The notes beneath the pieces are model-generated. The model was not told the DNA's origin and did no database searches. It saw only the letters and a program-made list of their open reading frames with translations. Below are positions 1-64,000 of a stretch of DNA of 64,000 nt, piece after piece (position 1 is the stretch's first letter; each line of letters begins with the position of its first letter). The translations under genes and the position numbers were made by a program. This DNA is from a virus. The DNA lies in IMG/VR virus record IMGVR_UViG_3300002137_000145, positions 1 to 64,000 of that record. One strand, 5' to 3'.

Positions 1-437
1 AATATAAAATAACTGTTATCTGTTGAAATCAACGGAATGTGTATTTTAAACCAAGTATCGGTATCAGTATGTGTTCTAATTTTAGTACCGGGCGGATGTG
101 CAGCAATACTCATTTGTCTAGCGTTAGGAAATTTCTCTAACAACCATTCTGCAAATCCAAATACTAGAGGAGTATTGCGGTATTCTTTTGTGCGATCTTT
201 GTGTATGTTATATGGTGGGCATGGTTCTGATAAGTTTGCTAAATTACTTTGAATTCCCCATCCGTATACACCTGCAATGTTGTCTTGCAACTCTGCATCG
301 TTAACAGAATTTAAATTATCGTCAGCGTTCCATCGTAGGTGAATAAACTTAGATTCTAATGTGTGAAGATAGTCTAGAGCACGGTCTAGATCAAATTCGA
401 TATCTAACGGTTTAACTAAAAAGTTGTTGTACATCAT
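1..437 (-). CDS. 2OG/Fe(II) dioxygenase-like protein, 3' truncated by window edge
   Basis: The reading frame starts with two consecutive ATGs at 437 and runs off the left edge, giving about 145 residues. Near the truncated end it reads KIRTHTDTDTWFKIHIPL. This is the HxD half of the iron-binding facial triad seen in aspartyl/asparaginyl hydroxylase-like double-stranded beta-helix enzymes; the distal His would lie outside the window. It overlaps the upstream gene at 412-1083 by 26 bases, which suggests translational coupling. The two proteins resemble each other around this motif and may be paralogues. The substrate is unknown. Confidence 0.7.
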   Translation of the reverse strand, partial: MMYNNFLVKPLDIEFDLDRALDYLHTLESKFIHLRWNADDNLNSVNDAELQDNIAGVYGWGIQSNLANLSEPCPPYNIHKDRTKEYRNTPLVFGFAEWLLEKFPNARQMSIAAHPPGTKIRTHTDTDTWFKIHIPLISTDNSYFI

Positions 438-1083
438 CTGTCCAAACTTTACCGTAAAGGTGTATTCTATTGGTCGTGCCTTTGTTTTCTAAACTATGAA
501 CTAGGGTAGTATTCACAAGATATGCCCAACCGGGTTCCATATGAAACTCTTCACCATCTATTACCCAATTACTTTCGTTATTGGTATAGATAGGAATATG
601 TACACGAATTTTATCAGGACTATCTTGATGGTCAATTAATTTAGTGCCGGGGGTATGAATAGTGACTAACCACTTTTTACTACGAACTGGTAATTCTTTA
701 ACGATGTCTAATGCATATCCATCAAAGCATTTACGTGGATTAAGTTTTCCGTTGTCGTTATCTTTATATTCAGGTTTAGCTTGTCCTTGCTCAAACGGTT
801 TAGGTCCAGGTTCATCGCTATTCCAACACAGTGTATAATATGAAGTATCGGGCATTAATCTATGTCCTACAACCCCATTAGGATCTCCGATATCTTCAAT
901 CCAGATGTGCTTGGTATCGCCATAGATAAATTTCCAATCACTATATTTGTTCTCTAGATCAGCATACCATGTGCGTAGCTTATCTAGATCAACTTGAAAC
1001 CAAGGCAATACCTTCCACCCTAAATCTACAATAGGGTATTCTTGTATATAACGTTTAAATCCGGGGATCGGTTTGCCTTCCAT
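412..1083 (-). CDS. 2OG/Fe(II) dioxygenase-like (Asp/Asn hydroxylase-type) protein
   Basis: A 223-residue protein starting at the ATG at 1083 (MEGKPIPGF). A longer in-frame extension to 1233 would lie inside the opposite-strand kinase gene and is rejected. The C-terminal third has the layout of a cupin-type Fe(II)/2-oxoglutarate oxygenase: LIDHQDSPDKIRVHIPI supplies the HxD pair and a conserved Arg, EPGWAYLVNTTLVHSLEN supplies the distal His, and an Arg follows in TNRIHLYG. Family knowledge suggests hydroxylation of a peptide or small molecule; the real substrate is unknown. It overlaps the next gene by 26 bases and belongs to the minus-strand accessory cluster. Confidence 0.75.
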   Translation of the reverse strand: MEGKPIPGFKRYIQEYPIVDLGWKVLPWFQVDLDKLRTWYADLENKYSDWKFIYGDTKHIWIEDIGDPNGVVGHRLMPDTSYYTLCWNSDEPGPKPFEQGQAKPEYKDNDNGKLNPRKCFDGYALDIVKELPVRSKKWLVTIHTPGTKLIDHQDSPDKIRVHIPIYTNNESNWVIDGEEFHMEPGWAYLVNTTLVHSLENKGTTNRIHLYGKVWTDDVQQLFS

Positions 1084-1099
1084 AGTAATACTTATCTGA

Positions 1100-1106
1100 G
1101 TAAATA
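1100..1106 (+). promoter_or_regulatory. Late-type promoter motif GTAAATA
   Basis: GTAAATA ends five bases before the ATG at 1112. It matches the core of the T4 late -10 element (TATAAATA) and recurs before many genes here. The expected start of transcription falls on or next to the start codon, so the kinase mRNA would be nearly leaderless. Confidence 0.45.
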
Positions 1107-1111
1107 TTGCT

Positions 1112-1561
1112 ATGAAGCTAATCAGAGAGAACAAAGAAAAGCAACGTGCTACATATTTCTGTAAGGATCGATATAGAAAAGTTTGGAGAAACACTACTCC
1201 AGCTTGGATTAAAGAACATGTACAATTGCTCAAACAACATGTTCCCGGTTATGTATTAAATTTTGGTGATAACTGGATTGAATACTCTATAATTCCAGGA
1301 GTTCCTGCAAGCACATTATCGCACAGCCCAGAGTTCGTTGATAAGATTTATAAATTTTGTTTAGACAGCATTATTGAAACTAGTCCATATGTTCATGGAG
1401 ATTGGTCATTGAGTAATATACTAGTTGACGGTGATAAACTTAGACTCTGCGATTGGGACAATCTAGGAATATATCCGATGACTGACGTACGAGCTAAACT
1501 GATTTCAGATTTGACAAATGCTTTTGGTACATCATTTCAGCAATATACTCAGCAGTCTTAG
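1112..1561 (+). CDS. Small APH/choline-kinase-like phosphotransferase
   Basis: 149 residues. Residues 95-117 read HGDWSLSNIL followed by RLCDWDN. This is the Brenner catalytic motif (HGDxxxxN) plus the metal-binding D-x-D of aminoglycoside phosphotransferase/choline-kinase fold enzymes. The protein is about half the usual length and has only a short N-lobe (residues 1-60), so it is a minimal kinase or a reduced relative. It lies opposite to its neighbours and its end overlaps the SGNH-like gene by 68 bases. The target is unknown; a sugar or small-molecule kinase acting with the neighbouring cluster is an inference. Confidence 0.7.
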   Translation: MKLIRENKEKQRATYFCKDRYRKVWRNTTPAWIKEHVQLLKQHVPGYVLNFGDNWIEYSIIPGVPASTLSHSPEFVDKIYKFCLDSIIETSPYVHGDWSLSNILVDGDKLRLCDWDNLGIYPMTDVRAKLISDLTNAFGTSFQQYTQQS

Positions 1562-2117
1562 GACCCCAGTGTTCTCCATCGGTACCCCAATCAAACCGCT
1601 CTGTTAAACTACAATCATAAACACCCACTGACTCTGGATGATGGCCAAAATCTACAAACGGTACACCTAGTGCTTTCCACATGATACGCACTGCTCTTCT
1701 ATGAAACGAGTTATGCTGTGCGCTGTTGCCGTTAAATGCCCATTCTAATTTTTTAGGATCTGACCAAGAGCCACAGTTCTCTAGTTGTCCGTGTGTGAAT
1801 AAAGGAAATCTGTCTGCATTAGGCCACATGACAAACACTCCCTTAGGACGTATGTCTTGCTGTATCATTTCTATTGTATTAAAATACTGAATCTCAATGC
1901 TACTGCCACTCACTCCTAAATTGATTACCGGTGCTTGCAGTCTGTGTGACAAATGTTCTGCAATAGTTTGCTGATCGTCAGCAATACCGAGACCGAAACA
2001 AGCACTGCATCCTTGGACAACATAGCAACCGCTCCAATTAATATCATCAAACTCACTAGTACGGTATCCCATAGTGTTTACACGATATCCGGGTACTAGA
2101 TTGGAAATTTTAAGCAT
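1494..2117 (-). CDS. SGNH/GDSL-hydrolase-like protein
   Basis: 207 residues. Block I appears as QGCSACFGLG (residues about 34-43), with Ser or Cys where the GDS nucleophile would be. Block II is INLGVSGSS, block III is like WPNADR, and the C-terminal block V is DGEHWGPKTAEYIAE, which carries the catalytic His. The order and spacing fit an SGNH-fold esterase/acetylhydrolase, although the block I change leaves activity uncertain. A related protein lies at 17836-18519. The 3' end overlaps the opposite-strand kinase by 68 bases. Possible roles are glycan deacylation or a structural SGNH domain; the function is not established. Confidence 0.6.
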   Translation of the reverse strand: MLKISNLVPGYRVNTMGYRTSEFDDINWSGCYVVQGCSACFGLGIADDQQTIAEHLSHRLQAPVINLGVSGSSIEIQYFNTIEMIQQDIRPKGVFVMWPNADRFPLFTHGQLENCGSWSDPKKLEWAFNGNSAQHNSFHRRAVRIMWKALGVPFVDFGHHPESVGVYDCSLTERFDWGTDGEHWGPKTAEYIAEMMYQKHLSNLKSV

Positions 2118-2121
2118 GTGA

Positions 2122-2128
2122 TATTTAT
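2122..2128 (-). promoter_or_regulatory. Late-type promoter motif ATAAATA (minus strand)
   Basis: On the minus strand the sequence reads ATAAATATCAC and then the ATG at 2117, so TAAATA ends four bases before the start codon. It faces away from a second copy of the motif at 2132-2138, giving a compact divergent late-promoter pair. Confidence 0.5.
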
Positions 2129-2131
2129 TAA

Positions 2132-2138
2132 GTAAATA
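2132..2138 (+). promoter_or_regulatory. Late-type promoter motif GTAAATA
   Basis: GTAAATA ends 16 bases before the ATG at 2155, and a weak Shine-Dalgarno-like AGAAGA lies between them. It is the plus-strand half of a divergent pair with 2122-2128. Confidence 0.45.
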
Positions 2139-2154
2139 CTATCAGAAGAATATT

Positions 2155-3375
2155 ATGATGACACCACAGTCCTTTAGCTACCCAACAGTTGGCAACGACG
2201 GTATTATATATGTGCCTCCTTACGGATTAGAGGACACATTAGATTACATGCTGGCTATCAATCCTGTGACTTATGCTATTATAAAAATTCCTCTAGATGT
2301 AAACAATAGTAAAGAGAAATGGACTTTTGGAACTGTAGTAGGAGATAAGATATTTTGGCTTCCTTATGGTGAGGAAAGAGTATTAGTATTTGATACCTAT
2401 CTCAAACAAGTAAGCTACATCAACGTAGCATGGCCCAATGATACTGAGATTATCAAAGGTAAGTACGTTCAAGGTCATGTTTACAATAATAAAATATTTG
2501 CTCTGCCCTATGGCGAGGATCAACCCTTAGACTATGTACTAGTAGTAGATTTGATTAACGAAACTGCCGAATTAAAATATGTTGCTGTTCCCGTTAACGA
2601 TTGTAAGAAATGGCATCAAAGTGTATTAAGAGGCAACAAGATTTATGCTGTACCTCGTGGAGCATATACTCCATTTAATTTTGCTATCGAATATAATTGT
2701 GATGACGGAACTATTAAACTTTCAAATCTTGCTGATCTATATAAAGACCACGCAGATACTACTATGAAGTTTACTACTATTGCCATTGCGGATGATGTAA
2801 TCTATGCGCCACCATATGGATATCATGATGATTTTGATTATATGTTAGTAAACAAAGACGGAGAATGGACTAGTAATCGTACAGGCATTTTAGGAACTAC
2901 TCGAAAGTACTTTACTCACGTTAAAACTAAAAACAATAAATTGTATTTTCCGCCAGCTGGCCACCACCCTGGTTGGAGTAAGTTTTTAATTATAGATCAC
3001 AGCAACATCAAGACCATTGACTTAGACGTCACAACAGAGAGCAAAAAATATTTTGCAGGAATAGAAAACAGTCAAGGTAAAGTTTACTATATTCCTCGAG
3101 GTGGTTGCGTGTGTGACCCAGACGCAGATCTAAAACTCACAGGCGATCTAGCAGAAGTGTTAGTAGTTGACAGCAAGGACGATTCGTATTATACTATAGA
3201 CATTAGTGAATGCTTTACAGACAATACTACTATTGAAAAATACAATGCCTGCTGCATTGTCAACGATATTATATGTGCTATGCCCTACGGTGAAAGTGCA
3301 TCGTTTCAAACTGTTCTAATATTCGATACTATATCTGAAAAAATTATTAAAACATTGGATCTAAATGACTTATAA
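2155..3375 (+). CDS. Propeller-like repeat protein A
   Basis: 406 residues with about eight repeats of roughly 45-55 residues. Each is centred on a hydrophobic strand ending in P-Y-G, P-R-G or P-A-G: IYVPPYG, IFWLPYG, IFALPYG, IYAVPRG, IYAPPYG, LYFPPAG, VYYIPRG, CAMPYG. The PxG is usually followed by a charged loop and a strand such as YVLVVD or TVLIFD. The periodicity suggests a beta-propeller of Kelch/WD type, but I do not recognise the family. There is no signal peptide or membrane segment. It overlaps its tandem paralogue by 11 bases. A receptor- or glycan-binding role is speculative. Confidence 0.65.
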   Translation: MMTPQSFSYPTVGNDGIIYVPPYGLEDTLDYMLAINPVTYAIIKIPLDVNNSKEKWTFGTVVGDKIFWLPYGEERVLVFDTYLKQVSYINVAWPNDTEIIKGKYVQGHVYNNKIFALPYGEDQPLDYVLVVDLINETAELKYVAVPVNDCKKWHQSVLRGNKIYAVPRGAYTPFNFAIEYNCDDGTIKLSNLADLYKDHADTTMKFTTIAIADDVIYAPPYGYHDDFDYMLVNKDGEWTSNRTGILGTTRKYFTHVKTKNNKLYFPPAGHHPGWSKFLIIDHSNIKTIDLDVTTESKKYFAGIENSQGKVYYIPRGGCVCDPDADLKLTGDLAEVLVVDSKDDSYYTIDISECFTDNTTIEKYNACCIVNDIICAMPYGESASFQTVLIFDTISEKIIKTLDLNDL

Positions 3376-4522
3376 ATCTTTTGAAGATTATTATAGAGAA
3401 GCAGAGATTAAACACCTTGTGCTATTCAAGCACAACGGCTGTTTGATTAGTCCGCCGTTTTGTACAGACAGATGCAAAGATTATAGTCGTGTTATGATTT
3501 ACAAGAATGGTAGTTGTAATTGGATTGATGTCGATACTCCACCGGCTACCAGCAAGTACAATTCTATGATCAGTATCGGAAACAGTGTTTTCTTTGCACC
3601 ATACGGAATATGGGATAAGTTTAACACTGTATTAGAAATTAATTTTGATACAGATAAAGAAGTGTATCATACAATTAACAGTACAGCGATGGGCCAATTT
3701 TATAATATGGCCAGTGACGGTAATACTGCATTTTCAGCACCACTTGGGTACGAAGAAGTTAGTTTTAGTTTGTTTATCAAAGACGGGCAAGTAAAACAAA
3801 TACCTATGCCTAATACAGGTGAACTTAAAAAGCACATGGGCACGGTCTGGGCTAATGGATTCTATTGGAGTGCTCCACGTGGTGAAAGCTACGACTACGA
3901 TCAGATATTAAAGTTTAATCCAACCACTGAAGAACTAAGTTTTATTGCCGCTGACTTGCCGAAAGCAAGACGCAAGTACAGCGACTTTATTATTGCAGGA
4001 GATAAGTTATTTTCGTTGCCATTAGGTAGAGATTTTGATTTACATCAAATGCTGATAGTAGATACACTAACCGACAACGTTGAATTGGTTGACCTCAATG
4101 TTCCTAGATTTGTAAAAAAATACAATGCAGGCGTACTGTTAGATGATGTGATTATTGCTCTTCCGTATGGGCATAAAGACAATGGAGATGCTAACTTTGG
4201 CCTAGTATTCAATACTATTACATATAAACATTCTATCTTTGATATTGGGTTAACATTTGGCGGCAAATATAGATTCCGCTCAGGTGTAGAATATAACGGC
4301 GTGGCAGTATTCTTGCCTACAGGAACACCTAACGCTGATATTATTGTAGTAGATAAAACTGGAGCAATTTTGTTTAGGAAAAATCTACTTGAATATATCC
4401 TAGGAAGGCCTATTGTGCATGAAGGTCTTATTCACACTATTGCTTACAATGTTATAACTAAAAAACATTCGGTGTTAACCGTTGATAGCAATTACACTCT
4501 TAACTTTATTGAATTTCTTTAA
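3365..4522 (+). CDS. Propeller-like repeat protein B
   Basis: 385 residues, apparently a paralogue of the preceding gene. Six or seven repeats carry the same strand-P-x-G signature: VFFAPYG, AFSAPLG, WSAPRG, LFSLPLG, IIALPYG, VFLPTG. They are followed by strands such as QMLIVDT and DIIVVDK. Its ATG lies 11 bases inside the end of the preceding gene, so the two are probably co-translated. The 3' end overlaps the opposite-strand gene at 4475-5344 by 48 bases. No catalytic motif is visible. The pair is the only long plus-strand segment in the minus-strand cluster. Confidence 0.65.
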   Translation: MTYKSFEDYYREAEIKHLVLFKHNGCLISPPFCTDRCKDYSRVMIYKNGSCNWIDVDTPPATSKYNSMISIGNSVFFAPYGIWDKFNTVLEINFDTDKEVYHTINSTAMGQFYNMASDGNTAFSAPLGYEEVSFSLFIKDGQVKQIPMPNTGELKKHMGTVWANGFYWSAPRGESYDYDQILKFNPTTEELSFIAADLPKARRKYSDFIIAGDKLFSLPLGRDFDLHQMLIVDTLTDNVELVDLNVPRFVKKYNAGVLLDDVIIALPYGHKDNGDANFGLVFNTITYKHSIFDIGLTFGGKYRFRSGVEYNGVAVFLPTGTPNADIIVVDKTGAILFRKNLLEYILGRPIVHEGLIHTIAYNVITKKHSVLTVDSNYTLNFIEFL

Positions 4523-5344
4523 CTTGTTTACAATTTCAAGTTGAGATAAGTTATCAAGACCGCTTAACTGATGGTTCAGTGTTGCTACTGGAATAAAACC
4601 CAATGCTAAATTTTCGATGCCTAAATTTTTAAAAAACTCAGAGTTATCGTTTACCCATGACTGCACACGTTGGTTGAATTCTTCAAATTCGTTCCTTGGT
4701 CTGTCTGTAAAAAATTTAAGTTTAAAATCTGCACTGTAGTATTTTGCAGGACGTATATTGTGTTCTCCGACAATGTCGTCGTTGTCAATAAACAACTCAA
4801 GTAAATGCTTACCTACTTCACAATAGTTAATATAGATAGTGCCAAACTTCCAATCATATGTAAAATACTGGAAGTCAGCGTCATTTAATTCAAATCGATC
4901 GCAACTAAATGTACAAGTGATTGTTGGCGAAAGATGATTGCTGTTTAATAGCTTTTCGTAGTTATGAATATAAACATTGAATTTAGACACTGCGTCTTGT
5001 ACTTCAGCAGGCGCAGAAGTGTACCACTCTGACGGTGTTAATACTCCGCCTCTAAGTGTTTCGAAAAACTTATGTAGATAATTTAAATCAATAGTTAGAC
5101 TTGCAACAGGTATAGTATTTGGTTGATATCTATTAACTGTGTCTATACAATTATTAATTTCTTGAATATATCTATCAGCATCCCATGGCGAATCAGGCCA
5201 ACCTGTAAATCGCCAATCCTCGAATAAAGGATAACTCTTACCTATTTCCAATGACCATTTGTTAGCAATGCTAGTATTGTTTAAATCAAACATTAAATTG
5301 TAATCGTCGACTCCGTTGGTCAACGTAAGTGTAATATTATTCAT
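4475..5344 (-). CDS. Unknown protein of the radical-SAM cluster
   Basis: 289 residues from the ATG at 5344 (MNNITLTL), which overlaps the stop of the upstream radical-SAM gene. An alternative start at 5368 is less likely because it would overlap further. No family is recognised. The protein is acidic and aromatic-rich, with Trp/Pro motifs near residues 45-55 (WRFTGWPDSPWD). There is no Cys cluster, signal peptide or membrane segment. Strict co-orientation and overlap with a radical-SAM gene suggest a partner or substrate-binding role, which is inference only. Confidence 0.6.
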   Translation of the reverse strand: MNNITLTLTNGVDDYNLMFDLNNTSIANKWSLEIGKSYPLFEDWRFTGWPDSPWDADRYIQEINNCIDTVNRYQPNTIPVASLTIDLNYLHKFFETLRGGVLTPSEWYTSAPAEVQDAVSKFNVYIHNYEKLLNSNHLSPTITCTFSCDRFELNDADFQYFTYDWKFGTIYINYCEVGKHLLELFIDNDDIVGEHNIRPAKYYSADFKLKFFTDRPRNEFEEFNQRVQSWVNDNSEFFKNLGIENLALGFIPVATLNHQLSGLDNLSQLEIVNKLKKFNKVKSVIAING

Positions 5345-6233
5345 TTTCTTTTCTAAGATAAATGTCACTTAGACAACTGCATAAATCTTTACCACAAGTG
5401 AGTGCAGTTTTAGGAAGTGTAAAGTCTTGGATAGTGCCCAACGGACCTTGCCCGCAATCTGCACTAAACACAGATCCTACATAATCAATATTGATCATAT
5501 CTATACCTGCCCAACATTTCCAACCTTTATGCTTGTTTAATCCACGTAGCACTAGCTCATTGGCAGTTATTGGTTCGTCGTCTAACAACAATATTCCTCT
5601 GTGCAATTTCTCGTCATTAAGTGGACGAAAGTACGGCCAGTTTTTAATAAATTCTTTTTGGTCTTCGGTGTAATCAGCAACCTGATTTGTCATATTGATT
5701 TTGTCTAATACCATCTTAGGCCATACTGCAACGCTGCTATTTTCAAATAAGAATTTAGCTACTTCAACTAGTTCGTCAAATTGCTCAGGTACCATCATTA
5801 AGTTTACTGCTACTGGACAGCTAGCAGCATTGGCTATTTCAACAAAGTGCTGCGGAGTAGAGTATTCGGGATGATAGCTTATCATTATTCCCTCGGATAA
5901 CTTTCCTATAGTGGAAAAATATGCTGCATCTCTACTACCGTTTGTTAAGAATGTAAAACTATTACCATACGATTTAACAAGATTAGCAAACTCTAAAAAG
6001 TGCTTCCAATATGTAGGCTCACCGCCGCTTATTCTAAAGCAGATATCCTTGTAAGGCAACTGTTCATTTATCTTTTTAACAAATTTCTCAACATCATTCC
6101 AACTAGGCCAACCGGTACTTCCGTCGTTAAACATACTAGGACAGTACGAGCAACGATAATTGCATTTATTTCCTAGATTCCAAGTAATAAGAAACCAATT
6201 ATGTTTGTTAGAATTCTGGTAGGTTAGTTTCAT
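5337..6233 (-). CDS. Radical SAM enzyme (cluster member 1)
   Basis: 298 residues. CNYRCSYC near residue 23 is the CxxxCxxC motif that binds the SAM-ligating [4Fe-4S] cluster. The SAM-contact motif SGGEPT lies near residue 69 and FLTNGS near 95. A C-terminal set of cysteines (SADCGQG, LTCGKDLCSC) may hold an auxiliary cluster. Homology at this level shows radical chemistry but not the substrate. The start overlaps the stop of the upstream dioxygenase-like gene by four bases (6230-6233). It resembles the enzymes at 9264 and 11928 in length and motif context, so these may be paralogues. Confidence 0.88.
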   Translation of the reverse strand: MKLTYQNSNKHNWFLITWNLGNKCNYRCSYCPSMFNDGSTGWPSWNDVEKFVKKINEQLPYKDICFRISGGEPTYWKHFLEFANLVKSYGNSFTFLTNGSRDAAYFSTIGKLSEGIMISYHPEYSTPQHFVEIANAASCPVAVNLMMVPEQFDELVEVAKFLFENSSVAVWPKMVLDKINMTNQVADYTEDQKEFIKNWPYFRPLNDEKLHRGILLLDDEPITANELVLRGLNKHKGWKCWAGIDMINIDYVGSVFSADCGQGPLGTIQDFTLPKTALTCGKDLCSCLSDIYLRKENE

Positions 6234-6886
6234 TCTGCGATTAGATTATTCACAATTAGAGCACGAGTGCGTTCATTTAATTTAACTGTTAAAATCAATG
6301 CATATAGTCCATTGCTAAAACTAAACACACTGTGATCTAACTGAGTGTTAGTAAAGTACAACCATCCTGCTTCTGGGTAGATTGGTTTGCCATCGAACAT
6401 CTGTACATAGTTCTCCGGACTGCAACGCCCAAACACTGCTAGCATCCTAAAGTACTCAGGACTTACTTCGTGAAAATCTCGGTGAGGAGGAAAGAATCCA
6501 CCTTGATCCACTCTAAGCAAATGTACACGACCTATATCCGGAGCAAACACATCAACGAGATTTTTAATTTCAGGAATACTGTTATACACGTCTGTTGGTG
6601 TGTTAAAGTTTTCTTCTTTCATTTCAACATCGTGATATTTTTGCATATATCCAAAACTATTGAGATGATAATTATCCATAACATCACCAGTGTGACTGGT
6701 CACTGGTAAGCCCCAGCGATTGTTATGCGAATCTTTTTTTACATTATATGGGCACCAATTGTCCTTAAACTGTTCTAGTTGTTGCTCTACACCTACAGGA
6801 CTAAAATGCCATTTGGTTTTTACAAAGTTTCCTAAATGTACAAGACTGTTCCATAGTGCTGCACGTTCTAATTCTTCATGTGTCAT
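6230..6886 (-). CDS. 2OG/Fe(II) dioxygenase-like protein
   Basis: 218 residues. GGFFPPHRDFHE supplies an HxD pair. About 60 residues later EAGWLYFTNTQLDHSVFSF supplies the distal His, and an Arg near the end (NERTRA) could bind a co-substrate. This arrangement fits the Asp/Asn hydroxylase-like cupin fold and parallels the two other dioxygenase-like genes at the left edge. It sits between two radical-SAM genes with four-base overlaps on both sides, so it should be made together with them. The substrate is unknown. Confidence 0.72.
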   Translation of the reverse strand: MTHEELERAALWNSLVHLGNFVKTKWHFSPVGVEQQLEQFKDNWCPYNVKKDSHNNRWGLPVTSHTGDVMDNYHLNSFGYMQKYHDVEMKEENFNTPTDVYNSIPEIKNLVDVFAPDIGRVHLLRVDQGGFFPPHRDFHEVSPEYFRMLAVFGRCSPENYVQMFDGKPIYPEAGWLYFTNTQLDHSVFSFSNGLYALILTVKLNERTRALIVNNLIAE

Positions 6887-8292
6887 AAATTTGCCAACTC
6901 CGGGAATATAACTTTATAGTCTGTTCCTCTAATACTATCCATGTTTTCAGCATATTCTTTAAATGCTGGGACTAAATGTGAATGATCTTCCGCTAGTACG
7001 AATTTTAAAATACTAGCCCATCTGTTCCATCCATTAGGATTTTCCTTCCAGAAGATATCGTCTTGTGTATAATTATCCCATAACCACTGTTTAAAATCTG
7101 CAAACTGGCGTTCAAGCTCTTGCTTGTCCTCCAATGGTAGAATCCTAGGACTTAGATAGGTAGGAATATACAATAAGTGCATGTTAAGTAGACCACCACC
7201 GGCTTCGAATTTTTCAACTTTAAACTTATTAATCTTTTTAAAGTTCTTGCTAATTTTCCATTTAGCAAAATCAATGATATGCTTGATGTTAAAAATTTGT
7301 ACAGCACATGCTATACCAACTTTGATATTGTCAGGAGTGTTATCTAACTTGTCAAGCGCTGATTCGATCTCTTGCCACTTAACTGGATAGCGGATATAAT
7401 GATTTCGATCACCAATTGCATCGATGCTAAATGCAAAACGAACTTCTTTAAAATGACTCCATACCTCAATTATGTCATCACCAACTAATACTCCATTGGA
7501 ATTATATCGCACTGTGATATTTTTGGCGTGTCCCCTACGTATGATTTCTTCTAAGAACTTTTTGTGTTCTTTGATCATTAACGGCTCGCCGCCAGCGAAG
7601 TATAGTTGTCGTATATTAGGAATTTGTTCAAAAATCTCTTCCCATAGCTCTGGTCGTTCGTACCAAGTATTATTAAACTTTGTCTTGTCCCATTGAATCT
7701 GTTGTAATATAATAGGGCTACGAGTCTTTTTAATAAGTTGATCGTGATCTTGTGTCCAACGACTGCTGTCGTGTGGTGTACACATTACACATTTTAAATT
7801 ACAGGTGTGCCCTAATCGTAGATCTAGGTATCGTATAACAGGAGGAACAGTACCGTCTGGGTCTGTTTCATTAACTAATTCAGTTAAGTCTAATCCTTCA
7901 CGATCCCAAAAATACGATTCCCACACACGTTTACTCATTACGCCATTAGATTCTTCTTCGAAACATTTGCTACAGCTTAATGGAATTTTGCCGTCTAGCA
8001 TAGTACGCCTAACATCTTTCATATACTCATTGTTAAACGCACTTAATAGTGAGTCTGTTCCAAAGTTTGCAGGTTGTCCATTTTCTTTTTTAACAAGGCC
8101 TGCATCCATTATTCCCTTAGTAGCTTGACTAGCATTGCTACCACAGCAAAGCCTTGCATCGCCGTTGGGCCTAGTGGCTACATGTATCCACGGCAAAGCG
8201 CAAAAGGTGTTGCTACTGGATACTTCCTCAATTCTTTCCTGCCAAACTTTTAATGTTTGGTTGTTGTGATCTTTCCAGAATGGTTTAGACAT
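6883..8292 (-). CDS. Twitch-domain radical SAM protein
   Basis: 469 residues. The N-terminus (FCALPWIHVATRPNGDARLCC, split around residues 31-51) and CSKCFEEE near residue 109 form a cysteine-rich domain like the N-terminal twitch region of a radical-SAM subfamily known from phages. The core CxxxCxxC is CNLKCVMC near residue 164, followed by YFAGGEPL and RYNSNG. Such proteins usually carry auxiliary Fe-S clusters and act on peptides or nucleotides, but this family has no settled function. It overlaps both neighbours (four bases and eight bases). Confidence 0.87.
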   Translation of the reverse strand: MSKPFWKDHNNQTLKVWQERIEEVSSSNTFCALPWIHVATRPNGDARLCCGSNASQATKGIMDAGLVKKENGQPANFGTDSLLSAFNNEYMKDVRRTMLDGKIPLSCSKCFEEESNGVMSKRVWESYFWDREGLDLTELVNETDPDGTVPPVIRYLDLRLGHTCNLKCVMCTPHDSSRWTQDHDQLIKKTRSPIILQQIQWDKTKFNNTWYERPELWEEIFEQIPNIRQLYFAGGEPLMIKEHKKFLEEIIRRGHAKNITVRYNSNGVLVGDDIIEVWSHFKEVRFAFSIDAIGDRNHYIRYPVKWQEIESALDKLDNTPDNIKVGIACAVQIFNIKHIIDFAKWKISKNFKKINKFKVEKFEAGGGLLNMHLLYIPTYLSPRILPLEDKQELERQFADFKQWLWDNYTQDDIFWKENPNGWNRWASILKFVLAEDHSHLVPAFKEYAENMDSIRGTDYKVIFPELANL

Positions 8293-9271
8293 TAAATTGC
8301 TCCTTGAATTTGTCTATCTTACCGCATTGCTTACTGCATTGTAGTAGTGGGCTAGAAGCCCATTGATCTTCTATCTTTTTAAAATATGCACTGCTAAAAA
8401 TTTGTTCTAGGCTAGTGGTTCTTAATGTTGGATTACTAAATCCCTTGTCCTTAAAATCAACATAGCCGGGGTTAAACGGAGGCACCGCCCTAAAGTCTAA
8501 CCAACAACAGGCAGTGACTTCCCCTTGCGCATTTACATAGATGCTTTGTTCTTTGATAGCCTTGCAGTTTATCTGTGTATTTTCCAGTGGATTATACTTA
8601 ATTAATTTTTCAGATAACGCCTTGCTGTGTATGCTCGGGTGAAGTATATGGCTAGTGGTTCCGTCTTTGTTCAGTACTGTCTTTTCACCATCTTTAAAAC
8701 GAGATGTATGCTTTGCTTGGAACAAAGAAAAACCTAACTCTTGTGCGAGCTTATCACACTCGTTAACCTGATGTGCATTATGTTCAAATACTAACATATG
8801 CCATTCGGCTATTCCTCCAGCTTGAATAAAGGTATAAGCATTATCGATAATTTTATCAAAGTCTGTACCTATACGATATAAGCTGTGGGTATCTTCTAGT
8901 CCGTCAATTCCAAATACAACACGCACCTTTAATTTTGCAAGAGTATACCACCACTTGGAATCTCGGGCGCTGCCGTTGGTATTCATGCTTAACTCTATAC
9001 TAGGATTTACTTCACGTAGGTATCTAAAAATATTCAAGGTGTCTTTAGCTACTATAGGATCACCGGTATTGCCACACATGTATAGTCTACCTAACTGTTG
9101 AATAAACTCAACAGGAAACCAATGCTTAAATTGCTTCAGTGTAATTTCATCTAATTCTAACCACGGGTTTTCTATTCCGCCATGTAAATTACGCACACAC
9201 ATAGGACAACTAGCCTGACATTTGCTGGTAATCTCAAGATGTACTGTTTTGATATTTTCTATATTATACAT
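8285..9271 (-). CDS. Radical SAM enzyme with SPASM-like C-terminus
   Basis: 328 residues. CQASCPMC near residue 18 is the CxxxCxxC motif, followed by a glycine-rich region (MCGNTGDPI) and SMNTNGS. The C-terminal part (INCKAIKEQ, VTACCWLDF, LLQCSKQCGK) has the Cys pattern of a SPASM or twitch domain, as in peptide-modifying and sugar-modifying radical-SAM enzymes. It overlaps both neighbouring radical-SAM genes by eight bases. Modification of a peptide or polysaccharide unit is plausible but unproven. Confidence 0.87.
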   Translation of the reverse strand: MYNIENIKTVHLEITSKCQASCPMCVRNLHGGIENPWLELDEITLKQFKHWFPVEFIQQLGRLYMCGNTGDPIVAKDTLNIFRYLREVNPSIELSMNTNGSARDSKWWYTLAKLKVRVVFGIDGLEDTHSLYRIGTDFDKIIDNAYTFIQAGGIAEWHMLVFEHNAHQVNECDKLAQELGFSLFQAKHTSRFKDGEKTVLNKDGTTSHILHPSIHSKALSEKLIKYNPLENTQINCKAIKEQSIYVNAQGEVTACCWLDFRAVPPFNPGYVDFKDKGFSNPTLRTTSLEQIFSSAYFKKIEDQWASSPLLQCSKQCGKIDKFKEQFNV

Positions 9272-10280
9272 TTAATTTACGTTTCGTGATTCGAACTTCT
9301 GATTTGCAGCTACACGTTATCATTGAACACCTAATAGGTTTAATTACGCTAGCAGTGAACTTTTCAACAAAATCTACATCATGTATTTTAAAATAGTTGT
9401 TGCCATATATTTTAAGTTCGCCACATGCACCTTGTAGTGTGCCGTCACGTTGTACGTTGACTCTGTCAACACCTAGATTACATTCCCAACCATAAAAGTT
9501 ATTCAGCTTCTTACTGATAATAGCGAAAGATGTGTATGGTGTGTTAGTACCATTATCCCATGTAATCGTTGCCTGTGTTTTATCTTCTTGTATGTTGTTA
9601 AGAGATTTCATCTTGTCTAGGTATTCTTTTGGAGGAAGTTTTTTTATTTTATTTTCTAGATAAGAAAGTTGTTCAGTGGTGTAATCTTGTATAATACCTA
9701 CAGCAGCACCAGTAGATGTGACCAGTGTTGTTGTTTTAACCAGCCACGGTGTTGGATGTGCAACTAACTCATCCACTAACTGAGTGCATTTGTCCCACGC
9801 TAATGGATCCATGCAAACACTAACTCCACCAATTGTTGTTTCATTGCTGTAAATTAAGTCCAACAACTCTTTTATATGTGACGTATTAATGAATTCGTGG
9901 TGGGCACTAATTGCAATATCGTTAAAATATTTAGAATACTCATGCCACCATCGCATGGTCCTCGACCCATTTGTGTCAACTGAAACTCGAATATCGTGTC
10001 GTTCTTTTAAAAACTTTACAAATTCACCTAGCTTAGGCCACAGTGTAGGTTCGCCACCAGTAAGTTCGATGCTGATTATTTTTTTGTTAAACTGCGTTTT
10101 GTAAATCGTAATTAAGTGATCGAAGTTTTTACAGATTAAATCAAAGTCTGGCCATGTTGTTGTTCCTGCATGAGAATCAGGCCAGCAGTAATTGCACTTA
10201 TAATTACATACATTAGTAAACTCATAACGTATGCTGAGATAATTGTCAAAGTCTGGATTTGTTATAGCTACGGGGTTCAT
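9264..10280 (-). CDS. Radical SAM enzyme (cluster member 4)
   Basis: 338 residues. CNYKCNYCWP near residue 25 is the CxxxCxxC motif, ELTGGEPTLWP is the SAM-binding GGE motif, and SVDTNGSR follows. C-terminal cysteines (LQGACGE, CSMITCSCKS) could bind an auxiliary cluster. The motif neighbourhood CNYxCxYCWP is shared with the gene at 11928, which suggests duplication inside the cluster. It overlaps the next gene by eight bases and the previous one by four. The substrate is unknown. Confidence 0.87.
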   Translation of the reverse strand: MNPVAITNPDFDNYLSIRYEFTNVCNYKCNYCWPDSHAGTTTWPDFDLICKNFDHLITIYKTQFNKKIISIELTGGEPTLWPKLGEFVKFLKERHDIRVSVDTNGSRTMRWWHEYSKYFNDIAISAHHEFINTSHIKELLDLIYSNETTIGGVSVCMDPLAWDKCTQLVDELVAHPTPWLVKTTTLVTSTGAAVGIIQDYTTEQLSYLENKIKKLPPKEYLDKMKSLNNIQEDKTQATITWDNGTNTPYTSFAIISKKLNNFYGWECNLGVDRVNVQRDGTLQGACGELKIYGNNYFKIHDVDFVEKFTASVIKPIRCSMITCSCKSEVRITKRKLNV

Positions 10281-11347
10281 AAAGACTCTAGTCCTTCGTA
10301 GATTCCAGCTAGCTTTTTAAAATTATTTGTGTTCTTATCGTTAGATAACAATCTTAATAACTGAGGAGCATTGCGTTCAATTAATAATTTATGTATTCCT
10401 GCATCAAGTATCTGTGTTCTCAGTATAGGATAGCTTAAATTTAAAACAAGATTTATTAAATTTAAATTATCGTAAGGAGACAGGGTAATAGTATTTCCTA
10501 AATGCCAGTGTTGGAAGTCGTTGCTGTTTCTAATAACAACATGTTCTTTTAATTCTGCTTCACTGTGGAATTTTATTTGCTTTGCTGCTTCCAATGTGCT
10601 AGCGAACTTTTCTTTTAGAAAATATCCACTGTGATAATACGGTTGCTGTTTACATACTTCGACTATATCTTCATTAAAGTAGTTTAACACGATGCAAGCA
10701 TCATAGGGATTCCGCATCAGCATTTCGTCGCCATTGGCACCTGATAAAAGAACTTCAGGAGTTCTCCAATGCTGTAGGCTTTTATATGCCCAAAACTGTT
10801 TTAATTTAGATCGATTATGACACATAAAATAATCTAAATCAAAATGTTCACAATTTACTAATTCATACGGTATCTTATTTTTAACAACATAGGCTGCTAA
10901 CAGCAGCGTATCAACTCCGCCGGTTAAGAACAACTTAACGGGCTTATCTGTTTCAAAATTTAAAATAGTGTTTTCAATAGTAGTGTCTATCTGATCAATA
11001 ATTTCGCTATCTGTTAAATTCAACTTTTTAAATTTTGAAGATGGCTTATCTATTCGTATAATGGAGTTTGCAGTGACCGACACTTCACCTACGAAAAAAT
11101 CTCCTGATAGTAAATTCGACACAACAAATTTTTCAGCATCAATAAACATAGGAAAGGTTTGGCGTTCACCAGAGTCAACGTGTACACTGTCATCACTGTA
11201 TGAAATCGCACAGCTTTTTCCCGGATAACCTTTGCTAATATAATTTTCATTAATCGTCCATCCGTTATCAAAGTCAACACAAAACTCTCCCCATTTAATA
11301 TGGTTAGGGAAGTCGTTGTTTATGTGCTTACTAATCGAGAAAAACAT
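10277..11347 (-). CDS. Asparagine-synthetase-like PP-loop amidotransferase/ligase
   Basis: 356 residues. Near residue 145, FLTGGVDTLLLA matches the ATP-pyrophosphatase PP-loop (SGGxDS type) of asparagine synthetase B and beta-lactam-synthetase-like enzymes. LSGANGDEMLMRNP near residue 205 matches the second conserved motif (SGxGxDE). The N-terminal 130 residues resemble a reduced glutaminase-type domain without the usual Cys at position 2, so ammonia release from glutamine is unlikely. Such proteins adenylate a carboxylate and form an amide. The gene abuts the methyltransferase-like gene and overlaps a radical-SAM gene by four bases, which points to a shared pathway. Confidence 0.78.
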   Translation of the reverse strand: MFFSISKHINNDFPNHIKWGEFCVDFDNGWTINENYISKGYPGKSCAISYSDDSVHVDSGERQTFPMFIDAEKFVVSNLLSGDFFVGEVSVTANSIIRIDKPSSKFKKLNLTDSEIIDQIDTTIENTILNFETDKPVKLFLTGGVDTLLLAAYVVKNKIPYELVNCEHFDLDYFMCHNRSKLKQFWAYKSLQHWRTPEVLLSGANGDEMLMRNPYDACIVLNYFNEDIVEVCKQQPYYHSGYFLKEKFASTLEAAKQIKFHSEAELKEHVVIRNSNDFQHWHLGNTITLSPYDNLNLINLVLNLSYPILRTQILDAGIHKLLIERNAPQLLRLLSNDKNTNNFKKLAGIYEGLESL

Positions 11348-11937
11348 TATTGCTTACCTATAATCATCCAACGAGTGTACAGTGGCAATTCTAATTCGCC
11401 TGCCCATACAACATTGATGCCGCATTGTGATTTAAATTCTTCTAGTGTTGCTGCTGTGCGGATATGCTCCGGAATATCATAATTATTACTTTGTAATACT
11501 AGTAAGCTGTCTGCAGGCATTCCGCTTTTCCACAAGTCAAATTGATCTTGTGCAATGTGTTCGCAACTAGTGTTAATTACAACATTAGCATCACTGCGTA
11601 TCTCGCACATGTCTGCGGTTATTGCACGAAATCTACCAACTATTTCTTCTTGCTTGTTCATCATAGTAGCAATAGATTCGCATGTTGGGTCGATGTCTAC
11701 ACTGCGGATATTTTTTATGGGAATTGAACTCTGGAACAACATACTAGCTAATACACCAACCCAACCTCCGTGGATGTCTATACTAATAAAAGTATTAACA
11801 TTTTTTCTTAGGTTGGTAATTAGCCACTCTTTGCTTTTAAGTTGACCACTCCAAAATGCATCCATTGTGCGTATTGGATCTTCACTTTGCCGGATTGCCT
11901 GCATCCAGAAGTGTAAGTGTTCTGTATCTATTTGCAT
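11347..11937 (-). CDS. Class I SAM-dependent methyltransferase-like protein
   Basis: 196 residues. Residues about 50-105 have the Rossmann layout of a class I methyltransferase: FISIDIHGGWVG for the glycine-rich SAM loop, RSVDIDPTC ending strand 2 with acidic residues, ITADMCEI, then VVINTSCEHI. The motifs are divergent, so SAM binding is likely but the methyl acceptor is unknown. It lies between a radical-SAM gene (10-base overlap) and the asparagine-synthetase-like gene (one-base contact). Confidence 0.65.
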   Translation of the reverse strand: MQIDTEHLHFWMQAIRQSEDPIRTMDAFWSGQLKSKEWLITNLRKNVNTFISIDIHGGWVGVLASMLFQSSIPIKNIRSVDIDPTCESIATMMNKQEEIVGRFRAITADMCEIRSDANVVINTSCEHIAQDQFDLWKSGMPADSLLVLQSNNYDIPEHIRTAATLEEFKSQCGINVVWAGELELPLYTRWMIIGKQ

Positions 11938-12908
11938 TTTGGTATCTTGCTATCGGCTGAACTAACACAACTAGGTGTAATGCAGCGTTGGGGTTTCTTA
12001 AACAATTCGAAACTTTCTAAAGTTCCTAATGGTTGGTCGTGACAACTGTACGATCTCTTTACTTCGTTGCTTCTTATTATAACACTTTGATAGCCACTAT
12101 TGCAAGACCAATCTTGGAAATTATTAAATCCAAATGCATTAAATCTTTCCGCTTGGTCGAACAGATATTCGTTGTCGTCCGCATCGTATAATGCTACTTG
12201 ATAGACTTCTTCTCCATTTGATCGTTGGGGGAATCCTGTTTGCATTCTGTGGATTTGGTCTTCTGTATATCCATCAACAATCCTGGAAGCAGTCGGGTCG
12301 GACTGGGGTTTGAGAGTAATATTAATACCTCGGGCGGCAAATCGTCCCATACGCTCGTAAAGCTCTTCAAACATTTCCGGAACCATAACTTGATTGATTG
12401 TGACATGAACTCTCTCATACATTAATTGCAGGCACTTATCGCCAAACTCTTGTTCTTTAGCAAACTCTGAATGATAGCTTGCCGTTATACTTCGACGTTG
12501 CAGCATATCTGTGTTAGCGCACCAAGTCTTCCACCACTTGCTACCTGGACTTAGGTTAGTGGTCATGTGTACACTTTGGTAAGAACTCTCTACATCGTCT
12601 TGCAAATATTTAACTAGATCATTTAGCTGTTTATATGCAGTAGGTTCACCGCCACTAAAGCTCCAATGGAACTGATTGAACCCATTTAGTTTGGCTTGGC
12701 GTTTAATTTCGTCTATGGTGTGTTGGTATACTTCTAATTTTTCATGATCAACTTTATCTGATCTAGCATACGGCCAGCAATAACTACAATTATAGTTGCA
12801 GAATCGTCCTAGTATCCAGCTAATAGAGAACAACGGTTTGGACAACATTGTTCGCTGTCCAAATCTAACTATTTTTTGAAATGGTATTTCTTGAAAATTG
12901 GCTATCAT
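11928..12908 (-). CDS. Radical SAM enzyme, first gene of the minus-strand cluster
   Basis: 326 residues. CNYNCSYCWPYA near residue 37 is the CxxxCxxC motif, with FSGGEPTAYK and HMTTNLS following. The C-terminal cysteines (WSCNSG, RSYSCHDQ, RCITPSCVSS) may bind auxiliary Fe-S. This is the promoter-proximal gene of a nearly gap-free run of nine minus-strand genes ending near 4475. A late-type TAAATA lies 10 bases upstream of its ATG. The resemblance to the 9264 gene suggests paralogy. Confidence 0.88.
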   Translation of the reverse strand: MIANFQEIPFQKIVRFGQRTMLSKPLFSISWILGRFCNYNCSYCWPYARSDKVDHEKLEVYQHTIDEIKRQAKLNGFNQFHWSFSGGEPTAYKQLNDLVKYLQDDVESSYQSVHMTTNLSPGSKWWKTWCANTDMLQRRSITASYHSEFAKEQEFGDKCLQLMYERVHVTINQVMVPEMFEELYERMGRFAARGINITLKPQSDPTASRIVDGYTEDQIHRMQTGFPQRSNGEEVYQVALYDADDNEYLFDQAERFNAFGFNNFQDWSCNSGYQSVIIRSNEVKRSYSCHDQPLGTLESFELFKKPQRCITPSCVSSADSKIPKCK

Positions 12909-12917
12909 AATATGCTA

Positions 12918-12924
12918 ATATTTA
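12918..12924 (-). promoter_or_regulatory. Possible late-type promoter of the radical-SAM operon
   Basis: The minus strand reads GGTTAAATATTAG, 10 bases before the ATG at 12908. TAAATA agrees with the late motif, but the preceding base pattern (TT rather than AT) is weaker. It is the only promoter-like sequence I see for the nine-gene minus-strand run. Confidence 0.35.
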
Positions 12925-12936
12925 ACCACTAAGGGG

Positions 12937-12965
12937 TTGCTCTTAGGCAAACAAGGTTATATAAT
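12937..12965 (+). promoter_or_regulatory. Sigma70-type promoter of the tRNA-like gene
   Basis: TTGCTC at 12937-12942 and TATAAT at 12960-12965 are separated by 17 bases. The -10 ends seven bases before 12972, so transcription would start at the 5' end of the tRNA-like gene. Confidence 0.5.
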
Positions 12966-12971
12966 ATACTT

Positions 12972-13084
12972 GTGGCCGTGAGTGGAATAGGCAGACCTCC
13001 CGCTAGTCCCATAGACTAGATTGGGGATGGAGCAATGAGTATAACTCGCAGCTTTTGTAGGTTCGAACCCTACCGGCCATACCA
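12972..13084 (+). tRNA. Abnormal 113-base tRNA-like gene, identity unresolved
   Basis: The outer parts are canonical. A seven-pair acceptor stem (12972-12978 with 13074-13080, first pair G-T) is followed by an encoded ACCA (13081-13084). The T arm is perfect (stem 13057-13061/13069-13073, loop TTCGAAC). The D arm AGTGGAATAGGCAGACCT resembles leucine-type class II tRNAs. The middle is about 20-25 bases too long. One hairpin has a six-pair stem (13003-13008/13014-13019, loop CCATA), and a smaller one at 13037-13047 looks like a class II variable arm. If 13003-13019 were the anticodon arm, the anticodon would be CAT, but position 33 would be C. It could be an insertion in the anticodon arm, a decayed gene or an unusual phage tRNA. 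Confidence 0.6.
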
Positions 13085-13109
13085 TTTTTTTATTAAAGGA
13101 AAAAAAAAT

Positions 13110-13301
13110 ATGTCAACTACAGCAGAACAGTTAAAAACACATTTCGAAGAATTTCTTGCAGAAGATGCAAAGTTTACAGCAGGTAATAGTGCTGCAGGAA
13201 CTCGTGCTCGTAAAGCACTTGCTGAAATGGCTAAAGCTGTCAAAGCACGCCGCAACGAAATTACAGCAGAGAAGAACGCACGTAAAGAAGCCAAGGCCTA
13301 A
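13110..13301 (+). CDS. Small histone-H1-like basic protein
   Basis: 63 residues from the ATG at 13110, preceded by AAAGGA. The Ala/Lys/Arg-rich helical sequence (GTRARKALAEMAKAVKARR) resembles small histone-H1-like proteins found in bacteria and phages. It probably binds nucleic acid. The longer in-frame start at 13035 lies inside the tRNA-like gene and is rejected. Confidence 0.75.
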   Translation: MSTTAEQLKTHFEEFLAEDAKFTAGNSAAGTRARKALAEMAKAVKARRNEITAEKNARKEAKA

Positions 13302-13302
13302 T

Positions 13303-13740
13303 ATGAAAGACCAAGACGACACCTTCGATCTTGGTAATTGCAGTGCCGATGACTTTTCAGCTATTACGAGTATCGGCACTGCTACTATTACCTTAGATCC
13401 ATCGCTGTGGAACAGTGATAATCTTACCATTGCTAGTGGTGCGGGTACAGCTTATAATTGGAATCAACCGTACACTACAGACTATGCGTTTACTACTAAT
13501 CAAAATACAGTTAGTATTGACACAGGAGGTCTTACCATGGCTCCTGGTACTGATATTACTGTAGGTGGCAAGAGCCTAACCAAAGCTATTGAAAAGATTG
13601 AGGAACGTCTTGGTATTTTGAATCCGAATCCGGATCTAGAAGACCGTTGGGAACAACTAAAAGAACTTCGTAGGCAGTATATGGCTATGGAAAACGATAT
13701 TCTCGAGAAAGAGAAAATCATGAATATTTTAAAAGGATAA
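13303..13740 (+). CDS. Conserved phage protein of unknown function
   Basis: 145 residues from the ATG at 13303, one base after the preceding stop. The N-terminal half is acidic and Thr/Ser-rich. The middle reads GLTMAPGTDITVGGKSL. The C-terminus is a charged helix (RWEQLKELRRQYMAMENDI, then LEKEKIMNIL) of a kind I associate with T4-like marine phages, from memory. A possible virion or assembly role is inference. A longer frame beginning at 13156 runs through the histone-like gene and is not used. Confidence 0.7.
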   Translation: MKDQDDTFDLGNCSADDFSAITSIGTATITLDPSLWNSDNLTIASGAGTAYNWNQPYTTDYAFTTNQNTVSIDTGGLTMAPGTDITVGGKSLTKAIEKIEERLGILNPNPDLEDRWEQLKELRRQYMAMENDILEKEKIMNILKG

Positions 13741-13742
13741 CA

Positions 13743-14453
13743 ATGAGAGTACGTATTGTAGGCTACACAGTAGCAGATCCAGAGTTTGTAGCAGACTGTA
13801 AAGCAGAAGCACTGGCCAAGGGTAAGACAGAACCAGAGTTTGCAGATATCCAGGATTTGATTGCGTTCTGTGCAAGGGTGAGTAATCCTGCTAACCAAAT
13901 GAATGAAGAAACCAGTGCTAAACTTATCAAGTATTTGATCAAGCACAGTCACTGGAGCCCGCTTGAAATGGTTAATGCCACACTTGAGATTGACACTACT
14001 CGTGACATTGCACATCAGATTGTGCGTCACCGTAGTTTTGCCTTCCAAGAGTTTAGTCAGCGTTATGCTAATCCAGAAGACATGGGCGATATGTTTGAGT
14101 ATTCGGAAGCACGACTGCAGGATGAAAAGAATCGCCAGAACTCAATCGAAACTGAAGACCGTCAGTTGGCTACAGATTGGCTTCATGCACAGATGCGAGT
14201 AGCACATACCTGCAAGAAGGAATATGATTGGGCTATCAGCAAGGGCATTGCCAAGGAACAGGCACGTAAAGTTTTGCCAGAAGGTATTACAAAAACTCGA
14301 TTGTATATGCAAGGTAGTTTGCGCAGCTGGTTGCACTATATCGAATTACGTAGTGAAAATGGTACACAGAAAGAACACATGGCTATTGCGGTTGCCTGTG
14401 CAGAAATTATTGCTAAAATCTTTCCGCTAATGAATGAACTAAAGGATATCTAA
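13743..14453 (+). CDS. thyX: Flavin-dependent thymidylate synthase ThyX
   Basis: 236 residues. RHRSFAFQEFSQRY at residues 95-108 is the ThyX signature (RHRxxSxxxxSxRY type), with one shift in the Ser position. ThyX methylates dUMP to dTMP using FAD, NAD(P)H and methylenetetrahydrofolate, so it supplies dTTP for phage DNA synthesis. It pairs functionally with the dCMP deaminase at 47388. The start is two bases after the previous stop and the stop abuts the BI-1-like gene, indicating an operon. Confidence 0.93.
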   Translation: MRVRIVGYTVADPEFVADCKAEALAKGKTEPEFADIQDLIAFCARVSNPANQMNEETSAKLIKYLIKHSHWSPLEMVNATLEIDTTRDIAHQIVRHRSFAFQEFSQRYANPEDMGDMFEYSEARLQDEKNRQNSIETEDRQLATDWLHAQMRVAHTCKKEYDWAISKGIAKEQARKVLPEGITKTRLYMQGSLRSWLHYIELRSENGTQKEHMAIAVACAEIIAKIFPLMNELKDI

Positions 14454-15125
14454 ATGTACGCAGCAACTTATAAATCAACTGATCAAATTATCAGTGCAAT
14501 GAATCGTGTGTATGGACACATGTCGTTGGCAGTCATTACATCAATGATTGTTAGTTATTTTGTAGGAACTAGTCCTGAACTCCTACAGTTCTTTTTTACA
14601 GGAGCGATGAAATGGATTGTTATTTTTGCTCCACTTGTTGCTATCCTAGGTATGAGTTTTGCTGCAAGTAGTTTTAGCAAAAGCGGATTGCAGATATTCC
14701 TGCAGGTGTTTGCTGCTCTAATGGGATTGAGCTTTGCTACAATCTTTGCAGTCTATACTATGGGCAGTATCTTTACAGCCTTTATGGGTGCAGGAGTGTT
14801 GTTTGGCACTATGAGCTTGTATGGGTATTTTACTAAGAAAGACCTAACGTCAATGGGTCAACTGATGTTTGTAGGATTGATTGCAATTATTATTGCAAGC
14901 GTAGTTAACATCTTTATTGGCAGTACAGTAATGCAGATGGTTATCAGTGCTATTGCTATTATTGTGTTCTTGGGATTAACTGCATACGACACACAAAAGA
15001 TCCGCGAAATTGTAAGTGTTGGCGGCGACACAGGTCGAGAAGAAGTAATGGGTGCTCTAACACTGTACCTAGACTTTATCAACTTGTTCATTCACTTGCT
15101 ACAACTATTTGGAAATCGTAAGTGA
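14454..15125 (+). CDS. Bax inhibitor-1/YccA family membrane protein
   Basis: 223 residues with about seven hydrophobic segments and the family's C-terminal signature region (FLGLTAYDTQKIRE near residue 175, ALTLYLDFINLFIHLLQLF at the end). In bacteria these are inner-membrane proteins linked to Ca2+ leak or FtsH regulation. In phages the role is unknown. The stop overlaps the next gene's GTG start (GTGA). Confidence 0.88.
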   Translation: MYAATYKSTDQIISAMNRVYGHMSLAVITSMIVSYFVGTSPELLQFFFTGAMKWIVIFAPLVAILGMSFAASSFSKSGLQIFLQVFAALMGLSFATIFAVYTMGSIFTAFMGAGVLFGTMSLYGYFTKKDLTSMGQLMFVGLIAIIIASVVNIFIGSTVMQMVISAIAIIVFLGLTAYDTQKIREIVSVGGDTGREEVMGALTLYLDFINLFIHLLQLFGNRK

Positions 15126-15505
15126 AAGAAAAAGACAACAAGTTCTGTGAGAATTACGAAGTACGCATTCTCAATGACCAAAAGAGAAGGGCAAGGTATC
15201 ATCGGCCCTTCTACTTTACCGAGCCAGATAATGCTTCTATTATAAGAGACCAAGAAGTTCAGTTTGAAACTGAAGCAGTTCTTACTGTTGAAATTCCGGA
15301 AGGAAGATTCCGTTCTTTGATAGAAATGGAAGATCGATTCTTTAATCGTCAGCGTCACGAGCAGTATCAAGTTGGTATGTTTGATATGCTGATGGAAAAA
15401 GAGCGAGAAGAAGCATATATTAGACACACAAATGCAGCAGCGCAAAAAGCATACGAACAGTACAGCATGATGTTGCATCTAGCAGGATACACCAAAAAAC
15501 TATGA
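15122..15505 (+). CDS. Conserved hypothetical protein
   Basis: 127 residues starting at a GTG overlapping the BI-1 stop and ending in an ATGA overlap with kdsB. It is a highly charged soluble protein with a long C-terminal helix (residues 80-120) rich in Glu, Arg, Gln and Met. No motif is recognised; the coupling implies co-expression with its neighbours. Confidence 0.65.
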   Translation: MKEKDNKFCENYEVRILNDQKRRARYHRPFYFTEPDNASIIRDQEVQFETEAVLTVEIPEGRFRSLIEMEDRFFNRQRHEQYQVGMFDMLMEKEREEAYIRHTNAAAQKAYEQYSMMLHLAGYTKKL

Positions 15506-16164
15506 ACACTGCAATTGTTATACCCGCACGTTTGGCCAGCTCACGATTTCCCAACAAGATGTTGTGCGATGTTGGAGGCAAAACATTAATTAGACATGTT
15601 TACGACCAGTGTCTTACCACAGGTTATGATGTATACGTTGCCACTGACAGCGAAGAAATTGCAAGTCAAGTTGAAAACGCTATTATTGTTCCAGATGCTG
15701 AAAACGGAACTGAACGCATTGCCTTTATGGTAGACCAGATTCCGCAGTACAAGGCCATTATTAATGTGCAAGGTGACATGGTTCGTGTGCCAGTAGAGGA
15801 TTTGCCCAAGCTGACAAAGCTGTTAGAAAAGTATCATGTTGCTACTCTCAAGCATCCTATGAAGGCAGAGCAACAACTAGATCCAAACACTGTAAAAATT
15901 ATCAGCACATCACATCAAGCACACTGGTTTTGTCGAGCTGCATTGCCCTATGGTGATTGGCATTATGGCATCTATGGATACCATCCTGCATTGCTAAAGA
16001 ATTATCCAACTATGAACAAGCATCCCGAAGAAGATATTGAAAGTCTTGAACAACTACGTTGGTTGCAAAATGGCTATACTATTGGTGTGGCTGAAGCAGG
16101 GCTAGCTGCTGAAATTAACACTCCAGAAGATTTAGAGAATTATCTTAATTCCCAAAGGAAATAA
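15502..16164 (+). CDS. kdsB: CMP-Kdo synthetase (3-deoxy-manno-octulosonate cytidylyltransferase)
   Basis: 220 residues, somewhat shorter than the usual 245-255. The N-terminal nucleotide-binding motif is IPARLASSRFPNKML (residues 7-21), followed by YVATDSEEI, ENGTERIA and INVQGDMVRVP, in the order seen in KdsB. The enzyme activates Kdo with CTP for LPS core synthesis. With KdsA at 23951 it could keep CMP-Kdo available during infection or allow capsule or LPS remodelling. The VQGD stretch is followed by MVRVP rather than the common EPLI. Confidence 0.88.
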   Translation: MNTAIVIPARLASSRFPNKMLCDVGGKTLIRHVYDQCLTTGYDVYVATDSEEIASQVENAIIVPDAENGTERIAFMVDQIPQYKAIINVQGDMVRVPVEDLPKLTKLLEKYHVATLKHPMKAEQQLDPNTVKIISTSHQAHWFCRAALPYGDWHYGIYGYHPALLKNYPTMNKHPEEDIESLEQLRWLQNGYTIGVAEAGLAAEINTPEDLENYLNSQRK

Positions 16165-16165
16165 T

Positions 16166-16519
16166 ATGACAGCCTCACAAATACAAGTTGCAACAATAGG
16201 ATGGATTGTGCTAACGGGCATTGTCTACAGTCATTCAGGGTGGCGAGAAATTACCAACTGCTACAAAATGTGGCTTACTAAAGAGTATTGGACAAACTAT
16301 AATATTATCGAAGCGGTGAGTTGGATTGCAAAGGCCATTATCATCGTTCCGGGCCTAGTTTATGGTATTCATATTTGGCAATTATATATCGTAGCATTAT
16401 TTACAAGCATGGCTCTTATTTGGGTTAGCAATAAAAAGCTGCTACCTACTCTTGTTGGATTTAATACACTTTGGATATGGTTAAGTATGATGGTTATATC
16501 ACAAAATATAGTATCATGA
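16166..16519 (+). CDS. Multi-pass membrane protein, unknown
   Basis: 117 residues with about four hydrophobic segments (near residues 7-20, 48-65, 68-85 and 92-114) and conserved-looking Trp residues. The ATG is one base after the kdsB stop; the stop overlaps the next ATG. The layout resembles small phage membrane proteins such as PnuC-like or envelope-modifying proteins, but no motif supports a call. Confidence 0.6.
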   Translation: MTASQIQVATIGWIVLTGIVYSHSGWREITNCYKMWLTKEYWTNYNIIEAVSWIAKAIIIVPGLVYGIHIWQLYIVALFTSMALIWVSNKKLLPTLVGFNTLWIWLSMMVISQNIVS

Positions 16520-16683
16520 AACAGCTTCTTTCACATATTTGTTATTTTTTGGGAGACATGATCTCCAAACTGCTCTATTGGGACTTGCTCTCTTGGGTAT
16601 ATCCAGTGTATAATAAGTTAATGATATGGAGCAGTGACTTAGACGAAAAAGGTGAGATATGGAAGAAAGCAGATACGGAGTAA
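16516..16683 (+). CDS. Small Trp/Tyr-rich protein
   Basis: 55 residues from the ATG at 16516, overlapping the previous stop as ATGA. It has one amphipathic or membrane-associated stretch (residues 3-35) and a charged tail (SDLDEKGEIWKKADTE). A start further upstream at 16471 would overlap the previous gene by 49 bases and is not preferred. The function is unknown. Confidence 0.55.
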   Translation: MKQLLSHICYFLGDMISKLLYWDLLSWVYPVYNKLMIWSSDLDEKGEIWKKADTE

Positions 16684-16853
16684 AAATTCATCTAGCTCAT
16701 TCAGACTGGATCTGGGTGACTGAAAATATTGGCAGGTGTATGGACTTAATTCCTGTACTTTTTGATAGTTATGAAGAAGCAGAGGTATTTGCTAATATCT
16801 GGCGACTAGCTGGTGCAGAAGGTAATGTAAAGGTAGAATTATATGCGAGTTAA
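16659..16853 (+). CDS. Small hypothetical protein
   Basis: 64 residues; the start overlaps the preceding gene by 25 bases and follows GGTGAG-like ribosome-binding sequence. It is a small alpha/beta protein (WIWVTENIGRCMDLIPVLF, then a helix YEEAEVFANIWRL). No family is recognised. It overlaps the next gene by 11 bases. Confidence 0.6.
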   Translation: MEESRYGVKIHLAHSDWIWVTENIGRCMDLIPVLFDSYEEAEVFANIWRLAGAEGNVKVELYAS

Positions 16854-17562
16854 AATTGATGGTTATAAAAACTGGTTTGGTCCCTACCAACTAGCTAAAC
16901 TGCTGTGCTTCTGGGCTAAACCTGTCAAGAGCGAGTACGACTTCGAAAGTGAGCCGCAGTGGGTTCACAACTTTGGAGAATGGCTTGCCCACGGTAGTGT
17001 AGAGCCTGAACCTAAAGTAGGTGAAATTTCCTCGTGGGATCGCGAGCGTCACGACACATTGTTGAGCCGTTTCCTAACTTGGATCCACAGCAAACAAAAG
17101 CGTACTATTAAGGTACAGATTGATCGCTGGGACACTTGGAGTATGGATCATACTCTTGGCTACATCGTGTTGCCTATGCTCAAACAGCTAAAAGCTACCA
17201 AACACGGTTCTCCCTTTGTAGATGACAAGGACGTTCCTGCAGAACTGCGTAGCACTGCTGCACCACCAAAAGAGAACGATTATGATACAGATGAGAATCA
17301 CTTCAAGCGTTGGGACTGGGTTCTTGATGAAATGATATTTGCGTTTGAAACCAAAGCAGGTAGCCTTGAAGATTGGGAAGATCAGTTCCACACTGGTGAA
17401 CACGATATTCAGTGGAAGAAACTTGAAGGCGGCAACAGCGAAATGATTCGCGGACCGAACGATACTAGTAAGTACGATATGAAAGGGCGTAAAGCCTATC
17501 AGAAACGTATTTCAAACGGCTTTAGACTATTTGGGAAATATTTTGAGAGCTTGTGGGATTAG
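16843..17562 (+). CDS. Conserved phage hypothetical protein
   Basis: 239 residues, rich in Trp, Asp and Lys. Recognisable features are KIDGYKNWFGPYQLA at the N-terminus, IKVQIDRWDTWSMDHTLGYI near residue 90 and a C-terminal segment RKAYQKRISNGFRLFGKYF. The final stretch looks like a conserved helix. It resembles proteins I have seen in T4-like marine phage genomes, but I know of no assigned function. Confidence 0.75.
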   Translation: MRVKIDGYKNWFGPYQLAKLLCFWAKPVKSEYDFESEPQWVHNFGEWLAHGSVEPEPKVGEISSWDRERHDTLLSRFLTWIHSKQKRTIKVQIDRWDTWSMDHTLGYIVLPMLKQLKATKHGSPFVDDKDVPAELRSTAAPPKENDYDTDENHFKRWDWVLDEMIFAFETKAGSLEDWEDQFHTGEHDIQWKKLEGGNSEMIRGPNDTSKYDMKGRKAYQKRISNGFRLFGKYFESLWD

Positions 17563-17591
17563 CTTGCATACACTATTGTTGATATTCTAAA

Positions 17592-17843
17592 ATGATAGAA
17601 AAGAAGTTTGCTCTGTTTCCAACTCGTATGACAAGTGGTAGGTTAGTGTGGCTAAAACACTACAACTTACATCGCAGTTTGTATGACGAGTCGACAGGCA
17701 AGCCTCCTATAAATTCTATGTATTTTGAATTTACAGAAACAGAAGCTGAGGCAACTTGGCGGATATTAAAAGAAAGTGTTGTACATAATAGAAATATTTG
17801 GAACACTCACGAGTTAACAAAAAGAGACAGTAATCGTGGCTAG
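17592..17843 (+). CDS. Small hypothetical protein
   Basis: 83 residues. FALFPTRMTSGRLVWLKHYN at the N-terminus and FTETEAEATWRILKES near residue 55 suggest an alpha/beta fold. No motif is recognised. It overlaps the SGNH-like gene by eight bases. Confidence 0.6.
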   Translation: MIEKKFALFPTRMTSGRLVWLKHYNLHRSLYDESTGKPPINSMYFEFTETEAEATWRILKESVVHNRNIWNTHELTKRDSNRG

Positions 17844-18519
17844 AATTATAACCTTCGGTTGTTCTTTTACGTATGGTCAAGGGTTGCCTGATTGTGATCC
17901 TGCATACACTTTTAGGAACACGCTGTTAACTAATACTGCTAACCCTAGCAAGTTTGGTTGGGCCACGCTGCTAGGAGAAAAACTAGGACTAGAAGTGGTG
18001 AACCTGGGCGAACCGGGCATAAGCAATACAGAAATATTGTACAACTTATTAGAGTTTAGATATCAGCCCAATGACATTGTGATTGTTATGTGGAGCAATT
18101 ATCCAAGAGATATTATGTTTACTAAAGGATTTGTATCTAAGAATACTAATACAAGATTTAGTAATCTAAAAAGAGGATTCTTTAACAAGCGGCTGGCAAT
18201 TTGGGCAAAAGGCAAAGATAATAAGCAATGGATTAAGTATATGAGCGAACACGACTACTGTGTTAAAACACAGATGCACATGCATCATGCTGATTTATTT
18301 TTTAGAAGTTTAGATGTTAGCTATATTCACTATCCGTGTTCACCACACGAACTAGAAGAAGTATCATTAGAATTCTTACCTGTTCACAATGCTTGCTATG
18401 ATGGATTATTTTGGGTAGATATCACTCCAGACGGTCATCACGGAATCGAATCAAACAAACTTGTAGCAGATAACATTATTAACTTTTTAAAAGAGAGGAA
18501 AATATATGACACCATTTAG
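17836..18519 (+). CDS. SGNH/GDSL-hydrolase-like protein
   Basis: 227 residues. Block I is ITFGCSFTYGQGLP at residues 5-18, with GCS in place of GDS. Block II is VNLGEPGISNTEI, block III is VIVMWSNYPRD, and the C-terminal block carries DITPDGHHGIESNKL with the catalytic His. The order fits an SGNH-fold hydrolase and is similar to the protein at 1494-2117. Phages carry such proteins near glycan genes, so deacylation of a surface polysaccharide is plausible. It overlaps the following small gene by 14 bases. Confidence 0.65.
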   Translation: MARIITFGCSFTYGQGLPDCDPAYTFRNTLLTNTANPSKFGWATLLGEKLGLEVVNLGEPGISNTEILYNLLEFRYQPNDIVIVMWSNYPRDIMFTKGFVSKNTNTRFSNLKRGFFNKRLAIWAKGKDNKQWIKYMSEHDYCVKTQMHMHHADLFFRSLDVSYIHYPCSPHELEEVSLEFLPVHNACYDGLFWVDITPDGHHGIESNKLVADNIINFLKERKIYDTI

Positions 18520-18667
18520 AAACTGGATACACAATCTCTGGATTGACAACTGCGAAGAACATAATGTGTTCGGCGAAAAAAAATACACCGAAGCGGAATA
18601 TTTCCAAAAGTATAAATGGTGGCTGCGAAGAGAATACAAATTTCAAAAACAAAGGAATACTAAATGA
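18506..18667 (+). CDS. Small basic Trp-rich protein
   Basis: 53 residues (MTPFRNWIHNLWIDN at the start) preceded by AGAGAGG. The TGA overlaps the next ATG. It is aromatic and Lys/Arg-rich at its C-terminal half (YKWWLRREYKFQKQR), consistent with a nucleic-acid-binding or membrane-surface peptide. No family is recognised. Both ends are supported by gene overlap. Confidence 0.55.
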   Translation: MTPFRNWIHNLWIDNCEEHNVFGEKKYTEAEYFQKYKWWLRREYKFQKQRNTK

Positions 18668-18912
18668 TTAACGAACAAGGTGAACCAGTAGATTCTATCA
18701 GCGAACTCTATCAAGAGTATTGGGCGTTCCACGCTAAGATGATTGGGTTAGAACATAATCCGTTAGAAATTGCGGCCATCCTAATGGCGCAGTCATTGAG
18801 CATGTACAAGACTATACTCGATAAGGAAGACTACGACAAGATTGTTGACAATATGTCAGAGCTTCGAGATAAAGTTAAACCCCTAGATGAAAACGATCAA
18901 TATTATCACTAA
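18664..18912 (+). CDS. Small helical hypothetical protein
   Basis: 82 acidic residues, mostly helical, with a hydrophobic centre (NPLEIAAILMAQSLSMYK). The ATG overlaps the previous stop (ATGA). No family is recognised; operon position suggests an early or middle accessory gene. Confidence 0.6.
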   Translation: MINEQGEPVDSISELYQEYWAFHAKMIGLEHNPLEIAAILMAQSLSMYKTILDKEDYDKIVDNMSELRDKVKPLDENDQYYH

Positions 18913-18921
18913 GGAAATATA

Positions 18922-19842
18922 ATGACAACTGAACAAGAAAAACAAGAACTTATTGAGATTCTTAAATTTACTCCACGCACTTACACAGTTCATCTATGGG
19001 GATACGGCGGCGAATGGACTATGGGCACAGTAAGTCGTGAAATTTATGATTACTTTAAACGGCACCGTTTAGATCTAAACGAGTACGCATGGGATAGTGA
19101 TTATGCCGAAGCGCATGACATTCCAGAAGATATGCAACCATTCCCATCGGGCAGTTGGTATGACTGTGATGATATTTGTCACGAAAGCGGTGTTGATCGC
19201 AGTGCAGGCACACTTCAAATCATAGACGAGAATGGTGAAACTGTATACCAACGCTCAATGGATGATATCAACGGTTGCGAAGCCGGCGACCCGGAGTTTG
19301 AAGGTGATGGTGAATACTCGATTGACGAGCAAGACGCAGGCACTGTAGTATTCATTGGTACCAGCAGTGAAAAAGGCACATTCTTTGAAGGCGCTTTGGA
19401 TCTTACTGCTCCTTTCGATATTACCAAATTAAAATTAAGCTATAATGAAATCGACGGTAATGAAATCATTGCAGGTGTAGTCTACGACGGCGAAGACATC
19501 GAAGGACACGACGGCTACTCTACTACTGGCAAGAGCAGCGACTTTGGTTTCTACATTGCTGGATCACAGAAAAACGGCAAGTGGGAACGCTATAAGGACA
19601 AAGACGACATCGAGTACACTCTAACAGAGTGGTTTCCATCTACGGTTGACCCTGTAAGAGAAGGCATGTATAATGTAGAGACAGTAGAGGAAAGAAAATA
19701 TCAAGCTATGTGGAATGGCCAGTTTTGGCATAACGATTGGAACGATGAAAAGCTCGAAATCAAACAGTGGCAGGGTATCGACCATGATCCCGATGCTGAC
19801 TTAGATAACGTTGATACCACTGCCGGTAGTTGGCCTTTTTAA
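18922..19842 (+). CDS. Large acidic hypothetical protein
   Basis: 306 residues, strongly acidic and Gly/Trp-rich. AAGGAA lies a few bases upstream of the start. N-terminal sequence TVHLWGYGGEWTMGTVSREI and repeated Asp-Gly motifs (DGEDIEGHDGYSTTGKSSDF) suggest a beta-rich protein. The last 40 residues are acidic (DHDPDADLDN). It could be a DNA mimic or a virion-associated protein, but neither is supported by a motif. Confidence 0.65.
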   Translation: MTTEQEKQELIEILKFTPRTYTVHLWGYGGEWTMGTVSREIYDYFKRHRLDLNEYAWDSDYAEAHDIPEDMQPFPSGSWYDCDDICHESGVDRSAGTLQIIDENGETVYQRSMDDINGCEAGDPEFEGDGEYSIDEQDAGTVVFIGTSSEKGTFFEGALDLTAPFDITKLKLSYNEIDGNEIIAGVVYDGEDIEGHDGYSTTGKSSDFGFYIAGSQKNGKWERYKDKDDIEYTLTEWFPSTVDPVREGMYNVETVEERKYQAMWNGQFWHNDWNDEKLEIKQWQGIDHDPDADLDNVDTTAGSWPF

Positions 19843-19884
19843 ACACATTTAGATAACTATATTTTTAGGAGACAGGAAATTAAC

Positions 19885-20079
19885 ATGAACTTCGAACTAT
19901 ATGAAGTTTGGGCGGAAGATGAAGACGGCCATACAGAAGTACAAGATACAACTGCTAGTAGAAAACAAGCATTTGAAATAGCAGAATCGCTGCTAGGGCA
20001 AGGCTATTTGTTTGCAACAGTGTTTCAAGAAACTGAAGATGGTGATTTAAAAGAGATACAGCGTTTTGAACACGGTTGA
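19885..20079 (+). CDS. Small acidic protein
   Basis: 64 residues preceded by AGGAGACAGGAA. The sequence (MNFELYEVWAEDEDGHTEV) predicts an alpha/beta mini-domain. The last codons overlap the -35 box of the promoter at 20076. No family is recognised. Confidence 0.6.
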   Translation: MNFELYEVWAEDEDGHTEVQDTTASRKQAFEIAESLLGQGYLFATVFQETEDGDLKEIQRFEHG

Positions 20080-20104
20080 CAAACATCTCTTATGGTGTTA
20101 TAAT
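20076..20104 (+). promoter_or_regulatory. Consensus sigma70 promoter
   Basis: TTGACA at 20076-20081 and TATAAT at 20099-20104 have a 17-base spacer, a perfect bacterial housekeeping promoter. It drives the gene at 20137, whose mRNA would carry a leader of about 25 bases including CAGGAG. Confidence 0.85.
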
Positions 20105-20136
20105 AGCTGTATTAGACAAACGCACAGGAGTGAAAC

Positions 20137-21438
20137 ATGGCAAAATCAGTAGGTATTAAAGTTCCAAAGAAGAAGGCACGTATTGCGCCCACAGTTAAGC
20201 GCGGCGCAAAGATAATTGGGCCAGCTTGGGCTGGCTGCGAATCTTGGAGTGGTGCAGAGTATCATCGCTTCCAGCGAAATTCAAAATCCTTTTACTACGA
20301 CAACTACAAAACTGCTGATCTAGAACCAGAGTGCTGGGCATGGATGAAAGAAAACGGGTATACCGCTGAACAGATTCGCGGTGCTAAAGCAGCCAAAGGT
20401 GCAAGTTCTGTTAACGTAAACACTGCCATCCTGTGCAAAATGTTGCGCTCAGGTATGATGGATTATAATCCAAAACAAGATGCTTACTGGCAAGAACTTC
20501 CTGGCACACAAGGTGCTATGAAGCCAATATCTGAGCATCTTAATAAAGTACTGGCAAGGACTGTCGAAGACGGTGCTAAAGAACTTGCTAAAAATAAAGT
20601 AGAAGAGAAGGCGGCGAGCGGTGTATATGTTCCTACTATCCAAGAACGTATTACATCACAGGCACAAGCTGCTGCTGAAGAAATTGACGAGTGGTTAGAA
20701 GGCTTTATCACTGACAAGAAAGGGTTTGATCCGAAAGGCTTTAACTTTAAAGGTCACTTCAGCAACAAGGGTGTCACACAAGCACATGCTCGTAAATTGG
20801 TTAAGTTTTACGAAAATGAACTTGCAGAGTTTTTAGAAATTCAAAACCCTCCAACTGCTGCTCAACTCAAAAAAATGTCCGAAAAAGAACAGGACATGGT
20901 AGAGCAGTTAAAAGAAGGCTACAAGCACTTAACTAAAGCAGACGTCACAAAGTACATCACTGCGCTAGAGTCGCTTGTAGGCGCTTGTAATTACGTTGTA
21001 GACGCCAGTAAAGCTACACGCAAGCCACGTGTTCCTAAAGCCAAGAGTGCTGATAAACTAATTGAAAAGCTGAAGTATCTTAAACTGGATGACAAACTCA
21101 AACTTGCCAGTGTTAATCCTATAGAGATTGTAGGCGCTGCTGAACTTTGGATCTTTAACATCAAGACTCGTAAGATTGGCAAGTATGTTGCAGCTAATAT
21201 CGATCCTACAGGGCAAGGTCGAAACGGCAGTGGCTTACAGGTTAAAGGTACAACGATTACAGGGTTTGATGAAGAACTCAGCGTACAAAAGACACTGCGT
21301 AAACCGGAAGAACAGCTCAAAGAGTTTAAAGCGGCTGGTAAAGTAGCGTTGCGCAAGTTCTTAGATGATATCAAAGCTGTTGATATCAAGCTAAACGGGC
21401 GTATTAATATAGATACCATCCTGCTCAAAGTACAATAA
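20137..21438 (+). CDS. Lys-rich conserved phage protein, possible DNA-associated function
   Basis: 433 residues with its own perfect sigma70 promoter, a good ribosome-binding site (CAGGAG) and its own terminator, so it is monocistronic and probably strongly expressed. The N-terminus is basic (VPKKKARIAP). There are helical Lys/Glu-rich stretches at residues 130-310, including PRVPKAKSADKLIEKLKYL, and a more globular C-terminus (ELWIFNIKTRKIGKYVA). No catalytic motif is recognised. The strong promoter points to an early or middle takeover function; that is inference. Confidence 0.7.
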   Translation: MAKSVGIKVPKKKARIAPTVKRGAKIIGPAWAGCESWSGAEYHRFQRNSKSFYYDNYKTADLEPECWAWMKENGYTAEQIRGAKAAKGASSVNVNTAILCKMLRSGMMDYNPKQDAYWQELPGTQGAMKPISEHLNKVLARTVEDGAKELAKNKVEEKAASGVYVPTIQERITSQAQAAAEEIDEWLEGFITDKKGFDPKGFNFKGHFSNKGVTQAHARKLVKFYENELAEFLEIQNPPTAAQLKKMSEKEQDMVEQLKEGYKHLTKADVTKYITALESLVGACNYVVDASKATRKPRVPKAKSADKLIEKLKYLKLDDKLKLASVNPIEIVGAAELWIFNIKTRKIGKYVAANIDPTGQGRNGSGLQVKGTTITGFDEELSVQKTLRKPEEQLKEFKAAGKVALRKFLDDIKAVDIKLNGRINIDTILLKVQ

Positions 21439-21456
21439 ATAGTAGTGCAACCTAGC

Positions 21457-21483
21457 AAAAGCGGACTTAGGTCCGCTTTTTAA
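21457..21483 (+). terminator. Rho-independent terminator
   Basis: A perfect 10-base inverted repeat (21457-21466 and 21471-21480, AAAAGCGGAC and its complement) with loop TTAG ends in a T run. It closes the 20137 transcription unit just before the late-type promoter at 21491. Confidence 0.9.
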
Positions 21484-21490
21484 TTGGCGG

Positions 21491-21497
21491 ATAAATA
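21491..21497 (+). promoter_or_regulatory. Late-type promoter motif ATAAATA
   Basis: GGATAAATACATT lies between the terminator and the structural gene. TAAATA ends seven bases before the ATG at 21505, so the transcript would have almost no leader. A second ATAAATA at 21434-21440 at the end of the preceding gene, upstream of the terminator, is probably fortuitous. Confidence 0.65.
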
Positions 21498-21504
21498 CAT
21501 TACT

Positions 21505-22596
21505 ATGAGCAACAATATTGATCAAGCATTAGCAGCACTCGGAGATGCATTAAAAGGCATCGAGCAGACATCTGCGCCGAGCCCGAAAGAAATCGCCCGA
21601 AAACTTCCGTTAAGATCCTTAACGGGAGACCATATCAACGGGGGCAAAATACAAAACTTTGCCAGTGCCGGTATTACCGACACATCGACAAAAACACAAT
21701 TAACAATAGATGACTTTGGCGTACATGCTAAGTCGTTAACTGTTGACAGTTTAGAAAATTTAACAGTTGGCGGCACATTAAAAGTTAATATTCTAGAAGT
21801 TAAAGAACTCAAAGCAGATATTAAATTTGAGAAAGATATTCCTATTACATTTTCCGGAGACCAACTAGACGGTAAAGGTCTACTATGGGCAGGTAAAGGA
21901 AATACTAAACAATTCATTTTTGCTAGCAACCCGGATCGATTCTTTGTATCTGAAAATATCGATTTCGCTAAAGGCAAGAGTATCACTGTTAACAACATTA
22001 AGTTAATAGATGAAAAAGAACTTGGTCCGACTATTACTAAAAGTAATCTAAGAGAAGTTGGTAGGTTAAAAGGACTACTTGTAGATGGCAGCGTTGTCAT
22101 TGACCAATATATTGTTTATAACAGTGATACTAATAGATTAGGGTTAGGTATCGAAGAACCTAATGCTGCATTTAGTGTTGCTGAAGACGGTGTAGAAGTT
22201 GTTATGGGATCTATCAATGGCGTTAGAGGATTTATAGGAACTTACGCTAGTCATAACTTAGAAATTGTCACAGACAATACAGCAAGGATTACTGTAGAAG
22301 CTGCAGGAAATATAATTTTAGGAAATCCTAATGCTGGTGTTTCTAAAATTACAGTGTTCGGCAACATGGGTATTAATGTAAATAACCCAGATCCAAGAAC
22401 AGCATTACATGTCAACGGTGCTATTAAATTTAATAACAATGTACATCTAAGCGACACCGAAGCCCCTACTAGTGGAACTTACACAGTTGGCGATATTGTT
22501 TGGAACAGCAATCCGCAACCTGGCAGATTCGTAGGGTGGGTATGCACCAGAGAAGGTGGTCCTGGACTATGGAGCGGTTTCGGTAGACTAGAGTAA
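21505..22596 (+). CDS. Tail-fibre-like structural protein
   Basis: 363 residues from the ATG at 21505 (MSNNIDQALAALGDAL). Repeated beta-strand units and the signature GNMGINVNNPDPRTALHVNGAI near residue 293, plus RLGLGIEEPNAAFSV near residue 213, are typical of phage tail fibres. The protein should be a trimeric beta-helical fibre or fibre connector. The late-type promoter immediately upstream supports a virion role. The stop overlaps the next ATG. Confidence 0.78.
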   Translation: MSNNIDQALAALGDALKGIEQTSAPSPKEIARKLPLRSLTGDHINGGKIQNFASAGITDTSTKTQLTIDDFGVHAKSLTVDSLENLTVGGTLKVNILEVKELKADIKFEKDIPITFSGDQLDGKGLLWAGKGNTKQFIFASNPDRFFVSENIDFAKGKSITVNNIKLIDEKELGPTITKSNLREVGRLKGLLVDGSVVIDQYIVYNSDTNRLGLGIEEPNAAFSVAEDGVEVVMGSINGVRGFIGTYASHNLEIVTDNTARITVEAAGNIILGNPNAGVSKITVFGNMGINVNNPDPRTALHVNGAIKFNNNVHLSDTEAPTSGTYTVGDIVWNSNPQPGRFVGWVCTREGGPGLWSGFGRLE

Positions 22597-23192
22597 TGTC
22601 CAAGGCTCTAGTCATCGGAAACGGTGAAAGTCGTAGAGGCACAGAACTCGAAAAATACAAACCAGAATACACTCTTGTTGGGTGCAATGCTGTTCATCGA
22701 GACATTGTTGTAGATCATTTGATCTGTTGCGATCGCAGGATGGCAGCAGAATCCACAGACAATCCACTTAATTCAAACACTCAGATATATGTGAGACCGA
22801 GCTGGTTTCATTTCTTTCGTAAAATAAAAAAGAACAAGAACATAAGAACAGTTCCCGATCTACCGTATGCTGGAAATATAAAAGTAGACCACCCGGATCA
22901 TTGGGGCAGCGGAGGATATGCTGTACTAGTAGCTGCTAGTTTAGGATTTAATGAGATAGAACTAATTGGGTTTGATCTTTATCCTGTAGATAAATCTGTA
23001 AACAACATATACAAAGGCACACCTAACTATGCTAAAGAAGGTGCTCAAGCAGTTGATGCTAGTTATTGGGTCTATCAAATAGCTAAGGTTTTTCAATGCT
23101 ATCCACATATTAAATTTACTGTACGAAATAAACAGTTGTGGAACATGCCTGTAGAATGGCAGAAAAATAATGTGATTTTTCTTGCATTATAA
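22596..23192 (+). CDS. DUF115/sialyltransferase-like glycosyltransferase
   Basis: 198 residues. ALVIGNGESRRGTEL at the N-terminus is a Rossmann-type nucleotide-binding start. WGSGGYAVLVAASLGFNEIELIGFDLYP near residues 107-134 (quoted here only as a region) matches the central motif of DUF115/GT42-like proteins. These transfer sugars or act on pterins in other systems. With KdsA, KdsB and other glycosyltransferases in this window, a surface-glycan role is likelier. It is coupled to the fibre gene by a one-base overlap (ATG overlaps TAA). Confidence 0.6.
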   Translation: MSKALVIGNGESRRGTELEKYKPEYTLVGCNAVHRDIVVDHLICCDRRMAAESTDNPLNSNTQIYVRPSWFHFFRKIKKNKNIRTVPDLPYAGNIKVDHPDHWGSGGYAVLVAASLGFNEIELIGFDLYPVDKSVNNIYKGTPNYAKEGAQAVDASYWVYQIAKVFQCYPHIKFTVRNKQLWNMPVEWQKNNVIFLAL

Positions 23193-23304
23193 ATAAGTTT
23201 GCTGTATACTTATAGTATGACACACAGCGGACTTTTACGTCATTCATCCCGCTATATAAACTCTGCATGTCGTCAAACTTGCTCATTCATTAAGGAGACT
23301 AGAG
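23188..23304 (+). promoter_or_regulatory. Leader with late-type and possible sigma70 promoter elements
   Basis: TATAAATA at 23188-23195 is a full match to the T4 late consensus. TTGCAT (23183-23188) and TATACT (23205-23210), 16 bases apart, could be a weak sigma70 promoter using the same DNA. About 100 bases of leader follow, ending in AAGGAG before the ATG at 23305. I found no convincing preQ1 riboswitch structure in the leader. Confidence 0.5.
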
Positions 23305-23754
23305 ATGGCAAAATTTTATTCAACAAAACATTACGGACACAACATTGGTCTGTCAGCGGTATTCCGCCAACCTAACGCAGATCATTCACACTGTCATTTG
23401 CTACATGGGTACAGTCTAGCATTTACATTTACATTTGGTTGTGACGCATTAGACAACAAGAACTGGGCAGTAGACTTTGGAGGACTTAAACCTTTGAAGG
23501 CATGGCTAGAAGATAACTTCGATCATAAACTTTGCGCAGATAGAGAAGATCCACTGCTTTATAAATTATCAGAACTTGAAGCAAGCGGAATTGCTGAACT
23601 AAGATTATTCGACGGCGTTGGCGCAGAAAAGTTTGCAGAACATGCTTGGCGCTTTGCCGATCAACTAATACGTGAAAAGACTAACAATCGTTGCTACTGT
23701 GTTCGAGTAGAATGTGCTGAACATGGTGCTAATTCGGCTATTTACGAAGCATAA
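23305..23754 (+). CDS. queD: 6-carboxytetrahydropterin synthase/PTPS-like protein
   Basis: 149 residues. CHLLHGYSLAF at residues 30-40 matches the zinc/active-site region of QueD (catalytic Cys followed by HGH), FDHKLC near residue 73 is the conserved DH motif and ECAEHG near the end holds a catalytic Glu/His. The second His of HGH is Tyr here. QueD makes carboxytetrahydropterin for queuosine or related deazaguanines; PTPS relatives make biopterin. No QueC, QueE or TGT is seen in the window. The Tyr change may alter metal binding, so the activity is uncertain. Confidence 0.75.
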   Translation: MAKFYSTKHYGHNIGLSAVFRQPNADHSHCHLLHGYSLAFTFTFGCDALDNKNWAVDFGGLKPLKAWLEDNFDHKLCADREDPLLYKLSELEASGIAELRLFDGVGAEKFAEHAWRFADQLIREKTNNRCYCVRVECAEHGANSAIYEA

Positions 23755-23948
23755 TGTATACTATAGAAAAGATTTGGGCCCGGGCAACCGGGCACTTAAT
23801 GGGACAGACAGACAACGATCGGCCTGATATTCCTATTCTTACACTAAAAGAAGCTCGTTGGGCTTTATTCTTTAAAACATTTTGGGTCATTATACACATA
23901 GCGACCTGCGGTTTTATTATTGCTAACACTATTAGACACTGGAGTTAA
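23754..23948 (+). CDS. Small single-pass membrane protein
   Basis: 64 residues. Residues about 39-60 (FFKTFWVIIHIATCGFIIAN) form one membrane span after a soluble N-terminus. The ATG overlaps the queD-like stop (TAATG). The function is unknown. Confidence 0.6.
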   Translation: MYTIEKIWARATGHLMGQTDNDRPDIPILTLKEARWALFFKTFWVIIHIATCGFIIANTIRHWS

Positions 23949-23950
23949 AC

Positions 23951-24721
23951 ATGAGAATTATTGCAGGCCCATGTCAACATGAGTCATTAGAACAAAGTAT
24001 GCACATTGCAGAGCATTGTGCAAGAGTATGTGCCAAATACGGTTTTGAATATTACTTTAAGGCAAGCTACGATAAAGCAAATCGTACAAGCCTAAATGGC
24101 AAGCGTGGACTTGGGTTGGTTCCTACGTTGTCTAGTTTCATAGATATGAAAGAAGAAATTAAAGGTCTACAGATACTAACTGATGTACACACTGAATCAC
24201 AGGTTGCTGCAATAGGCGCATGGCCTGACGCAGTTGATGTACTACAGATTCCTGCATTCCTTTGCCGGCAAACTGATTTGATTCAACGTGCATGTGCTAC
24301 AGGAAAAATTGTAAACATTAAAAAAGGACAATTCTTAGCGCCCTGGGATGTTGCTGGTATACTAAGCAAGACTGACGGCGCTAAGGAAGTCTGGATAACA
24401 GAAAGAGGAACTAGTTTTGGATATAATACTTTGGTTGTTGACTTTACAGGTCTTGATTTTATGCTTAATACCTATAGCAATCCTATTATCCTCGATGCTA
24501 CCCATAGTGTTCAAAAACCGGGAGGCAACGGTTCTTCTAGTGGTGGTAATCGTGAGTATGTGCCTGGCTTATGTAGGGCAGCTAGTGCTTTAGGTATAAC
24601 TAATTTCTTTTTAGAAGTTCATCCGGATCCAGACAATGCTCCCAGCGATGGGCCTAATATGATTCGCCTTGAAGACTTTGAAAAAGTAGTTATAGATATC
24701 CACAAGCATATTGATAGATAG
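23951..24721 (+). CDS. kdsA: Kdo-8-phosphate synthase
   Basis: 256 residues, slightly short for KdsA (about 280). IAGPCQHES at residues 3-11 is the conserved start of the barrel. FKASYDKANRTS near residue 36 binds PEP/arabinose-5-phosphate. LQIPAFLCRQTDL, NIKKGQFLAPWD, ITERGTSFGYN and ILDATHSVQKPGG follow in the expected order. The enzyme condenses PEP with arabinose-5-phosphate. With KdsB at 15502 it gives the phage two Kdo-pathway steps. A Cys in GPCQ and the His/Asp residues of later motifs are consistent with a metal-dependent form. Confidence 0.92.
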   Translation: MRIIAGPCQHESLEQSMHIAEHCARVCAKYGFEYYFKASYDKANRTSLNGKRGLGLVPTLSSFIDMKEEIKGLQILTDVHTESQVAAIGAWPDAVDVLQIPAFLCRQTDLIQRACATGKIVNIKKGQFLAPWDVAGILSKTDGAKEVWITERGTSFGYNTLVVDFTGLDFMLNTYSNPIILDATHSVQKPGGNGSSSGGNREYVPGLCRAASALGITNFFLEVHPDPDNAPSDGPNMIRLEDFEKVVIDIHKHIDR

Positions 24722-24722
24722 T

Positions 24723-25523
24723 ATGGAGTTGTCTAAAGACGAAAACCGGAGGATAAAGAGAGAAGCAAAAGCAGCCAAGGCATTAGCACGGGCTGGGAAA
24801 CAGTTAGATTCGCTTGACCCTGCAATATCTATTACTATACTGTGTGTTCGCTTCGGAAACAAGTATGGTAGAGAATATGTAGAACGTCTACGTAATATGG
24901 TCAGACGACATCTCACTGTCCCATACGAACTTGCTTGCTTAACAGATGACCAGCACCCTATAGACGGTGTAAGAACAATATATCAACCCAACGCTCAATA
25001 TGCAAAGGGGTGGTGGCATAAAGTACACATGTTCGATCCGAACTTACCGTTAAAAGGCAGGATAATCTATATGGATTTAGATGTTGTCATCTGCAATAAT
25101 CTTAACAAGCTAGTTTCATTTAATTCTAACGGGTTTAACGGAATATTAGACTTTAACAGAAAGTTTCATGCTTCCTGGAATTGTCTTAACAGTTCAGTGA
25201 TGTCATGGACACACGGCGAAGAAAAATATCTATACGAAAAATTTGTAGCCAAGCCTGGAGATGCACAGCGACTACACGGTGATCAAGATTGGATATGGAA
25301 ACTGAGCAAGGACCGAATAAAGTGGTGGCCTAAAGAATGGATACAGAGTTATAAGTGGGAAATACGAAATCGAAGTGAACTTGCTATAATACACGGCAAA
25401 CGCACGTTTAGAGAAGTTAACAATCAGGTGTTTGTTGATCCAGCATGTTGTATTGCAGTATTTCACGGCGATCCTAACCCGTGTGATGTGCAGGATAAAT
25501 TTGTAGTAGAGAATTGGCGATGA
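24723..25523 (+). CDS. Glycosyltransferase (GT-A fold, GT8-like)
   Basis: 266 residues from the ATG at 24723; a TTG start at 24711 is possible but overlaps kdsA. After a charged N-terminal helix, ISITILCVRFGNKYG starts a GT-A fold. YMDLDVVICNNL near residue 118 carries the DxD-type metal motif and GDQDWIWKL near residue 192 is a second conserved element. Such enzymes transfer sugars from nucleotide donors. The position between kdsA and a phosphomannomutase supports surface-glycan modification. Confidence 0.75.
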   Translation: MELSKDENRRIKREAKAAKALARAGKQLDSLDPAISITILCVRFGNKYGREYVERLRNMVRRHLTVPYELACLTDDQHPIDGVRTIYQPNAQYAKGWWHKVHMFDPNLPLKGRIIYMDLDVVICNNLNKLVSFNSNGFNGILDFNRKFHASWNCLNSSVMSWTHGEEKYLYEKFVAKPGDAQRLHGDQDWIWKLSKDRIKWWPKEWIQSYKWEIRNRSELAIIHGKRTFREVNNQVFVDPACCIAVFHGDPNPCDVQDKFVVENWR

Positions 25524-26269
25524 TTTTTATATTTGATGTTGACGGAACACTAACACCTAGTCGAGGGCGAATAGACAAAGAGTTTGCTGTCTGGTTCAGT
25601 AAATTCTGTGAAACAAATATTGTTTACCTTGTCACAGGAAGTGATAGATCTAAAACAGTAGAGCAGATAGGCGAATACATCTATTCAAAATGTAAACGTG
25701 TATATAACTGCAACGGCAACGATGTTTGGGAAGGTGCATTAAATATTCGCACAAACAAATGGGTACTACCCGAAAGTCCACACGACTGGCTATCAGAACA
25801 ACTAACGTCAAGTACATTCATGTTGCGTACAGGACTACATTTTGAACATCGTCCGGGCATGGTAAACTTCAGCGTTGTTGGTCGTAATGCTGATAGCGAA
25901 CAACGAGCAGAATACGTTGTTCATGATGTATTATCCGACGAACGCAACATAATCGCCGACAACTTTAATCTACTATTTCCAACCCTACAAGCAACTGTTG
26001 GTGGTGAAACAGGCATTGACATTGCTCCAGCGGGTGCAGATAAAAGTCAAATACTAGCGGACTTTGATACACAACAAGAAATACATTTCTTCGGTGATGC
26101 TATGCACTCGCAAGGAAACGATTATCCTCTAGCCAAAATAATCGTTGACAACAAACGTGGCATGTGTTATAATATTATAAATTGGCAAGACACCTGGGAA
26201 AGATTAAAGAAATTATGCAAAAACGAATCGGCTTCGCATGTAAATGGATTGATCGTCCCGATCAAGTAA
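25520..26269 (+). CDS. Phosphomannomutase-like HAD enzyme (eukaryotic PMM type)
   Basis: 249 residues from the ATG at 25520, overlapping the previous TGA. FDVDGTLTPSRG holds the HAD nucleophile Asp and the acid/base Asp. LVTGSDRSKTVEQIG, EHRPGMVNFSVVGRNA, ETGIDIAPAGADKSQIL and HFFGDAMHSQGNDYP follow in the order of eukaryotic-type phosphomannomutases. The enzyme interconverts mannose-6- and mannose-1-phosphate, feeding GDP-mannose. This family is uncommon in phages and bacteria compared with the ManB type. The last 25 codons contain the promoter of the next gene. Confidence 0.82.
   Translation: MIFIFDVDGTLTPSRGRIDKEFAVWFSKFCETNIVYLVTGSDRSKTVEQIGEYIYSKCKRVYNCNGNDVWEGALNIRTNKWVLPESPHDWLSEQLTSSTFMLRTGLHFEHRPGMVNFSVVGRNADSEQRAEYVVHDVLSDERNIIADNFNLLFPTLQATVGGETGIDIAPAGADKSQILADFDTQQEIHFFGDAMHSQGNDYPLAKIIVDNKRGMCYNIINWQDTWERLKKLCKNESASHVNGLIVPIK
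26145..26173 (+). promoter_or_regulatory. Consensus sigma70 promoter
   Basis: TTGACA at 26145-26150 and TATAAT at 26168-26173 are separated by 17 bases. The promoter lies inside the phosphomannomutase gene and should drive uvsE (ATG at 26215). Confidence 0.8.
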
Positions 26270-27273
26270 ACGGAATTAAACCCAAAGATGATTGTAAACA
26301 ATACAACACAGGGTCTACTACAGTTGCTTGGTTAAATAGACAAACGCAAGAAGTTGCAGAACAAAAATTGTGGGACTTAATGGTAGGCAATATTGAAGCT
26401 TACCGCAAGCTAGTAGAGAAAGTAGGAGAACTACCAAATGAATTACGAATGGTTCGACTCGGCAGTGATTGCCTTCCTGTCTATACTCAGCGTGATTGGT
26501 GTTATTTCTGGAAACGTCCTGATGTGGTCAGCTATTGCGAAAAGCACTTCGCAGCCGTGGGCCAAATCGCTAAAGAACGTGATGTACGCTTGTCTATGCA
26601 CCCTGGCCAGTTTACTGTGCTTGCTAGTGATAATCCAGATATTGTTAGTCGGAGTATAGAAGAGTTTGAATATCACACGGACATGGTCAGATGGATGGGG
26701 TATGGTCAAAGATATCAGGACTTTAAGATCAACGTCCACATCTCCGGTAGAGCCGGTCCAGCCGGTATCAAAGCTGCCCTCCCACGCCTTACCCCCGAAG
26801 CAAGAAACTGCATCACCATTGAGAACGACGAAGTCAGCTGGGGAATTGACAGCAGTCTCGAACTCCAAAAAGATCTCGCTCTGGTGCTAGATGTACATCA
26901 TCATTGGGTTAAAACAGGAGAATATATAAATGCAAATGACGACAGGATCAAACGTGTTATTGACAGTTGGAGGGGCGTTCGTCCTGCTATGCATTATAGT
27001 GTTAGTAGAGAAGATTGTCTTGTGGGGCACAGATCAGACCAAAAGCCTGACCTTGCGGCGCTCACAGAACAAGGCTACAAAAAAGGGAAGCTCAGAGCCC
27101 ACTCAGAGTTCTACTGGAATACAGCAGTGAACAAATGGGCTCTGAGCTTCAGAGACGACTTTGACATCATGTGTGAAAGTAAAGCTAAAAATCTAGCCAG
27201 CTTCGCACTATACGAAGAGGCTAAGAAACTTACTTCGTCTTTGGCTTGCGGCCGCGAGTTGCAGGTTTCTTAA
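26215..27273 (+). CDS. uvsE: UV-damage endonuclease UvsE/UVDE
   Basis: 352 residues from the ATG at 26215; an earlier in-frame start at 26182 is less likely because it would sit at the transcription start. IGFACKWI opens the TIM barrel. MVRLGSDCLP, LSMHPGQFTVLAS, NVHISGRAG, ITIENDEVSWG, LVLDVHHHW, RPAMHYSVSRE and RAHSEFYWN carry the metal-binding His, Glu and Asp residues of UVDE. It nicks DNA 5' to UV photoproducts, useful in sunlit water. The stretch 26730-26890 uses many more C-ending codons than neighbouring genes. Confidence 0.92.
   Translation: MQKRIGFACKWIDRPDQVNGIKPKDDCKQYNTGSTTVAWLNRQTQEVAEQKLWDLMVGNIEAYRKLVEKVGELPNELRMVRLGSDCLPVYTQRDWCYFWKRPDVVSYCEKHFAAVGQIAKERDVRLSMHPGQFTVLASDNPDIVSRSIEEFEYHTDMVRWMGYGQRYQDFKINVHISGRAGPAGIKAALPRLTPEARNCITIENDEVSWGIDSSLELQKDLALVLDVHHHWVKTGEYINANDDRIKRVIDSWRGVRPAMHYSVSREDCLVGHRSDQKPDLAALTEQGYKKGKLRAHSEFYWNTAVNKWALSFRDDFDIMCESKAKNLASFALYEEAKKLTSSLACGRELQVS
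27087..27150. repeat. Perfect 15-base inverted repeat inside uvsE
   Basis: GAAGCTCAGAGCCCA at 27087-27101 is exactly complementary to TGGGCTCTGAGCTTC at 27136-27150, with a 34-base loop. It lies in coding sequence and would form a stable mRNA hairpin or a cruciform. Confidence 0.8.
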
Positions 27274-27508
27274 CAGTGTCTTTAGCTTTGGTAGCTGCTT
27301 TTTTAACAGCAGGCTTGGCTTTAGCTACAGACTTAACCACAGCTTCTACAGCCTTGTCGGCTACTAGCGGAATTATCGTAAAAGCTGCAGGTTCTGGAAC
27401 TTTGTACGGCGCACTCGGTCTTTGAGCAATTCCAATATCAGAAAAATCCTGAAATGGTGTTTCAGGAACTGTAGTTCCTGTGAATAGATTTTTAATCCAA
27501 TTAATCAT
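27230..27508 (-). CDS. Histone-H1-like protein with Lys/Ala/Pro tail
   Basis: 92 residues, with AAGGAGAAC upstream of the ATG at 27508. Residues 1-50 are neutral (MINWIKNLF at the start). Residues 55-92 are Ala-Val-Lys-Pro repeats (KAKPAVKKAATKAK, KPATRGRKPKTK) typical of histone-H1/AlgP-like DNA-binding tails. It has a full TATAAATA late motif and overlaps uvsE tail to tail by 44 bases. It could condense or be packaged with phage DNA. Confidence 0.75.
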   Translation of the reverse strand: MINWIKNLFTGTTVPETPFQDFSDIGIAQRPSAPYKVPEPAAFTIIPLVADKAVEAVVKSVAKAKPAVKKAATKAKDTVKKPATRGRKPKTK

Positions 27509-27529
27509 ATAAGTTCTCCTTAGGACAAC

Positions 27530-27537
27530 TATTTATA
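27530..27537 (-). promoter_or_regulatory. Late-type promoter TATAAATA (minus strand)
   Basis: A full TATAAATA on the minus strand lies 21 bases before the ATG at 27508, with AAGGAG between them. It is back to back with the plus-strand motif at 27540-27546. Confidence 0.65.
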
Positions 27538-27539
27538 CG

Positions 27540-27546
27540 GTAAATA
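27540..27546 (+). promoter_or_regulatory. Late-type promoter motif GTAAATA
   Basis: TAAATA ends four bases (CAAC) before the ATG of the superoxide dismutase gene at 27551, so the predicted mRNA is leaderless or nearly so. Confidence 0.5.
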
Positions 27547-27550
27547 CAAC

Positions 27551-28111
27551 ATGGCACTACATTTTATTAAAAGTTTAACAGAATCGAAAGATAAACGAGA
27601 AATCCGTCAAATTCGTCTTAAATTTAAAAAAGACGAACTAGATCCAGTGATGAGTGAAAATACGGTTGATTATCACTTCGATGGACTTGCTGCCAAATAC
27701 TTTGAAAGATACAACGCAGGTGAAGGCGATGCTGACTTTAATTACGGTGGCGCAATGTTGCACAACATCTTCTTTACTAATTTAATCCCACCGCAGGCTG
27801 CTAATAAACCAGAGGGGATCAGTAAAACTATTATTGAAGAAGTGTACGGATCCTTTGATAAGTTTAAAGAAGCCTTTGAAAAAGAATTCATGGCGGCACA
27901 GGGTTCAAATTGGGTTTATATGGATTATGAAGGAAAGCTACACACTATTCATAATCACGAATACCGTAAAGGTATGAAAATTGCCCTATTGGTAGATGCT
28001 TGGGAACATGCTTGGGCCCTTGACTACCAACAGGACAAAGCCAAATATCTAAAGAATATTTGGAGAATTATCAATTGGGATGCAGTTGACATCCGACTAC
28101 AAGGAGAATAA
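27551..28111 (+). CDS. sodB: Fe/Mn superoxide dismutase
   Basis: 186 residues. VDYHFDGLA near residue 40, AMLHNIFFTNLIPP near residue 74 and LLVDAWEHAWALDY near residue 145 supply the expected metal ligands (His, His, Asp, His), and GSNWVYMDYEG is the conserved central strand. The family dismutates superoxide to oxygen and hydrogen peroxide. The lead-in is short and YLKNIWRIINWD is the usual C-terminal motif. Its neighbours include an IscA-like Fe-S protein, so it may protect Fe-S enzymes during infection. Iron or manganese preference cannot be read safely. Confidence 0.9.
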   Translation: MALHFIKSLTESKDKREIRQIRLKFKKDELDPVMSENTVDYHFDGLAAKYFERYNAGEGDADFNYGGAMLHNIFFTNLIPPQAANKPEGISKTIIEEVYGSFDKFKEAFEKEFMAAQGSNWVYMDYEGKLHTIHNHEYRKGMKIALLVDAWEHAWALDYQQDKAKYLKNIWRIINWDAVDIRLQGE

Positions 28112-28113
28112 CT

Positions 28114-28278
28114 ATGGTTAAGAAATGGATTATTGCTAGATTAAGCGAACGTACTACACTCGACGGTGCTATACTTGTAGGTGCAGGTATTGCATTTTTA
28201 ATTTTTAAACCTATTGCTAGTTTAGTAGCATACAGTGCCATTGCATACGGTGCATGGACAATTTATAAGAAAGAATAA
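28114..28278 (+). CDS. Small membrane protein
   Basis: 54 residues from the ATG at 28114, preceded by AAGGAGAATA. It has a basic N-terminus (MVKKWIIARLSERT) and hydrophobic residues about 18-47, enough for one span or a tight two-span hairpin. It is spaced two bases from its neighbours on each side, so it is part of the sodB-iscA operon. The function is unknown. Confidence 0.65.
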   Translation: MVKKWIIARLSERTTLDGAILVGAGIAFLIFKPIASLVAYSAIAYGAWTIYKKE

Positions 28279-28280
28279 CA

Positions 28281-28604
28281 ATGATAGAAATTACAGAATC
28301 AGCCCAGGATAAAATTGTAGATTTACTTGTATCGGAAAATAATCCTAATTTAAAATTGAGAACATATATACAAGGTGGCGGATGTAGTGGTTTTAACTAC
28401 GGGTTCACTATGGATGAAGATCAGAACGAAGACGACTTTGAAATTAATATAAAAGGTTTTAAAGTCCTAATCGATGCTATGAGTTATCCTTACCTAGATG
28501 GTGCTACTATAGATTATAAAACAGAAATGTTTAGTAGTCAATTTGTGGTTAGTAATCCTAATGCCAAAGCAACCTGCGGGTGCGGAACTTCATTCGCCGT
28601 TTAA
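28281..28604 (+). CDS. A-type Fe-S cluster carrier (IscA/ErpA/HesB-like)
   Basis: 107 residues. GGGCSGFNYGF near residue 32 and the C-terminal CGCGTSF near residue 99 give the three conserved cysteines of the A-type carrier family. These proteins pass Fe-S clusters to target enzymes. The phage encodes five radical-SAM enzymes and a ferredoxin, so a supply role is plausible. It is co-oriented and tightly spaced with sodB. Confidence 0.9.
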   Translation: MIEITESAQDKIVDLLVSENNPNLKLRTYIQGGGCSGFNYGFTMDEDQNEDDFEINIKGFKVLIDAMSYPYLDGATIDYKTEMFSSQFVVSNPNAKATCGCGTSFAV

Positions 28605-28623
28605 CATATGCTAAGTTTTAGAT

Positions 28624-29388
28624 ATGAAAAAACGTCCTAGAAAATTAGCGATTTTAATTGTCGGAGAATACCGATCATTCCAACAATGTAGAAGAACTAT
28701 GTTGTTTTTAGATCAACCTGATATAGACACAGATATCTATATACATACTTGGTCAAGGACTAATACAGTAAATTCCGTTGGAAGATTTGATAGTGAAAGC
28801 TACGTTGAACCCATGTATCGAGCGCTATCTCAAGAAGAAATTGTGGCAGATTTAGGAATCGCTAACTGTACAGTATCCATAGAGGAGCGGCCTGAAATAC
28901 ATCCTCTTCCGCCTATAGTACATGGATGGCTATCTGGATTCGAAATGATTCGGAGTAATTCCATAGATTATGATTTTGTTCTTGTGATGCGTCCTGATTT
29001 ATTTTTTCAAGATGGTGCCTATTTTACTGATACAAAATTTAGAGACTTCAAGGAATACAAGAATAAACATAAACTCGGAGTGCGATTGCCGGGAAAAATG
29101 GCTCCTAATCAGTTAGATGATACATACTTCTTCTCAGCGTATTCTGTTATGGATAAGTTATTAAGTAATCAACTATCCAAATTTTACACTACATCATACG
29201 GGCAAGAAGATCACGCACCAACATGGCATAGATTTTGGTACGACTATGTTAGTGTAATACATAATTTATCTATTACTAATATACCTATTCGATCAGAGGG
29301 TATCATTGCTAGATATCCAGTAAACGAAAGCTCAACATTTCTCGAAATGAGAAAGCTGTACTACAAAATATTCAGAGAAAACAATTAG
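28624..29388 (+). CDS. Glycosyltransferase-like protein (GT-A-like)
   Basis: 254 residues. LAILIVGEYRSFQQC at the N-terminus and VLVMRPDLFFQDG near residue 121 look like the nucleotide-sugar pocket and D-x-D-type motif of a GT-A enzyme. HTWSRTN and GWLSGFEMI are further conserved-looking elements. Proteins of this type occur in marine phages near fibre genes. The acceptor is unknown. Its 3' end overlaps the opposite-strand zinc-finger gene by four bases. Confidence 0.6.
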   Translation: MKKRPRKLAILIVGEYRSFQQCRRTMLFLDQPDIDTDIYIHTWSRTNTVNSVGRFDSESYVEPMYRALSQEEIVADLGIANCTVSIEERPEIHPLPPIVHGWLSGFEMIRSNSIDYDFVLVMRPDLFFQDGAYFTDTKFRDFKEYKNKHKLGVRLPGKMAPNQLDDTYFFSAYSVMDKLLSNQLSKFYTTSYGQEDHAPTWHRFWYDYVSVIHNLSITNIPIRSEGIIARYPVNESSTFLEMRKLYYKIFRENN

Positions 29389-29672
29389 TATTTCCCCACA
29401 GGCAAAGTAGTAGACGCAAGCTGATCCCAGATTTGTTTCTGTTCTACTCCTTTACGCTGTGCAAATCTCTTAGCATCACAATTAGAACAACAATGAAAAT
29501 AATTGTTGCTTAATCGTTTTCGATCTATTGATTTTAGATCTCTAGTAAATTTAATGTCGCAATTATCACAACCAAAGACCGCAATGGTCTTTTTTCTTGT
29601 GTAGTTGTGTTCATGGCCGCACTTGCTGACACGTTTATAACTGGTTTCTTCTGTTAAAGTTTTTAAGAACAT
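29385..29672 (-). CDS. Zinc-finger-like small protein
   Basis: 95 residues with paired Cys/His motifs: CGHEH near residue 18, CDNC near residue 35 and CCSNC near residue 61. They suggest one or two zinc ribbons in a basic context (RKKTIAV, RDLKSIDRKRL). It could be a transcription factor or a relic of a homing-type endonuclease, but no nuclease motif is visible. It is a solitary minus-strand gene with its own late-type motif four bases upstream of the ATG. Confidence 0.65.
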   Translation of the reverse strand: MFLKTLTEETSYKRVSKCGHEHNYTRKKTIAVFGCDNCDIKFTRDLKSIDRKRLSNNYFHCCSNCDAKRFAQRKGVEQKQIWDQLASTTLPVGKY

Positions 29673-29676
29673 AGTG

Positions 29677-29683
29677 TATTTAC
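29677..29683 (-). promoter_or_regulatory. Late-type promoter motif GTAAATA (minus strand)
   Basis: The minus strand reads GTAAATACACT and then the ATG at 29672. TAAATA ends four bases before the start codon, the same spacing as at 2117 and 27551. Confidence 0.5.
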
Positions 29684-29705
29684 ATCCGGCTTATAAAACT
29701 TTGGG

Positions 29706-29712
29706 CTAAATA
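29706..29712 (+). promoter_or_regulatory. Late-type promoter motif CTAAATA
   Basis: CTAAATA lies 31 bases before the ATG of the giant structural gene at 29744, with AGGATG near the start codon as a possible ribosome-binding site. It faces away from the motif at 29677. Confidence 0.5.
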
Positions 29713-29743
29713 TTGTAGCAAACTGCTTATTCTAGGATGAAAA

Positions 29744-32700
29744 ATGGCACGTAAAACAATTGATATTGGTACCGTAGGTAATGATGGTACAGGCGATAGT
29801 ATTCGCGACTCGTTCAGAAAAGTTAATGATAACTTTCGAGAACTATACAGTTCGTTAGGACTAGGTGAACGACTTTCGTTCATCGGTCTAGACGATACTC
29901 CAGGTTCGTATGTTGGACAGAACGATCCAACTACAGGTTCTACACCGTTGGTCACAGTTAATAACACTGAATCGGGGGTAGCATTTAAACAACTAGTTTC
30001 TGGAAATGGTATTAGTATTGACTTTATTACTAATCCAAATGAGATTTCGATTAATGCAGACTTTGCTGAAATTTCTGCAGATACATCCCCACAGTTAGGT
30101 GGCGACTTATCTCTACGCTCTGGTGGCCTACAATATAGAATCCTAGATGCAGGAACTCAATTAACACCCCTATCACCTTTATACAAACATGAATTAGTTA
30201 ATAAAGCATATGCTGATAGTAAAATATCAAGAGCAGGTGTGAATGCTATTAATCCAGAAACCGGAAGTGCAGATTCAGCGTTTGGTCGCATGTCTGGTCC
30301 GTTGATACTTTCTAGAGATCCAGAGCCAGACGATGATGTTAACTTCGATGGCTTAGTTGCTGCAACAAAACGATACGTTGACAACGCTGCATTTGGCAGT
30401 TCTGTAAACTTATACGTTGCAACATCTGGGGCAGACGAAAGAGTGGGCGTGTCGAGATCGTTGCAAGGTCGTGCATTGGCCTATGCCTATCGTACATTAG
30501 AAGCAGCGTTAAAACGTGCCGAAGAAATAATTTTAGAATCACCATTGCGAATTGGACCTTATAGAAAGGTATTAACTTATAACCAAGGAGCTTCTGATGT
30601 CACATTAAGTAGCATTACAAGTTCTCCGAGTTCTGGAAGTGGATTTGCAGGCGATGTAAAATTAAGTGTTAATGCTGTAGTGCTCAACTCCGTTGGTACA
30701 AACTACTTTCCTGGGGATATTTTAAGCATAGTTGGCGGAACCGGAACCGGAGCGTGTACCATTGAGGTGCTGTCAACACTAACTACTCCTGGGGCTATAT
30801 TAACTTATAGAATTATTTCTACAGGTACATACTCAGTCTTGCCAGGTGCTACTTCTGTATCCACTGTAATCGACGAATCAGCTGCACCTGTAGGTATTGG
30901 CGCTATTGGCGCAGGTGCTACATTTAATATTACCTATAGAGTCAACTCTGTAACCATCACAAACGGCGGAACTGGATATTCGCTAGTATCAGTTCGTATC
31001 ACTGGTGGCGGTGGCGTAGGTGCATTTGGTACTGCGGTAGTCACTGGCGGTGTGATTACTAGTATTACTATTACCGATAGAGGTACTGGATTTACTAGCT
31101 TACCAACGTTAACTGTCGATCTGCCAAGATTCTTACTTGATACCCAAGGATACCGAACAGATTTCACAGGTGATGTCTCTACTGATACTCCGCAGGCTAT
31201 TCGAGGCAGAGACATCCGTGAAGGATTATATCTAGAAGGTGTTACTTCTGGAGCACTTGCACAAATTTTAGCACACGACGGTTCACTTGATTCTGAAGGC
31301 AGAGAGATTTTTGATGTTGACGTTAAGTTTGGTTCATTTGTTGAAGGTGAAATAATAGCCTACGGCGATATTACCTTAAGTACACAAATTTCTGTTTTGG
31401 TTGAAAGTGGTGAGTACTATGAAAACTATCCACTAAAAGTTCCGCAAAACGTATCTATTGTTGGTGATGAATTTCGTAGATGTATTATTAGACCAAAGCC
31501 AGGAACATCAAGTTCCCCGTGGGCGTTCCAAAAATTTCGTAGAGACACTGTCGTTGACGGATTAGCTGTTGCTGATAAAATATACGGTTATCACTATCTA
31601 CAAGACTCTTCCGAACCGGTTTATCCAAAAGTCGATAACAAGGGTACGTATACCGCTGCTGCAGAGTTAATCAATTTAAACAGAGCATTCTTGCAAGAAG
31701 AAATCATTGCATGGATGGATTATCAAATAGCAAATACTATTTCTCCATTTACACCTGCATTTAGTTATACCAGCGCTTTATGTAAGAGAGATGTAGGATT
31801 ACTAGTTGATGCATTTACTTTTGACCTAAAGTACGGTGGATATAATAGAACTATCTCTGCAGGATTAAAGTATTATGAAAGCGCTAGTGCTAGAATTGCT
31901 ATTACAGATCAGCTGAACGAGTACCTTGCAGTATTAGTTCATCTAGAAAATTTAATGATAGACATCATAGATAATACTGTAATATCAACTATATACAACG
32001 ATCTTGCTCCGCAGATTATAGATGCTGCTTATCAAGCAGAGGTTGATGTTGACATAGTTATTCAAGCTCTATTAGCAGCATTAACTGATGTAATCGATGG
32101 ATCAGGCAGCGTAAACTATCCTAAAGAAAATCAATACATGGACGTTTTCCTTGCCAACGATGCGGTTCGCTGGCAGGCTATTACTGCACAAGGTCACGGC
32201 GGCTTTATGTGTGTGCTTGATCCCGAAGGTCAAATTCTTGCCAAGTCTCCGTATGCTCAAGAATGCGCATCATTCTCTCGAAGCACTAATCGCCAGACGT
32301 TTGCAGGTGGTAAGTTTGTTGACGGCTTTACCGGAAACCTACAATTTAATCACATTTCATCGGACGCTACATTTACTAGATTGTCAGTTAGTGGACTAGA
32401 ACGTTTACCTAAATTGCCGGCCAGTTTCTTAGTTGATGACAGTGTACTCCGCATTAACTATGTTAGAGATTATGTCTATAGCCCAGCCGGTTCAACTGCT
32501 ACATTTGTATTAGACGAAACTACACCGTATAACAGAGCCGCTGGCGCACAAACATGTACTATTAGCAACGGTACTCCTGCTGTTATTACATTTACTGAAC
32601 ATAAGATGCAAGCAGGAGCTACTCTTGTATTCGCAGTAAGCGAGGGCGGCAGTTTACCTACAGGTATTATTGCTGGACAAGAATATTACGTAGTCGGTGA

Positions 32701-35700
32701 CGGCATAAGCAACAACACATTTAACATAACTGCAACGTTTGGTTCGATTGTAAAAGTTGCTACATCATCAAGCGGGACTGGTACATTTACCTATCAACGT
32801 AGATATGAATTGTTAATGCCAGGCAACCGTTCTATGCTGTCAAATGACTTTACACAAATCAACGATTTAGGATATGGTCTAGTAGCAACAAACGGCGGAT
32901 TGATTGAAGCTGTGTCAATGTTTACCTACTACTGCCATATTTCATACTATTCTATCAATGGTGGACAGATTCGAAGTGTAGGCGGGTCAAGTGCCCATGG
33001 TACATATGCCTTGGTTGCAGAAGGTGCTGATCCATTAGAAGTTCCAACACCAACTACAGTTTATGAAGAATTTAGTCAGAAGGCTAAATGTTATTTCCCA
33101 TCCGGCACGTATGCAAACACACTAAATGGATTGTTCATATACATATACGCATACGAATATACACCATTAGGTGGAAGTGAACTAGAGATTGATCACAGCG
33201 GGGTAATTTATAGATACCCAGTTAGTAATGTGACGACACTTGATTTGCCAGCCGGTGTTGCTAGACTGAACCTCGGCGGAGCCGGTGGGGCAGCTACTGC
33301 TGATGGACTGTTTTTACAAGTACCGAATAATACAGTATTAACTATTAGAAATAACGGTCAACTATTTCTTACTGGTGATTTAGCTGAAGTTGCTGTTAGA
33401 CCATCTACTGGGTTAAAACTAAGAGAAACCGAAGACAGCGTTTATCGAGTTCTTCAATTTAGCCAATCTGTGGATTCAAATGCACCATACAATGTAAGCG
33501 TCACTGTTGCTGATCCGGCGGTATTTAAAATATTACTAACAATTACTGACATTGCTACGAATCTATGTACAACCAGCGGTAATCATAAATTAAAAGTAGG
33601 CGATGTAGTTGTTCCTACTAGTTCATCGAACGGTCTTCTTGCTGATACCACATACTATGTTATTAGCATTCCAGAATATAATCAATTTTATCTATCGCTA
33701 ACTGTTGACGGTGCTAGTCCTAGTCTAGGTGACGGGTCTAGTTTGTATATTCAAGCTGCTAAATCTCATAAGCTGATAGAAAACTATACTTTAGAATTGT
33801 CTGATCCTGTACTAGACAATGTAGTAATTACTGGCACTTCTGGCCAGTTTAGTTGCAGTGCAACAAACTTAGTCAGCGGTCAAACAATTGCCATCAGTGG
33901 AATTAATGTCGGTACTGGTAGCATTGCGGGATATGCAAGTCCAACTACTTATTATATTATTGCAACCAATGGAACGACAACATTTACCCTATCAGCGTCA
34001 TCCGGTGGTGCTGCTATAGCAACAACTACAGGAACTCCAGTAGGATTAACTTACACAGGCGTATTTCCTGCACCGTTAACTAATGACAATCAAATTTATT
34101 GGGTTATTACCGATGGGCTAACTGAGACCGAATTTAAAGTAGCGCTTACAAAAAACGGTAATCCCGTAGCTGTGACTGCTGCTGGCAGTGGAACATTTGG
34201 TTATAGTCTTTATGGTTTAACTAGAACTGTTACCAGAGAGAATTATAATTACAACGACTTAACATTATACCAACCAGGTGAATGGACCGACGACTACCCA
34301 ACTGGTAGAACCTGTACTATATCCGTAGCAGATCCTGCAGAAATTGGTCTAGTTGCACACGGCTTTACTGCGGGCGATGTTATTAAGTTTGAAACTACTG
34401 GAGTAATGCCAACTGGTGTGACTACCAACAACAATTTCCACGTACTGAGTGCAGGGATAACTACTGACACATTCCGAATTAGTCTAGTTCCAGGCGGCGA
34501 CGCAGTAGTCACTTCAGGAACTCAGACAGGAACACATACAGTAGGTACAGTCACTGGTGGTGTTGGCTCCACGATATTCGCTGTGGTTCCAGTGGCGACT
34601 CAGGAAGTAAGTAGAGTATCAGGTAGTAAATTTGTGTTCCTCGGAGAGGAATATGTTATTGATACTTACCAAAATGAGGCAATAACCAACGAGGCATGGG
34701 CAAGAGTTATTTTAAATCGTCCATTGGTTGACAGTATAATTGCTTATCAAAATTCGTACACAATTAAGTCTGCGGTGGCCATTAGAACTAACGGAGCTAT
34801 TGGTAGTTTAACTATTCGTATTTCGTTGACTCGTGTAACAAGTCATGATTTGTTAGAAATTGGTACAGGATCCTATGCAGATACTAACTATCCTAGCGAA
34901 ATTTATGGGGCACCGGTAAATGCAGTTAACGCGAGTCAGGAAACTCAAGAACGAGATGTTGGACGTTGCTTTTATGTGACCACTGACCAATTTGGTAATT
35001 TTAGTGTTGGTCCATATTTTAGAGTTGACCAAGGTACTGGTACTGTGACATTTGCTGCGTCAATTGCATTGAGCAACTTAGATGGTATCGGTTTTAAACG
35101 AGGAGTTCCAGTAAGTGAGTTTTCAACAGACTCTGGATTTACAGACAACGCTACTGATACAGTGCCGACAGAAAATGCTGCACGTATCTATATAGAGCGG
35201 CGATTAGGAATAGGACATGACGGATCAGCAGTGACTCCAAGTCAATTAATACCAACAGTATCCGGTGGCTTTATGGCACTAGATGGACAGTTAGGTATGA
35301 AAGCGACTATGAATCTAAACTTCAATAAGATTACTAATCTTACTGATCCTGTTGCTGCCCAAGATGCAGTTAACTTGCGAAGTTTAACCGTAGATAACTT
35401 CCAAGATTGGGAAGGTGCTGATCCAAAAGGTGGAGACTTTATGATCTTCACTGGAGTCGGTAATACACTGATCAATGCTACTATCACAGGAGACCTAACA
35501 CTTGATCTCAGAGCAGGCGTTGACTCTTCTGTAAACAACATCGATGTACAGTTAAATGCAGGTGTTGTTAATAATGCAGAAGTTAGTGCAAGTGCTGCGA
35601 TTGAACAAAGCAAGTTGGATATGGTTATTGCTGCTGCTGGTGCCGCAGCTCCAACAGGATCAGCAGCAGTGATACAAGCTGCTAGTGGATTGGCAAGTTT

Positions 35701-36754
35701 TAATACTTCTGACTTTACAGTATCCAATGGTTGGGTAAGTTTGAAATCAAACTCAGTGGCATTAGGAGATATTGCTCAGATTGCTAGTAAAACTGTTCTA
35801 GCTAATTCAACGCTATCCACCGGAAATGTAAGTGCTGTAGCATTTAGTGATGTGGTAGACCAAGGACTTGCTGTTAAGAAATTACAGTTTAATGCTGTAG
35901 GATTCTTAAAGAGAACGTCTGCTTCTAGCTTTAGCTCGGACGGTGACTATGCTATGATCAATAGCTCTGCAGGTTCAAGCGCGAGTGTTGGAGCAAGTGA
36001 ACTAATTGCTAGAGATAGCAATGGCGACTTTGGTGGTAGAATTATTGATGTGCAACAATACAAAATCGACACTAATTTAACTATTGATACTACCGCTACT
36101 GCCACAGGTGGGTATATTAGATACTACGGATATGACTCCGGGGGCGGCATGCTGGTACAAAACGGTTCGTTGGCAGCTGACAGAGCTACCAACTACTGGA
36201 ACGATACGCACTACTTTAAAACACAGAACGGTGTTAGTGCTGCTCCGATTGTAGCATCAAGCGTACAAGTCACTGCTATCACAACTGGTGGTAATACAAC
36301 AGCTGGTACGATTACTGGTCGTTGGACACTAACTGGTACTAGTCCAAATGAGTCAAGGATGCAGGCAACTTATTCCGCTGACTTAGCAGAGAACTACGAA
36401 GGCGATAAGCAATACGAAGTTGGGCTAGTGTTGGTATTTGGTGGCGATAAAGAAGTCACTACAACTAACGTCAAAGGCGATACAAGAGTAGCAGGAGTTG
36501 TATCTAACACTGCTGCATACACTATGTATGAAGCATGTCCAGGTTTAAAGAACTTAGTTGCGCTACAAGGGCGTGTACCATGTAGAGTAGTTGGTAAAAT
36601 TAATAAAGGAGACATCTTGATTACATCAGGAATTCCAGGTGTAGCAATGGCTGCTACAGGAGATGTCAAAGTAGGTACCGTGGTTGGTAAGTCGTTAACA
36701 ACTTACGATAGCGATCACATTGGCACAATTGAAATTGCAGTAGGGAGAACATAA
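29744..36754 (+). CDS. Giant tail-fibre/baseplate protein with autoproteolytic-like C-terminus
   Basis: 2336 residues, the largest gene. The N-terminus (IDIGTVGNDGTGDSIRDSF, then RKVNDNFRELY) is a module shared with four downstream genes and is probably for virion attachment. The body is beta-rich with many TV/GT/GN repeats and paralogous Ig-like blocks around residues 940-1030 and 1350-1620 (motifs like TTYYVI and GTGTF). A helical region lies near residues 640-800. The last 130 residues (ADLAENYEGDKQYEVGLVL, then DILITSGIPGVAMA) resemble the peptidase G2/IMC-like C-terminus of phage fibres, which may trimerise and cleave itself. It is the likely main long tail fibre. Confidence 0.85.
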   Translation: MARKTIDIGTVGNDGTGDSIRDSFRKVNDNFRELYSSLGLGERLSFIGLDDTPGSYVGQNDPTTGSTPLVTVNNTESGVAFKQLVSGNGISIDFITNPNEISINADFAEISADTSPQLGGDLSLRSGGLQYRILDAGTQLTPLSPLYKHELVNKAYADSKISRAGVNAINPETGSADSAFGRMSGPLILSRDPEPDDDVNFDGLVAATKRYVDNAAFGSSVNLYVATSGADERVGVSRSLQGRALAYAYRTLEAALKRAEEIILESPLRIGPYRKVLTYNQGASDVTLSSITSSPSSGSGFAGDVKLSVNAVVLNSVGTNYFPGDILSIVGGTGTGACTIEVLSTLTTPGAILTYRIISTGTYSVLPGATSVSTVIDESAAPVGIGAIGAGATFNITYRVNSVTITNGGTGYSLVSVRITGGGGVGAFGTAVVTGGVITSITITDRGTGFTSLPTLTVDLPRFLLDTQGYRTDFTGDVSTDTPQAIRGRDIREGLYLEGVTSGALAQILAHDGSLDSEGREIFDVDVKFGSFVEGEIIAYGDITLSTQISVLVESGEYYENYPLKVPQNVSIVGDEFRRCIIRPKPGTSSSPWAFQKFRRDTVVDGLAVADKIYGYHYLQDSSEPVYPKVDNKGTYTAAAELINLNRAFLQEEIIAWMDYQIANTISPFTPAFSYTSALCKRDVGLLVDAFTFDLKYGGYNRTISAGLKYYESASARIAITDQLNEYLAVLVHLENLMIDIIDNTVISTIYNDLAPQIIDAAYQAEVDVDIVIQALLAALTDVIDGSGSVNYPKENQYMDVFLANDAVRWQAITAQGHGGFMCVLDPEGQILAKSPYAQECASFSRSTNRQTFAGGKFVDGFTGNLQFNHISSDATFTRLSVSGLERLPKLPASFLVDDSVLRINYVRDYVYSPAGSTATFVLDETTPYNRAAGAQTCTISNGTPAVITFTEHKMQAGATLVFAVSEGGSLPTGIIAGQEYYVVGDGISNNTFNITATFGSIVKVATSSSGTGTFTYQRRYELLMPGNRSMLSNDFTQINDLGYGLVATNGGLIEAVSMFTYYCHISYYSINGGQIRSVGGSSAHGTYALVAEGADPLEVPTPTTVYEEFSQKAKCYFPSGTYANTLNGLFIYIYAYEYTPLGGSELEIDHSGVIYRYPVSNVTTLDLPAGVARLNLGGAGGAATADGLFLQVPNNTVLTIRNNGQLFLTGDLAEVAVRPSTGLKLRETEDSVYRVLQFSQSVDSNAPYNVSVTVADPAVFKILLTITDIATNLCTTSGNHKLKVGDVVVPTSSSNGLLADTTYYVISIPEYNQFYLSLTVDGASPSLGDGSSLYIQAAKSHKLIENYTLELSDPVLDNVVITGTSGQFSCSATNLVSGQTIAISGINVGTGSIAGYASPTTYYIIATNGTTTFTLSASSGGAAIATTTGTPVGLTYTGVFPAPLTNDNQIYWVITDGLTETEFKVALTKNGNPVAVTAAGSGTFGYSLYGLTRTVTRENYNYNDLTLYQPGEWTDDYPTGRTCTISVADPAEIGLVAHGFTAGDVIKFETTGVMPTGVTTNNNFHVLSAGITTDTFRISLVPGGDAVVTSGTQTGTHTVGTVTGGVGSTIFAVVPVATQEVSRVSGSKFVFLGEEYVIDTYQNEAITNEAWARVILNRPLVDSIIAYQNSYTIKSAVAIRTNGAIGSLTIRISLTRVTSHDLLEIGTGSYADTNYPSEIYGAPVNAVNASQETQERDVGRCFYVTTDQFGNFSVGPYFRVDQGTGTVTFAASIALSNLDGIGFKRGVPVSEFSTDSGFTDNATDTVPTENAARIYIERRLGIGHDGSAVTPSQLIPTVSGGFMALDGQLGMKATMNLNFNKITNLTDPVAAQDAVNLRSLTVDNFQDWEGADPKGGDFMIFTGVGNTLINATITGDLTLDLRAGVDSSVNNIDVQLNAGVVNNAEVSASAAIEQSKLDMVIAAAGAAAPTGSAAVIQAASGLASFNTSDFTVSNGWVSLKSNSVALGDIAQIASKTVLANSTLSTGNVSAVAFSDVVDQGLAVKKLQFNAVGFLKRTSASSFSSDGDYAMINSSAGSSASVGASELIARDSNGDFGGRIIDVQQYKIDTNLTIDTTATATGGYIRYYGYDSGGGMLVQNGSLAADRATNYWNDTHYFKTQNGVSAAPIVASSVQVTAITTGGNTTAGTITGRWTLTGTSPNESRMQATYSADLAENYEGDKQYEVGLVLVFGGDKEVTTTNVKGDTRVAGVVSNTAAYTMYEACPGLKNLVALQGRVPCRVVGKINKGDILITSGIPGVAMAATGDVKVGTVVGKSLTTYDSDHIGTIEIAVGRT

Positions 36755-38628
36755 TGGCATTTAATTCAAATATTACAGCTGGGGCTCCTCCCTTACTGTG
36801 GAGTGATGTACACGAAGCATTTATCAAAGTTAATGAAAACTTTGACATTCTTGTTGCTACTGTTGGTGATGGTTCGGGGTTAACTCCAGTCAACTTTGAA
36901 ACACTAGATACCGGTGTTAAACCTACTACAGACAACTTATATGACATCGGCGATATAACTCACAAGTGGCGCGGTATTTATTCTAGTGAATACAGCACTG
37001 TAGATCCTCTCAACGGGCTTTGGGCGGGTAATGCTCAAATTAAAGGTATAGGGTTTACAGTTAACTTACCTGCTAATTCGACCGTAGGCGGAGATCCGCT
37101 AACTGGCATTGGTACTAGTTTAATTATCGATCCAGACAAAACGTTTTTTAAATCTGTTCAAGTAGACAACGGCAACCAAGTTGTTGCTGCTGACTTTGCG
37201 GCGGTGTTGAATCTAAATTCAGGTACTGCTGTACAATTAGTAGTTGATTCGGCTGCTGAAAGTATCACAGTAAACAACACAGGCGTCACTAGTTTATCGG
37301 CTGGAGCAGGTATATCAGTTAGTGCTGCTACCGGTAGTATCTCTGTAGCGAATACTGGAGTTAGAAGTTTATCAAGCATCACAGCATTGCCAAGCGGACG
37401 CACTGCTGGCGCAGGTATCAATATAGATAATTCAACAGGTGACGGTATTAAGATCACCAATGCCGGTGTGCTTAGTATTTCAAACGGAGTTGGTATCACA
37501 GTTTCTACAGATGTCGCTTCAGGCGATGTGACTATTACTAACAGTGCGCCTGCACAGAACTCATTTGCAAACTTTGAAATCAACGGAGACAGCGGAGACA
37601 GGATTTCTGCAGACGCTACTAGTGATATATTTTATATTAACAGCGGCGCAGGCATTACGTTAACTAAAGACACTGGAACTGATACATTAACATTCGCTGT
37701 TAATCCAGTATTTGATTTAACAGGCAGTGTGTTTGCTGATGACAGTACATTATTAGTTGATGCAGTAGATGGAAAGATTGTTGGTGATGTTTATACCTCT
37801 GTTCTAAGAACAAGCGAAACAAAGATTGCACTTGGTGAAAATGCAGGTCTTACAACTCAAGGCGTCTATGCAGTAGCAGTTGGAACAGATGCAGGTAAAA
37901 CAACTCAAGGCACAGAAGCAGTAGCAATCGGTAATGATGCAGGTAACACAACTCAAGGCGCAGGTGCAGTGGCAGTTGGTGGTTCGGCAGGCTACACAGG
38001 TCAAGGTGAATTTGCAGTAGCAGTTGGTAATGATGCAGGTAACACAACTCAAGGCTATGGTGCTACAGCAGTAGGTAACTCCTCAGGTAGTAATACACAA
38101 GGCAATTTTGCAGTAGCAATTGGCTTTAATGCTGGAACTACATCGCAAGGCATAAGTGCAGTAGCAATTGGTGATACAGCAGGTAAAACTAATCAAGGTG
38201 AAGACTCAATAGCAATTGGTAAAGAAGCAGGTGAAACTAACCAAGCGGCAAACTCAATTGTACTTAACGCAACTGGCGCTGCGGTAGAAAATACAACAGC
38301 AAGTAGTTTAGTAATTAAACCAATTAGAGGTGCTGATGGTACATCTATATTACAATACAATTCTACCTCAGGCGAGGTGACATATAGTTCTGCACTGGGA
38401 TCAGTAAGTGGTACATTTACTGGTAATATTTTTACTACATTAATTGACAGTTCAGACAGTTCAGCAATTACTATTACTCCTGCTGTGTTTTTTAGCAGTG
38501 ATATTATTGCGGAGAACGAAATAACAATTCAAGGCAGTAGAGTTATTAATCTAGCTGGATTAAAATCAGTGGTAGCGGCAAGTACAGACTTTGCAGACTT
38601 CCAGATTAGAATTGCGGCATTGGTATAA
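36754..38628 (+). CDS. Tail-fibre protein with nine-unit beta-roll repeat
   Basis: 624 residues, start overlapping the previous stop. The N-terminal module (VHEAFIKVNENFDIL) is a variant of the virion module. Residues 361-504 are nine 16-residue repeats (consensus GxxAGxTxQGxxAVAI), similar in logic to YadA-type trimeric beta-rolls. A repetitive region with INIDNSTGDGIKITN and GVGITVSTD precedes it. It is a likely receptor-contacting or shaft-forming fibre. Confidence 0.82.
   Translation: MAFNSNITAGAPPLLWSDVHEAFIKVNENFDILVATVGDGSGLTPVNFETLDTGVKPTTDNLYDIGDITHKWRGIYSSEYSTVDPLNGLWAGNAQIKGIGFTVNLPANSTVGGDPLTGIGTSLIIDPDKTFFKSVQVDNGNQVVAADFAAVLNLNSGTAVQLVVDSAAESITVNNTGVTSLSAGAGISVSAATGSISVANTGVRSLSSITALPSGRTAGAGINIDNSTGDGIKITNAGVLSISNGVGITVSTDVASGDVTITNSAPAQNSFANFEINGDSGDRISADATSDIFYINSGAGITLTKDTGTDTLTFAVNPVFDLTGSVFADDSTLLVDAVDGKIVGDVYTSVLRTSETKIALGENAGLTTQGVYAVAVGTDAGKTTQGTEAVAIGNDAGNTTQGAGAVAVGGSAGYTGQGEFAVAVGNDAGNTTQGYGATAVGNSSGSNTQGNFAVAIGFNAGTTSQGISAVAIGDTAGKTNQGEDSIAIGKEAGETNQAANSIVLNATGAAVENTTASSLVIKPIRGADGTSILQYNSTSGEVTYSSALGSVSGTFTGNIFTTLIDSSDSSAITITPAVFFSSDIIAENEITIQGSRVINLAGLKSVVAASTDFADFQIRIAALV
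37834..38265 (+). repeat. Nine tandem 48-base coding repeats
   Basis: Nine in-frame 48-base units encode a 16-residue motif (GxxAGxTxQGxxAVAI). The DNA is degenerate, so this is an old protein repeat, not a CRISPR array. Two units are nearly identical (GNDAGNTTQG), a substrate for slippage or recombination. Confidence 0.92.
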
Positions 38629-38640
38629 TTGGAGCGATAA

Positions 38641-38865
38641 ATGACACAACAAACAATCAACGTAGGCGCTTCGGCAAATGACAAACAAGGTGATAGCCTA
38701 CGTGCTGCCTTTACCAAAGTTAATGCAAATTTTACAGAACTATATGCTACAACATATACACCAACTACAGCAGGCGACTGGGCAGGAACTGCACCAACTA
38801 CTGTAGGAGCAGCATTGGACAGATTAGCTGCCGCGGTTAAAGCGATAGATAGTACTGGTGCATAA
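38641..38865 (+). CDS. Small structural protein with the shared N-terminal module
   Basis: 74 residues. Residues 1-35 (INVGASANDKQGDSLRAAFT, then KVNANFTELYA) match the N-termini of the 2336-residue protein and of the gene at 38893. The rest is Ala/Thr/Gly-rich (TPTTAGDWAGTAPTTVG), ending in a short helix. Given its size it may be an adaptor or free module. It begins 12 bases after the previous stop, next to GATAAATG. Confidence 0.72.
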   Translation: MTQQTINVGASANDKQGDSLRAAFTKVNANFTELYATTYTPTTAGDWAGTAPTTVGAALDRLAAAVKAIDSTGA

Positions 38866-38867
38866 CG

Positions 38868-38874
38868 GTAAATA
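38868..38874 (+). promoter_or_regulatory. Late-type promoter motif GTAAATA
   Basis: GTAAATA lies 18 bases before the ATG at 38893, with AAAGAGAG as a ribosome-binding site between them. It could start a separate transcript for the downstream baseplate genes. Confidence 0.45.
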
Positions 38875-38892
38875 TACTAAAGAGAGCGCATA

Positions 38893-39468
38893 ATGACAGT
38901 ACAAACAATTAATATCGGAAATGTAGTAAACGATGGCCTAGGTGATGATCTACGCACCGCCTTTCAAAAGGTTAACGCTAACTTTACATCATTGAGTACA
39001 GAATTAACCATTACAGCATCAAACGTAGGTATAACAGGATACGGAGTTTTTAAACAAAAAACTGGTGCTAATTTAGAATTCAAAACACTAGTGTCTGGTA
39101 CTAAAATGTTGTTAGACGACACAAGTGACGCTATCATCTTTAATAATACTTCTCCGGATGCTTTTATTAGAATTGACACAGATTCCGGTAGCATGTTAGC
39201 CAGCACACATCAACAGATCACATTTGGTGGTACTGCTGCTCCTGGTTCGGTGACTAGCAGAAAAGATATAGAAGTCACAACAACTGGTTCGACTGTTTCT
39301 TTTAAAACTATCATTCCAGTCACAGATATTCTAACATCGTATGATTTCGGTACCATTACCGGCGACTACGATAATGCAATGCAAGTATTGTATCAATCAT
39401 CAAACATAGACTTTGGCACCATAACTCTTCCAGGAAGACTAGCTCTAGACTGTGGTTCCATATTGTAA
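38893..39468 (+). CDS. Structural protein with the shared N-terminal module
   Basis: 191 residues. The N-terminus (IGNVVNDGLGDDLRTAFQKV, then NANFTSL) is the shared module. The remainder is beta-rich (KTGANLEFKTLVSGTKMLL, TTGSTVSFKTIIP). It is a probable baseplate or fibre-base component. The gene follows a late-type motif and precedes the 821-residue protein. Confidence 0.75.
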   Translation: MTVQTINIGNVVNDGLGDDLRTAFQKVNANFTSLSTELTITASNVGITGYGVFKQKTGANLEFKTLVSGTKMLLDDTSDAIIFNNTSPDAFIRIDTDSGSMLASTHQQITFGGTAAPGSVTSRKDIEVTTTGSTVSFKTIIPVTDILTSYDFGTITGDYDNAMQVLYQSSNIDFGTITLPGRLALDCGSIL

Positions 39469-39480
39469 GGAGATGTCCAG

Positions 39481-41946
39481 ATGATAACCTGGATAACACC
39501 AGCCGGAGACCTAGGACTACTAACTGAACGCATTTCAGTAGACGTTCCGTTGTCTGCAACTTCTAACGTCGGAGCAATAACATTTAGTTTGCTAGCAGGA
39601 TCTCTTCCGAGAGGGTTGCGGTTATCAAACGGATCAATTATTGGCTCTCCCGTGGAAGTAAAAATTTACACAGAAAGCAAGTTTGTCATACGTGCCAGTG
39701 ATGGTAGTGATGTAGAGGATAGAACATTTACTCTAGGAGTCGACGGCGCTGATGCACCATTATGGCTAACTAGAGAAGGGTTCCTTAATGTAGGTGCTGG
39801 CGATAACTATTTCGTTCTAGATAATGCCTATGTTGAATTTCAAGTGACTGCCACAGATACAGATCTAACCGCAGGAGATTTGTTGATCTATTATCTAGTG
39901 CCAAACGGCGGACTTCTTCCTCCGGGCTTGTCATTAAGCAACACTGGAGTAATTTCCGGATTCACTGATCCTATTTTTGCGCTAGAGTATTCAACAGACA
40001 CTTCCGGCGGGTATGATACTACACCGCTTGATATTATTCCTTTAGACTATCTCGAAGCACGCTCTAATGGTTTTGATACATTTTACTATGATACCGAAAC
40101 ATTCGATTACAATGAGCCTAATAGAACTCCAAGACGTTTGAGTAGAATTTACAACTTTGTAGTTGGCGTGACTGATGGAATTTACACCGAGAATAGACTT
40201 TTTAAGATCTATGTCGTCACTGAAGAATTTTTGCAAGCAGACAATAGTATTGTACAAGTAGATACAAATCTGTTCCAAGCTGACGCCTCAAGTAGCAGAA
40301 CGCCTATTTGGATCACTGAAAGCAATCTAGGAAGATTCCGTGCTAACAACTATGTGACTATATTTTTAGATGTGTACGATCCTCCTAGTTTAGAAGGAAC
40401 TATAACCTATTTCCTACTGCCATTAAATCCAGACACTAGTGCAAGCGAATTGCCTCCAGGAATGGAGTTAGACAGCATCACTGGGGAAGTTGCAGGAAAT
40501 GTTCCCTATCAAGCAAGAGTGTCTAAAACATACTCATTTACTCTGCGGGCTGTGAACTTTCCTGCAACGCTGGCATATACTACATATACTCTACGTGGCG
40601 ACTGGAATGCATCAATTGCGTATGCTGTAAATGATGCAGTTATATATCTCGGTTTACTCTATATCTGTAATGTGAGCAATAGAAATGTATCGCCTACAGA
40701 TACTGCATATTGGATTGCAGGTACTTCGTCTGCTGATAAAACATTCTCAGTTGAGATTGTTGGTGAGATCGAAAGTGCTGTAAGTTGGATTTCCGTAAGC
40801 GATCTAGGAACTATCAAACCTAATCAACCAAGTAAACTATATGTTGAGGCAGAAACTCTATTATATGGCGGTAGAGTAGGTTATGAATTCGTCAGCGGAG
40901 AATTGCCTCCAGGCCTTGAATTCCTACCAACTGGTAGCATACAAGGAAAAGTAAAGCAGTTTGCGGACAATGCAGGTCCTGGACTTACAAGATTTTTTGA
41001 AAGAACTGACAGCGCAGAAGATAGTTCTACTGCTTCTAGAGATTTTACTTCTACATACGATAGTGAAACCACAACATACGACAAAAAGTTTACGTTTACA
41101 ATTAAAGCCCGAGATAGTGTAAACTTTGCTGTATTGAATAAAATATTTACTATAACTGTTGTGTCTGAGCAGACTAAAACATTTGCTAACTTATACCTTA
41201 AAGCCTTCCAAATAAAAAGTAAAAGACTAGAATGGTATAACTTTATTACCGATGCTACAATCTTTAAAAATTCAGAACTATATAGATACGGTGACATCAA
41301 CTTCGGTATACAAACTGCTCTTAAGGTATTAGTATATGCCGGAATTGAAAGCACGGCGGCTGTAAATTATGTACAGGCTATGAGCAGGAATCATTATAAT
41401 AAGCGTCTAAAACTCGGAGACGTGTTATCTGCTAAAGCTAAAGATCTTACAACACAAGAAGTAATATACGAAATAATATATGTAAATATCATCGACGATC
41501 TTGAAAAAAATGGTAAAAGCATTAGCAGCACTGTAGAATTAAGAAATGATATAAGCAGTAAGGTACTAATCAGCTATGATGCAATTAAAGTAGATAGCAA
41601 TATACCGTTTGTAAGCGACAGCGATCATCAAAGAATATTCCCAAATAGTATAAAGAATATGCGAACCCAAATAGAAACAGTAGGCGACAGAGATCGTGAA
41701 TTTTTGCCGCAATGGATGCGTAGTATTCAAGATTCTGCTTCATACGAGCTAGGATTTACCAAAGCTCTGCCCCTGTGCTACTGCTTGCCGGGTAAATCTG
41801 CAGGGATTATTTCTAGGATAAAGGCCTCTGGATTTGATTTTAAATCACTTGACTTCTTAGCAGATAGATATATAATAGATATTATAGACGGCGAAATAGA
41901 GGATAAATACCTTGCGTTTCCACAACGGAGAGAAAAATTACCATGA
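39481..41946 (+). CDS. Ig/cadherin-like repeat structural protein
   Basis: 821 residues. Four similar motifs of the putative-Ig (He_PIG-like) type are visible: LPRGLRLSNGSIIGSP, LPPGLSLSNTGVISGF, LPPGMELDSITGEVAGN and LPPGLEFLPTGSIQGKV, near residues 40, 142, 323 and 475. The C-terminal 250 residues are more helical and charged (AKDLTTQEVIYEIIYVNII). A beta-rich fibre or baseplate protein that reaches toward the cell surface is likely. The stop overlaps the next ATG (ATGA). Confidence 0.75.
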   Translation: MITWITPAGDLGLLTERISVDVPLSATSNVGAITFSLLAGSLPRGLRLSNGSIIGSPVEVKIYTESKFVIRASDGSDVEDRTFTLGVDGADAPLWLTREGFLNVGAGDNYFVLDNAYVEFQVTATDTDLTAGDLLIYYLVPNGGLLPPGLSLSNTGVISGFTDPIFALEYSTDTSGGYDTTPLDIIPLDYLEARSNGFDTFYYDTETFDYNEPNRTPRRLSRIYNFVVGVTDGIYTENRLFKIYVVTEEFLQADNSIVQVDTNLFQADASSSRTPIWITESNLGRFRANNYVTIFLDVYDPPSLEGTITYFLLPLNPDTSASELPPGMELDSITGEVAGNVPYQARVSKTYSFTLRAVNFPATLAYTTYTLRGDWNASIAYAVNDAVIYLGLLYICNVSNRNVSPTDTAYWIAGTSSADKTFSVEIVGEIESAVSWISVSDLGTIKPNQPSKLYVEAETLLYGGRVGYEFVSGELPPGLEFLPTGSIQGKVKQFADNAGPGLTRFFERTDSAEDSSTASRDFTSTYDSETTTYDKKFTFTIKARDSVNFAVLNKIFTITVVSEQTKTFANLYLKAFQIKSKRLEWYNFITDATIFKNSELYRYGDINFGIQTALKVLVYAGIESTAAVNYVQAMSRNHYNKRLKLGDVLSAKAKDLTTQEVIYEIIYVNIIDDLEKNGKSISSTVELRNDISSKVLISYDAIKVDSNIPFVSDSDHQRIFPNSIKNMRTQIETVGDRDREFLPQWMRSIQDSASYELGFTKALPLCYCLPGKSAGIISRIKASGFDFKSLDFLADRYIIDIIDGEIEDKYLAFPQRREKLP

Positions 41947-42515
41947 CAAGCAACATTAATTCCGCAGCAATCAACGAAAACTTTCCTGTAGCTGGACAGG
42001 ACAACGATACACAAGTCTTCCGAGACAATTTTGATACAATCAAAACAAACTTTTCAGCAGCAAAAACTGAGATTGAAGACCTGCAGGACAACGTAGTAAG
42101 AACAGATGTGGACAACGACCTAAACGGCAATCTTATCCATAATGCTACTTTACAAAATAACAGAGAAGTCTTAAATCCTGCACAGTCATTTGAAGTAGCG
42201 CAAGTGACATACACGCTAGACTTTGAGAATGGCGGCTACCAAGTGTTTACATTTGCTTCTGCTGCATTTACATTTGATTTCTTAGGATTTCCTGCGGTAG
42301 GAACAGCAGTTGGCAAAATGACAATTGAACTATATAGTAGTACTTCAACCACTGTATCTTTCTCATTGTCCGGTAGTGGTGCTACTGCTGTTAAAACTAA
42401 TGCAGATTATCCAGGAACACTAACAGTTGCTTCCGATGCTAACCCGATTATTTTAGAAATTTGGCGCCACAGCGAAGATAATTTCTTTATAAACTACCTA
42501 GGTACATTTAGCTAA
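41943..42515 (+). CDS. Structural protein with related N-terminal module
   Basis: 190 residues. NFPVAGQDNDTQVFRDNFDT near residue 14 is a divergent version of the D-x-x-R-x-x-F-x-x-x-x-x-N-F module in the upstream structural genes. A coiled segment (AAKTEIEDLQDNV) and a beta-rich C-terminal half (FTFDFLGFPAVGTAVGKM) follow. It is probably a fibre or baseplate component, translationally coupled to its neighbours on both sides. Confidence 0.72.
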   Translation: MTSNINSAAINENFPVAGQDNDTQVFRDNFDTIKTNFSAAKTEIEDLQDNVVRTDVDNDLNGNLIHNATLQNNREVLNPAQSFEVAQVTYTLDFENGGYQVFTFASAAFTFDFLGFPAVGTAVGKMTIELYSSTSTTVSFSLSGSGATAVKTNADYPGTLTVASDANPIILEIWRHSEDNFFINYLGTFS

Positions 42516-42745
42516 TGTTCCATCCACTTGAAGAAGATCTGTCCAATCTCAAAGACCAAGAGGTTGAGCAGAAGCTTCTAGAATTAACCAAAAAATATCA
42601 CACAGTTGCACGTTTAGGCAACCAAGATCTCTTGACACAACTATCAACATTTGTTATAATATACAGAGAGGAGATGTCTAAAAGACATACTCGTAGACTG
42701 AAAGATACAGATAGTGATATGGGTCAATTGATTAATGTGGACTAA
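42515..42745 (+). CDS. Small hypothetical protein
   Basis: 76 charged, mostly helical residues (LSNLKDQEVEQKLLELTKKY). The start overlaps the previous stop by one base. The final third of the gene carries a perfect sigma70 promoter (42632-42660). No family is recognised. Confidence 0.6.
   Translation: MFHPLEEDLSNLKDQEVEQKLLELTKKYHTVARLGNQDLLTQLSTFVIIYREEMSKRHTRRLKDTDSDMGQLINVD
42632..42660 (+). promoter_or_regulatory. Consensus sigma70 promoter
   Basis: TTGACA at 42632-42637 and TATAAT at 42655-42660 are separated by 17 bases. It lies inside the preceding gene and would drive the replication and chaperone block from 42735 onward. Confidence 0.8.
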
Positions 42746-43196
42746 TACAACAGAGCAGCTAATACAAGGTGTCATAAAACATGGCCCTCAGATTCTTTCT
42801 GAATGTGTTTCTGCAGATGATTTAAGTCAATACATCAATCGACTACATGACGAGCATCTAAACTATCCAATCCCCAAAACTAAAATCAATCCAAGCAACT
42901 GGTTTATTCCAGACGAATATAAAAACATGGATATCGAAGAGTTAGTAGTCCAGGTATGTCCGGAAGAAAATTATAATAGGATAATTACTGAGTTAGAGCT
43001 TTTTCGTAAAAACAATATGATTCCAGTGCTGTTAGCAATGAAATTTGTAGTAGATACCCTTAGAGCTAATAACATAGTTTGGGGTGTGGGCAGAGGTAGT
43101 AGTGTAGCAAGTTATGTGTTATACTTGATTGGTGTACACAAGGTAGACAGTGTTAAATACAATTTACCAATAGAAGAATTCTTTAAGGAGAAATAA
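42735..43196 (+). CDS. DnaE-like fragment (DNA polymerase III alpha palm/PHP-linker motif)
   Basis: 153 residues. Residues 112-150 (NNIVWGVGRGSSVASYVLYL, then IGVHKVDSVKYNLPIEEFF) match the start of the DnaE catalytic core, where the usual form is GRGSAAGSLVAYxLGI followed by DPIxYxLLFERFL. The upstream part is helical, and no PHP domain or catalytic Asp residues can fit in this length. It is a free-standing small DnaE-like domain rather than a polymerase. It is encoded next to co-chaperonin and clamp-loader genes. Confidence 0.7.
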   Translation: MWTNTTEQLIQGVIKHGPQILSECVSADDLSQYINRLHDEHLNYPIPKTKINPSNWFIPDEYKNMDIEELVVQVCPEENYNRIITELELFRKNNMIPVLLAMKFVVDTLRANNIVWGVGRGSSVASYVLYLIGVHKVDSVKYNLPIEEFFKEK

Positions 43197-43197
43197 A

Positions 43198-43425
43198 ATG
43201 GGAAGAACATACACAAGTGTTAGAGGAAAAGAGATCGATATGGAGAAACTATTTCTCCGTAATGAACAAACTCCAGCAGTAGGCAACATGAGAGTTAATG
43301 CTCGTGGTGACGAAATTGGCGAAGGCGGAAAAGTCACTCGTACTAGAGAACAAGTTCTGCAAGATTTTTATGCAATCAATCCAGCCGCTTCAAAAGAAGA
43401 AGTTGTTTCACGCAAGAAAGGTTAA
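43198..43425 (+). CDS. Small conserved phage protein
   Basis: 75 residues, charged, starting two bases after the previous stop with AAGGAG upstream. RGKEIDMEKLFLRNEQTPAV and RVNARGDEIGEGG look like extended peptide motifs and TREQVLQDFYAINPAASKEE is helical. It has no recognised catalytic motif. The position suggests co-expression with the gp31-like gene. Confidence 0.65.
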   Translation: MGRTYTSVRGKEIDMEKLFLRNEQTPAVGNMRVNARGDEIGEGGKVTRTREQVLQDFYAINPAASKEEVVSRKKG

Positions 43426-43427
43426 TT

Positions 43428-43850
43428 ATGAGTTTTGCATTTGAAGCTAAAAAAGTTAAAATCCGTGCCATGTCCAAGGATGTCCTTGTTATTAATATGG
43501 ATATGGGTGAACAACTTACCAAAGGTGGTATTATCGTTGGCAGTGATGACGGTAAAGCACACGGAGTTAAACCTCGTTGGGCTGAAGTTTATAAAGTTGG
43601 CAGTGAGTGCGGAATTGATGTTAAGGTAGGGCAATGGGTATTAATTGAGCACGGTCGGTGGACTCGTAAGATTAAGATCGATGACGGCGATGGTGAGAAA
43701 GAGTTTCAAAAAGTAGAAATAAAATCTATCATAATTGTTGCCGACGAAAAGCCCAATGACTTTTATATCGGAAAAGAATACACTCACGGTAGCAGTATGG
43801 ATATTAATCCAGAAGACTTCATGCCAGGCAACTTATCTAAAACAGGGTAA
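43428..43850 (+). CDS. GroES/gp31-like co-chaperonin
   Basis: 140 residues. VLVINMDMGEQLTKGGIIVG near residue 19 corresponds to the GroES barrel start, followed by GVKPRWAEVYKVGSECG, VKVGQWVLIEHGRW and KSIIIVADE. The mobile-loop area around QLTKGGIIV matches the GroEL-binding region. T4 gp31 replaces GroES so the host chaperonin can fold the major capsid protein. Its size (140 residues) is nearer gp31 than host GroES. The stop overlaps the next ATG. Confidence 0.8.
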   Translation: MSFAFEAKKVKIRAMSKDVLVINMDMGEQLTKGGIIVGSDDGKAHGVKPRWAEVYKVGSECGIDVKVGQWVLIEHGRWTRKIKIDDGDGEKEFQKVEIKSIIIVADEKPNDFYIGKEYTHGSSMDINPEDFMPGNLSKTG

Positions 43851-44089
43851 TGGGTTTTAAAAAAGGCTGGGACATTCCTGAGATCATTTCTCAGATACAT
43901 TCACTTGCTAGAGAATGTTCCAGTCCGCACAACGATGGATTTACTGCATTTGAATGTAAGAAAGATCTATATCAAATTCAGTCCATTATTAACGATACCT
44001 TAAAACGAGCACCTTCCTTCGGAAATGATGAAGAAGAGTGGTTGACAAAACAAGAACAACAGCGTATACTTAAGATATTAAAGTCTTAA
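43850..44089 (+). CDS. Small helical hypothetical protein
   Basis: 79 residues, helical and charged. The ATG overlaps the gp31-like stop (TAATG). The C-terminal codons contain the promoter for the next operon. No family is recognised. Confidence 0.55.
   Translation: MGFKKGWDIPEIISQIHSLARECSSPHNDGFTAFECKKDLYQIQSIINDTLKRAPSFGNDEEEWLTKQEQQRILKILKS
44042..44070 (+). promoter_or_regulatory. Sigma70 promoter
   Basis: TTGACA at 44042-44047 and TATACT at 44065-44070 are separated by 17 bases. It lies at the end of the preceding gene and would transcribe the MazG-like gene at 44100 and the genes after it. Confidence 0.7.
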
Positions 44090-44099
44090 GGAGATACGA

Positions 44100-44465
44100 A
44101 TGACAAATCCATTTCGCGATCAAGCGAAGTTTATGACTGCCTGCGGTCAATCTGTAAGCGAAATCAATAATGCTCAATACGCAATGTATTTGGATCTAAT
44201 TGATGAAGAGCGCGAAGAACTAAAAGAAGCTATTGTTGCAAGCGACCGTGTAGAACAATTAGATGCATTAATTGACATTCTAGTTGTGACTGTTGGAGCA
44301 ATTCATTCAGGCGGATTCGATGCCGAAGCGGCATGGAACGAAGTAATGAAAACTAACTTTGCTAAAGTAGATCCGGAAACTGGACTAGTACGTAAACGTG
44401 AAGATGGTAAAGTTCTTAAGCCCGAAGGCTGGACTGCTCCTGAACTATCACCATTTGTAAAATGA
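44100..44465 (+). CDS. MazG-like NTP pyrophosphohydrolase
   Basis: 121 residues. DEEREELKEAI near residue 39 and LDALIDILVVTVG near residue 58 give the ExxE and ExxD-type metal-binding helices of the all-alpha NTP pyrophosphatase superfamily (MazG/PRA-PH). Phage MazG proteins may hydrolyse noncanonical or dNTP substrates or influence host alarmone. AAGGAG precedes the ATG. Classification within the superfamily is not certain. Confidence 0.78.
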   Translation: MTNPFRDQAKFMTACGQSVSEINNAQYAMYLDLIDEEREELKEAIVASDRVEQLDALIDILVVTVGAIHSGGFDAEAAWNEVMKTNFAKVDPETGLVRKREDGKVLKPEGWTAPELSPFVK

Positions 44466-44884
44466 AAGTAGGATTTACTGCATCAACTTTTGATTTACTT
44501 CATGCCGGGCATGTACAAATGCTGCGTGAAGCAAAAGAGCAGTGCGACTATCTTATCTGCGGATTACAAGTAGATCCGTCCGTTGATCGTGCAAATAAAA
44601 ATGCTCCTATACAAACTATTGTTGAACGTTATACACAACTTAAAGCAGTAGGATATGTAGATGAAATTATTCCGTATGGTACTGAACAAGATCTAGAAGA
44701 TATCTTGACAATGTATCATATTGATGTTAGAATATTAGGAGAGGAGTATAGAGATAAAGATTTTACTGGTAAAGACATTTGCCGTAAACGAGATATCGAA
44801 CTATACTTCAATAAACGAGATCATAGATTTAGTTCAAGTGATTTACGTAAACGAGTGGCAGGAAGAGAGCAAGCTATTGATTGA
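44462..44884 (+). CDS. TagD-like cytidylyltransferase
   Basis: 140 residues. FDLLHAGHVQML at residues 10-21 holds the HxGH nucleotide-binding motif and HRFSSSDLRKRV near residue 120 holds the second (RxSxT-like) element. This matches glycerol-3-phosphate/sugar-phosphate cytidylyltransferases, the rfaE/TagD type. The product would be a CDP-linked alcohol or sugar for cell-surface glycans. It overlaps its neighbours at both ends. Confidence 0.82.
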   Translation: MKVGFTASTFDLLHAGHVQMLREAKEQCDYLICGLQVDPSVDRANKNAPIQTIVERYTQLKAVGYVDEIIPYGTEQDLEDILTMYHIDVRILGEEYRDKDFTGKDICRKRDIELYFNKRDHRFSSSDLRKRVAGREQAID

Positions 44885-45065
44885 AAGTGAACGCAAGAAA
44901 AAAGCAGCAGAGGCTGCGGGAAAACTAGCGAATGAGGTAAGCGCATACTTTGAAAATGGCGGTACCGTGACAACATACCCTAAGTACAAACGAAGCGAAG
45001 TCGTAGAGTACAAAAGAAAATGGGGTGCAGCAAAAGGAAAGAAGAAAAATGTCGAAACAAAATGA
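44877..45065 (+). CDS. Small Lys/Glu-rich protein
   Basis: A TTG start at 44877 is preceded by AGGAAGAG and gives 62 residues. A GTG at 44838 would give 75 but lies deep inside the previous gene. It is basic, with a helical N-terminus (RKKKAAEAAGKLANEV) and a C-terminal KRKWGAAKGKKK, so nucleic-acid binding is plausible. No family is recognised. Confidence 0.5.
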   Translation: MIESERKKKAAEAAGKLANEVSAYFENGGTVTTYPKYKRSEVVEYKRKWGAAKGKKKNVETK

Positions 45066-45240
45066 TGGACCATTTACACAAGCATTTGAAAGCGATCTTT
45101 CAGGTGTAGTACGTAGAGAAATTACAACTTATCGATATCGTAGTGATGTGTTGATTAAAGAAACTGCAACACGCACATATCAGCAATCAGGCGATTATAA
45201 TGATACAACATCGTCAATACCATTACCGGAGTTAAAATAA
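45049..45240 (+). CDS. Small hypothetical protein
   Basis: 63 residues from the ATG at 45049, preceded by AAAGGAAAGAAG; an earlier start at 45025 is less likely. The sequence (RREITTYRYRSDVLIKETAT) predicts a beta-hairpin, with a hydrophilic C-terminus. No family is recognised. Confidence 0.55.
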   Translation: MSKQNDGPFTQAFESDLSGVVRREITTYRYRSDVLIKETATRTYQQSGDYNDTTSSIPLPELK

Positions 45241-45241
45241 C

Positions 45242-45445
45242 ATGCCTATTCCAGAAAAAGTATTTGTACCTGCGGCAAAAGATCCAAGCCGTGGCCATTT
45301 TTATGTCAGTCTTGTAAAGAGTGCTCTACGTATTGTAGCAGGTGTAGCATTTGCCGGAACAGCATTTGGTTGGGGCTCTGTATTTGCAGGTGGATGTTTG
45401 CTTATCCTAGCAGAACTGTTGGGAATTTTAGAGGAAGTAGTATAA
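45242..45445 (+). CDS. Small two-span membrane protein
   Basis: 67 residues. Two hydrophobic segments (residues about 25-43 and 46-66) follow a polar N-terminus. The function is unknown. The ATG is one base after the previous stop and the stop overlaps the next ATG. Confidence 0.6.
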   Translation: MPIPEKVFVPAAKDPSRGHFYVSLVKSALRIVAGVAFAGTAFGWGSVFAGGCLLILAELLGILEEVV

Positions 45446-45687
45446 TGGTATACAAAACTGTTTACACAGAAGTTGAAGTCGAGGTTGATATTAGCGACTT
45501 TGACACAGAAGACTTGTTAGACGAACTAGAATCACGCGGCGAGAAGCATATTGAAATTGCACCAATTTCGCGATATGAAGCAGCATTTTTAAGAAGTTTG
45601 CTTGATCAAGCTCGTGCAACTGGTATAACAAATCCACCAGGTGTTAGCCTGTGGGATCTAGATGAGAAAATTAAGGAACTAACATGA
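45445..45687 (+). CDS. Small acidic protein upstream of clamp loader
   Basis: 80 residues from the ATG at 45445, overlapping the previous stop. It begins with alternating Glu/Val (TEVEVEVDISDFD) and is acidic overall, with a helix YEAAFLRSLLDQARA. It overlaps the clamp-loader gene by four bases. No family is recognised. Confidence 0.6.
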   Translation: MVYKTVYTEVEVEVDISDFDTEDLLDELESRGEKHIEIAPISRYEAAFLRSLLDQARATGITNPPGVSLWDLDEKIKELT

Positions 45688-46601
45688 AAGAACTATGGGT
45701 AGAGAAATACCGTCCTAAGAAGGTCGACGGATATGTGTTTAGAGATGCACATCAACGTAAACAAGTTGAAACTTGGATCAAAGATCAAAGCATTCCGCAT
45801 CTGTTGTTAAGCGGAAGTGCAGGTATCGGTAAGACTACCCTTGCTAAAGTTCTTATTCAAGAACTAGGTATTGAAGATTTTGATTTACTAGAAATCAATG
45901 CGTCACGTACTAACAGTGTTGAAGATGTCCGTGATAAGATTACAAACTTCGTACAGATGATTCCGTTTGGTCCATTTAAAGTTGTGCTACTTGACGAGGC
46001 TGATTACTTGAGTCCTAACGCACAGGCAGCGTTGCGTGGAGTTATGGAAGAGTATCATGCAACTTCGAGATTCATTCTTACATGCAACTATCCTAACAGG
46101 ATTATTCCAGCAATCCATAGTCGATGTCAAGGGTTCCACGTTGAACGAACTGATCATAATGAATTCACTGCCCGTGTTGCTACTATTCTTGTTGAAGAAA
46201 ACATAGAGTTTGATCTTGATACACTTGACAACTATGTTAAAGTGACATATCCAGATCTCCGTAAGTGCATTAACCTTGTGCAACAAAATGTCAATGAAGG
46301 CGTACTTGCGGCACCTAGCAAAGGTGATCAGGGTGCAGCTGACTGGAAGTTTGACATGGTCATGCTGTTTAAGGCAGGCAAAATTACAGAAGCACGTAAA
46401 ATGCTATGTGGTAAAATTCGTGCAGAAGAAATGGAAGAAGTTTATCGTTGGTTGTATGACAACATCGAAATCTTCGGTACTGATGACAATCAAGATAAAG
46501 CTATACTTGTTATCAAGCAGGGCCTTGTAGATCATACAATTTGTGCAGATCCGGAAATCAACTTAGCAGCAACATTAGTGAGGTTAGCAAAACTTCTATG
46601 A
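45684..46601 (+). CDS. Sliding-clamp loader large subunit, gp44-like
   Basis: 305 residues. [16 protein letters not shown] opens as in RFC/gp44 proteins. The Walker A is GSAGIGKTT near residue 44, Walker B is [11 protein letters not shown] near residue 104, and SRCQGF near residue 149 is the arginine-finger SRC motif. It is an AAA+ ATPase that should load the phage sliding clamp (gp45-type) with a small gp62-type subunit. No gp62 or gp45 is seen next to it in this window. Confidence 0.9.
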
Positions 46602-46921
46602 CATATCTAGTCACTGATAATTGTATTAAGTGTAAACATACAGACTGTGTTAGTGTTTGTCCTGTAGACTGTTTCCACGAAGGTCCTAACTTCTTAGTAA
46701 TTAATCCCGACGAGTGTATTGATTGCGGTGTATGTGTTCCTGAATGTCCGGTTGGGGCTATTGTAGCCGATAACGATGCTAATACTGATATTGCTTTTTG
46801 GTTAGATATTAATACTAGACTAAGCAATAAATGGCCTGTTATTACTCAACAAAAAGATGCATTGCCTAACGCGGCAGAGTGGGATGGGGTACCTAACAAA
46901 ATTAAACTTCTTGAAGAATGA
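46598..46921 (+). CDS. fdxA: 7Fe ferredoxin (FdxA-like)
   Basis: 107 residues from the ATG at 46598, overlapping the clamp-loader stop. [14 protein letters not shown] and [12 protein letters not shown] are the cysteine motifs of the bacterial 7Fe/8Fe ferredoxins, and [12 protein letters not shown] between them is typical of FdxA. It carries electrons for reductases and radical-SAM enzymes. As a cytoplasmic redox carrier encoded by a phage with five radical-SAM enzymes, it may act as their reductant; this is inference. Confidence 0.9.
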
Positions 46922-47391
46922 CCGATAAGAAAAAGTCTAATCTAGCCAAGGGACGACACAGCTTTGATGCCGACGTTGGTGGTACGCTAATTCCATTTTT
47001 TAATAGGAATGTATCTAAATATCCCACCGAAGCAGGCGGCCCTAACTTTGACCTAGTCCCTGTGACTAAGCAGAAAGATCTAATGATCAATCATGCTAGG
47101 ATGTATGCCCAGCAAGAATATGATCGTATCATGGAACTTGTTAGTGTATTAGAAAAGCAGGCTGCACAGATTAAACGTAGATTGGATATTACAGATGCAG
47201 TACATGCTGCTGAATATGAATTTCAGCCTGTGATGGGTAAAGAGTACTGGTTGGTTTGGGATACTCGCAAAGAAAAGATGAGGCTAGTACTAGGAGGTCC
47301 TACTGATTGGTCTAGTAGTCCCCCTGATTGGTACGACTATCAAACACAAGTAAAATATATGGGCGACCACACATGGTTGGAAATAGAATGA
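46918..47391 (+). CDS. DUF2452-like protein
   Basis: 157 residues. [20 protein letters not shown] near residue 58, then [20 protein letters not shown], matches the conserved core of DUF2452-type proteins, as recalled. [18 protein letters not shown] lies near residue 111. The function of this family is not known. It is coupled to the ferredoxin and dCMP deaminase by ATGA-type overlaps. Confidence 0.7.
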
Positions 47392-47915
47392 AAGAAAAGT
47401 TTGTAAAATTATATATGGACTGGGCAGGACGTACTGCCGAACTCAGTCATGCTGAGAGACTACAAGTAGGCGCTGTTATCGTCAAAGATGATACTGTAAT
47501 CAGCTACGGCTACAATGGTATGCCTGCAGGCTGGGACAACAATTGTGAAAATGTAGAATGGTGCAGTGCAGGTGGGTGGCTTGATCCTGAAGAGATCGAA
47601 ACAGGTTGGCCATTCGAAGGTACTTACTTAGATGCTGATGGTAATGAAATGCAAGGCCGGTATCGACTAAAAACTAAACCTGAGGTGCTTCATGCGGAAA
47701 GCAATGCGATTGCAAAATTGGCTAAGTCTACTAACAGTGGTTTGGGTGCTAGCATGTTTATTACCCATGCTCCATGTTTGGACTGTGCCAAACTTATATA
47801 CCAAAGTGGTATTAGCAGTGTTCTATATAGGAACGCTTATAGGGATACTAGTGGTATTGCGTTTTTGCAAAAGTCCGGAGTGAATGTAAAACAATTCGGA
47901 GAAGAAGAAGAATGA
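47388..47915 (+). CDS. dCMP deaminase
   Basis: 175 residues from the ATG at 47388, overlapping the previous TGA. HAESNAIAKLA near residue 103 is the zinc-binding HAE motif with the catalytic Glu, and THAPCLDCAKLIYQSGI near residue 125 is the PCxxC motif. The enzyme makes dUMP from dCMP, feeding ThyX. An insertion between residues 50 and 95 (GGWLDPEEIETGWPFEG) is longer than in minimal bacterial forms and resembles phage T4-type proteins. Confidence 0.88.
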   Translation: MKEKFVKLYMDWAGRTAELSHAERLQVGAVIVKDDTVISYGYNGMPAGWDNNCENVEWCSAGGWLDPEEIETGWPFEGTYLDADGNEMQGRYRLKTKPEVLHAESNAIAKLAKSTNSGLGASMFITHAPCLDCAKLIYQSGISSVLYRNAYRDTSGIAFLQKSGVNVKQFGEEEE

Positions 47916-48154
47916 GTGCAAGATATATGATCGTTAGCTATTATCAACAAGCCAACGGCAAATGGGACGAAATCACTGAATTTAAAAACAGCATAAAGAT
48001 GAAGCACACTCAGACCGCCAAGGTCATCTTAGACTTCAAAGAAAAGAAATGTGTTAAAAACTTACTTAACCCCAATGCTGGCTATGAGGATATGCTCGAA
48101 TTTTACAAGCGGATGATAGGGGATCGGTTGACCCCCCATCTCCCTAAAGATTAA
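47912..48154 (+). CDS. Small hypothetical protein
   Basis: 80 residues; the ATG overlaps the deaminase stop. It is basic, with ARYMIVSYYQQANGKWDEI at the N-terminus and a helix NAGYEDMLEFYKRMIGDR. It converges with phoH, overlapping by four bases. No family is recognised. Confidence 0.6.
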   Translation: MSARYMIVSYYQQANGKWDEITEFKNSIKMKHTQTAKVILDFKEKKCVKNLLNPNAGYEDMLEFYKRMIGDRLTPHLPKD

Positions 48155-48891
48155 GTGTCGCCGTAGATTGCTAGTATCTCCTTTACTGCTTCATGACGTT
48201 CTACATCCTGTACATCAAATTGTACTAGGTCAACGTATTGATGTCCTTCAAAATTACGATAAAGTCCTAAAAACTCTAACAGTCCATTATTGCTAGGACG
48301 ATCAGCTTGTTGTAGGTCTCCTGTGACTACCATCTTGCTGTCTGTTCCTAGACGAGTTAACAACATCTTCATCTGGCTAGGTGTTGTGTTTTGCATCTCG
48401 TCTGCAATAACTACTGCATTTTTAAATGTTCTACCACGCATATATGCTAAAGGACTGGTTTCGATTACTCCTTCTCTTACAAAGTTTTCGATTTCTCTAG
48501 CATTAAAGTTTTCGGCGAGTACATCAAAAATTGGTCTCGTCCATGGCGCCATCTTTTCATTTAAGTCGCCTGGTAGGAAACCGTGTTCCTCGTCTACTGA
48601 TACAGCTGGTCGCGTTATGATGATTTTTTCAGCTGCGCCACTCTTTAATTGATCCACTGCCCACTGAACAGCCAACATGGTTTTGCCGGTACCCGCGGGC
48701 CCTATTGCAAATACTATCATTTTATTGGGATCATTCAGTTTGAATAAGTAAGTCTCTTGACTTAAATTCTTAGGATAGATTTGAACTCGTTTTCTTTTAT
48801 CGTTCAATCTGCGGTCAATATTTATAACGTTGCTGTCAAAACGTGGGTCATATTGCTCTTTTCGCTGCACTTGCGCTCTTTTTCGCTTCAT
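48151..48891 (-). CDS. phoH: PhoH-like ATPase
   Basis: 246 residues. IGPAGTGKTMLA near residue 58 is the Walker A motif, IITRPAVSVDEEHGFLPG follows, VVIADEMQNTTPSQ near residue 158 is the Walker B-like element, and VTGDLQQADRP follows as in PhoH. A basic N-terminus (KRKRAQVQRKEQ) may bind RNA. PhoH proteins are common in marine phages; their role in RNA or phosphate stress is unclear. The ribosome-binding site is GGAGGG upstream. Confidence 0.92.
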   Translation of the reverse strand: MKRKRAQVQRKEQYDPRFDSNVINIDRRLNDKRKRVQIYPKNLSQETYLFKLNDPNKMIVFAIGPAGTGKTMLAVQWAVDQLKSGAAEKIIITRPAVSVDEEHGFLPGDLNEKMAPWTRPIFDVLAENFNAREIENFVREGVIETSPLAYMRGRTFKNAVVIADEMQNTTPSQMKMLLTRLGTDSKMVVTGDLQQADRPSNNGLLEFLGLYRNFEGHQYVDLVQFDVQDVERHEAVKEILAIYGDT

Positions 48892-48921
48892 ATAAGGCTT
48901 TCCCTCCTAGTATTGTGCTGG

Positions 48922-48950
48922 ATCGGACCCTAAGTTCACTAGTGTCCGAT
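48922..48950. other. Hairpin in the phoH/structural intergenic region
   Basis: A seven-base perfect inverted repeat (ATCGGAC at 48922-48928, GTCCGAT at 48944-48950, 15-base loop) lies in the 146-base gap between phoH and the gene at 49038. There is no T run, so it is not a good terminator. The same gap holds TAAATA on the minus strand (48966-48971), a possible phoH late-type promoter. Confidence 0.5.
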
Positions 48951-49013
48951 ACCCGAACACAACTGTATTTAACAGTCTAGAGGAAATGATATATGTTATG
49001 TTTAAATTTCCGC

Positions 49014-49021
49014 GATAAATA
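49014..49021 (+). promoter_or_regulatory. Late-type promoter GATAAATA
   Basis: GATAAATA ends 16 bases before the ATG at 49038, with GGAG as a ribosome-binding site in between. It should drive the structural and lysis genes. Confidence 0.6.
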
Positions 49022-49037
49022 CAAATGGAGATTAATC

Positions 49038-49568
49038 ATGGCAGATATTAAAGATATTATTACAAACATCGAACAAATTTACGGCTCTAATAACAGCCTA
49101 GGTTTGCTCAAAGATTTCGAACGTGTTATCGACGAACTAGATGTGTACGTCTACGATAACTGGCTGGACGGCGAACTAGTTAGTGGTCCGTACGAAAGCC
49201 GGTACTTTGTTGAATGTACTTTTATGTGGCCTGAAGATAAGATGCCTGAACCCAAAGGTGGTCAGCGTCTATTAGAATACGGATGTAAAGTACAAGTCGC
49301 TGAAGACATGTTGTCAGTTGTAAGGAAAATTAAGAAGCCAGAAGACATACGTCCTGGCACTAAAAAAGGAAAGATTGATCACAAGAAAGTTTGGATGATC
49401 AAAATCAAGATGCCAAAGAAGTTAATGAAAGATATTAACCGTGGCTACACAGAATTAGATAAGAACAAGATTGAAGATATTGTTAGCTCATCCGGAGTTA
49501 ACGCACATATTGATCCAGCAGAACAACAAGCACAGGAGATGGCAAATGCAGAACAACCAGCAGCTTGA
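49038..49568 (+). CDS. Probable virion structural protein
   Basis: 176 residues from the ATG at 49038 (MADIKDIITNIEQIYG). DELDVYVYDNWLDGELVSGP, PKGGQRLLEYGCKVQV and KKVWMIKIKMPKKLMKDI are recognisable from T4-like marine phage proteins, as I recall. The gene has a late-type promoter and overlaps the next gene by 23 bases. Its exact role is not known. Confidence 0.65.
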   Translation: MADIKDIITNIEQIYGSNNSLGLLKDFERVIDELDVYVYDNWLDGELVSGPYESRYFVECTFMWPEDKMPEPKGGQRLLEYGCKVQVAEDMLSVVRKIKKPEDIRPGTKKGKIDHKKVWMIKIKMPKKLMKDINRGYTELDKNKIEDIVSSSGVNAHIDPAEQQAQEMANAEQPAA

Positions 49569-50283
49569 TGAAGGACTTCGTCCTATGGACCTACAAGAAA
49601 TGGTCCACTCCGTTTTTGAAATTGACAGCTTTAAGTCCAAGATGGGCGAAGACCGAGATGTTTGTGTTGTAAGTTTCAAAGTTAAAGATCGTAGTCCTGC
49701 CAAGGACATGATGGAATTCATTGAGAAAGGATATCCGTTTGTTTTAGATGCTGATATTAGTTCAGGTGAGGACAACAAAGGTGAATATTCTGTTTTCGTT
49801 GAAATGTCTAGGACTCCGCAGTTATCAGAAAACATCAAAGACTTGATGTACGGTGTGACTAAGTTAACTGGTATCGAGGGTTTCAAATTTAAATATTATA
49901 AAGAGTCTCAAGTACACGAAGCAACAGGTGAAAATCTTTCACAACATATTCCTTCCACAGCCAATGCTTACGATGGATTTGTTAATAAAATGAAAGTTGA
50001 AAGTGTTAAATCATTTTTCAATAAAACATTAATGGACAGTCTAAGTCTAGATAACGATATTATTACTATTCACAAACCGTTTGACAAACAAGTTAAGCTG
50101 CGGTGGCTAAGTGAGCAGGATCCTCAGGCAGTGGTAGAAGGTGCCATGGACTTAGACGAAACAGCTACCGCTGAAATGTTTTGGTTAACTAAAGTATTAG
50201 GTGACTACAACATTAGCAAGTTTGGAAATAAGTTTCTATTCACAAACGGTGATAGAGCTATGTTATTACAAAGGACAGAATAA
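49546..50283 (+). CDS. Probable virion structural protein
   Basis: 245 residues from the ATG at 49546 (MQNNQQLDEGLRPMDLQEM), with GGAG upstream inside the previous gene. It has an alpha/beta N-terminal half (AKDMMEFIEKGYPFVLDADI) and a C-terminal half with WLTKVLGDYNISKFGNKFLF. It is coupled to the preceding virion gene and precedes the lysis cassette. No specific family is recognised. Confidence 0.65.
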   Translation: MQNNQQLDEGLRPMDLQEMVHSVFEIDSFKSKMGEDRDVCVVSFKVKDRSPAKDMMEFIEKGYPFVLDADISSGEDNKGEYSVFVEMSRTPQLSENIKDLMYGVTKLTGIEGFKFKYYKESQVHEATGENLSQHIPSTANAYDGFVNKMKVESVKSFFNKTLMDSLSLDNDIITIHKPFDKQVKLRWLSEQDPQAVVEGAMDLDETATAEMFWLTKVLGDYNISKFGNKFLFTNGDRAMLLQRTE

Positions 50284-51131
50284 TGAGTGCAGAACATTTT
50301 AAATTTACATTCACAAAAGACCAAATCAGAGATCTAATCAAAACAGAATCAGATGCTTGGTATGAAGCAATGTGTGAGGTGTTGCCACTGTGGCAAATTG
50401 ATACACCTGCTCGTGTTGCAGGATTCATCGCACAATGCGGCCACGAAAGTGCTGGGTTTAAAGTTTTAACAGAAAACTTAAATTATAGTGCTGACGGGTT
50501 AAACAAAATATTTCCAAAGTATTTTGTTAAAGCAGGGCGTGATGCTCAAGCATACAATCGTCAACCAGAAAAGATTGCCAATGTAGTTTATGCAGGACGC
50601 ATGGACAACGGTGATGAAGCAAGTGGTGATGGTTGGAGATTCCGTGGCGGCGGCTTGATCCAATTAACTGGTCGTCACAACTATACAAAATTCGCTGCTG
50701 CTATGAAGATGAACTTAGAAGAAGCCTGTGAATATGTTCGTACTAAGAAAGGCGCACTTGACAGTGCTTGCTGGTTCTGGGACGAGAACAATATCAATCA
50801 GTACTGCGATAGTGGCGACATTATTACTATGACCAAGCGTATCAATGGTGGTACTATTGGATTAGAAGATCGTAAGCAACATTGGGAACATGCTCTGCAT
50901 GTGTTTGATCCTCATTGGACTGCGCCTGCAGAACCTGCATTAGTTTTAGAAACTGTTCGTAAAGGATCTAAGGGCCCCGTAGTAAAAAAGATGCAAGAGG
51001 CTTTGGGCTTGAACGCAGATGGAGATTTTGGTCCTGGAACCGAAAAAGCACTGATGGCGTGGCAAACAGCACAAGGCCTAACAGCCGATGGTATAGCTGG
51101 TCCAAAGACTCTGGGAAAACTACTAGGATAA
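50283..51131 (+). CDS. Endolysin: GH19 chitinase/lysozyme domain with peptidoglycan-binding domain
   Basis: 282 residues. Residues 1-215 form a GH19-type lysozyme: IAQCGHESAGFKVLTENLNY carries the catalytic Glu, GDGWRFRGGGLIQLTGRHNY is the signature substrate region, and KRINGGTIGLEDRKQHW follows. The C-terminal 60 residues (VRKGSKGPVVKKMQEALGL, then GDFGPGTEKALMAWQ) are a peptidoglycan-binding (PG_binding_1) domain. There is no signal peptide, so export through a holin is expected. The TAATG overlap joins it to the upstream gene, and the spanin genes follow. Confidence 0.9.
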   Translation: MSAEHFKFTFTKDQIRDLIKTESDAWYEAMCEVLPLWQIDTPARVAGFIAQCGHESAGFKVLTENLNYSADGLNKIFPKYFVKAGRDAQAYNRQPEKIANVVYAGRMDNGDEASGDGWRFRGGGLIQLTGRHNYTKFAAAMKMNLEEACEYVRTKKGALDSACWFWDENNINQYCDSGDIITMTKRINGGTIGLEDRKQHWEHALHVFDPHWTAPAEPALVLETVRKGSKGPVVKKMQEALGLNADGDFGPGTEKALMAWQTAQGLTADGIAGPKTLGKLLG

Positions 51132-51133
51132 CA

Positions 51134-51556
51134 ATGTTTAGCTCTATTAAAATCGCATTGGCGTTATTTGTTCTTGCATCTGCAGGAGCAGGATATATGT
51201 ATGTAAAAAAGATTGAGGGTGACTTACAGACTGCAAGAGAAAACGTTGCTAAGATGGAAGTTGCTATACAAGTTAGCGAAGCAAGTATTAAGATGATGGA
51301 AACAGATATCAAGCGTACAAGCGAGCTTAACATGCAGTTGCAAGGCGATTTACAGAAAGCAGAGAAGTATGGGGATGAACTTCGTGCTACTCTACAGAAG
51401 CACAACCTAACTATGCTGGCTCTAAAAAAGCCTGCTATGATCGAACAAAGGATGCAAGATGCAACTACTAAGATTTGGGCTGACATCACTACTGATACTG
51501 ACCCTAGCAGGGTGCAGTCTCCTGCGCCCGGAAGCAAAAGTAATAACGGTAACTAA
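51134..51556 (+). CDS. i-spanin (Rz-like)
   Basis: 140 residues from the ATG at 51134. Residues about 5-25 (IKIALALFVLASAGAGYMYV) form an N-terminal membrane anchor. Residues 27-105 are a long coiled coil of Glu, Lys and Met-rich heptads. This is the layout of an inner-membrane i-spanin. Its end overlaps an o-spanin frame by 98 bases. It is predicted to link inner and outer membrane during lysis. Confidence 0.82.
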   Translation: MFSSIKIALALFVLASAGAGYMYVKKIEGDLQTARENVAKMEVAIQVSEASIKMMETDIKRTSELNMQLQGDLQKAEKYGDELRATLQKHNLTMLALKKPAMIEQRMQDATTKIWADITTDTDPSRVQSPAPGSKSNNGN

Positions 51557-51836
51557 TACTGTAAAAACTACAGTGCCTCCGGCTGCAAGGCCTAAGCCTG
51601 TACAGATGAACAATATTAAAATCTATGTTGTTAATAAAGACAACTATGATCTGTTCGTTGAAGAATTCACTAAGAAAAATGGTGAACTAGTATATATTGC
51701 TATTAGTGTTAAAGACTATGAAAATTTATCGTTAAACATAGCAGAGCTAAGAAGATATCTTAATCAACAAAAAGAAATAATTGTTTATTACGAAGAAGCA
51801 ACTAAAGCAGAAGACATAAAACCAATATCTAAATAA
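51459..51836 (+). CDS. o-spanin lipoprotein (Rz1-like)
   Basis: 125 residues in a different frame within the end of the i-spanin gene. AAGGA lies upstream of the ATG. Residues 6-19 (FGLTSLLILTLAGC) form a lipoprotein signal with the lipobox LAGC. A Pro-containing segment (TVPPAARPKPVQ) and a helical C-terminal domain follow. The partial nesting of an Rz1-like frame in Rz is a known spanin arrangement. The C-terminal domain (60-70 residues) makes it longer than a minimal Rz1. Confidence 0.82.
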   Translation: MQLLRFGLTSLLILTLAGCSLLRPEAKVITVTNTVKTTVPPAARPKPVQMNNIKIYVVNKDNYDLFVEEFTKKNGELVYIAISVKDYENLSLNIAELRRYLNQQKEIIVYYEEATKAEDIKPISK

Positions 51837-51839
51837 ATA
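51833..51839 (+). promoter_or_regulatory. Late-type promoter motif ATAAATA
   Basis: ATAAATATT overlaps the end of the o-spanin gene and lies 25 bases before the ATG at 51865, with AGGAGCGA as a ribosome-binding site. Confidence 0.5.
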
Positions 51840-51864
51840 TTTAAGTTAGCATAGGAGCGAAGTT

Positions 51865-52272
51865 ATGCCTAGATTAGATCCTTCAGATTTACAAAGTCCA
51901 ACACCGGTAGCTGCACCTGCGGCGGCGGCCTCTCCTGTAGCAACATCGCAAACAGGAGCGTTATCACAAATGAGCATTCAAATACCAGAAACCCCAACAG
52001 CAGGCGATAGTCCGTTAAACTCGTCAGCTGTAATGAAAGACGTCGAAGGCAACCCATTTAAAAAATGGATTTATCTAGCAGCAGCAGTTGATAGCTGGAG
52101 GATTTGGCCAAGGGCATTTATGAGTATATACATTATTTTAGTATACAAAGTTGTGACTTGGTTTATGACTGTACCAACACCTAATCTAGAACAATCTGGA
52201 TTAGTATCAATTATTGTTGGTGCTGGTGCAGCATGGTTTGGTTTATACTTAGGTAGTTCACCAAGAAAATAA
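51865..52272 (+). CDS. Holin-like membrane protein
   Basis: 135 residues. A Pro/Ala/Ser-rich N-terminus (residues 1-60) is followed by two hydrophobic segments (near 86-104 and 110-131; YIILVYKVVTWFMTV and SIIVGAGAAWFGLYL) and a short basic tail. The position directly after endolysin and spanins supports a holin role. It could instead be a virion membrane protein, since the long soluble N-terminus is unusual for a holin. Confidence 0.6.
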   Translation: MPRLDPSDLQSPTPVAAPAAAASPVATSQTGALSQMSIQIPETPTAGDSPLNSSAVMKDVEGNPFKKWIYLAAAVDSWRIWPRAFMSIYIILVYKVVTWFMTVPTPNLEQSGLVSIIVGAGAAWFGLYLGSSPRK

Positions 52273-52305
52273 AAATTTTTACTGAGTTAAAAATAAACTT
52301 AAATA

Positions 52306-52334
52306 AAAGGACTGCTTGACACAGTCCTTTTTTT
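52306..52334 (+). terminator. Terminator overlapping the next promoter
   Basis: AAAGGACTG (52306-52314) and CAGTCCTTT (52322-52330) form a nine-pair stem with loop CTTGACA, followed by Ts. The loop contains the -35 hexamer of the promoter at 52316. Confidence 0.85.
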
Positions 52335-52344
52335 ATTGTATAAT
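52316..52344 (+). promoter_or_regulatory. Consensus sigma70 promoter of dnaJ, -35 within terminator loop
   Basis: TTGACA at 52316-52321 and TATAAT at 52339-52344 are separated by 17 bases. The -10 ends seven bases before the dnaJ ATG at 52351, so the mRNA would start at or very near the start codon. Confidence 0.85.
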
Positions 52345-52350
52345 GATACT

Positions 52351-53190
52351 ATGGATTATTACTCTACACTCGGATTAACACGTGGCGCATCAGACGCCGA
52401 TATCAAGAAAGCATATCGCACTATGGCGATGAAGCATCATCCCGACAGGGGTGGTGATGAACAAAAATTTAAAGAAATTGCAACGGCATACGAAGCATTA
52501 ACTGATCCCCAGAAAAGACATATCATTGATATGGGTGGTGATCCTAATGCACAACCCGGTCGAAACAATCCCAATCAAGGCAATCCATTTGAATTTCACT
52601 TTGGCACAGGTAATATGGAAGACATATTCAACAACTTTGGCTTTAGTGGGTTCAATCGAAATCTTCGTAAGAATAAATCATTGAATATTTCTGTAGAAAT
52701 TACTCTAGAAGAAGTATTAACTGGCAAAGACATTGCAGCAGAGCTAGGGCTTCCGACCGGTAGGAAGAAGATGATTAATATTCAAATACCCCCGGGTATA
52801 GAACACGGTCAACAAATTCGATATGAAGGTATGGGAGATAATGCAATACCTAATCTGATGCCAGGAGATCTTATAGTTAATGTGAATGTGCTTCCTCATA
52901 GATCTTTTAAAAGAGAGGGCACGTCATTAACTATCGATAAAGAAATCAATGCATGGGATGCTATTCTCGGAACATCCATAGAGATAAAAACACTGGGCGG
53001 AAAATCACTGTCGGTTAACTTACCGCAAGGCACACAGCCTGATACTACATTTAGAATACCAGACGAAGGATTGCCAGATATGAGAACTAGACGAAGAGGT
53101 AATCTTCTTATTAAAATTAAAGTTAAAATCCCGAAAGATTTAACTCAAGCACAGTTAGAAAAAATTCAACAGGTGCAACATGGAATTTAA
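52351..53190 (+). CDS. dnaJ: DnaJ-like co-chaperone (type II)
   Basis: 279 residues from the ATG at 52351; the TTG at 52336 is upstream of the predicted transcription start and is rejected. The J domain (DYYSTLGLTRGASDADIKKAY, MKHHPDRGG with HPD) is followed by a Gly/Asn/Phe linker (PFEFHFGTGNMEDIFNNFGF). C-terminal substrate domains follow (LNISVEITLEEVLTGKDIA, then INIQIPPGIEHGQQIRY). The zinc-finger region of type I DnaJ is missing. It should stimulate host DnaK. It overlaps the deformylase gene by 11 bases. Confidence 0.9.
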   Translation: MDYYSTLGLTRGASDADIKKAYRTMAMKHHPDRGGDEQKFKEIATAYEALTDPQKRHIIDMGGDPNAQPGRNNPNQGNPFEFHFGTGNMEDIFNNFGFSGFNRNLRKNKSLNISVEITLEEVLTGKDIAAELGLPTGRKKMINIQIPPGIEHGQQIRYEGMGDNAIPNLMPGDLIVNVNVLPHRSFKREGTSLTIDKEINAWDAILGTSIEIKTLGGKSLSVNLPQGTQPDTTFRIPDEGLPDMRTRRRGNLLIKIKVKIPKDLTQAQLEKIQQVQHGI

Positions 53191-53674
53191 ACTAGGACCG
53201 CACAATTCTTTAGTAGAACAAAGTACTCCTTGGGACTTTGCAAGTGATATCGGTGCAAAAGATCTAGAAAAACAAATGTGTTCTTTTATGATCGAAGCAA
53301 AAGGCATAGGGCTTGCTGCTAATCAATTAGGATTAACTAAGCAAGTATTCGTTATGGGCAGCTATAGTATAGCGGGCTTTCCAGAACCGTTCGCCTTGTT
53401 TAATCCTAAGATACTAGAAGCAAGCAAAGAAGAAGTTCTAGACGAAGAAGGTTGTCTTAGCTATCCGGGATTGTTTTTAAAAGTAAAACGTCCTAGCTGG
53501 ATAATTGTAGAATATCAAAACAGCAACGGTGATACTATCGAAGCCAAGTTTGATGGATACTTAGCAAAGTGCTTTCAGCATGAGTTAGATCACCTAAACG
53601 GCATCTGCTTTGTTGACAAAGTAGGTCAAGTGAAGTTAAAATTAGCTATGAAGAAACTTAGGAAAAACAAATAA
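53180..53674 (+). CDS. def: Peptide deformylase
   Basis: 164 residues. GIGLAANQLG near residue 42 (motif I), EEGCLSYPGL near residue 93 (motif II with the metal-ligand Cys) and CFQHELDHLNG near residue 135 (motif III HExxH) are all present. The enzyme removes the N-formyl group from nascent proteins. Phages with high protein output, including cyanophages, encode it. There is no C-terminal extension, as in other phage deformylases. Confidence 0.93.
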   Translation: MEFKLGPHNSLVEQSTPWDFASDIGAKDLEKQMCSFMIEAKGIGLAANQLGLTKQVFVMGSYSIAGFPEPFALFNPKILEASKEEVLDEEGCLSYPGLFLKVKRPSWIIVEYQNSNGDTIEAKFDGYLAKCFQHELDHLNGICFVDKVGQVKLKLAMKKLRKNK

Positions 53675-53675
53675 T

Positions 53676-56045
53676 ATGATCGAACCAAGCAAAGATTTAC
53701 AAGAAATATTTGAAGGTGCAGTAGAGCATTCTAAAGCACTTGACCACGAATACATTACTATCGAGCATATCGTCTTCGGCATTTTGAGTGACAAGAATTC
53801 CTTTGAACTTCTAAAGTCATACGGGGCAGATGCTGTTTTTATTAAAACAAATTTAGAGCATTATCTAAAAAACAATCTCAATGACATTAAAACTAGTAAT
53901 CCTAATGTCAAACCTAAAAAGACTAACAGTGTTGAGCGTGTGCTTAACCGTTGCTTTACGCAGGTATTGTTCAGTGGACGGCAGCGTATGGAAGTTGCTG
54001 ATGTTATTATCAGCGTACTCAGTGAAAAAAATAGTTTCGCTTACTATTTCCTTACCAAGGGAGGAGTGACAAAAGAAAAGTTTGTTAAGTATTTCCAAGA
54101 AAATGTAATGCCGCAGCCCGAAGAAGAAGAAGATCATCAAGTGTCAGAAAACCGAGTAGCTAATGTAAGTCAAGCCGATAGGATTTTAAATCAGTTCTGC
54201 ACAAATCTTTCATTGAAAGCCAAGCAGCGTAAAATTGATCCGGTTATTGGACGTGAAGAAGAAATTGAAAAAATTCAGCTAGTTCTTGCTCGTCGAAATA
54301 AGAGCAATGTATTAATGGTAGGTGATCCAGGTGTTGGTAAAACTGCTATTGCTGAAGGTATTGCACTTAAGATTCTTAATAAAAAAGTACCTAAGTTTAT
54401 CCAAGACCACCAAGTATACACACTTGATATTAGTTCGTTGCTAGCAGGTTCTAAATATCGCGGTGACTTTGAAGAACGTGTTAAGGGTGTACTTGCTGCA
54501 CTTGAGCGTAAGGGCAATATTATTTTGTTTATCGACGAAGCACACATGATGAATGGTGCAGGCGCAGGCGGTGGTAATAGTTCAAACGATATGGCTAATA
54601 TGTTAAAGCCTATCCTTACCAAGGGTGTTATTAAACTAATTGCATCAACTACTTGGGAAGAATATCGCAAGCACTTTGAAAGTGATCGTGCATTAATGCG
54701 TCGATTCCAGCGTGTTAACATCGACGAGCCTAGTGCAGAAATGACTGTTAAGATTCTCAAAGGTCTTAAGAAGCATTATGAACAACATCACAATGTTAAG
54801 ATCAGCGATGCTGCTATCGAACAAGCAGTTAAGTTGTCTATTAAGTATATGGCTGACAAGAAACTTCCAGACAAAGCTATTGACATCATAGACTGTGCTT
54901 CTGCAAGATACAAGTTGAAAGACGATGTAGAGATGGAAGGCGTAGAACAAATTGTTGACATCGAACAAGTCACTTACGAACTTAGTAAGATGATTAACAT
55001 GCCTTTGGAAACTGTAGCTCAAAAAGAAAGCAAAAATCTTGCTTCATTAGAGAAACAAATGAAAGGAGTTGTGTACGGACAAGATACTGCTGTAGAAACA
55101 TTACTTGATAAAATCTTTGTTGCACAAGCAGGTATGAAATCACCTAACAAGCCTATCGGTAGCTTCCTATTATCTGGCCCAACTGGAACAGGTAAAACAG
55201 AAACTGCTAAAACTCTAGCAGAAAAGATGGGCATGGAGTTAATACGATTTGATATGGGCGAGTATCAAGAAAAGCACAGCGTTTCACGTTTGATTGGTGC
55301 TCCTCCTGGATATGTCGGCTACGAAGACAATGCAGGTATGTTGATCACTAAGCTGCAAGAACATCCTAATGCTGTACTATTGCTTGACGAAGTTGAGAAA
55401 GCACACCCAGATGTTATGAATATCCTATTAGCATTTATGGACAATGGCTTTGTCACTGGTTCAAACGGAAAACAAGCAGACGGAAGAAACTGTATTCTGC
55501 TTATGACATCAAACCTAGGTGCCCGTGATAACGAGAATAACAATATCGGATTTGGTGAAATGGAGAGAGACGGAGAAGATGACAAAGCAGTTAAGAAGTT
55601 CTTTGCTCCAGAATTCCGTAATCGCTTAGATGCTGTTATCAAGTTTACTAAACTAGGCACTGAAGTTATACATCAGATTGTTAGAAAGTTTGTAGGCGAA
55701 CTTAATACTCAGCTTAAAGACAAAGGCATTGAAATCGTTCTTACAGACGCATCTACTAAGTGGTTAGCAGACAAGGGCTATGATAAAAAGATGGGTGCTC
55801 GTCCGCTAGCACGGTTGATTGACAATGAAGTTAAAAGTCCGTTAAGCCGTAGAGTATTGTTTGGTGATCTTATCGAAGGTGGGCGTGTGACCATCGATAT
55901 TGTTGAAGGTAAACTCGACTTTATAATTTCTGAAATTCCTAAGCCATTAACTAAAGAAGAGAAAAAAGCAATGAAAGCTCAGAGAGCGTTAGATGCTGCA
56001 CAGTCCAAGGAACAAGATGTTATCAACGAAAACCAAGACAACTAA
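53676..56045 (+). CDS. clpA: ClpA-like AAA+ unfoldase
   Basis: 789 residues. The N domain (residues 1-150; HEYITIEHIVFGILSD) is the Clp N-repeat pair. Two AAA+ modules carry Walker A motifs GDPGVGKT near residue 214 and GPTGTGKTE near residue 502, with Walker B motifs ILFIDEAHMM and VLLLDEVEKAH. Between them there is no long coiled-coil M domain, so it is ClpA rather than ClpB type. ENNNIGFGEMERDGEDDKAV near residue 625 corresponds to the ClpP-docking IGL/IGF loop of ClpA. FFAPEFRNRLDAVIKF is the usual sensor region. Confidence 0.92.
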   Translation: MIEPSKDLQEIFEGAVEHSKALDHEYITIEHIVFGILSDKNSFELLKSYGADAVFIKTNLEHYLKNNLNDIKTSNPNVKPKKTNSVERVLNRCFTQVLFSGRQRMEVADVIISVLSEKNSFAYYFLTKGGVTKEKFVKYFQENVMPQPEEEEDHQVSENRVANVSQADRILNQFCTNLSLKAKQRKIDPVIGREEEIEKIQLVLARRNKSNVLMVGDPGVGKTAIAEGIALKILNKKVPKFIQDHQVYTLDISSLLAGSKYRGDFEERVKGVLAALERKGNIILFIDEAHMMNGAGAGGGNSSNDMANMLKPILTKGVIKLIASTTWEEYRKHFESDRALMRRFQRVNIDEPSAEMTVKILKGLKKHYEQHHNVKISDAAIEQAVKLSIKYMADKKLPDKAIDIIDCASARYKLKDDVEMEGVEQIVDIEQVTYELSKMINMPLETVAQKESKNLASLEKQMKGVVYGQDTAVETLLDKIFVAQAGMKSPNKPIGSFLLSGPTGTGKTETAKTLAEKMGMELIRFDMGEYQEKHSVSRLIGAPPGYVGYEDNAGMLITKLQEHPNAVLLLDEVEKAHPDVMNILLAFMDNGFVTGSNGKQADGRNCILLMTSNLGARDNENNNIGFGEMERDGEDDKAVKKFFAPEFRNRLDAVIKFTKLGTEVIHQIVRKFVGELNTQLKDKGIEIVLTDASTKWLADKGYDKKMGARPLARLIDNEVKSPLSRRVLFGDLIEGGRVTIDIVEGKLDFIISEIPKPLTKEEKKAMKAQRALDAAQSKEQDVINENQDN

Positions 56046-56682
56046 TAAGAAGTTCTACAATAAGTGGCTTTATAAGACTACTCTACAAGTTAGTGGTGCT
56101 GGTATCTTTAGAATGGCGGCGTTAGGAGACATAAAACTATTATGTAATCTTACAGAGGCGCCCTTACATGCGTTTCGTCAATCAGTATGGCATAATAAAG
56201 AGTTGATAGACAACATCTGCAACTTTTTATTGCCATACAACAAAAGCGACTACGCTACTAGGATAGAAAGTAGACAGATCGACTATTATACAAACGATAA
56301 ATTGTTCTATGATGCTATATCTGAAAAATTTGAATCGTATGTTGTTCATAGATTCGAACCAGGTGCAAACATCGACTTGTTAGATGCATCTACTATTATG
56401 GTTAAAAAGCTACCTAAGAATCAGTATCAGTACAGAGCTTATCTCCTTCCACATAAAATGGCAGGAGATAAAGAGGCTAAACAAAAGTATCTCGATTGGA
56501 TCAAGTCGCAATCTACTAGAATTACCTGTACTGAGTCGTTGCAGTCATGGTTTATGCACACTGACTGGAATTGGGATAGAAGATATGTATTGGTGCAAGA
56601 TGAAGCAACATTGCTTATGCTAAAGTTGCGTGATTCAACAGTTTTAGGGCGGATATACAAGTTTGTAGTTTCCGATAAATAA
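56017..56682 (+). CDS. Hypothetical protein
   Basis: 221 residues from the ATG at 56017, inside the end of the ClpA-like gene (29-base overlap). It is basic and aromatic (KKFYNKWLYKTTLQVSGAGI, MKLRDSTVLGRIYKFVV). No catalytic motif is recognised. It lies at the end of the chaperone operon and overlaps the late-type promoter of the next gene. Confidence 0.6.
   Translation: MLSTKTKTTNKKFYNKWLYKTTLQVSGAGIFRMAALGDIKLLCNLTEAPLHAFRQSVWHNKELIDNICNFLLPYNKSDYATRIESRQIDYYTNDKLFYDAISEKFESYVVHRFEPGANIDLLDASTIMVKKLPKNQYQYRAYLLPHKMAGDKEAKQKYLDWIKSQSTRITCTESLQSWFMHTDWNWDRRYVLVQDEATLLMLKLRDSTVLGRIYKFVVSDK
56674..56681 (+). promoter_or_regulatory. Late-type promoter GATAAATA
   Basis: GATAAATA ends five bases before the ATG at 56687. 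It overlaps the stop codon of the preceding gene. Confidence 0.55.
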
Positions 56683-56686
56683 TAAT

Positions 56687-57061
56687 ATGGGCTTCGAAAC
56701 ATTAAAATTATTAGAAAATATCACTGTATCGTCTGCATACGGTAGAGACTATCAAGCTGGGTCTGACGCAGACACTGTATTTTACTCCGATAAAAACAGA
56801 GGAGCAGGATATTATAAAAACGGCGATGGTATACACACCTTGTTATTCCACGCAGAAGGCTTGCTAGGAACTATCACTATACAAGCTACACTAGAACTTT
56901 ATCCGGGTGACAGTGACTGGGTTGACGTACATACAGAAACATTTGATGTAGATAGCTCAAACTCCAGCAGAAGCACAACAATCACAGGCAAGTTTGTGTT
57001 TATACGTGCTGCATACCACATCGAAGACGGTGAAATCATCAGTGTCCGTTATAATTCCTAA
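56687..57061 (+). CDS. Probable beta-sandwich virion protein
   Basis: 124 residues. The sequence predicts alternating beta strands (LETLK-type start, GLLGTITIQATLELYPGDSD, TITGKFVFIRAAYHIEDG). The late-type motif at the start and the neighbourhood support a small structural or decoration protein. No family is recognised. Confidence 0.65.
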   Translation: MGFETLKLLENITVSSAYGRDYQAGSDADTVFYSDKNRGAGYYKNGDGIHTLLFHAEGLLGTITIQATLELYPGDSDWVDVHTETFDVDSSNSSRSTTITGKFVFIRAAYHIEDGEIISVRYNS

Positions 57062-57073
57062 GTTGCGTTAAAC

Positions 57074-57081
57074 GATAAATA
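57074..57081 (+). promoter_or_regulatory. Late-type promoter GATAAATA
   Basis: GATAAATATAG lies 25 bases before the ATG at 57107. ATGGAAGATACG at 57093 is out of frame with that start. Confidence 0.55.
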
Positions 57082-57106
57082 TAGTATCAACTTATGGAAG
57101 ATACGT

Positions 57107-57937
57107 ATGAGAGATATTTTATCAAAATTAGATGCTATCGTTAGCGAAACTGCACTAACAGACAACGACACCATACAAGCAAAGCGCAACACTGATTTAG
57201 AACAGTTTGAAATCGGTGACGAGTTTGGCATCAGCTTTTCAGAAGATCACGAAATTGCCACTACTATTGTAGACATGCTGGAAGACGGCATTGTTATCGA
57301 ACTAGACGATCATGCTTTAGAAATGTTAACCAACGAAGGCCTACAGTTTTTAGAAGGCGAACTAGTAGAAGGCGTTGCCGGTCCACAAAAATGTTGGAAG
57401 GGCTACAGAAAAACTGGAACACAAGCAGGAACTGGTAAAAACGCAGGGAAGCGTGTAAACGACTGCGAAAAAATTGGGGAAGGTTCTAATCCTGAATACG
57501 ACGACGAAGCAGGAATGGCTGACAATAACCTAGAAACGATGAAACGTGCTGTTCAAGGTATCGACAACATCATTCATGCAGGCGATAATCTCCCAGAATG
57601 GGTCCAAGAAAAGATTGCAGTCGCAAAATCCATGCTAGTCACCGTTTGGGATTACATGGCTTCTGAAGAATCTAGAAACAACGAAAGCATTAAAACAGAA
57701 GCTGAGTATCAAGGACGCAAGGTACAACTAGGCAAAAAAATGGCAGGCGATGTTAAAAAATCAAAAGTATATGTAAAGAATCCACAGGGCAATGTGGTCA
57801 AAGTAAATTTTGGCGACAAGAAGATGCGCATTAAAAAATCCAATCCAGCACGTAGAAAGAGTTTCCGTGCCAGACATAACTGCTCTAATCCAGGGCCAAG
57901 ACATAAAGCAAGATATTGGTCTTGTAGGAGCTGGTAA
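57107..57937 (+). CDS. Head-associated structural protein
   Basis: 276 residues. The N-terminus (MRDILSKLDAIVSETALTD) has a helical capsid-targeting-like peptide ending in IVSE. A middle region has WKGYRKTGTQAGTGKNAGKR. The last 45 residues are basic (KMRIKKSNPARRKSFRARH, then PGPRHKARYWSCRSW), a C-terminal motif I recall from T4-like marine phage virion proteins. It is the first gene of a block with similar N-termini. The stop overlaps the next ATG. Confidence 0.65.
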   Translation: MRDILSKLDAIVSETALTDNDTIQAKRNTDLEQFEIGDEFGISFSEDHEIATTIVDMLEDGIVIELDDHALEMLTNEGLQFLEGELVEGVAGPQKCWKGYRKTGTQAGTGKNAGKRVNDCEKIGEGSNPEYDDEAGMADNNLETMKRAVQGIDNIIHAGDNLPEWVQEKIAVAKSMLVTVWDYMASEESRNNESIKTEAEYQGRKVQLGKKMAGDVKKSKVYVKNPQGNVVKVNFGDKKMRIKKSNPARRKSFRARHNCSNPGPRHKARYWSCRSW

Positions 57938-58272
57938 TGCTATTACGTGAAATGTTTTCGCCTATTGGCGCACCTAAAGATGAGACCGAAGAAATAAACT
58001 GGCTCGACGATTTAAAGTTTTATATCGACAACGATGATAAAATGTTAAATCGATATTTCTTTCCAGCAGTAAAGCGACATAAAGAACACAAGGGAAATCC
58101 CAATGCATTCAAGGTTTATATTAGACCTATCGAACATTGCCTAGATCATTACTGTCAAAAATATGACATTGACGACCGTGAAAAAAAGTTTCCTAAAGAA
58201 AAACTAATAGACCTTGCTAGGCACTTCGCTGAAGATCAAGAAAAGTTTATTGGTAAAGGCGATTACGAATAA
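57937..58272 (+). CDS. Small protein with capsid-targeting-like N-terminus
   Basis: 111 residues. The N-terminus MLLREMFSPIGAP is nearly identical to that of the next gene (MLLRELFEGG). The rest is acidic/helical (IDNDDKMLNRYFFPAVKRHK, YCQKYDIDDREKKFPKEKLI). It is coupled to both neighbours by one-base overlaps. A head-targeted protein is inferred. Confidence 0.6.
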   Translation: MLLREMFSPIGAPKDETEEINWLDDLKFYIDNDDKMLNRYFFPAVKRHKEHKGNPNAFKVYIRPIEHCLDHYCQKYDIDDREKKFPKEKLIDLARHFAEDQEKFIGKGDYE

Positions 58273-59948
58273 TGCTGTTAAGAGAACTATTTGAAGGTGG
58301 CAGCAAGCATGTCACATTTTGCTTTGGTAGATTTAATCCACCAACACTAGGTCACGACCAGGTTTTCAAAACTATGAAAAGCCAAGGTGGTGAGATGCGA
58401 ATCTTCACCAGCATGAGCCAAGATAAGAAAAAGAATCCATTAGATTATCCTACTAAAGTAAACTTTTTAAGAAAACTATTTCCACAGTATGCAGAGAGTA
58501 TTGTTCAAGACACTAGTCTCAACACTATTGTAAAAGTTGCTACCTATCTTTATGAGCGTGGCTACAGAGATGCTACGTTTGTAGCGGGTAGCGATCGCAT
58601 AGACGATATGAGTAAGCTATTAAAAGATTATAATGGTGTGGAAGGCAAGAGTCACGGATACTATAAGTTTGATGTACTAGACTTTAAGTCAAGTGGTGAA
58701 AGAGAAGACGGGGCTGAAGGCGTTGCTGGTATTAGTGGAACTCTTGCTAGAGAAGATGCTGCTAACAACGACTTGAAAAAATTTGCAGAACATACAGGTG
58801 CAGGCGAGTTAGCTAAACCGTTGTTTGACGCTGTACGCAAAGGATTGGGTATTAGCGACAGCGTAGAGGAAAATACTATGAGAGCTAAAGAATTTGAAGT
58901 TAAGCCAAGAAACTTTGTGGCAAAGAACGCTAAGATGGGCGGCGCTGGCGCACATAGAGATAAAAAGAAGGCAGAGAAGCAAGGTGACCTTAAGCATAAA
59001 GCTAAACAGATTCCTATGGAAGGCATTAGTTTAGATGAAGCATACATTAACACTAGCAATGATGCTGTTGAAGTGTTAGCTAATCTACGTAAGATTGGTA
59101 AGTCGATCGAACGAGGCCAAGGCAGTTATAAAGGCAACTTAGCAAACGAATATGCTAACGATGTTTGGGACGTATACAGTTTTATTGAAGCAAGGACTAA
59201 AGGCTTTAGAGACGTTGACAAAAATGCAATGGCTGCAATTGATGCAATGATGGACCTACGTAAAGAAGCAAAAGGCATGGAAATGACCCCAGGTTCAGGT
59301 AGTAATGCAAGATTCGGAAATCAAATTGCAACTGTGTTATACTCCGTAATGGAGTATCTATATAAAACTAAGTTTGATAGAACTAAAGAAGAAAGTATAG
59401 CAGAAGGCCCCAACGACGGAAAAGAAGATAACTTTACAATTGATGATATTAAAAAATTAGAAAGAATTCGAGATCTTGAAACACTTAAGGCACAGGCTAA
59501 AGAATTGGTCAAGGGCAAGCCTGCTCGTAGAATGAAGGCGGAAAAAATTAGATGGTTCTACAATCATATTGATACTCTTAAAAACCCGTCAGCCGTTATT
59601 AGAATGATGTATGACTTGATGCTTGCAGGCGAAGGACATAAAGTTATTGGAAGCAGAAACAGTACATCCTCTAATTCTTATCGAACAAGATTTGGAGAGC
59701 AAGGTGTGGCGGAAAGAGTAAGAGATCCAGAAGATTGGGACGAAGGTAATACTGAGCCAGGTAATAATTTTGCAGTATACATTAATGGTAAGAAATGGAA
59801 AGTACTTCCAGGGCCAGCAGGTGCATATGCAGATAGTCCGGAAGAGCGTAGAGAGTTTGCTAGATTGCAAGCTATGGCGCAACGTAAGTCTCAAGAGTCT
59901 GGCAAGAAGTGGGAAGTACATATTACTGGTGAACCGGCAACAAAATGA
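58272..59948 (+). CDS. Nucleotidyltransferase-domain protein with head-targeting-like N-terminus
   Basis: 558 residues. MLLRELFEGGSK at the start resembles a T4 capsid-targeting peptide, with a possible cut after LFE. FCFGRFNPPTLGHDQVFK at residues 15-32 is the HxGH-type motif (here PPTLGH) of the nucleotidylyltransferase superfamily. FVAGSDRIDDM near residue 105 and SGTLAREDAANND near residue 157 fit the fold. Residues 195-558 are unknown, Lys-rich and helical, with LxE motifs such as VEENT and SIAEGPN that could be head-protease sites. It could be an NMN-adenylyltransferase-like enzyme delivered with the DNA. Confidence 0.65.
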   Translation: MLLRELFEGGSKHVTFCFGRFNPPTLGHDQVFKTMKSQGGEMRIFTSMSQDKKKNPLDYPTKVNFLRKLFPQYAESIVQDTSLNTIVKVATYLYERGYRDATFVAGSDRIDDMSKLLKDYNGVEGKSHGYYKFDVLDFKSSGEREDGAEGVAGISGTLAREDAANNDLKKFAEHTGAGELAKPLFDAVRKGLGISDSVEENTMRAKEFEVKPRNFVAKNAKMGGAGAHRDKKKAEKQGDLKHKAKQIPMEGISLDEAYINTSNDAVEVLANLRKIGKSIERGQGSYKGNLANEYANDVWDVYSFIEARTKGFRDVDKNAMAAIDAMMDLRKEAKGMEMTPGSGSNARFGNQIATVLYSVMEYLYKTKFDRTKEESIAEGPNDGKEDNFTIDDIKKLERIRDLETLKAQAKELVKGKPARRMKAEKIRWFYNHIDTLKNPSAVIRMMYDLMLAGEGHKVIGSRNSTSSNSYRTRFGEQGVAERVRDPEDWDEGNTEPGNNFAVYINGKKWKVLPGPAGAYADSPEERREFARLQAMAQRKSQESGKKWEVHITGEPATK

Positions 59949-60148
59949 TAGACGAACTTGCTGATATTAGACGCCTAGCAGGCATTACTGAGTTTAAAGG
60001 TCTACAGCCCTACGGCGGTAGTAATATTAGCGTCACTGGAAACGAAAAAGGCGAGTTAATGAAAAAGCACAACATCAAGCCCGGAACGCCCGAATGGTTT
60101 AAGTTGTGGTTTAGCAAGCCATATCTAACAGGAGAGAAGCCTGTATGA
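59945..60148 (+). CDS. Small head-region protein
   Basis: 67 residues; the ATG overlaps the preceding stop and the stop overlaps the next ATG. MIDELADIRRLAGITEFKGL at the start contains an LxxLAGITE helix similar to the LxE-type motifs in this block. The rest (MKKHNIKPGTPEWFKLWFSK) is amphipathic. No family is recognised. Confidence 0.55.
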   Translation: MIDELADIRRLAGITEFKGLQPYGGSNISVTGNEKGELMKKHNIKPGTPEWFKLWFSKPYLTGEKPV

Positions 60149-61113
60149 AATCTAGTGAATTTGTAATAGAAAAGAAAAAACGCAAAAAGCGTAAGGCTCG
60201 CGGTGCTGCATGGGGTCCAGGTCCTTACGGCGGCTACGGCTTTGCTACAGGATACAGCGGAGATGGTAGTGGGGCCGCTGCAGGTGGCGACGGAGGCGGT
60301 GGTGGCGAAAGCATCGAGTTTGACGAAGGCATTAAAGATACTTTAATAAATTTAGGCATCAGTGCTGCTATAGCAGGTGGTGCAATGGGCGGTTTAACTA
60401 TTAAGCAAGCTCTAACTAGTCCAACTATTCCTACTGCAACAAAGATTGAAATTGTACAGCAGGCTAAACTAGAACAGCCCGCCATTGAAAAACTAATCGG
60501 CGAGATAAAACAAGAACAACAACAAATTAAACAGCAGTCTAAACTTGCTCCCAAGACTAGCATTAAACCAAAGTCTCGTCCAAAAGACCTAGGCCAACCT
60601 AAAATTGTTAGTGCTACAGGCACACCTGCAGAAGCACTGCTAATGAAAACTGCAAGAGCTGCTGGCATTAAAAGTACAGAGCTTGCTGCGTTCTTAGCAC
60701 AGTGCGCACACGAGTCGCATGACTTTAAGACTATGGTAGAATACGGTGGCAGTTTAGACTTCCGTAAGTATGATCCCAAGTATGCTCCTAAGAAAGCTAA
60801 AACACTGGGCAACACCAAAGTAGGTGATGGTGCTAGATTCAAAGGCAGAGGCTTTATACAAATCACAGGTCGCTACAACTACGGCATTGCAGGTAAAGCG
60901 ATCGGTATGGATTTAATCAAGAATCCCGAACTAGCAGAAAAACCAGAAGTTGCTGCTAAGATTGCAGTATGGTTTTGGCAACATCGTGTACAGCCGAGAG
61001 TAGATAACTTCAAAGATGTTGAAGCAGTCACTAAGCCTATTAATCCTAGAATGAACGGTCTAGCTGATCGTAAAGATAACTTCAATAATTATATGCAGGT
61101 AGCTATGAGATGA
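60145..61113 (+). CDS. Virion-associated GH19 lysozyme with targeting-like N-terminus
   Basis: 322 residues. MKSSEFVIEKKKRKKRKARG at the start combines a targeting-like helix (SEFVIE) with a polybasic stretch, followed by a Gly-rich linker (GPGPYGGYGFATGYSGDGSG). Residues 170-322 form a GH19-type domain: AAFLAQCAHESHDFKTMVEY with the catalytic Glu, GARFKGRGFIQITGRYNYGI, and NPRMNGLADRKDNFNNY. It has no PG-binding domain, unlike the endolysin. A head-packaged or tail-delivered muralytic enzyme is inferred from its N-terminus and neighbours. Confidence 0.72.
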   Translation: MKSSEFVIEKKKRKKRKARGAAWGPGPYGGYGFATGYSGDGSGAAAGGDGGGGGESIEFDEGIKDTLINLGISAAIAGGAMGGLTIKQALTSPTIPTATKIEIVQQAKLEQPAIEKLIGEIKQEQQQIKQQSKLAPKTSIKPKSRPKDLGQPKIVSATGTPAEALLMKTARAAGIKSTELAAFLAQCAHESHDFKTMVEYGGSLDFRKYDPKYAPKKAKTLGNTKVGDGARFKGRGFIQITGRYNYGIAGKAIGMDLIKNPELAEKPEVAAKIAVWFWQHRVQPRVDNFKDVEAVTKPINPRMNGLADRKDNFNNYMQVAMR

Positions 61114-61310
61114 AAGCTCATGAGTTTATTACCGAAAACTTTGCGGATGGTAAGAAGCCAGGCCGTAAGGGTCTAGCAAAACGCAGTGGTGTAAATACTA
61201 AAGCAAGTGTTGGCAGTTTAAGAAAGACTGCTAAAAGTTCAAGTGGTGAAAAGCAAAGGATGGCACACTGGCTTGCTAATATGAAAGCAGGAAAAGCTAA
61301 GAAAAAATGA
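61110..61310 (+). CDS. Small basic head-targeted DNA-binding-like protein
   Basis: 66 residues. MKAHEFITENFADG closely resembles T4 internal-protein capsid-targeting peptides (MKTYQEFIAEA type), with a possible cut after ITE. The remainder is Lys/Arg-rich (KKPGRKGLAKRSG, then MKAGKAKKK), suiting packaging with DNA. Start and stop overlap neighbours by ATGA-type contacts. Confidence 0.65.
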   Translation: MKAHEFITENFADGKKPGRKGLAKRSGVNTKASVGSLRKTAKSSSGEKQRMAHWLANMKAGKAKKK

Positions 61311-61459
61311 CTCAAGCAGATCTAATTCATTATATAAAAAAATATAAAGAGCACGAAGCACGTAGAGCAAGTACCAATGAGCGCAATGCTTATTGGCAAC
61401 AACATGCAGAACGTAAAGACTATGTACCGCAATCACAAGCAAGATTTGAACACGGATAA
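61307..61459 (+). CDS. Small charged protein
   Basis: 50 residues (MTQADLIHYIKKYKEHEARR at the start), helical with many Lys, Arg, Glu and Gln. The ATG overlaps the preceding TGA. The spacing to the next late-type promoter (one base) supports it as a real gene. The function is unknown. Confidence 0.55.
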   Translation: MTQADLIHYIKKYKEHEARRASTNERNAYWQQHAERKDYVPQSQARFEHG

Positions 61460-61467
61460 TATAAATA
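61460..61467 (+). promoter_or_regulatory. Late-type promoter TATAAATA
   Basis: A full T4 consensus TATAAATA, ending seven bases before the ATG at 61475, as at 21505. Confidence 0.65.
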
Positions 61468-61474
61468 ATACACT

Positions 61475-61708
61475 ATGAGAATACATGAATTATTAGAAAC
61501 AGCTACAACAGGTGCAACGTCCGCAGGCAATATTGCAACGGGACCTGTCGCTGCCTTTAAAGCTGATAAATCATACACAGGCTCACCTGGCAAGCCTGGA
61601 ACAAAAGCACCTAAACAAGGTAAAGTGAAGATGCAAAAGCCAACAGATAACGCACTTAACAGCAAAACCGGCCTCATGACAGGGCAAGGTAATATTATCA
61701 AAAGATAA
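61475..61708 (+). CDS. Small head-targeted protein
   Basis: 77 residues. MRIHELLETATTG is a targeting-like helix ending in LLE. The rest is Gly/Pro/Lys/Thr-rich and probably disordered (GKPGTKAPKQGKVKMQKP). It has its own full late-type promoter. A packaged internal protein is plausible. Confidence 0.6.
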   Translation: MRIHELLETATTGATSAGNIATGPVAAFKADKSYTGSPGKPGTKAPKQGKVKMQKPTDNALNSKTGLMTGQGNIIKR

Positions 61709-61711
61709 ATA
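61704..61711 (+). promoter_or_regulatory. Late-type promoter GATAAATA
   Basis: GATAAATACATT overlaps the end of the preceding gene and lies 26 bases before the ATG at 61738. AGGAATC is a weak ribosome-binding site. Confidence 0.55.
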
Positions 61712-61737
61712 CATTATAGACCATTAGGAATCAAAAA

Positions 61738-62778
61738 ATGAACTTCAAGTCATTACTTAACAAATTAGACAGTATGGAAGCGCCAAAATCGACACCAGCT
61801 GCGCCGCAATTAGATAAAGCTGTACAGCTTAACGAAGACGCTCAATTACGTGTTTTAAGCGGACGTACTACTTACGTTGCTGAAGCTAAGAAAAAAGCCG
61901 ATGAAGAAGTTGCTGAAGAAATGAAAGTGGGAGATAAGAAAAAGTCTGCTACTGGTGGCACTATTGAAAAAACTGCTACAGGAATTAAGCACACTGCGGG
62001 CAAGAACTACAGTGGTAAAGCTGCTGAAAAAGACGAAAAGAAGAAAGACGAAGCAGTTAAAGAAAGTTCCGATGCACAAAAAGCTGCTCGTTCTAAGTTC
62101 ATGGACATGGTAAAAAGCAAAAAAGGTCAAGCTGCTCTATCCACTGCCAAAGCACAACCTAAAGAGAAAGTTTCACTTAAGAAAGCTCCTTGGGATGACA
62201 AGAAAGATGAGTCTGTTAAAGAAAGTAAGAAAGAAGCTGACGGCAAATTACCATCAATGGCACACATTAAGAAAATGTGCCAGGATGGAAAATCTGTAGC
62301 AGAAATTTGTAAAATGCATCCCGATTGCAACCAAAAAGAATTAAAACAGATGATTTCTGATTGCAAAAGCAAATTGGAAGAAGGGGCTAAGCCAGACTTC
62401 CTAGACATGGACAAAGACGGCGACAAGAAAGAGCCAATGAAGAAAGCAGTTGCTGATAAAAAAGCAGGTCCTAAGAAAGGTGTTAACCCATTTGCTAAGA
62501 AAACTGAAAGTGCAATGATGCCAAAAGGTAAAAAGCGTCCAGTTAAAGAAAGCGTAGAACAAAAACTATCTTTCAAACAAATGATTCAACTAGTACAAGA
62601 AAGCGGTGGCCAACAACAAATCGATCCAATGGACAAAGCATTGTTCAACTGGGCCGAGCGTGTTGCTAAATCTAAATTAGGTGAAGGCATGAAAGCAGAA
62701 TTGTTTGCAGGTTTGATCTACGAGCGCAACGGTGGCGTATTTGAAATGTACGATGTACTAAGCGAAGACTCAAAGTAA
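61738..62778 (+). CDS. Lys/Glu-rich structural protein
   Basis: 346 residues. MNFKSLLNKLDSMEAPKSTP begins with a targeting-like helix; SMEAP contains a possible cut site. Residues 45-280 are Lys/Glu/Ala-rich and low-complexity, with repeated VKES and KKxE motifs and one small Cys-containing domain (MAHIKKMCQDGKSVAEICKM) resembling a helix-turn-helix. The last 75 residues (LSFKQMIQLVQESGG, then NWAERVAKSKLGEGMKAELF) are a folded helical domain. It looks like a scaffold- or head-core-type protein. It ends before a strong terminator. Confidence 0.7.
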   Translation: MNFKSLLNKLDSMEAPKSTPAAPQLDKAVQLNEDAQLRVLSGRTTYVAEAKKKADEEVAEEMKVGDKKKSATGGTIEKTATGIKHTAGKNYSGKAAEKDEKKKDEAVKESSDAQKAARSKFMDMVKSKKGQAALSTAKAQPKEKVSLKKAPWDDKKDESVKESKKEADGKLPSMAHIKKMCQDGKSVAEICKMHPDCNQKELKQMISDCKSKLEEGAKPDFLDMDKDGDKKEPMKKAVADKKAGPKKGVNPFAKKTESAMMPKGKKRPVKESVEQKLSFKQMIQLVQESGGQQQIDPMDKALFNWAERVAKSKLGEGMKAELFAGLIYERNGGVFEMYDVLSEDSK

Positions 62779-62795
62779 TTCCTCCAATTACTAAT

Positions 62796-62828
62796 AAAAA
62801 GCCAGTCATAGGTTGACTGGCTTTTTTT
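62796..62828 (+). terminator. Terminator overlapping the next promoter
   Basis: AAAAAGCCAGTCA (62796-62808) and TGACTGGCTTTTT (62814-62826) form a 13-pair stem with a five-base loop and a T run. The -35 box of the following promoter lies on the 3' arm. Confidence 0.92.
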
Positions 62829-62841
62829 ATGGCTGTATAAT
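62813..62841 (+). promoter_or_regulatory. Sigma70 promoter embedded in terminator
   Basis: TTGACT at 62813-62818 and TATAAT at 62836-62841 are separated by 17 bases. It drives the DsbA-like gene at 62869, whose leader has AAGGAG. Confidence 0.8.
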
Positions 62842-62868
62842 ATAGATTAACCCTAAGGAGATTATTAT

Positions 62869-63135
62869 ATGGCAAAGATGTACGGACCTGAAGAAAAAGC
62901 AAAGTTGGAACGACTTATTAACGAGGGTTCTAATGTATTGCGAGAAGTTGAAGACCTAACTGAAGGTCTTAAAGAAACTGTTAAAGCAGTTGCCGAAGAA
63001 CTTCAAATTAAACCTAGCTGGATTAACAAAGCAATTAGAATTGCCCGTAAGGACAATTGGGCATCGCATGAAGAAGAGTGGAACGAAATTGAAATGATTC
63101 TAGGTGTCACTAAGAATCTTCCAGAGTCTGAATGA
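62869..63135 (+). CDS. dsbA: DsbA-like late-transcription/dsDNA-binding protein
   Basis: 88 residues. ETVKAVAEELQIKPSWINKA, then IRIARKDNWASHEEEWNEIE, aligns with the C-terminal half of T4 DsbA (IRIRAKDELGV, then HKDNR and ETEE). T4 DsbA is a double-stranded DNA-binding protein linked to late transcription. The alignment is from memory and the N-terminus differs. It has its own strong promoter next to the DNA polymerase gene, which fits a middle gene. Confidence 0.65.
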   Translation: MAKMYGPEEKAKLERLINEGSNVLREVEDLTEGLKETVKAVAEELQIKPSWINKAIRIARKDNWASHEEEWNEIEMILGVTKNLPESE

Positions 63136-63422
63136 TAGAACTATTTTCTGGAACATATCGTTGGGCTAAACGAGATTACAAAGAATGGCCGCTAAGGTTT
63201 ATTTTAGAAATCTCAGCTTGGTTTATGAGCATTGTTTGCGCAGTGTGGATGGGATTAACTTTACCTAATCCTCCGTTTCTAATTTTATATCCGTTGTTTA
63301 TTATGCAATGTGCTGTATTTGGATGGGCTGCTTGGACTCGTAAAAGTACAGGAATGGTTGCTAACTACTTACTGCTAGTCACTATTGATATTATAGCATT
63401 GATTCGCTTGATAAGTATGTAA
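63132..63422 (+). CDS. Membrane protein
   Basis: 96 residues, ATG overlapping the previous TGA. After a charged N-terminus (residues 1-22), three hydrophobic segments are visible (about 24-42, 48-66 and 75-94). The function is unknown; similar small membrane proteins occur beside phage polymerase genes, from memory. Confidence 0.6.
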   Translation: MIELFSGTYRWAKRDYKEWPLRFILEISAWFMSIVCAVWMGLTLPNPPFLILYPLFIMQCAVFGWAAWTRKSTGMVANYLLLVTIDIIALIRLISM

Positions 63423-63462
63423 GAGAAAGGTTTGATCAGCCACAATTGATTGTATTGGTATT

Positions 63463-63480
63463 TGCGAGCCGCAATTCGCA
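63463..63480 (+). promoter_or_regulatory. Hairpin in front of gp43, candidate translational operator
   Basis: TGCGA (63463-63467) and TCGCA (63476-63480) form a five-base stem with an eight-base loop GCCGCAAT, four bases before the Shine-Dalgarno AAGGAG (63484-63488 region). An alternative stem, TTGCG (63462-63466) with CGCAA (63470-63474), excludes it. T4-type gp43 is known to bind a hairpin with a five-pair stem and eight-base loop in its own leader. Confidence 0.5.
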
Positions 63481-63492
63481 TAAAGGAGAAAT

Positions 63493-64000
63493 ATGAGCTA
63501 CGTTGACGCATTCTATGATCGCGACGAGGACATTATACGTGTCGTCGAGCGCAATGACAAAGGTGAAAGGCATTATAAAGATTATCCTGCCAGACACATC
63601 TTTTATTATAAAGACCCCAAGGGCAAGTTCCTTTCAATTAAAGGTGAACCATTAACTAGAGTGACTTCTAGGAATGTTAAAGAACACCGCAAAGAACTTG
63701 CAATTTATTCAAACAAAAAACTATATGAATCAGACATTAAGCCTGTATTCCGTTGTCTAGAAGACAACTATCTTAATCAAGATGCCCCCAAGCTAAACGT
63801 AGCATGGTTCGACATTGAGGTAGACTTTGATCCAGAACGTGGCTATGCTTCACCAGAAGATGCATTCATGCCAATTACTGCTATCGCTGTCTACCTACAA
63901 TGGATGCAGACTATGGTATGTTTAGCAATTCCTCCTAAGACATTATCAATGGAAGAAGCTGAAAAGCAAGTAGCAGAGTTTCCCAACACAATGCTTTTTA
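63493..64000 (+). CDS. Family-B DNA polymerase gp43 (N-terminal part)
   Basis: About 169 residues from the ATG at 63493 (MSYVDAFYDRDEDIIRVVER); the gene runs off the right edge. VAWFDIEVDFDPERGY near residue 106 holds the exonuclease Exo I motif (DIE), and the N-terminal ARHIFYYKDPKGKFLSIKGE resembles T4/RB69 gp43 N-domains. It is the phage replicative polymerase. AAGGAG and a possible operator hairpin precede it. Confidence 0.92.
   Translation, partial: MSYVDAFYDRDEDIIRVVERNDKGERHYKDYPARHIFYYKDPKGKFLSIKGEPLTRVTSRNVKEHRKELAIYSNKKLYESDIKPVFRCLEDNYLNQDAPKLNVAWFDIEVDFDPERGYASPEDAFMPITAIAVYLQWMQTMVCLAIPPKTLSMEEAEKQVAEFPNTMLF

Follow-up and report, generated by a model that had tools for sequence, protein, structure and literature searches.

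Gene content and organization of the locus

The window, by which we mean the whole stretch of DNA analysed, comprises 64,000 of the 66,965 bases of the viral record IMGVR_UViG_3300002137_000145. To judge from its clamp loader, endolysin and tail-fibre-like homologues, the source is a large T4-related phage. The clamp loader is 55.6% identical to those of PA5oct-like Pseudomonas jumbo phages; the endolysin and the tail-fibre-like proteins are encoded in the window, the latter at 21–42 kb.

The locus (Table 1) is built around nine minus-strand genes that run from 12908 to 4475 in the order RS5, MT, ASN, RS4, RS3, RS2, DIOX_C, RS1 and UNK7. An earlier reading of this DNA from its letters alone (the sequence-only reading) had described overlaps of 1–10 bases along this run, which we recomputed as 10, 1, 4, 8, 8, 4, 4 and 8 bases, and every open reading frame that it listed is present where it was placed. 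That reading had passed over the two plus-strand repeat proteins BPROP1 and BPROP2, which are part of the unit in relatives, as well as the kinase-like gene KIN and a tRNA-like RNA. The operon of the window itself includes neither glycosyltransferases nor sugar-nucleotide enzymes. The sugar-type enzyme closest to it is a cytidylyltransferase on the opposite strand (15502–16164), and a ThyX gene is found near the operon.

Table 1. Features of the island and its border in the window.
Feature	Position	Strand	Evidence or remark
DIOX_A, second, related oxygenase, cut by window edge	3..437	-	PF05118 0.0082 (weak)
DIOX_B, Asp/Asn-hydroxylase-like 2OG oxygenase	412..1083	-	PF05118 (Asp_Arg_Hydrox) 4.5e-11
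KIN, APH/RIO-kinase-like, often present	1112..1561	+	PF01163 3.8e-5, PF01636 6.2e-5
SGNH-like hydrolase	1494..2117	-	PF00657 6.1e-4, below cut-off
BPROP1, repeat protein, probable 8-bladed beta-propeller	2155..3375	+	eight P-x-G repeats; position conserved
BPROP2, repeat protein, probable beta-propeller	3365..4522	+	~48-residue repeats with P-x-G
UNK7, protein of no assigned family	4475..5344	-	confident model without PDB fold match
RS1, rSAM enzyme	5337..6233	-	PF04055 5e-12
DIOX_C, HxD...H dioxygenase-like	6230..6886	-	motif only, no Pfam match; adjoins RS1 in relatives
RS2, core twitch-domain rSAM enzyme (NF033640)	6883..8292	-	390 bits, cut-off 170
RS3, core radical-SAM/SPASM enzyme	8285..9271	-	PF04055 3.8e-7, SPASM 4.3e-5
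RS4, rSAM enzyme	9264..10280	-	PF04055 6.9e-15
ASN, PP-loop asparagine-synthetase-like amide synthetase	10277..11347	-	motifs TGGVDT, SGANGDEM
MT, class I methyltransferase-like core protein	11347..11937	-	motifs only, no Pfam match
RS5, rSAM enzyme, C-terminal 4-Cys twitch-like part	11928..12908	-	PF04055 3.1e-12
TTAAATA box, T4-type late-promoter-like	12919..12925	-	17 nt upstream of RS5
Anticodon-less type-II tRNA-Leu-like RNA, encoded CCA, island border	12972..13084	+	covariance model 87.4 bits

Radical-SAM enzymes

All five proteins claimed as radical-SAM (rSAM) enzymes score above the Pfam cut-off for PF04055 and carry a CxxxCxxC motif, and the whole 66,965-base record holds exactly these five PF04055 matches. 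RS2 matches the N_Twi_rSAM profile over its full length above the cut-off; the other four proteins fall below it. RS5 is the most conserved core enzyme. Three of the proteins, RS1, RS4 and RS5, show partial matches to the profiles for viperin and MoaA, rSAM enzymes that act on nucleotides; these matches are confined to the N-terminal part and score far below the cut-offs. A viperin-like antiviral enzyme was rejected, the best match to NF038283 (cut-off 180 bits) being that of RS4 at 56.9 bits over the N-terminal part only. Searches for PDB sequence relatives of MT, RS2, RS5, ASN and C29 (a protein of related bacterial loci, see below) returned generic rSAM-core or chance matches only.

Helper and flanking genes

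MT, ASN, DIOX_C and UNK7 match no curated family, and the labels MT, ASN and DIOX_C are given at the level of motifs. The motifs behind the methyltransferase call are present in MT, with no Pfam match to go with them. The asparagine-synthetase-like PP-loop call fared similarly: the motif pair of ASN is kept in its relatives (compared by eye), but no match was found in Pfam (including PF00733), NCBIfam or the PDB, and its AlphaFold model (pLDDT 58) is too poor for use. For the SGNH-like protein the profile expected from the call does appear, below its cut-off. Three dioxygenases had been proposed; DIOX_B, which probably starts at 1083, is confirmed by its Asp_Arg_Hydrox match, the match of the edge-cut DIOX_A is weak and DIOX_C has none. 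UNK7 gives a model with a pLDDT of 85.4 and a pTM of 0.84, for which the best Foldseek hit (E 0.43) is not significant.

Promoter-like boxes and selection

The core of the T4 late promoter is TATAAATA, which the sequence NTAAATA resembles. In the island this motif marks only the heads of transcription units: RS5, SGNH, KIN and BPROP1 each have a box 11–23 nt ahead of the start, and the eight genes that follow RS5 in the main operon have none (expectation, about 0.019 per 60 nt). Elsewhere in the window it precedes 9 of 46 other genes, including a long tail-fibre-like gene at 29744. Among relatives, 48 of the 68 distinct RS5 upstream regions contain it, and its distance to the start is 7 or 17 nt in nearly all cases. 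From this motif alone we infer the timing: the operon is probably expressed late.

Where synonymous sites are not saturated, dN/dS lies between 0.03 and 0.13, which indicates strong purifying selection. Intact frames, purifying selection and synteny rule out an artefact or decaying genes. The sequence-only reading had offered to give up its proposal should the genes prove scattered or their frames broken in relatives. Neither turned out to be so: the genes occur together, and purifying selection acts on them.

A tRNA-like RNA without an anticodon at the island border

Between RS5 and the next gene, divergent from RS5, lies a 113 nt RNA with acceptor, D and T arms, a long variable arm, A73 and an encoded CCA. 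Its anticodon arm is replaced by a hairpin whose length and loop vary between relatives (loops include UUCG, CUUG, UUUG and GNRA-type); in the window copy the arm is lengthened and retains a small CCAUA loop. It is no ordinary tRNA: the usual anticodon arm with its loop of 7 nt is missing, and neither ARAGORN nor Rfam called the window copy. A covariance model built from 36 sequences, the window copy among them, scores most phage elements at 85–114 bits and two divergent ones at 58–59 bits; all other matches, ordinary tRNAs among them, reach at most 44.4 bits. Pairing holds in 92.9% of cells, 18 pairs show two-sided changes, and the covariation score is 0.378 versus 0.130 for shuffled and ≤ 0.075 for slid alignments. 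The acceptor and T stems are 100% paired, with covariation. Nothing matching an anticodon-less phage tRNA was found in the open-licence literature searched, and the RNA appears undescribed in these sources.

The RNA might be a working part of the system, charged with an amino acid that it carries for, or donates to, the rSAM pathway. The strong covariation would fit such a role, as would the D-arm, which among the true tRNAs compared is nearest to a phage tRNA-Leu; E. coli LeuRS does not need the anticodon. A pattern scan independent of RS5 placed RS5 beside the RNA in 91 of the 113 elements with enough left flank, and the RNA is also found in giant phages with RS5. Against a working role, whole-record searches ruled out an obligatory link: two records (G312, 345 kb; G313, 199 kb) carry the RNA without RS5 and two others (G004, 170 kb; G006, 124 kb) RS5 with no RNA found, all four being possibly incomplete. 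In bacterial genomes that bear the RS5, RS3 and RS2 triad, moreover, all scores were low (at most 44.4 bits), in the range of ordinary tRNAs. We consider a working role quite improbable. The same low standing applies to the specific scheme in which a host synthetase indifferent to the anticodon would aminoacylate the RNA, encoded head-to-head with the operon, and the RNA would carry or donate an amino acid for rebuilding by the phage enzymes; if true, the phage would possess a biosynthetic pathway equipped with a dedicated carrier RNA. Because the RNA and RS5 also occur apart, the RNA marks the border of the island and may or may not join the pathway. More than 100 viral sites carry the RNA, whose role may be that of a carrier or decoy, of an RNA for priming or regulation, or of a landmark in recombination.

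Related islands in viruses

A scan with RS2 returned 73 viral loci, with homologues of MT in 66, RS3-like proteins in 64–68 and RS1/4/5-like proteins in 71. In the reciprocal scan with MT, the best 80 of at least about 600 stretches contained RS5 (71/80), RS3 (65/80) and RS2 (57/80); matches were found through the query's own conserved stretches, so that these co-occurrence counts lean to near relatives, and most of the viral records compared are fragments. Eight records of 74–353 kb hold 7 to 25 rSAM matches each, mostly in one block, and RS5 is present in all eight (in one, cut off at the contig end). The unit as found in the window (RS3-RS2-DIOX_C-RS1 facing BPROP2-BPROP1) recurs in about ten other contigs. 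Neighbouring genes differ in their identity to the same relative (L007; RS2 91%, RS3 62%), which suggests cassette exchange. On these grounds we place the region in a large family of exchangeable biosynthesis islands of big phages. Synteny in many contigs, together with the overlapping genes, upholds the earlier proposal that the phage encodes an enzyme pathway whose genes are transcribed together; this pathway is also met with in other phages.

Between the rSAM genes of relatives we found 68 ORF families without the CxxxCxxC motif. Pfam and NCBIfam profiles identified among them a DegT aminotransferase (8.5e-96), a UDP-sugar dehydrogenase, GT8, a carbamoyltransferase and several 2OG oxygenases. 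An epimerase/4,6-dehydratase (LegB-like, 126 bits, below the cut-off), a sporadic-carbohydrate-cluster oxygenase (71.5 bits versus a cut-off of 150) and a protein in which two 'sporadic carbohydrate cluster' domains are fused (below cut-offs) also occur; that several sugar-family matches lie below curated cut-offs counts against a carbohydrate reading. Some relatives contain amidinotransferase-like and PLP aldolase-like genes, recognized by eye. When small ORFs were clustered, the groups proved to be small genes of the phage core, antisense frames or RNA artefacts, and no precursor-like gene came up inside the islands, in agreement with the earlier remark that no simple RiPP precursor is visible.

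Related loci in Bdellovibrionota

Most of the close relatives in genome contigs of cellular organisms are from Bdellovibrionota; a few others resemble phage contigs binned with bacteria or archaea. In Bdellovibrionota chromosomes RS5, RS3 and RS2 are neighbours, often accompanied by MT and by C29, a protein with a weak Pfam hint of a glycosyltransferase (0.075). Identities to the window proteins are 50–57% for RS5 (over its length), 43–49% for RS2, ∼ 36–44% for RS3 and ∼ 29–40% for MT. The triad locus is patchy (17 of 291 Bdellovibrionota genomes). One such locus holds two family-2 glycosyltransferases, and at some bacterial loci RS2-RS5-RS3 stand almost alone amid housekeeping genes.

Proposed product and role

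Glycan tailoring seems to us the likeliest role of the operon, a judgement on which the scales are about even. Carbohydrate tailoring is favoured because sugar-type enzymes are held by the islands of relatives, by that of Pelagibacter phage Mosig (see below) and by one Bdellovibrionota locus; their position between the rSAM genes of relatives also lends substance to a glycan, one of several guesses in the sequence-only reading. The tail-fibre-like genes at 21–42 kb of the window also count in its favour. Since the window operon itself is without a sugar gene, we give the carbohydrate claim no more than this even standing.

We propose, with a confidence that is likewise evenly poised, that the operon is expressed late and specifies a modular tailoring pathway in one of its versions. 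A conserved core, RS5 plus MT and in most cases RS3 and RS2 as well, would take a shared scaffold through the radical and methylation steps that the versions have in common. Variation of the product would come from exchangeable cassettes of other rSAM enzymes, 2-oxoglutarate oxygenases, PP-loop amide synthetases and SGNH proteins, to which relatives would add sugar-nucleotide enzymes and glycosyltransferases. The likeliest product would be an unusual carbohydrate, attached late in infection to the host surface or the virion. It would thereby change receptor recognition, be it for superinfection exclusion, for the escape of progeny or as a decoration of tail or capsid.

Alternatively, the target of the rSAM and oxygenase enzymes may be a protein of the phage, such as a tail protein or BPROP1/2, or a ribosomal peptide whose gene lies elsewhere. 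Peptides are frequent substrates of the SPASM/twitch rSAM and Asp/Asn-hydroxylase families, and the set of rSAM/SPASM, asparagine-synthetase-like and Asp/Asn-hydroxylase-like proteins seen here is typical of peptide modification; BPROP1/2 also keep their place beside RS1/DIOX_C in relatives. However, the islands contain no conserved short precursor-like ORF, and the restriction of BPROP1/2 to the window-type subgroup (6 of the 73 RS2 loci) rules them out as a substrate shared by all versions of the core. We regard peptide or protein modification as unlikely. Less probable again is a small-molecule or cofactor pathway for auxiliary metabolism, a signalling compound or an antibiotic-like product; the near stand-alone RS2-RS5-RS3 module of some Bdellovibrionota chromosomes and the amidinotransferase-like and PLP aldolase-like genes of relatives would suit it, but late-type boxes and strong cassette turnover better fit variation of a surface or virion than core metabolism. 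Hypermodification of DNA or nucleotides, another of the earlier guesses, could be read from the viperin/MoaA matches and the nearby ThyX, but we hold it to be highly improbable, given that these matches are partial and far below cut-offs (56.9 of 180 bits), that the unit showed no gene for a hydroxymethylase or for DNA modification, that the boxes look late and that the islands vary gene by gene.

Comparison with known multi-radical-SAM phage systems

The sequence-only reading had put the system forward as a candidate undescribed one. As a kind it is not undescribed: earlier reports exist of interchangeable multi-rSAM modules (PMC2853527) and of phages with rSAM cassettes or with numerous rSAM genes (PMC7029224, PMC5332604). 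The Campylobacter T4-like phages CP220 and CPt10 encode 11 and 12 rSAM proteins and have an interchangeable five-rSAM module; no function was given for the modules of CP220, CPt10 and CP21 in 2010 (PMC2853527). Like them, the window phage is T4-related, carries five rSAM genes and shows mosaic identities between relatives. It differs in that RS5 is only 21.8% identical to its match in CP21, MT has no match in that system, and the glycine amidinotransferase of the CP220-type module is absent from positions 1–12908 of the window (a similar-looking protein occurs in some relatives). Among isolated phages, RS5 and MT have remote matches only. The T4-like environmental phage TARA_ERS488813_N000010 has 12 rSAM genes, treated as iron-sulphur proteins and likewise given no function as a set (PMC5332604); the shared feature is the presence of many rSAM genes in one T4-like genome.

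Pelagimyophages have rSAM cassettes, given no function in 2020, in a host recognition cluster whose glycosyltransferases are thought to alter the O-chain (PMC7029224). This cluster and the island of the cultured Pelagibacter phage Mosig (MT647606) are, like the island of the window, hypervariable, near tail-fibre genes and equipped with rSAM cassettes. The Mosig island lies beside VrlC and holds an ArnB-like aminotransferase, a carbamoyltransferase, three MoaA-like proteins, an epimerase and Asp_Arg_Hydrox, together with a relative of MT (25.8% identical); Mosig has no match to RS5. VrlC and gp14, the borders of the pelagimyophage cluster, were not identified in the window.

The Bdellovibrionota RS5-RS3-RS2(-MT) loci share their core with the window operon and differ from it in being chromosomal, in having other tailoring genes and in that no anticodon-less RNA was found with them. 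Multi-rSAM modules of T4-like phages have been known since 2010 without a function. The present analysis adds the conserved RS5-MT-RS3-RS2 core, its Bdellovibrionota relatives and the late-promoter-like motif, which make the question testable with few enzymes.

Island border and flanks

In many T4-like phages the island border is the site of a conserved tRNA-like RNA that lacks a proper anticodon arm, and two giant-phage records likewise carry such an RNA. The isotypes that ARAGORN assigns to some of its relatives disagree (Pro, Gln, Arg, Gly, Ser). Also adjoining the island are thyX and two further genes, one for a membrane protein that by eye is Bax-inhibitor-like, the other for a KdsB-like cytidylyltransferase (PF02348, 8.6e-27).

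Features and their coordinates
Feature	Location	Remark
tRNA-like RNA	window 12972-13084	+ strand; conserved
further copies	L221:8924-9019; L205:857-956; L015:4464-4570; G002:C1:5418-5518; G001:C1:151362-151469	
UNK7	window 4475-5344	AlphaFold pLDDT 85, pTM 0.84
two tandem repeat proteins	window 2155-4522	opposite to operon
thyX, Bax-inhibitor-like and KdsB-like genes	within window 13743-16164	
zinc-finger gene	L085:11638-12519	

Proteins and island versions

The AlphaFold model of UNK7, the last gene of the operon, is confident; comparison with PDB folds gave no significant match. Members of its family lie between RS1-like and RS2-like radical-SAM genes in other phages and, in one case, in a Halobacteriovoraceae genome (L112). 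In the two repeat proteins (BPROP1, BPROP2) a P-x-G repeat recurs at intervals of about 48 residues; they had no Pfam match and are probably beta-propellers.

In one Bdellovibrionota locus (L085) a zinc-finger gene, possibly transposase-like (by eye), lies between RS2 and RS3; the similar locus L084 lacks it. Small versions (L174, L175, L177, L221) consist of RS5, the methyltransferase-like MT and C38, a radical-SAM protein of Tes/TrsS-like type; their flanks hold few further genes of the window-type set. The 76,827-base viral record G008 has 25 matches to the radical-SAM domain across its 77 kb, a density that is extreme for a virus.
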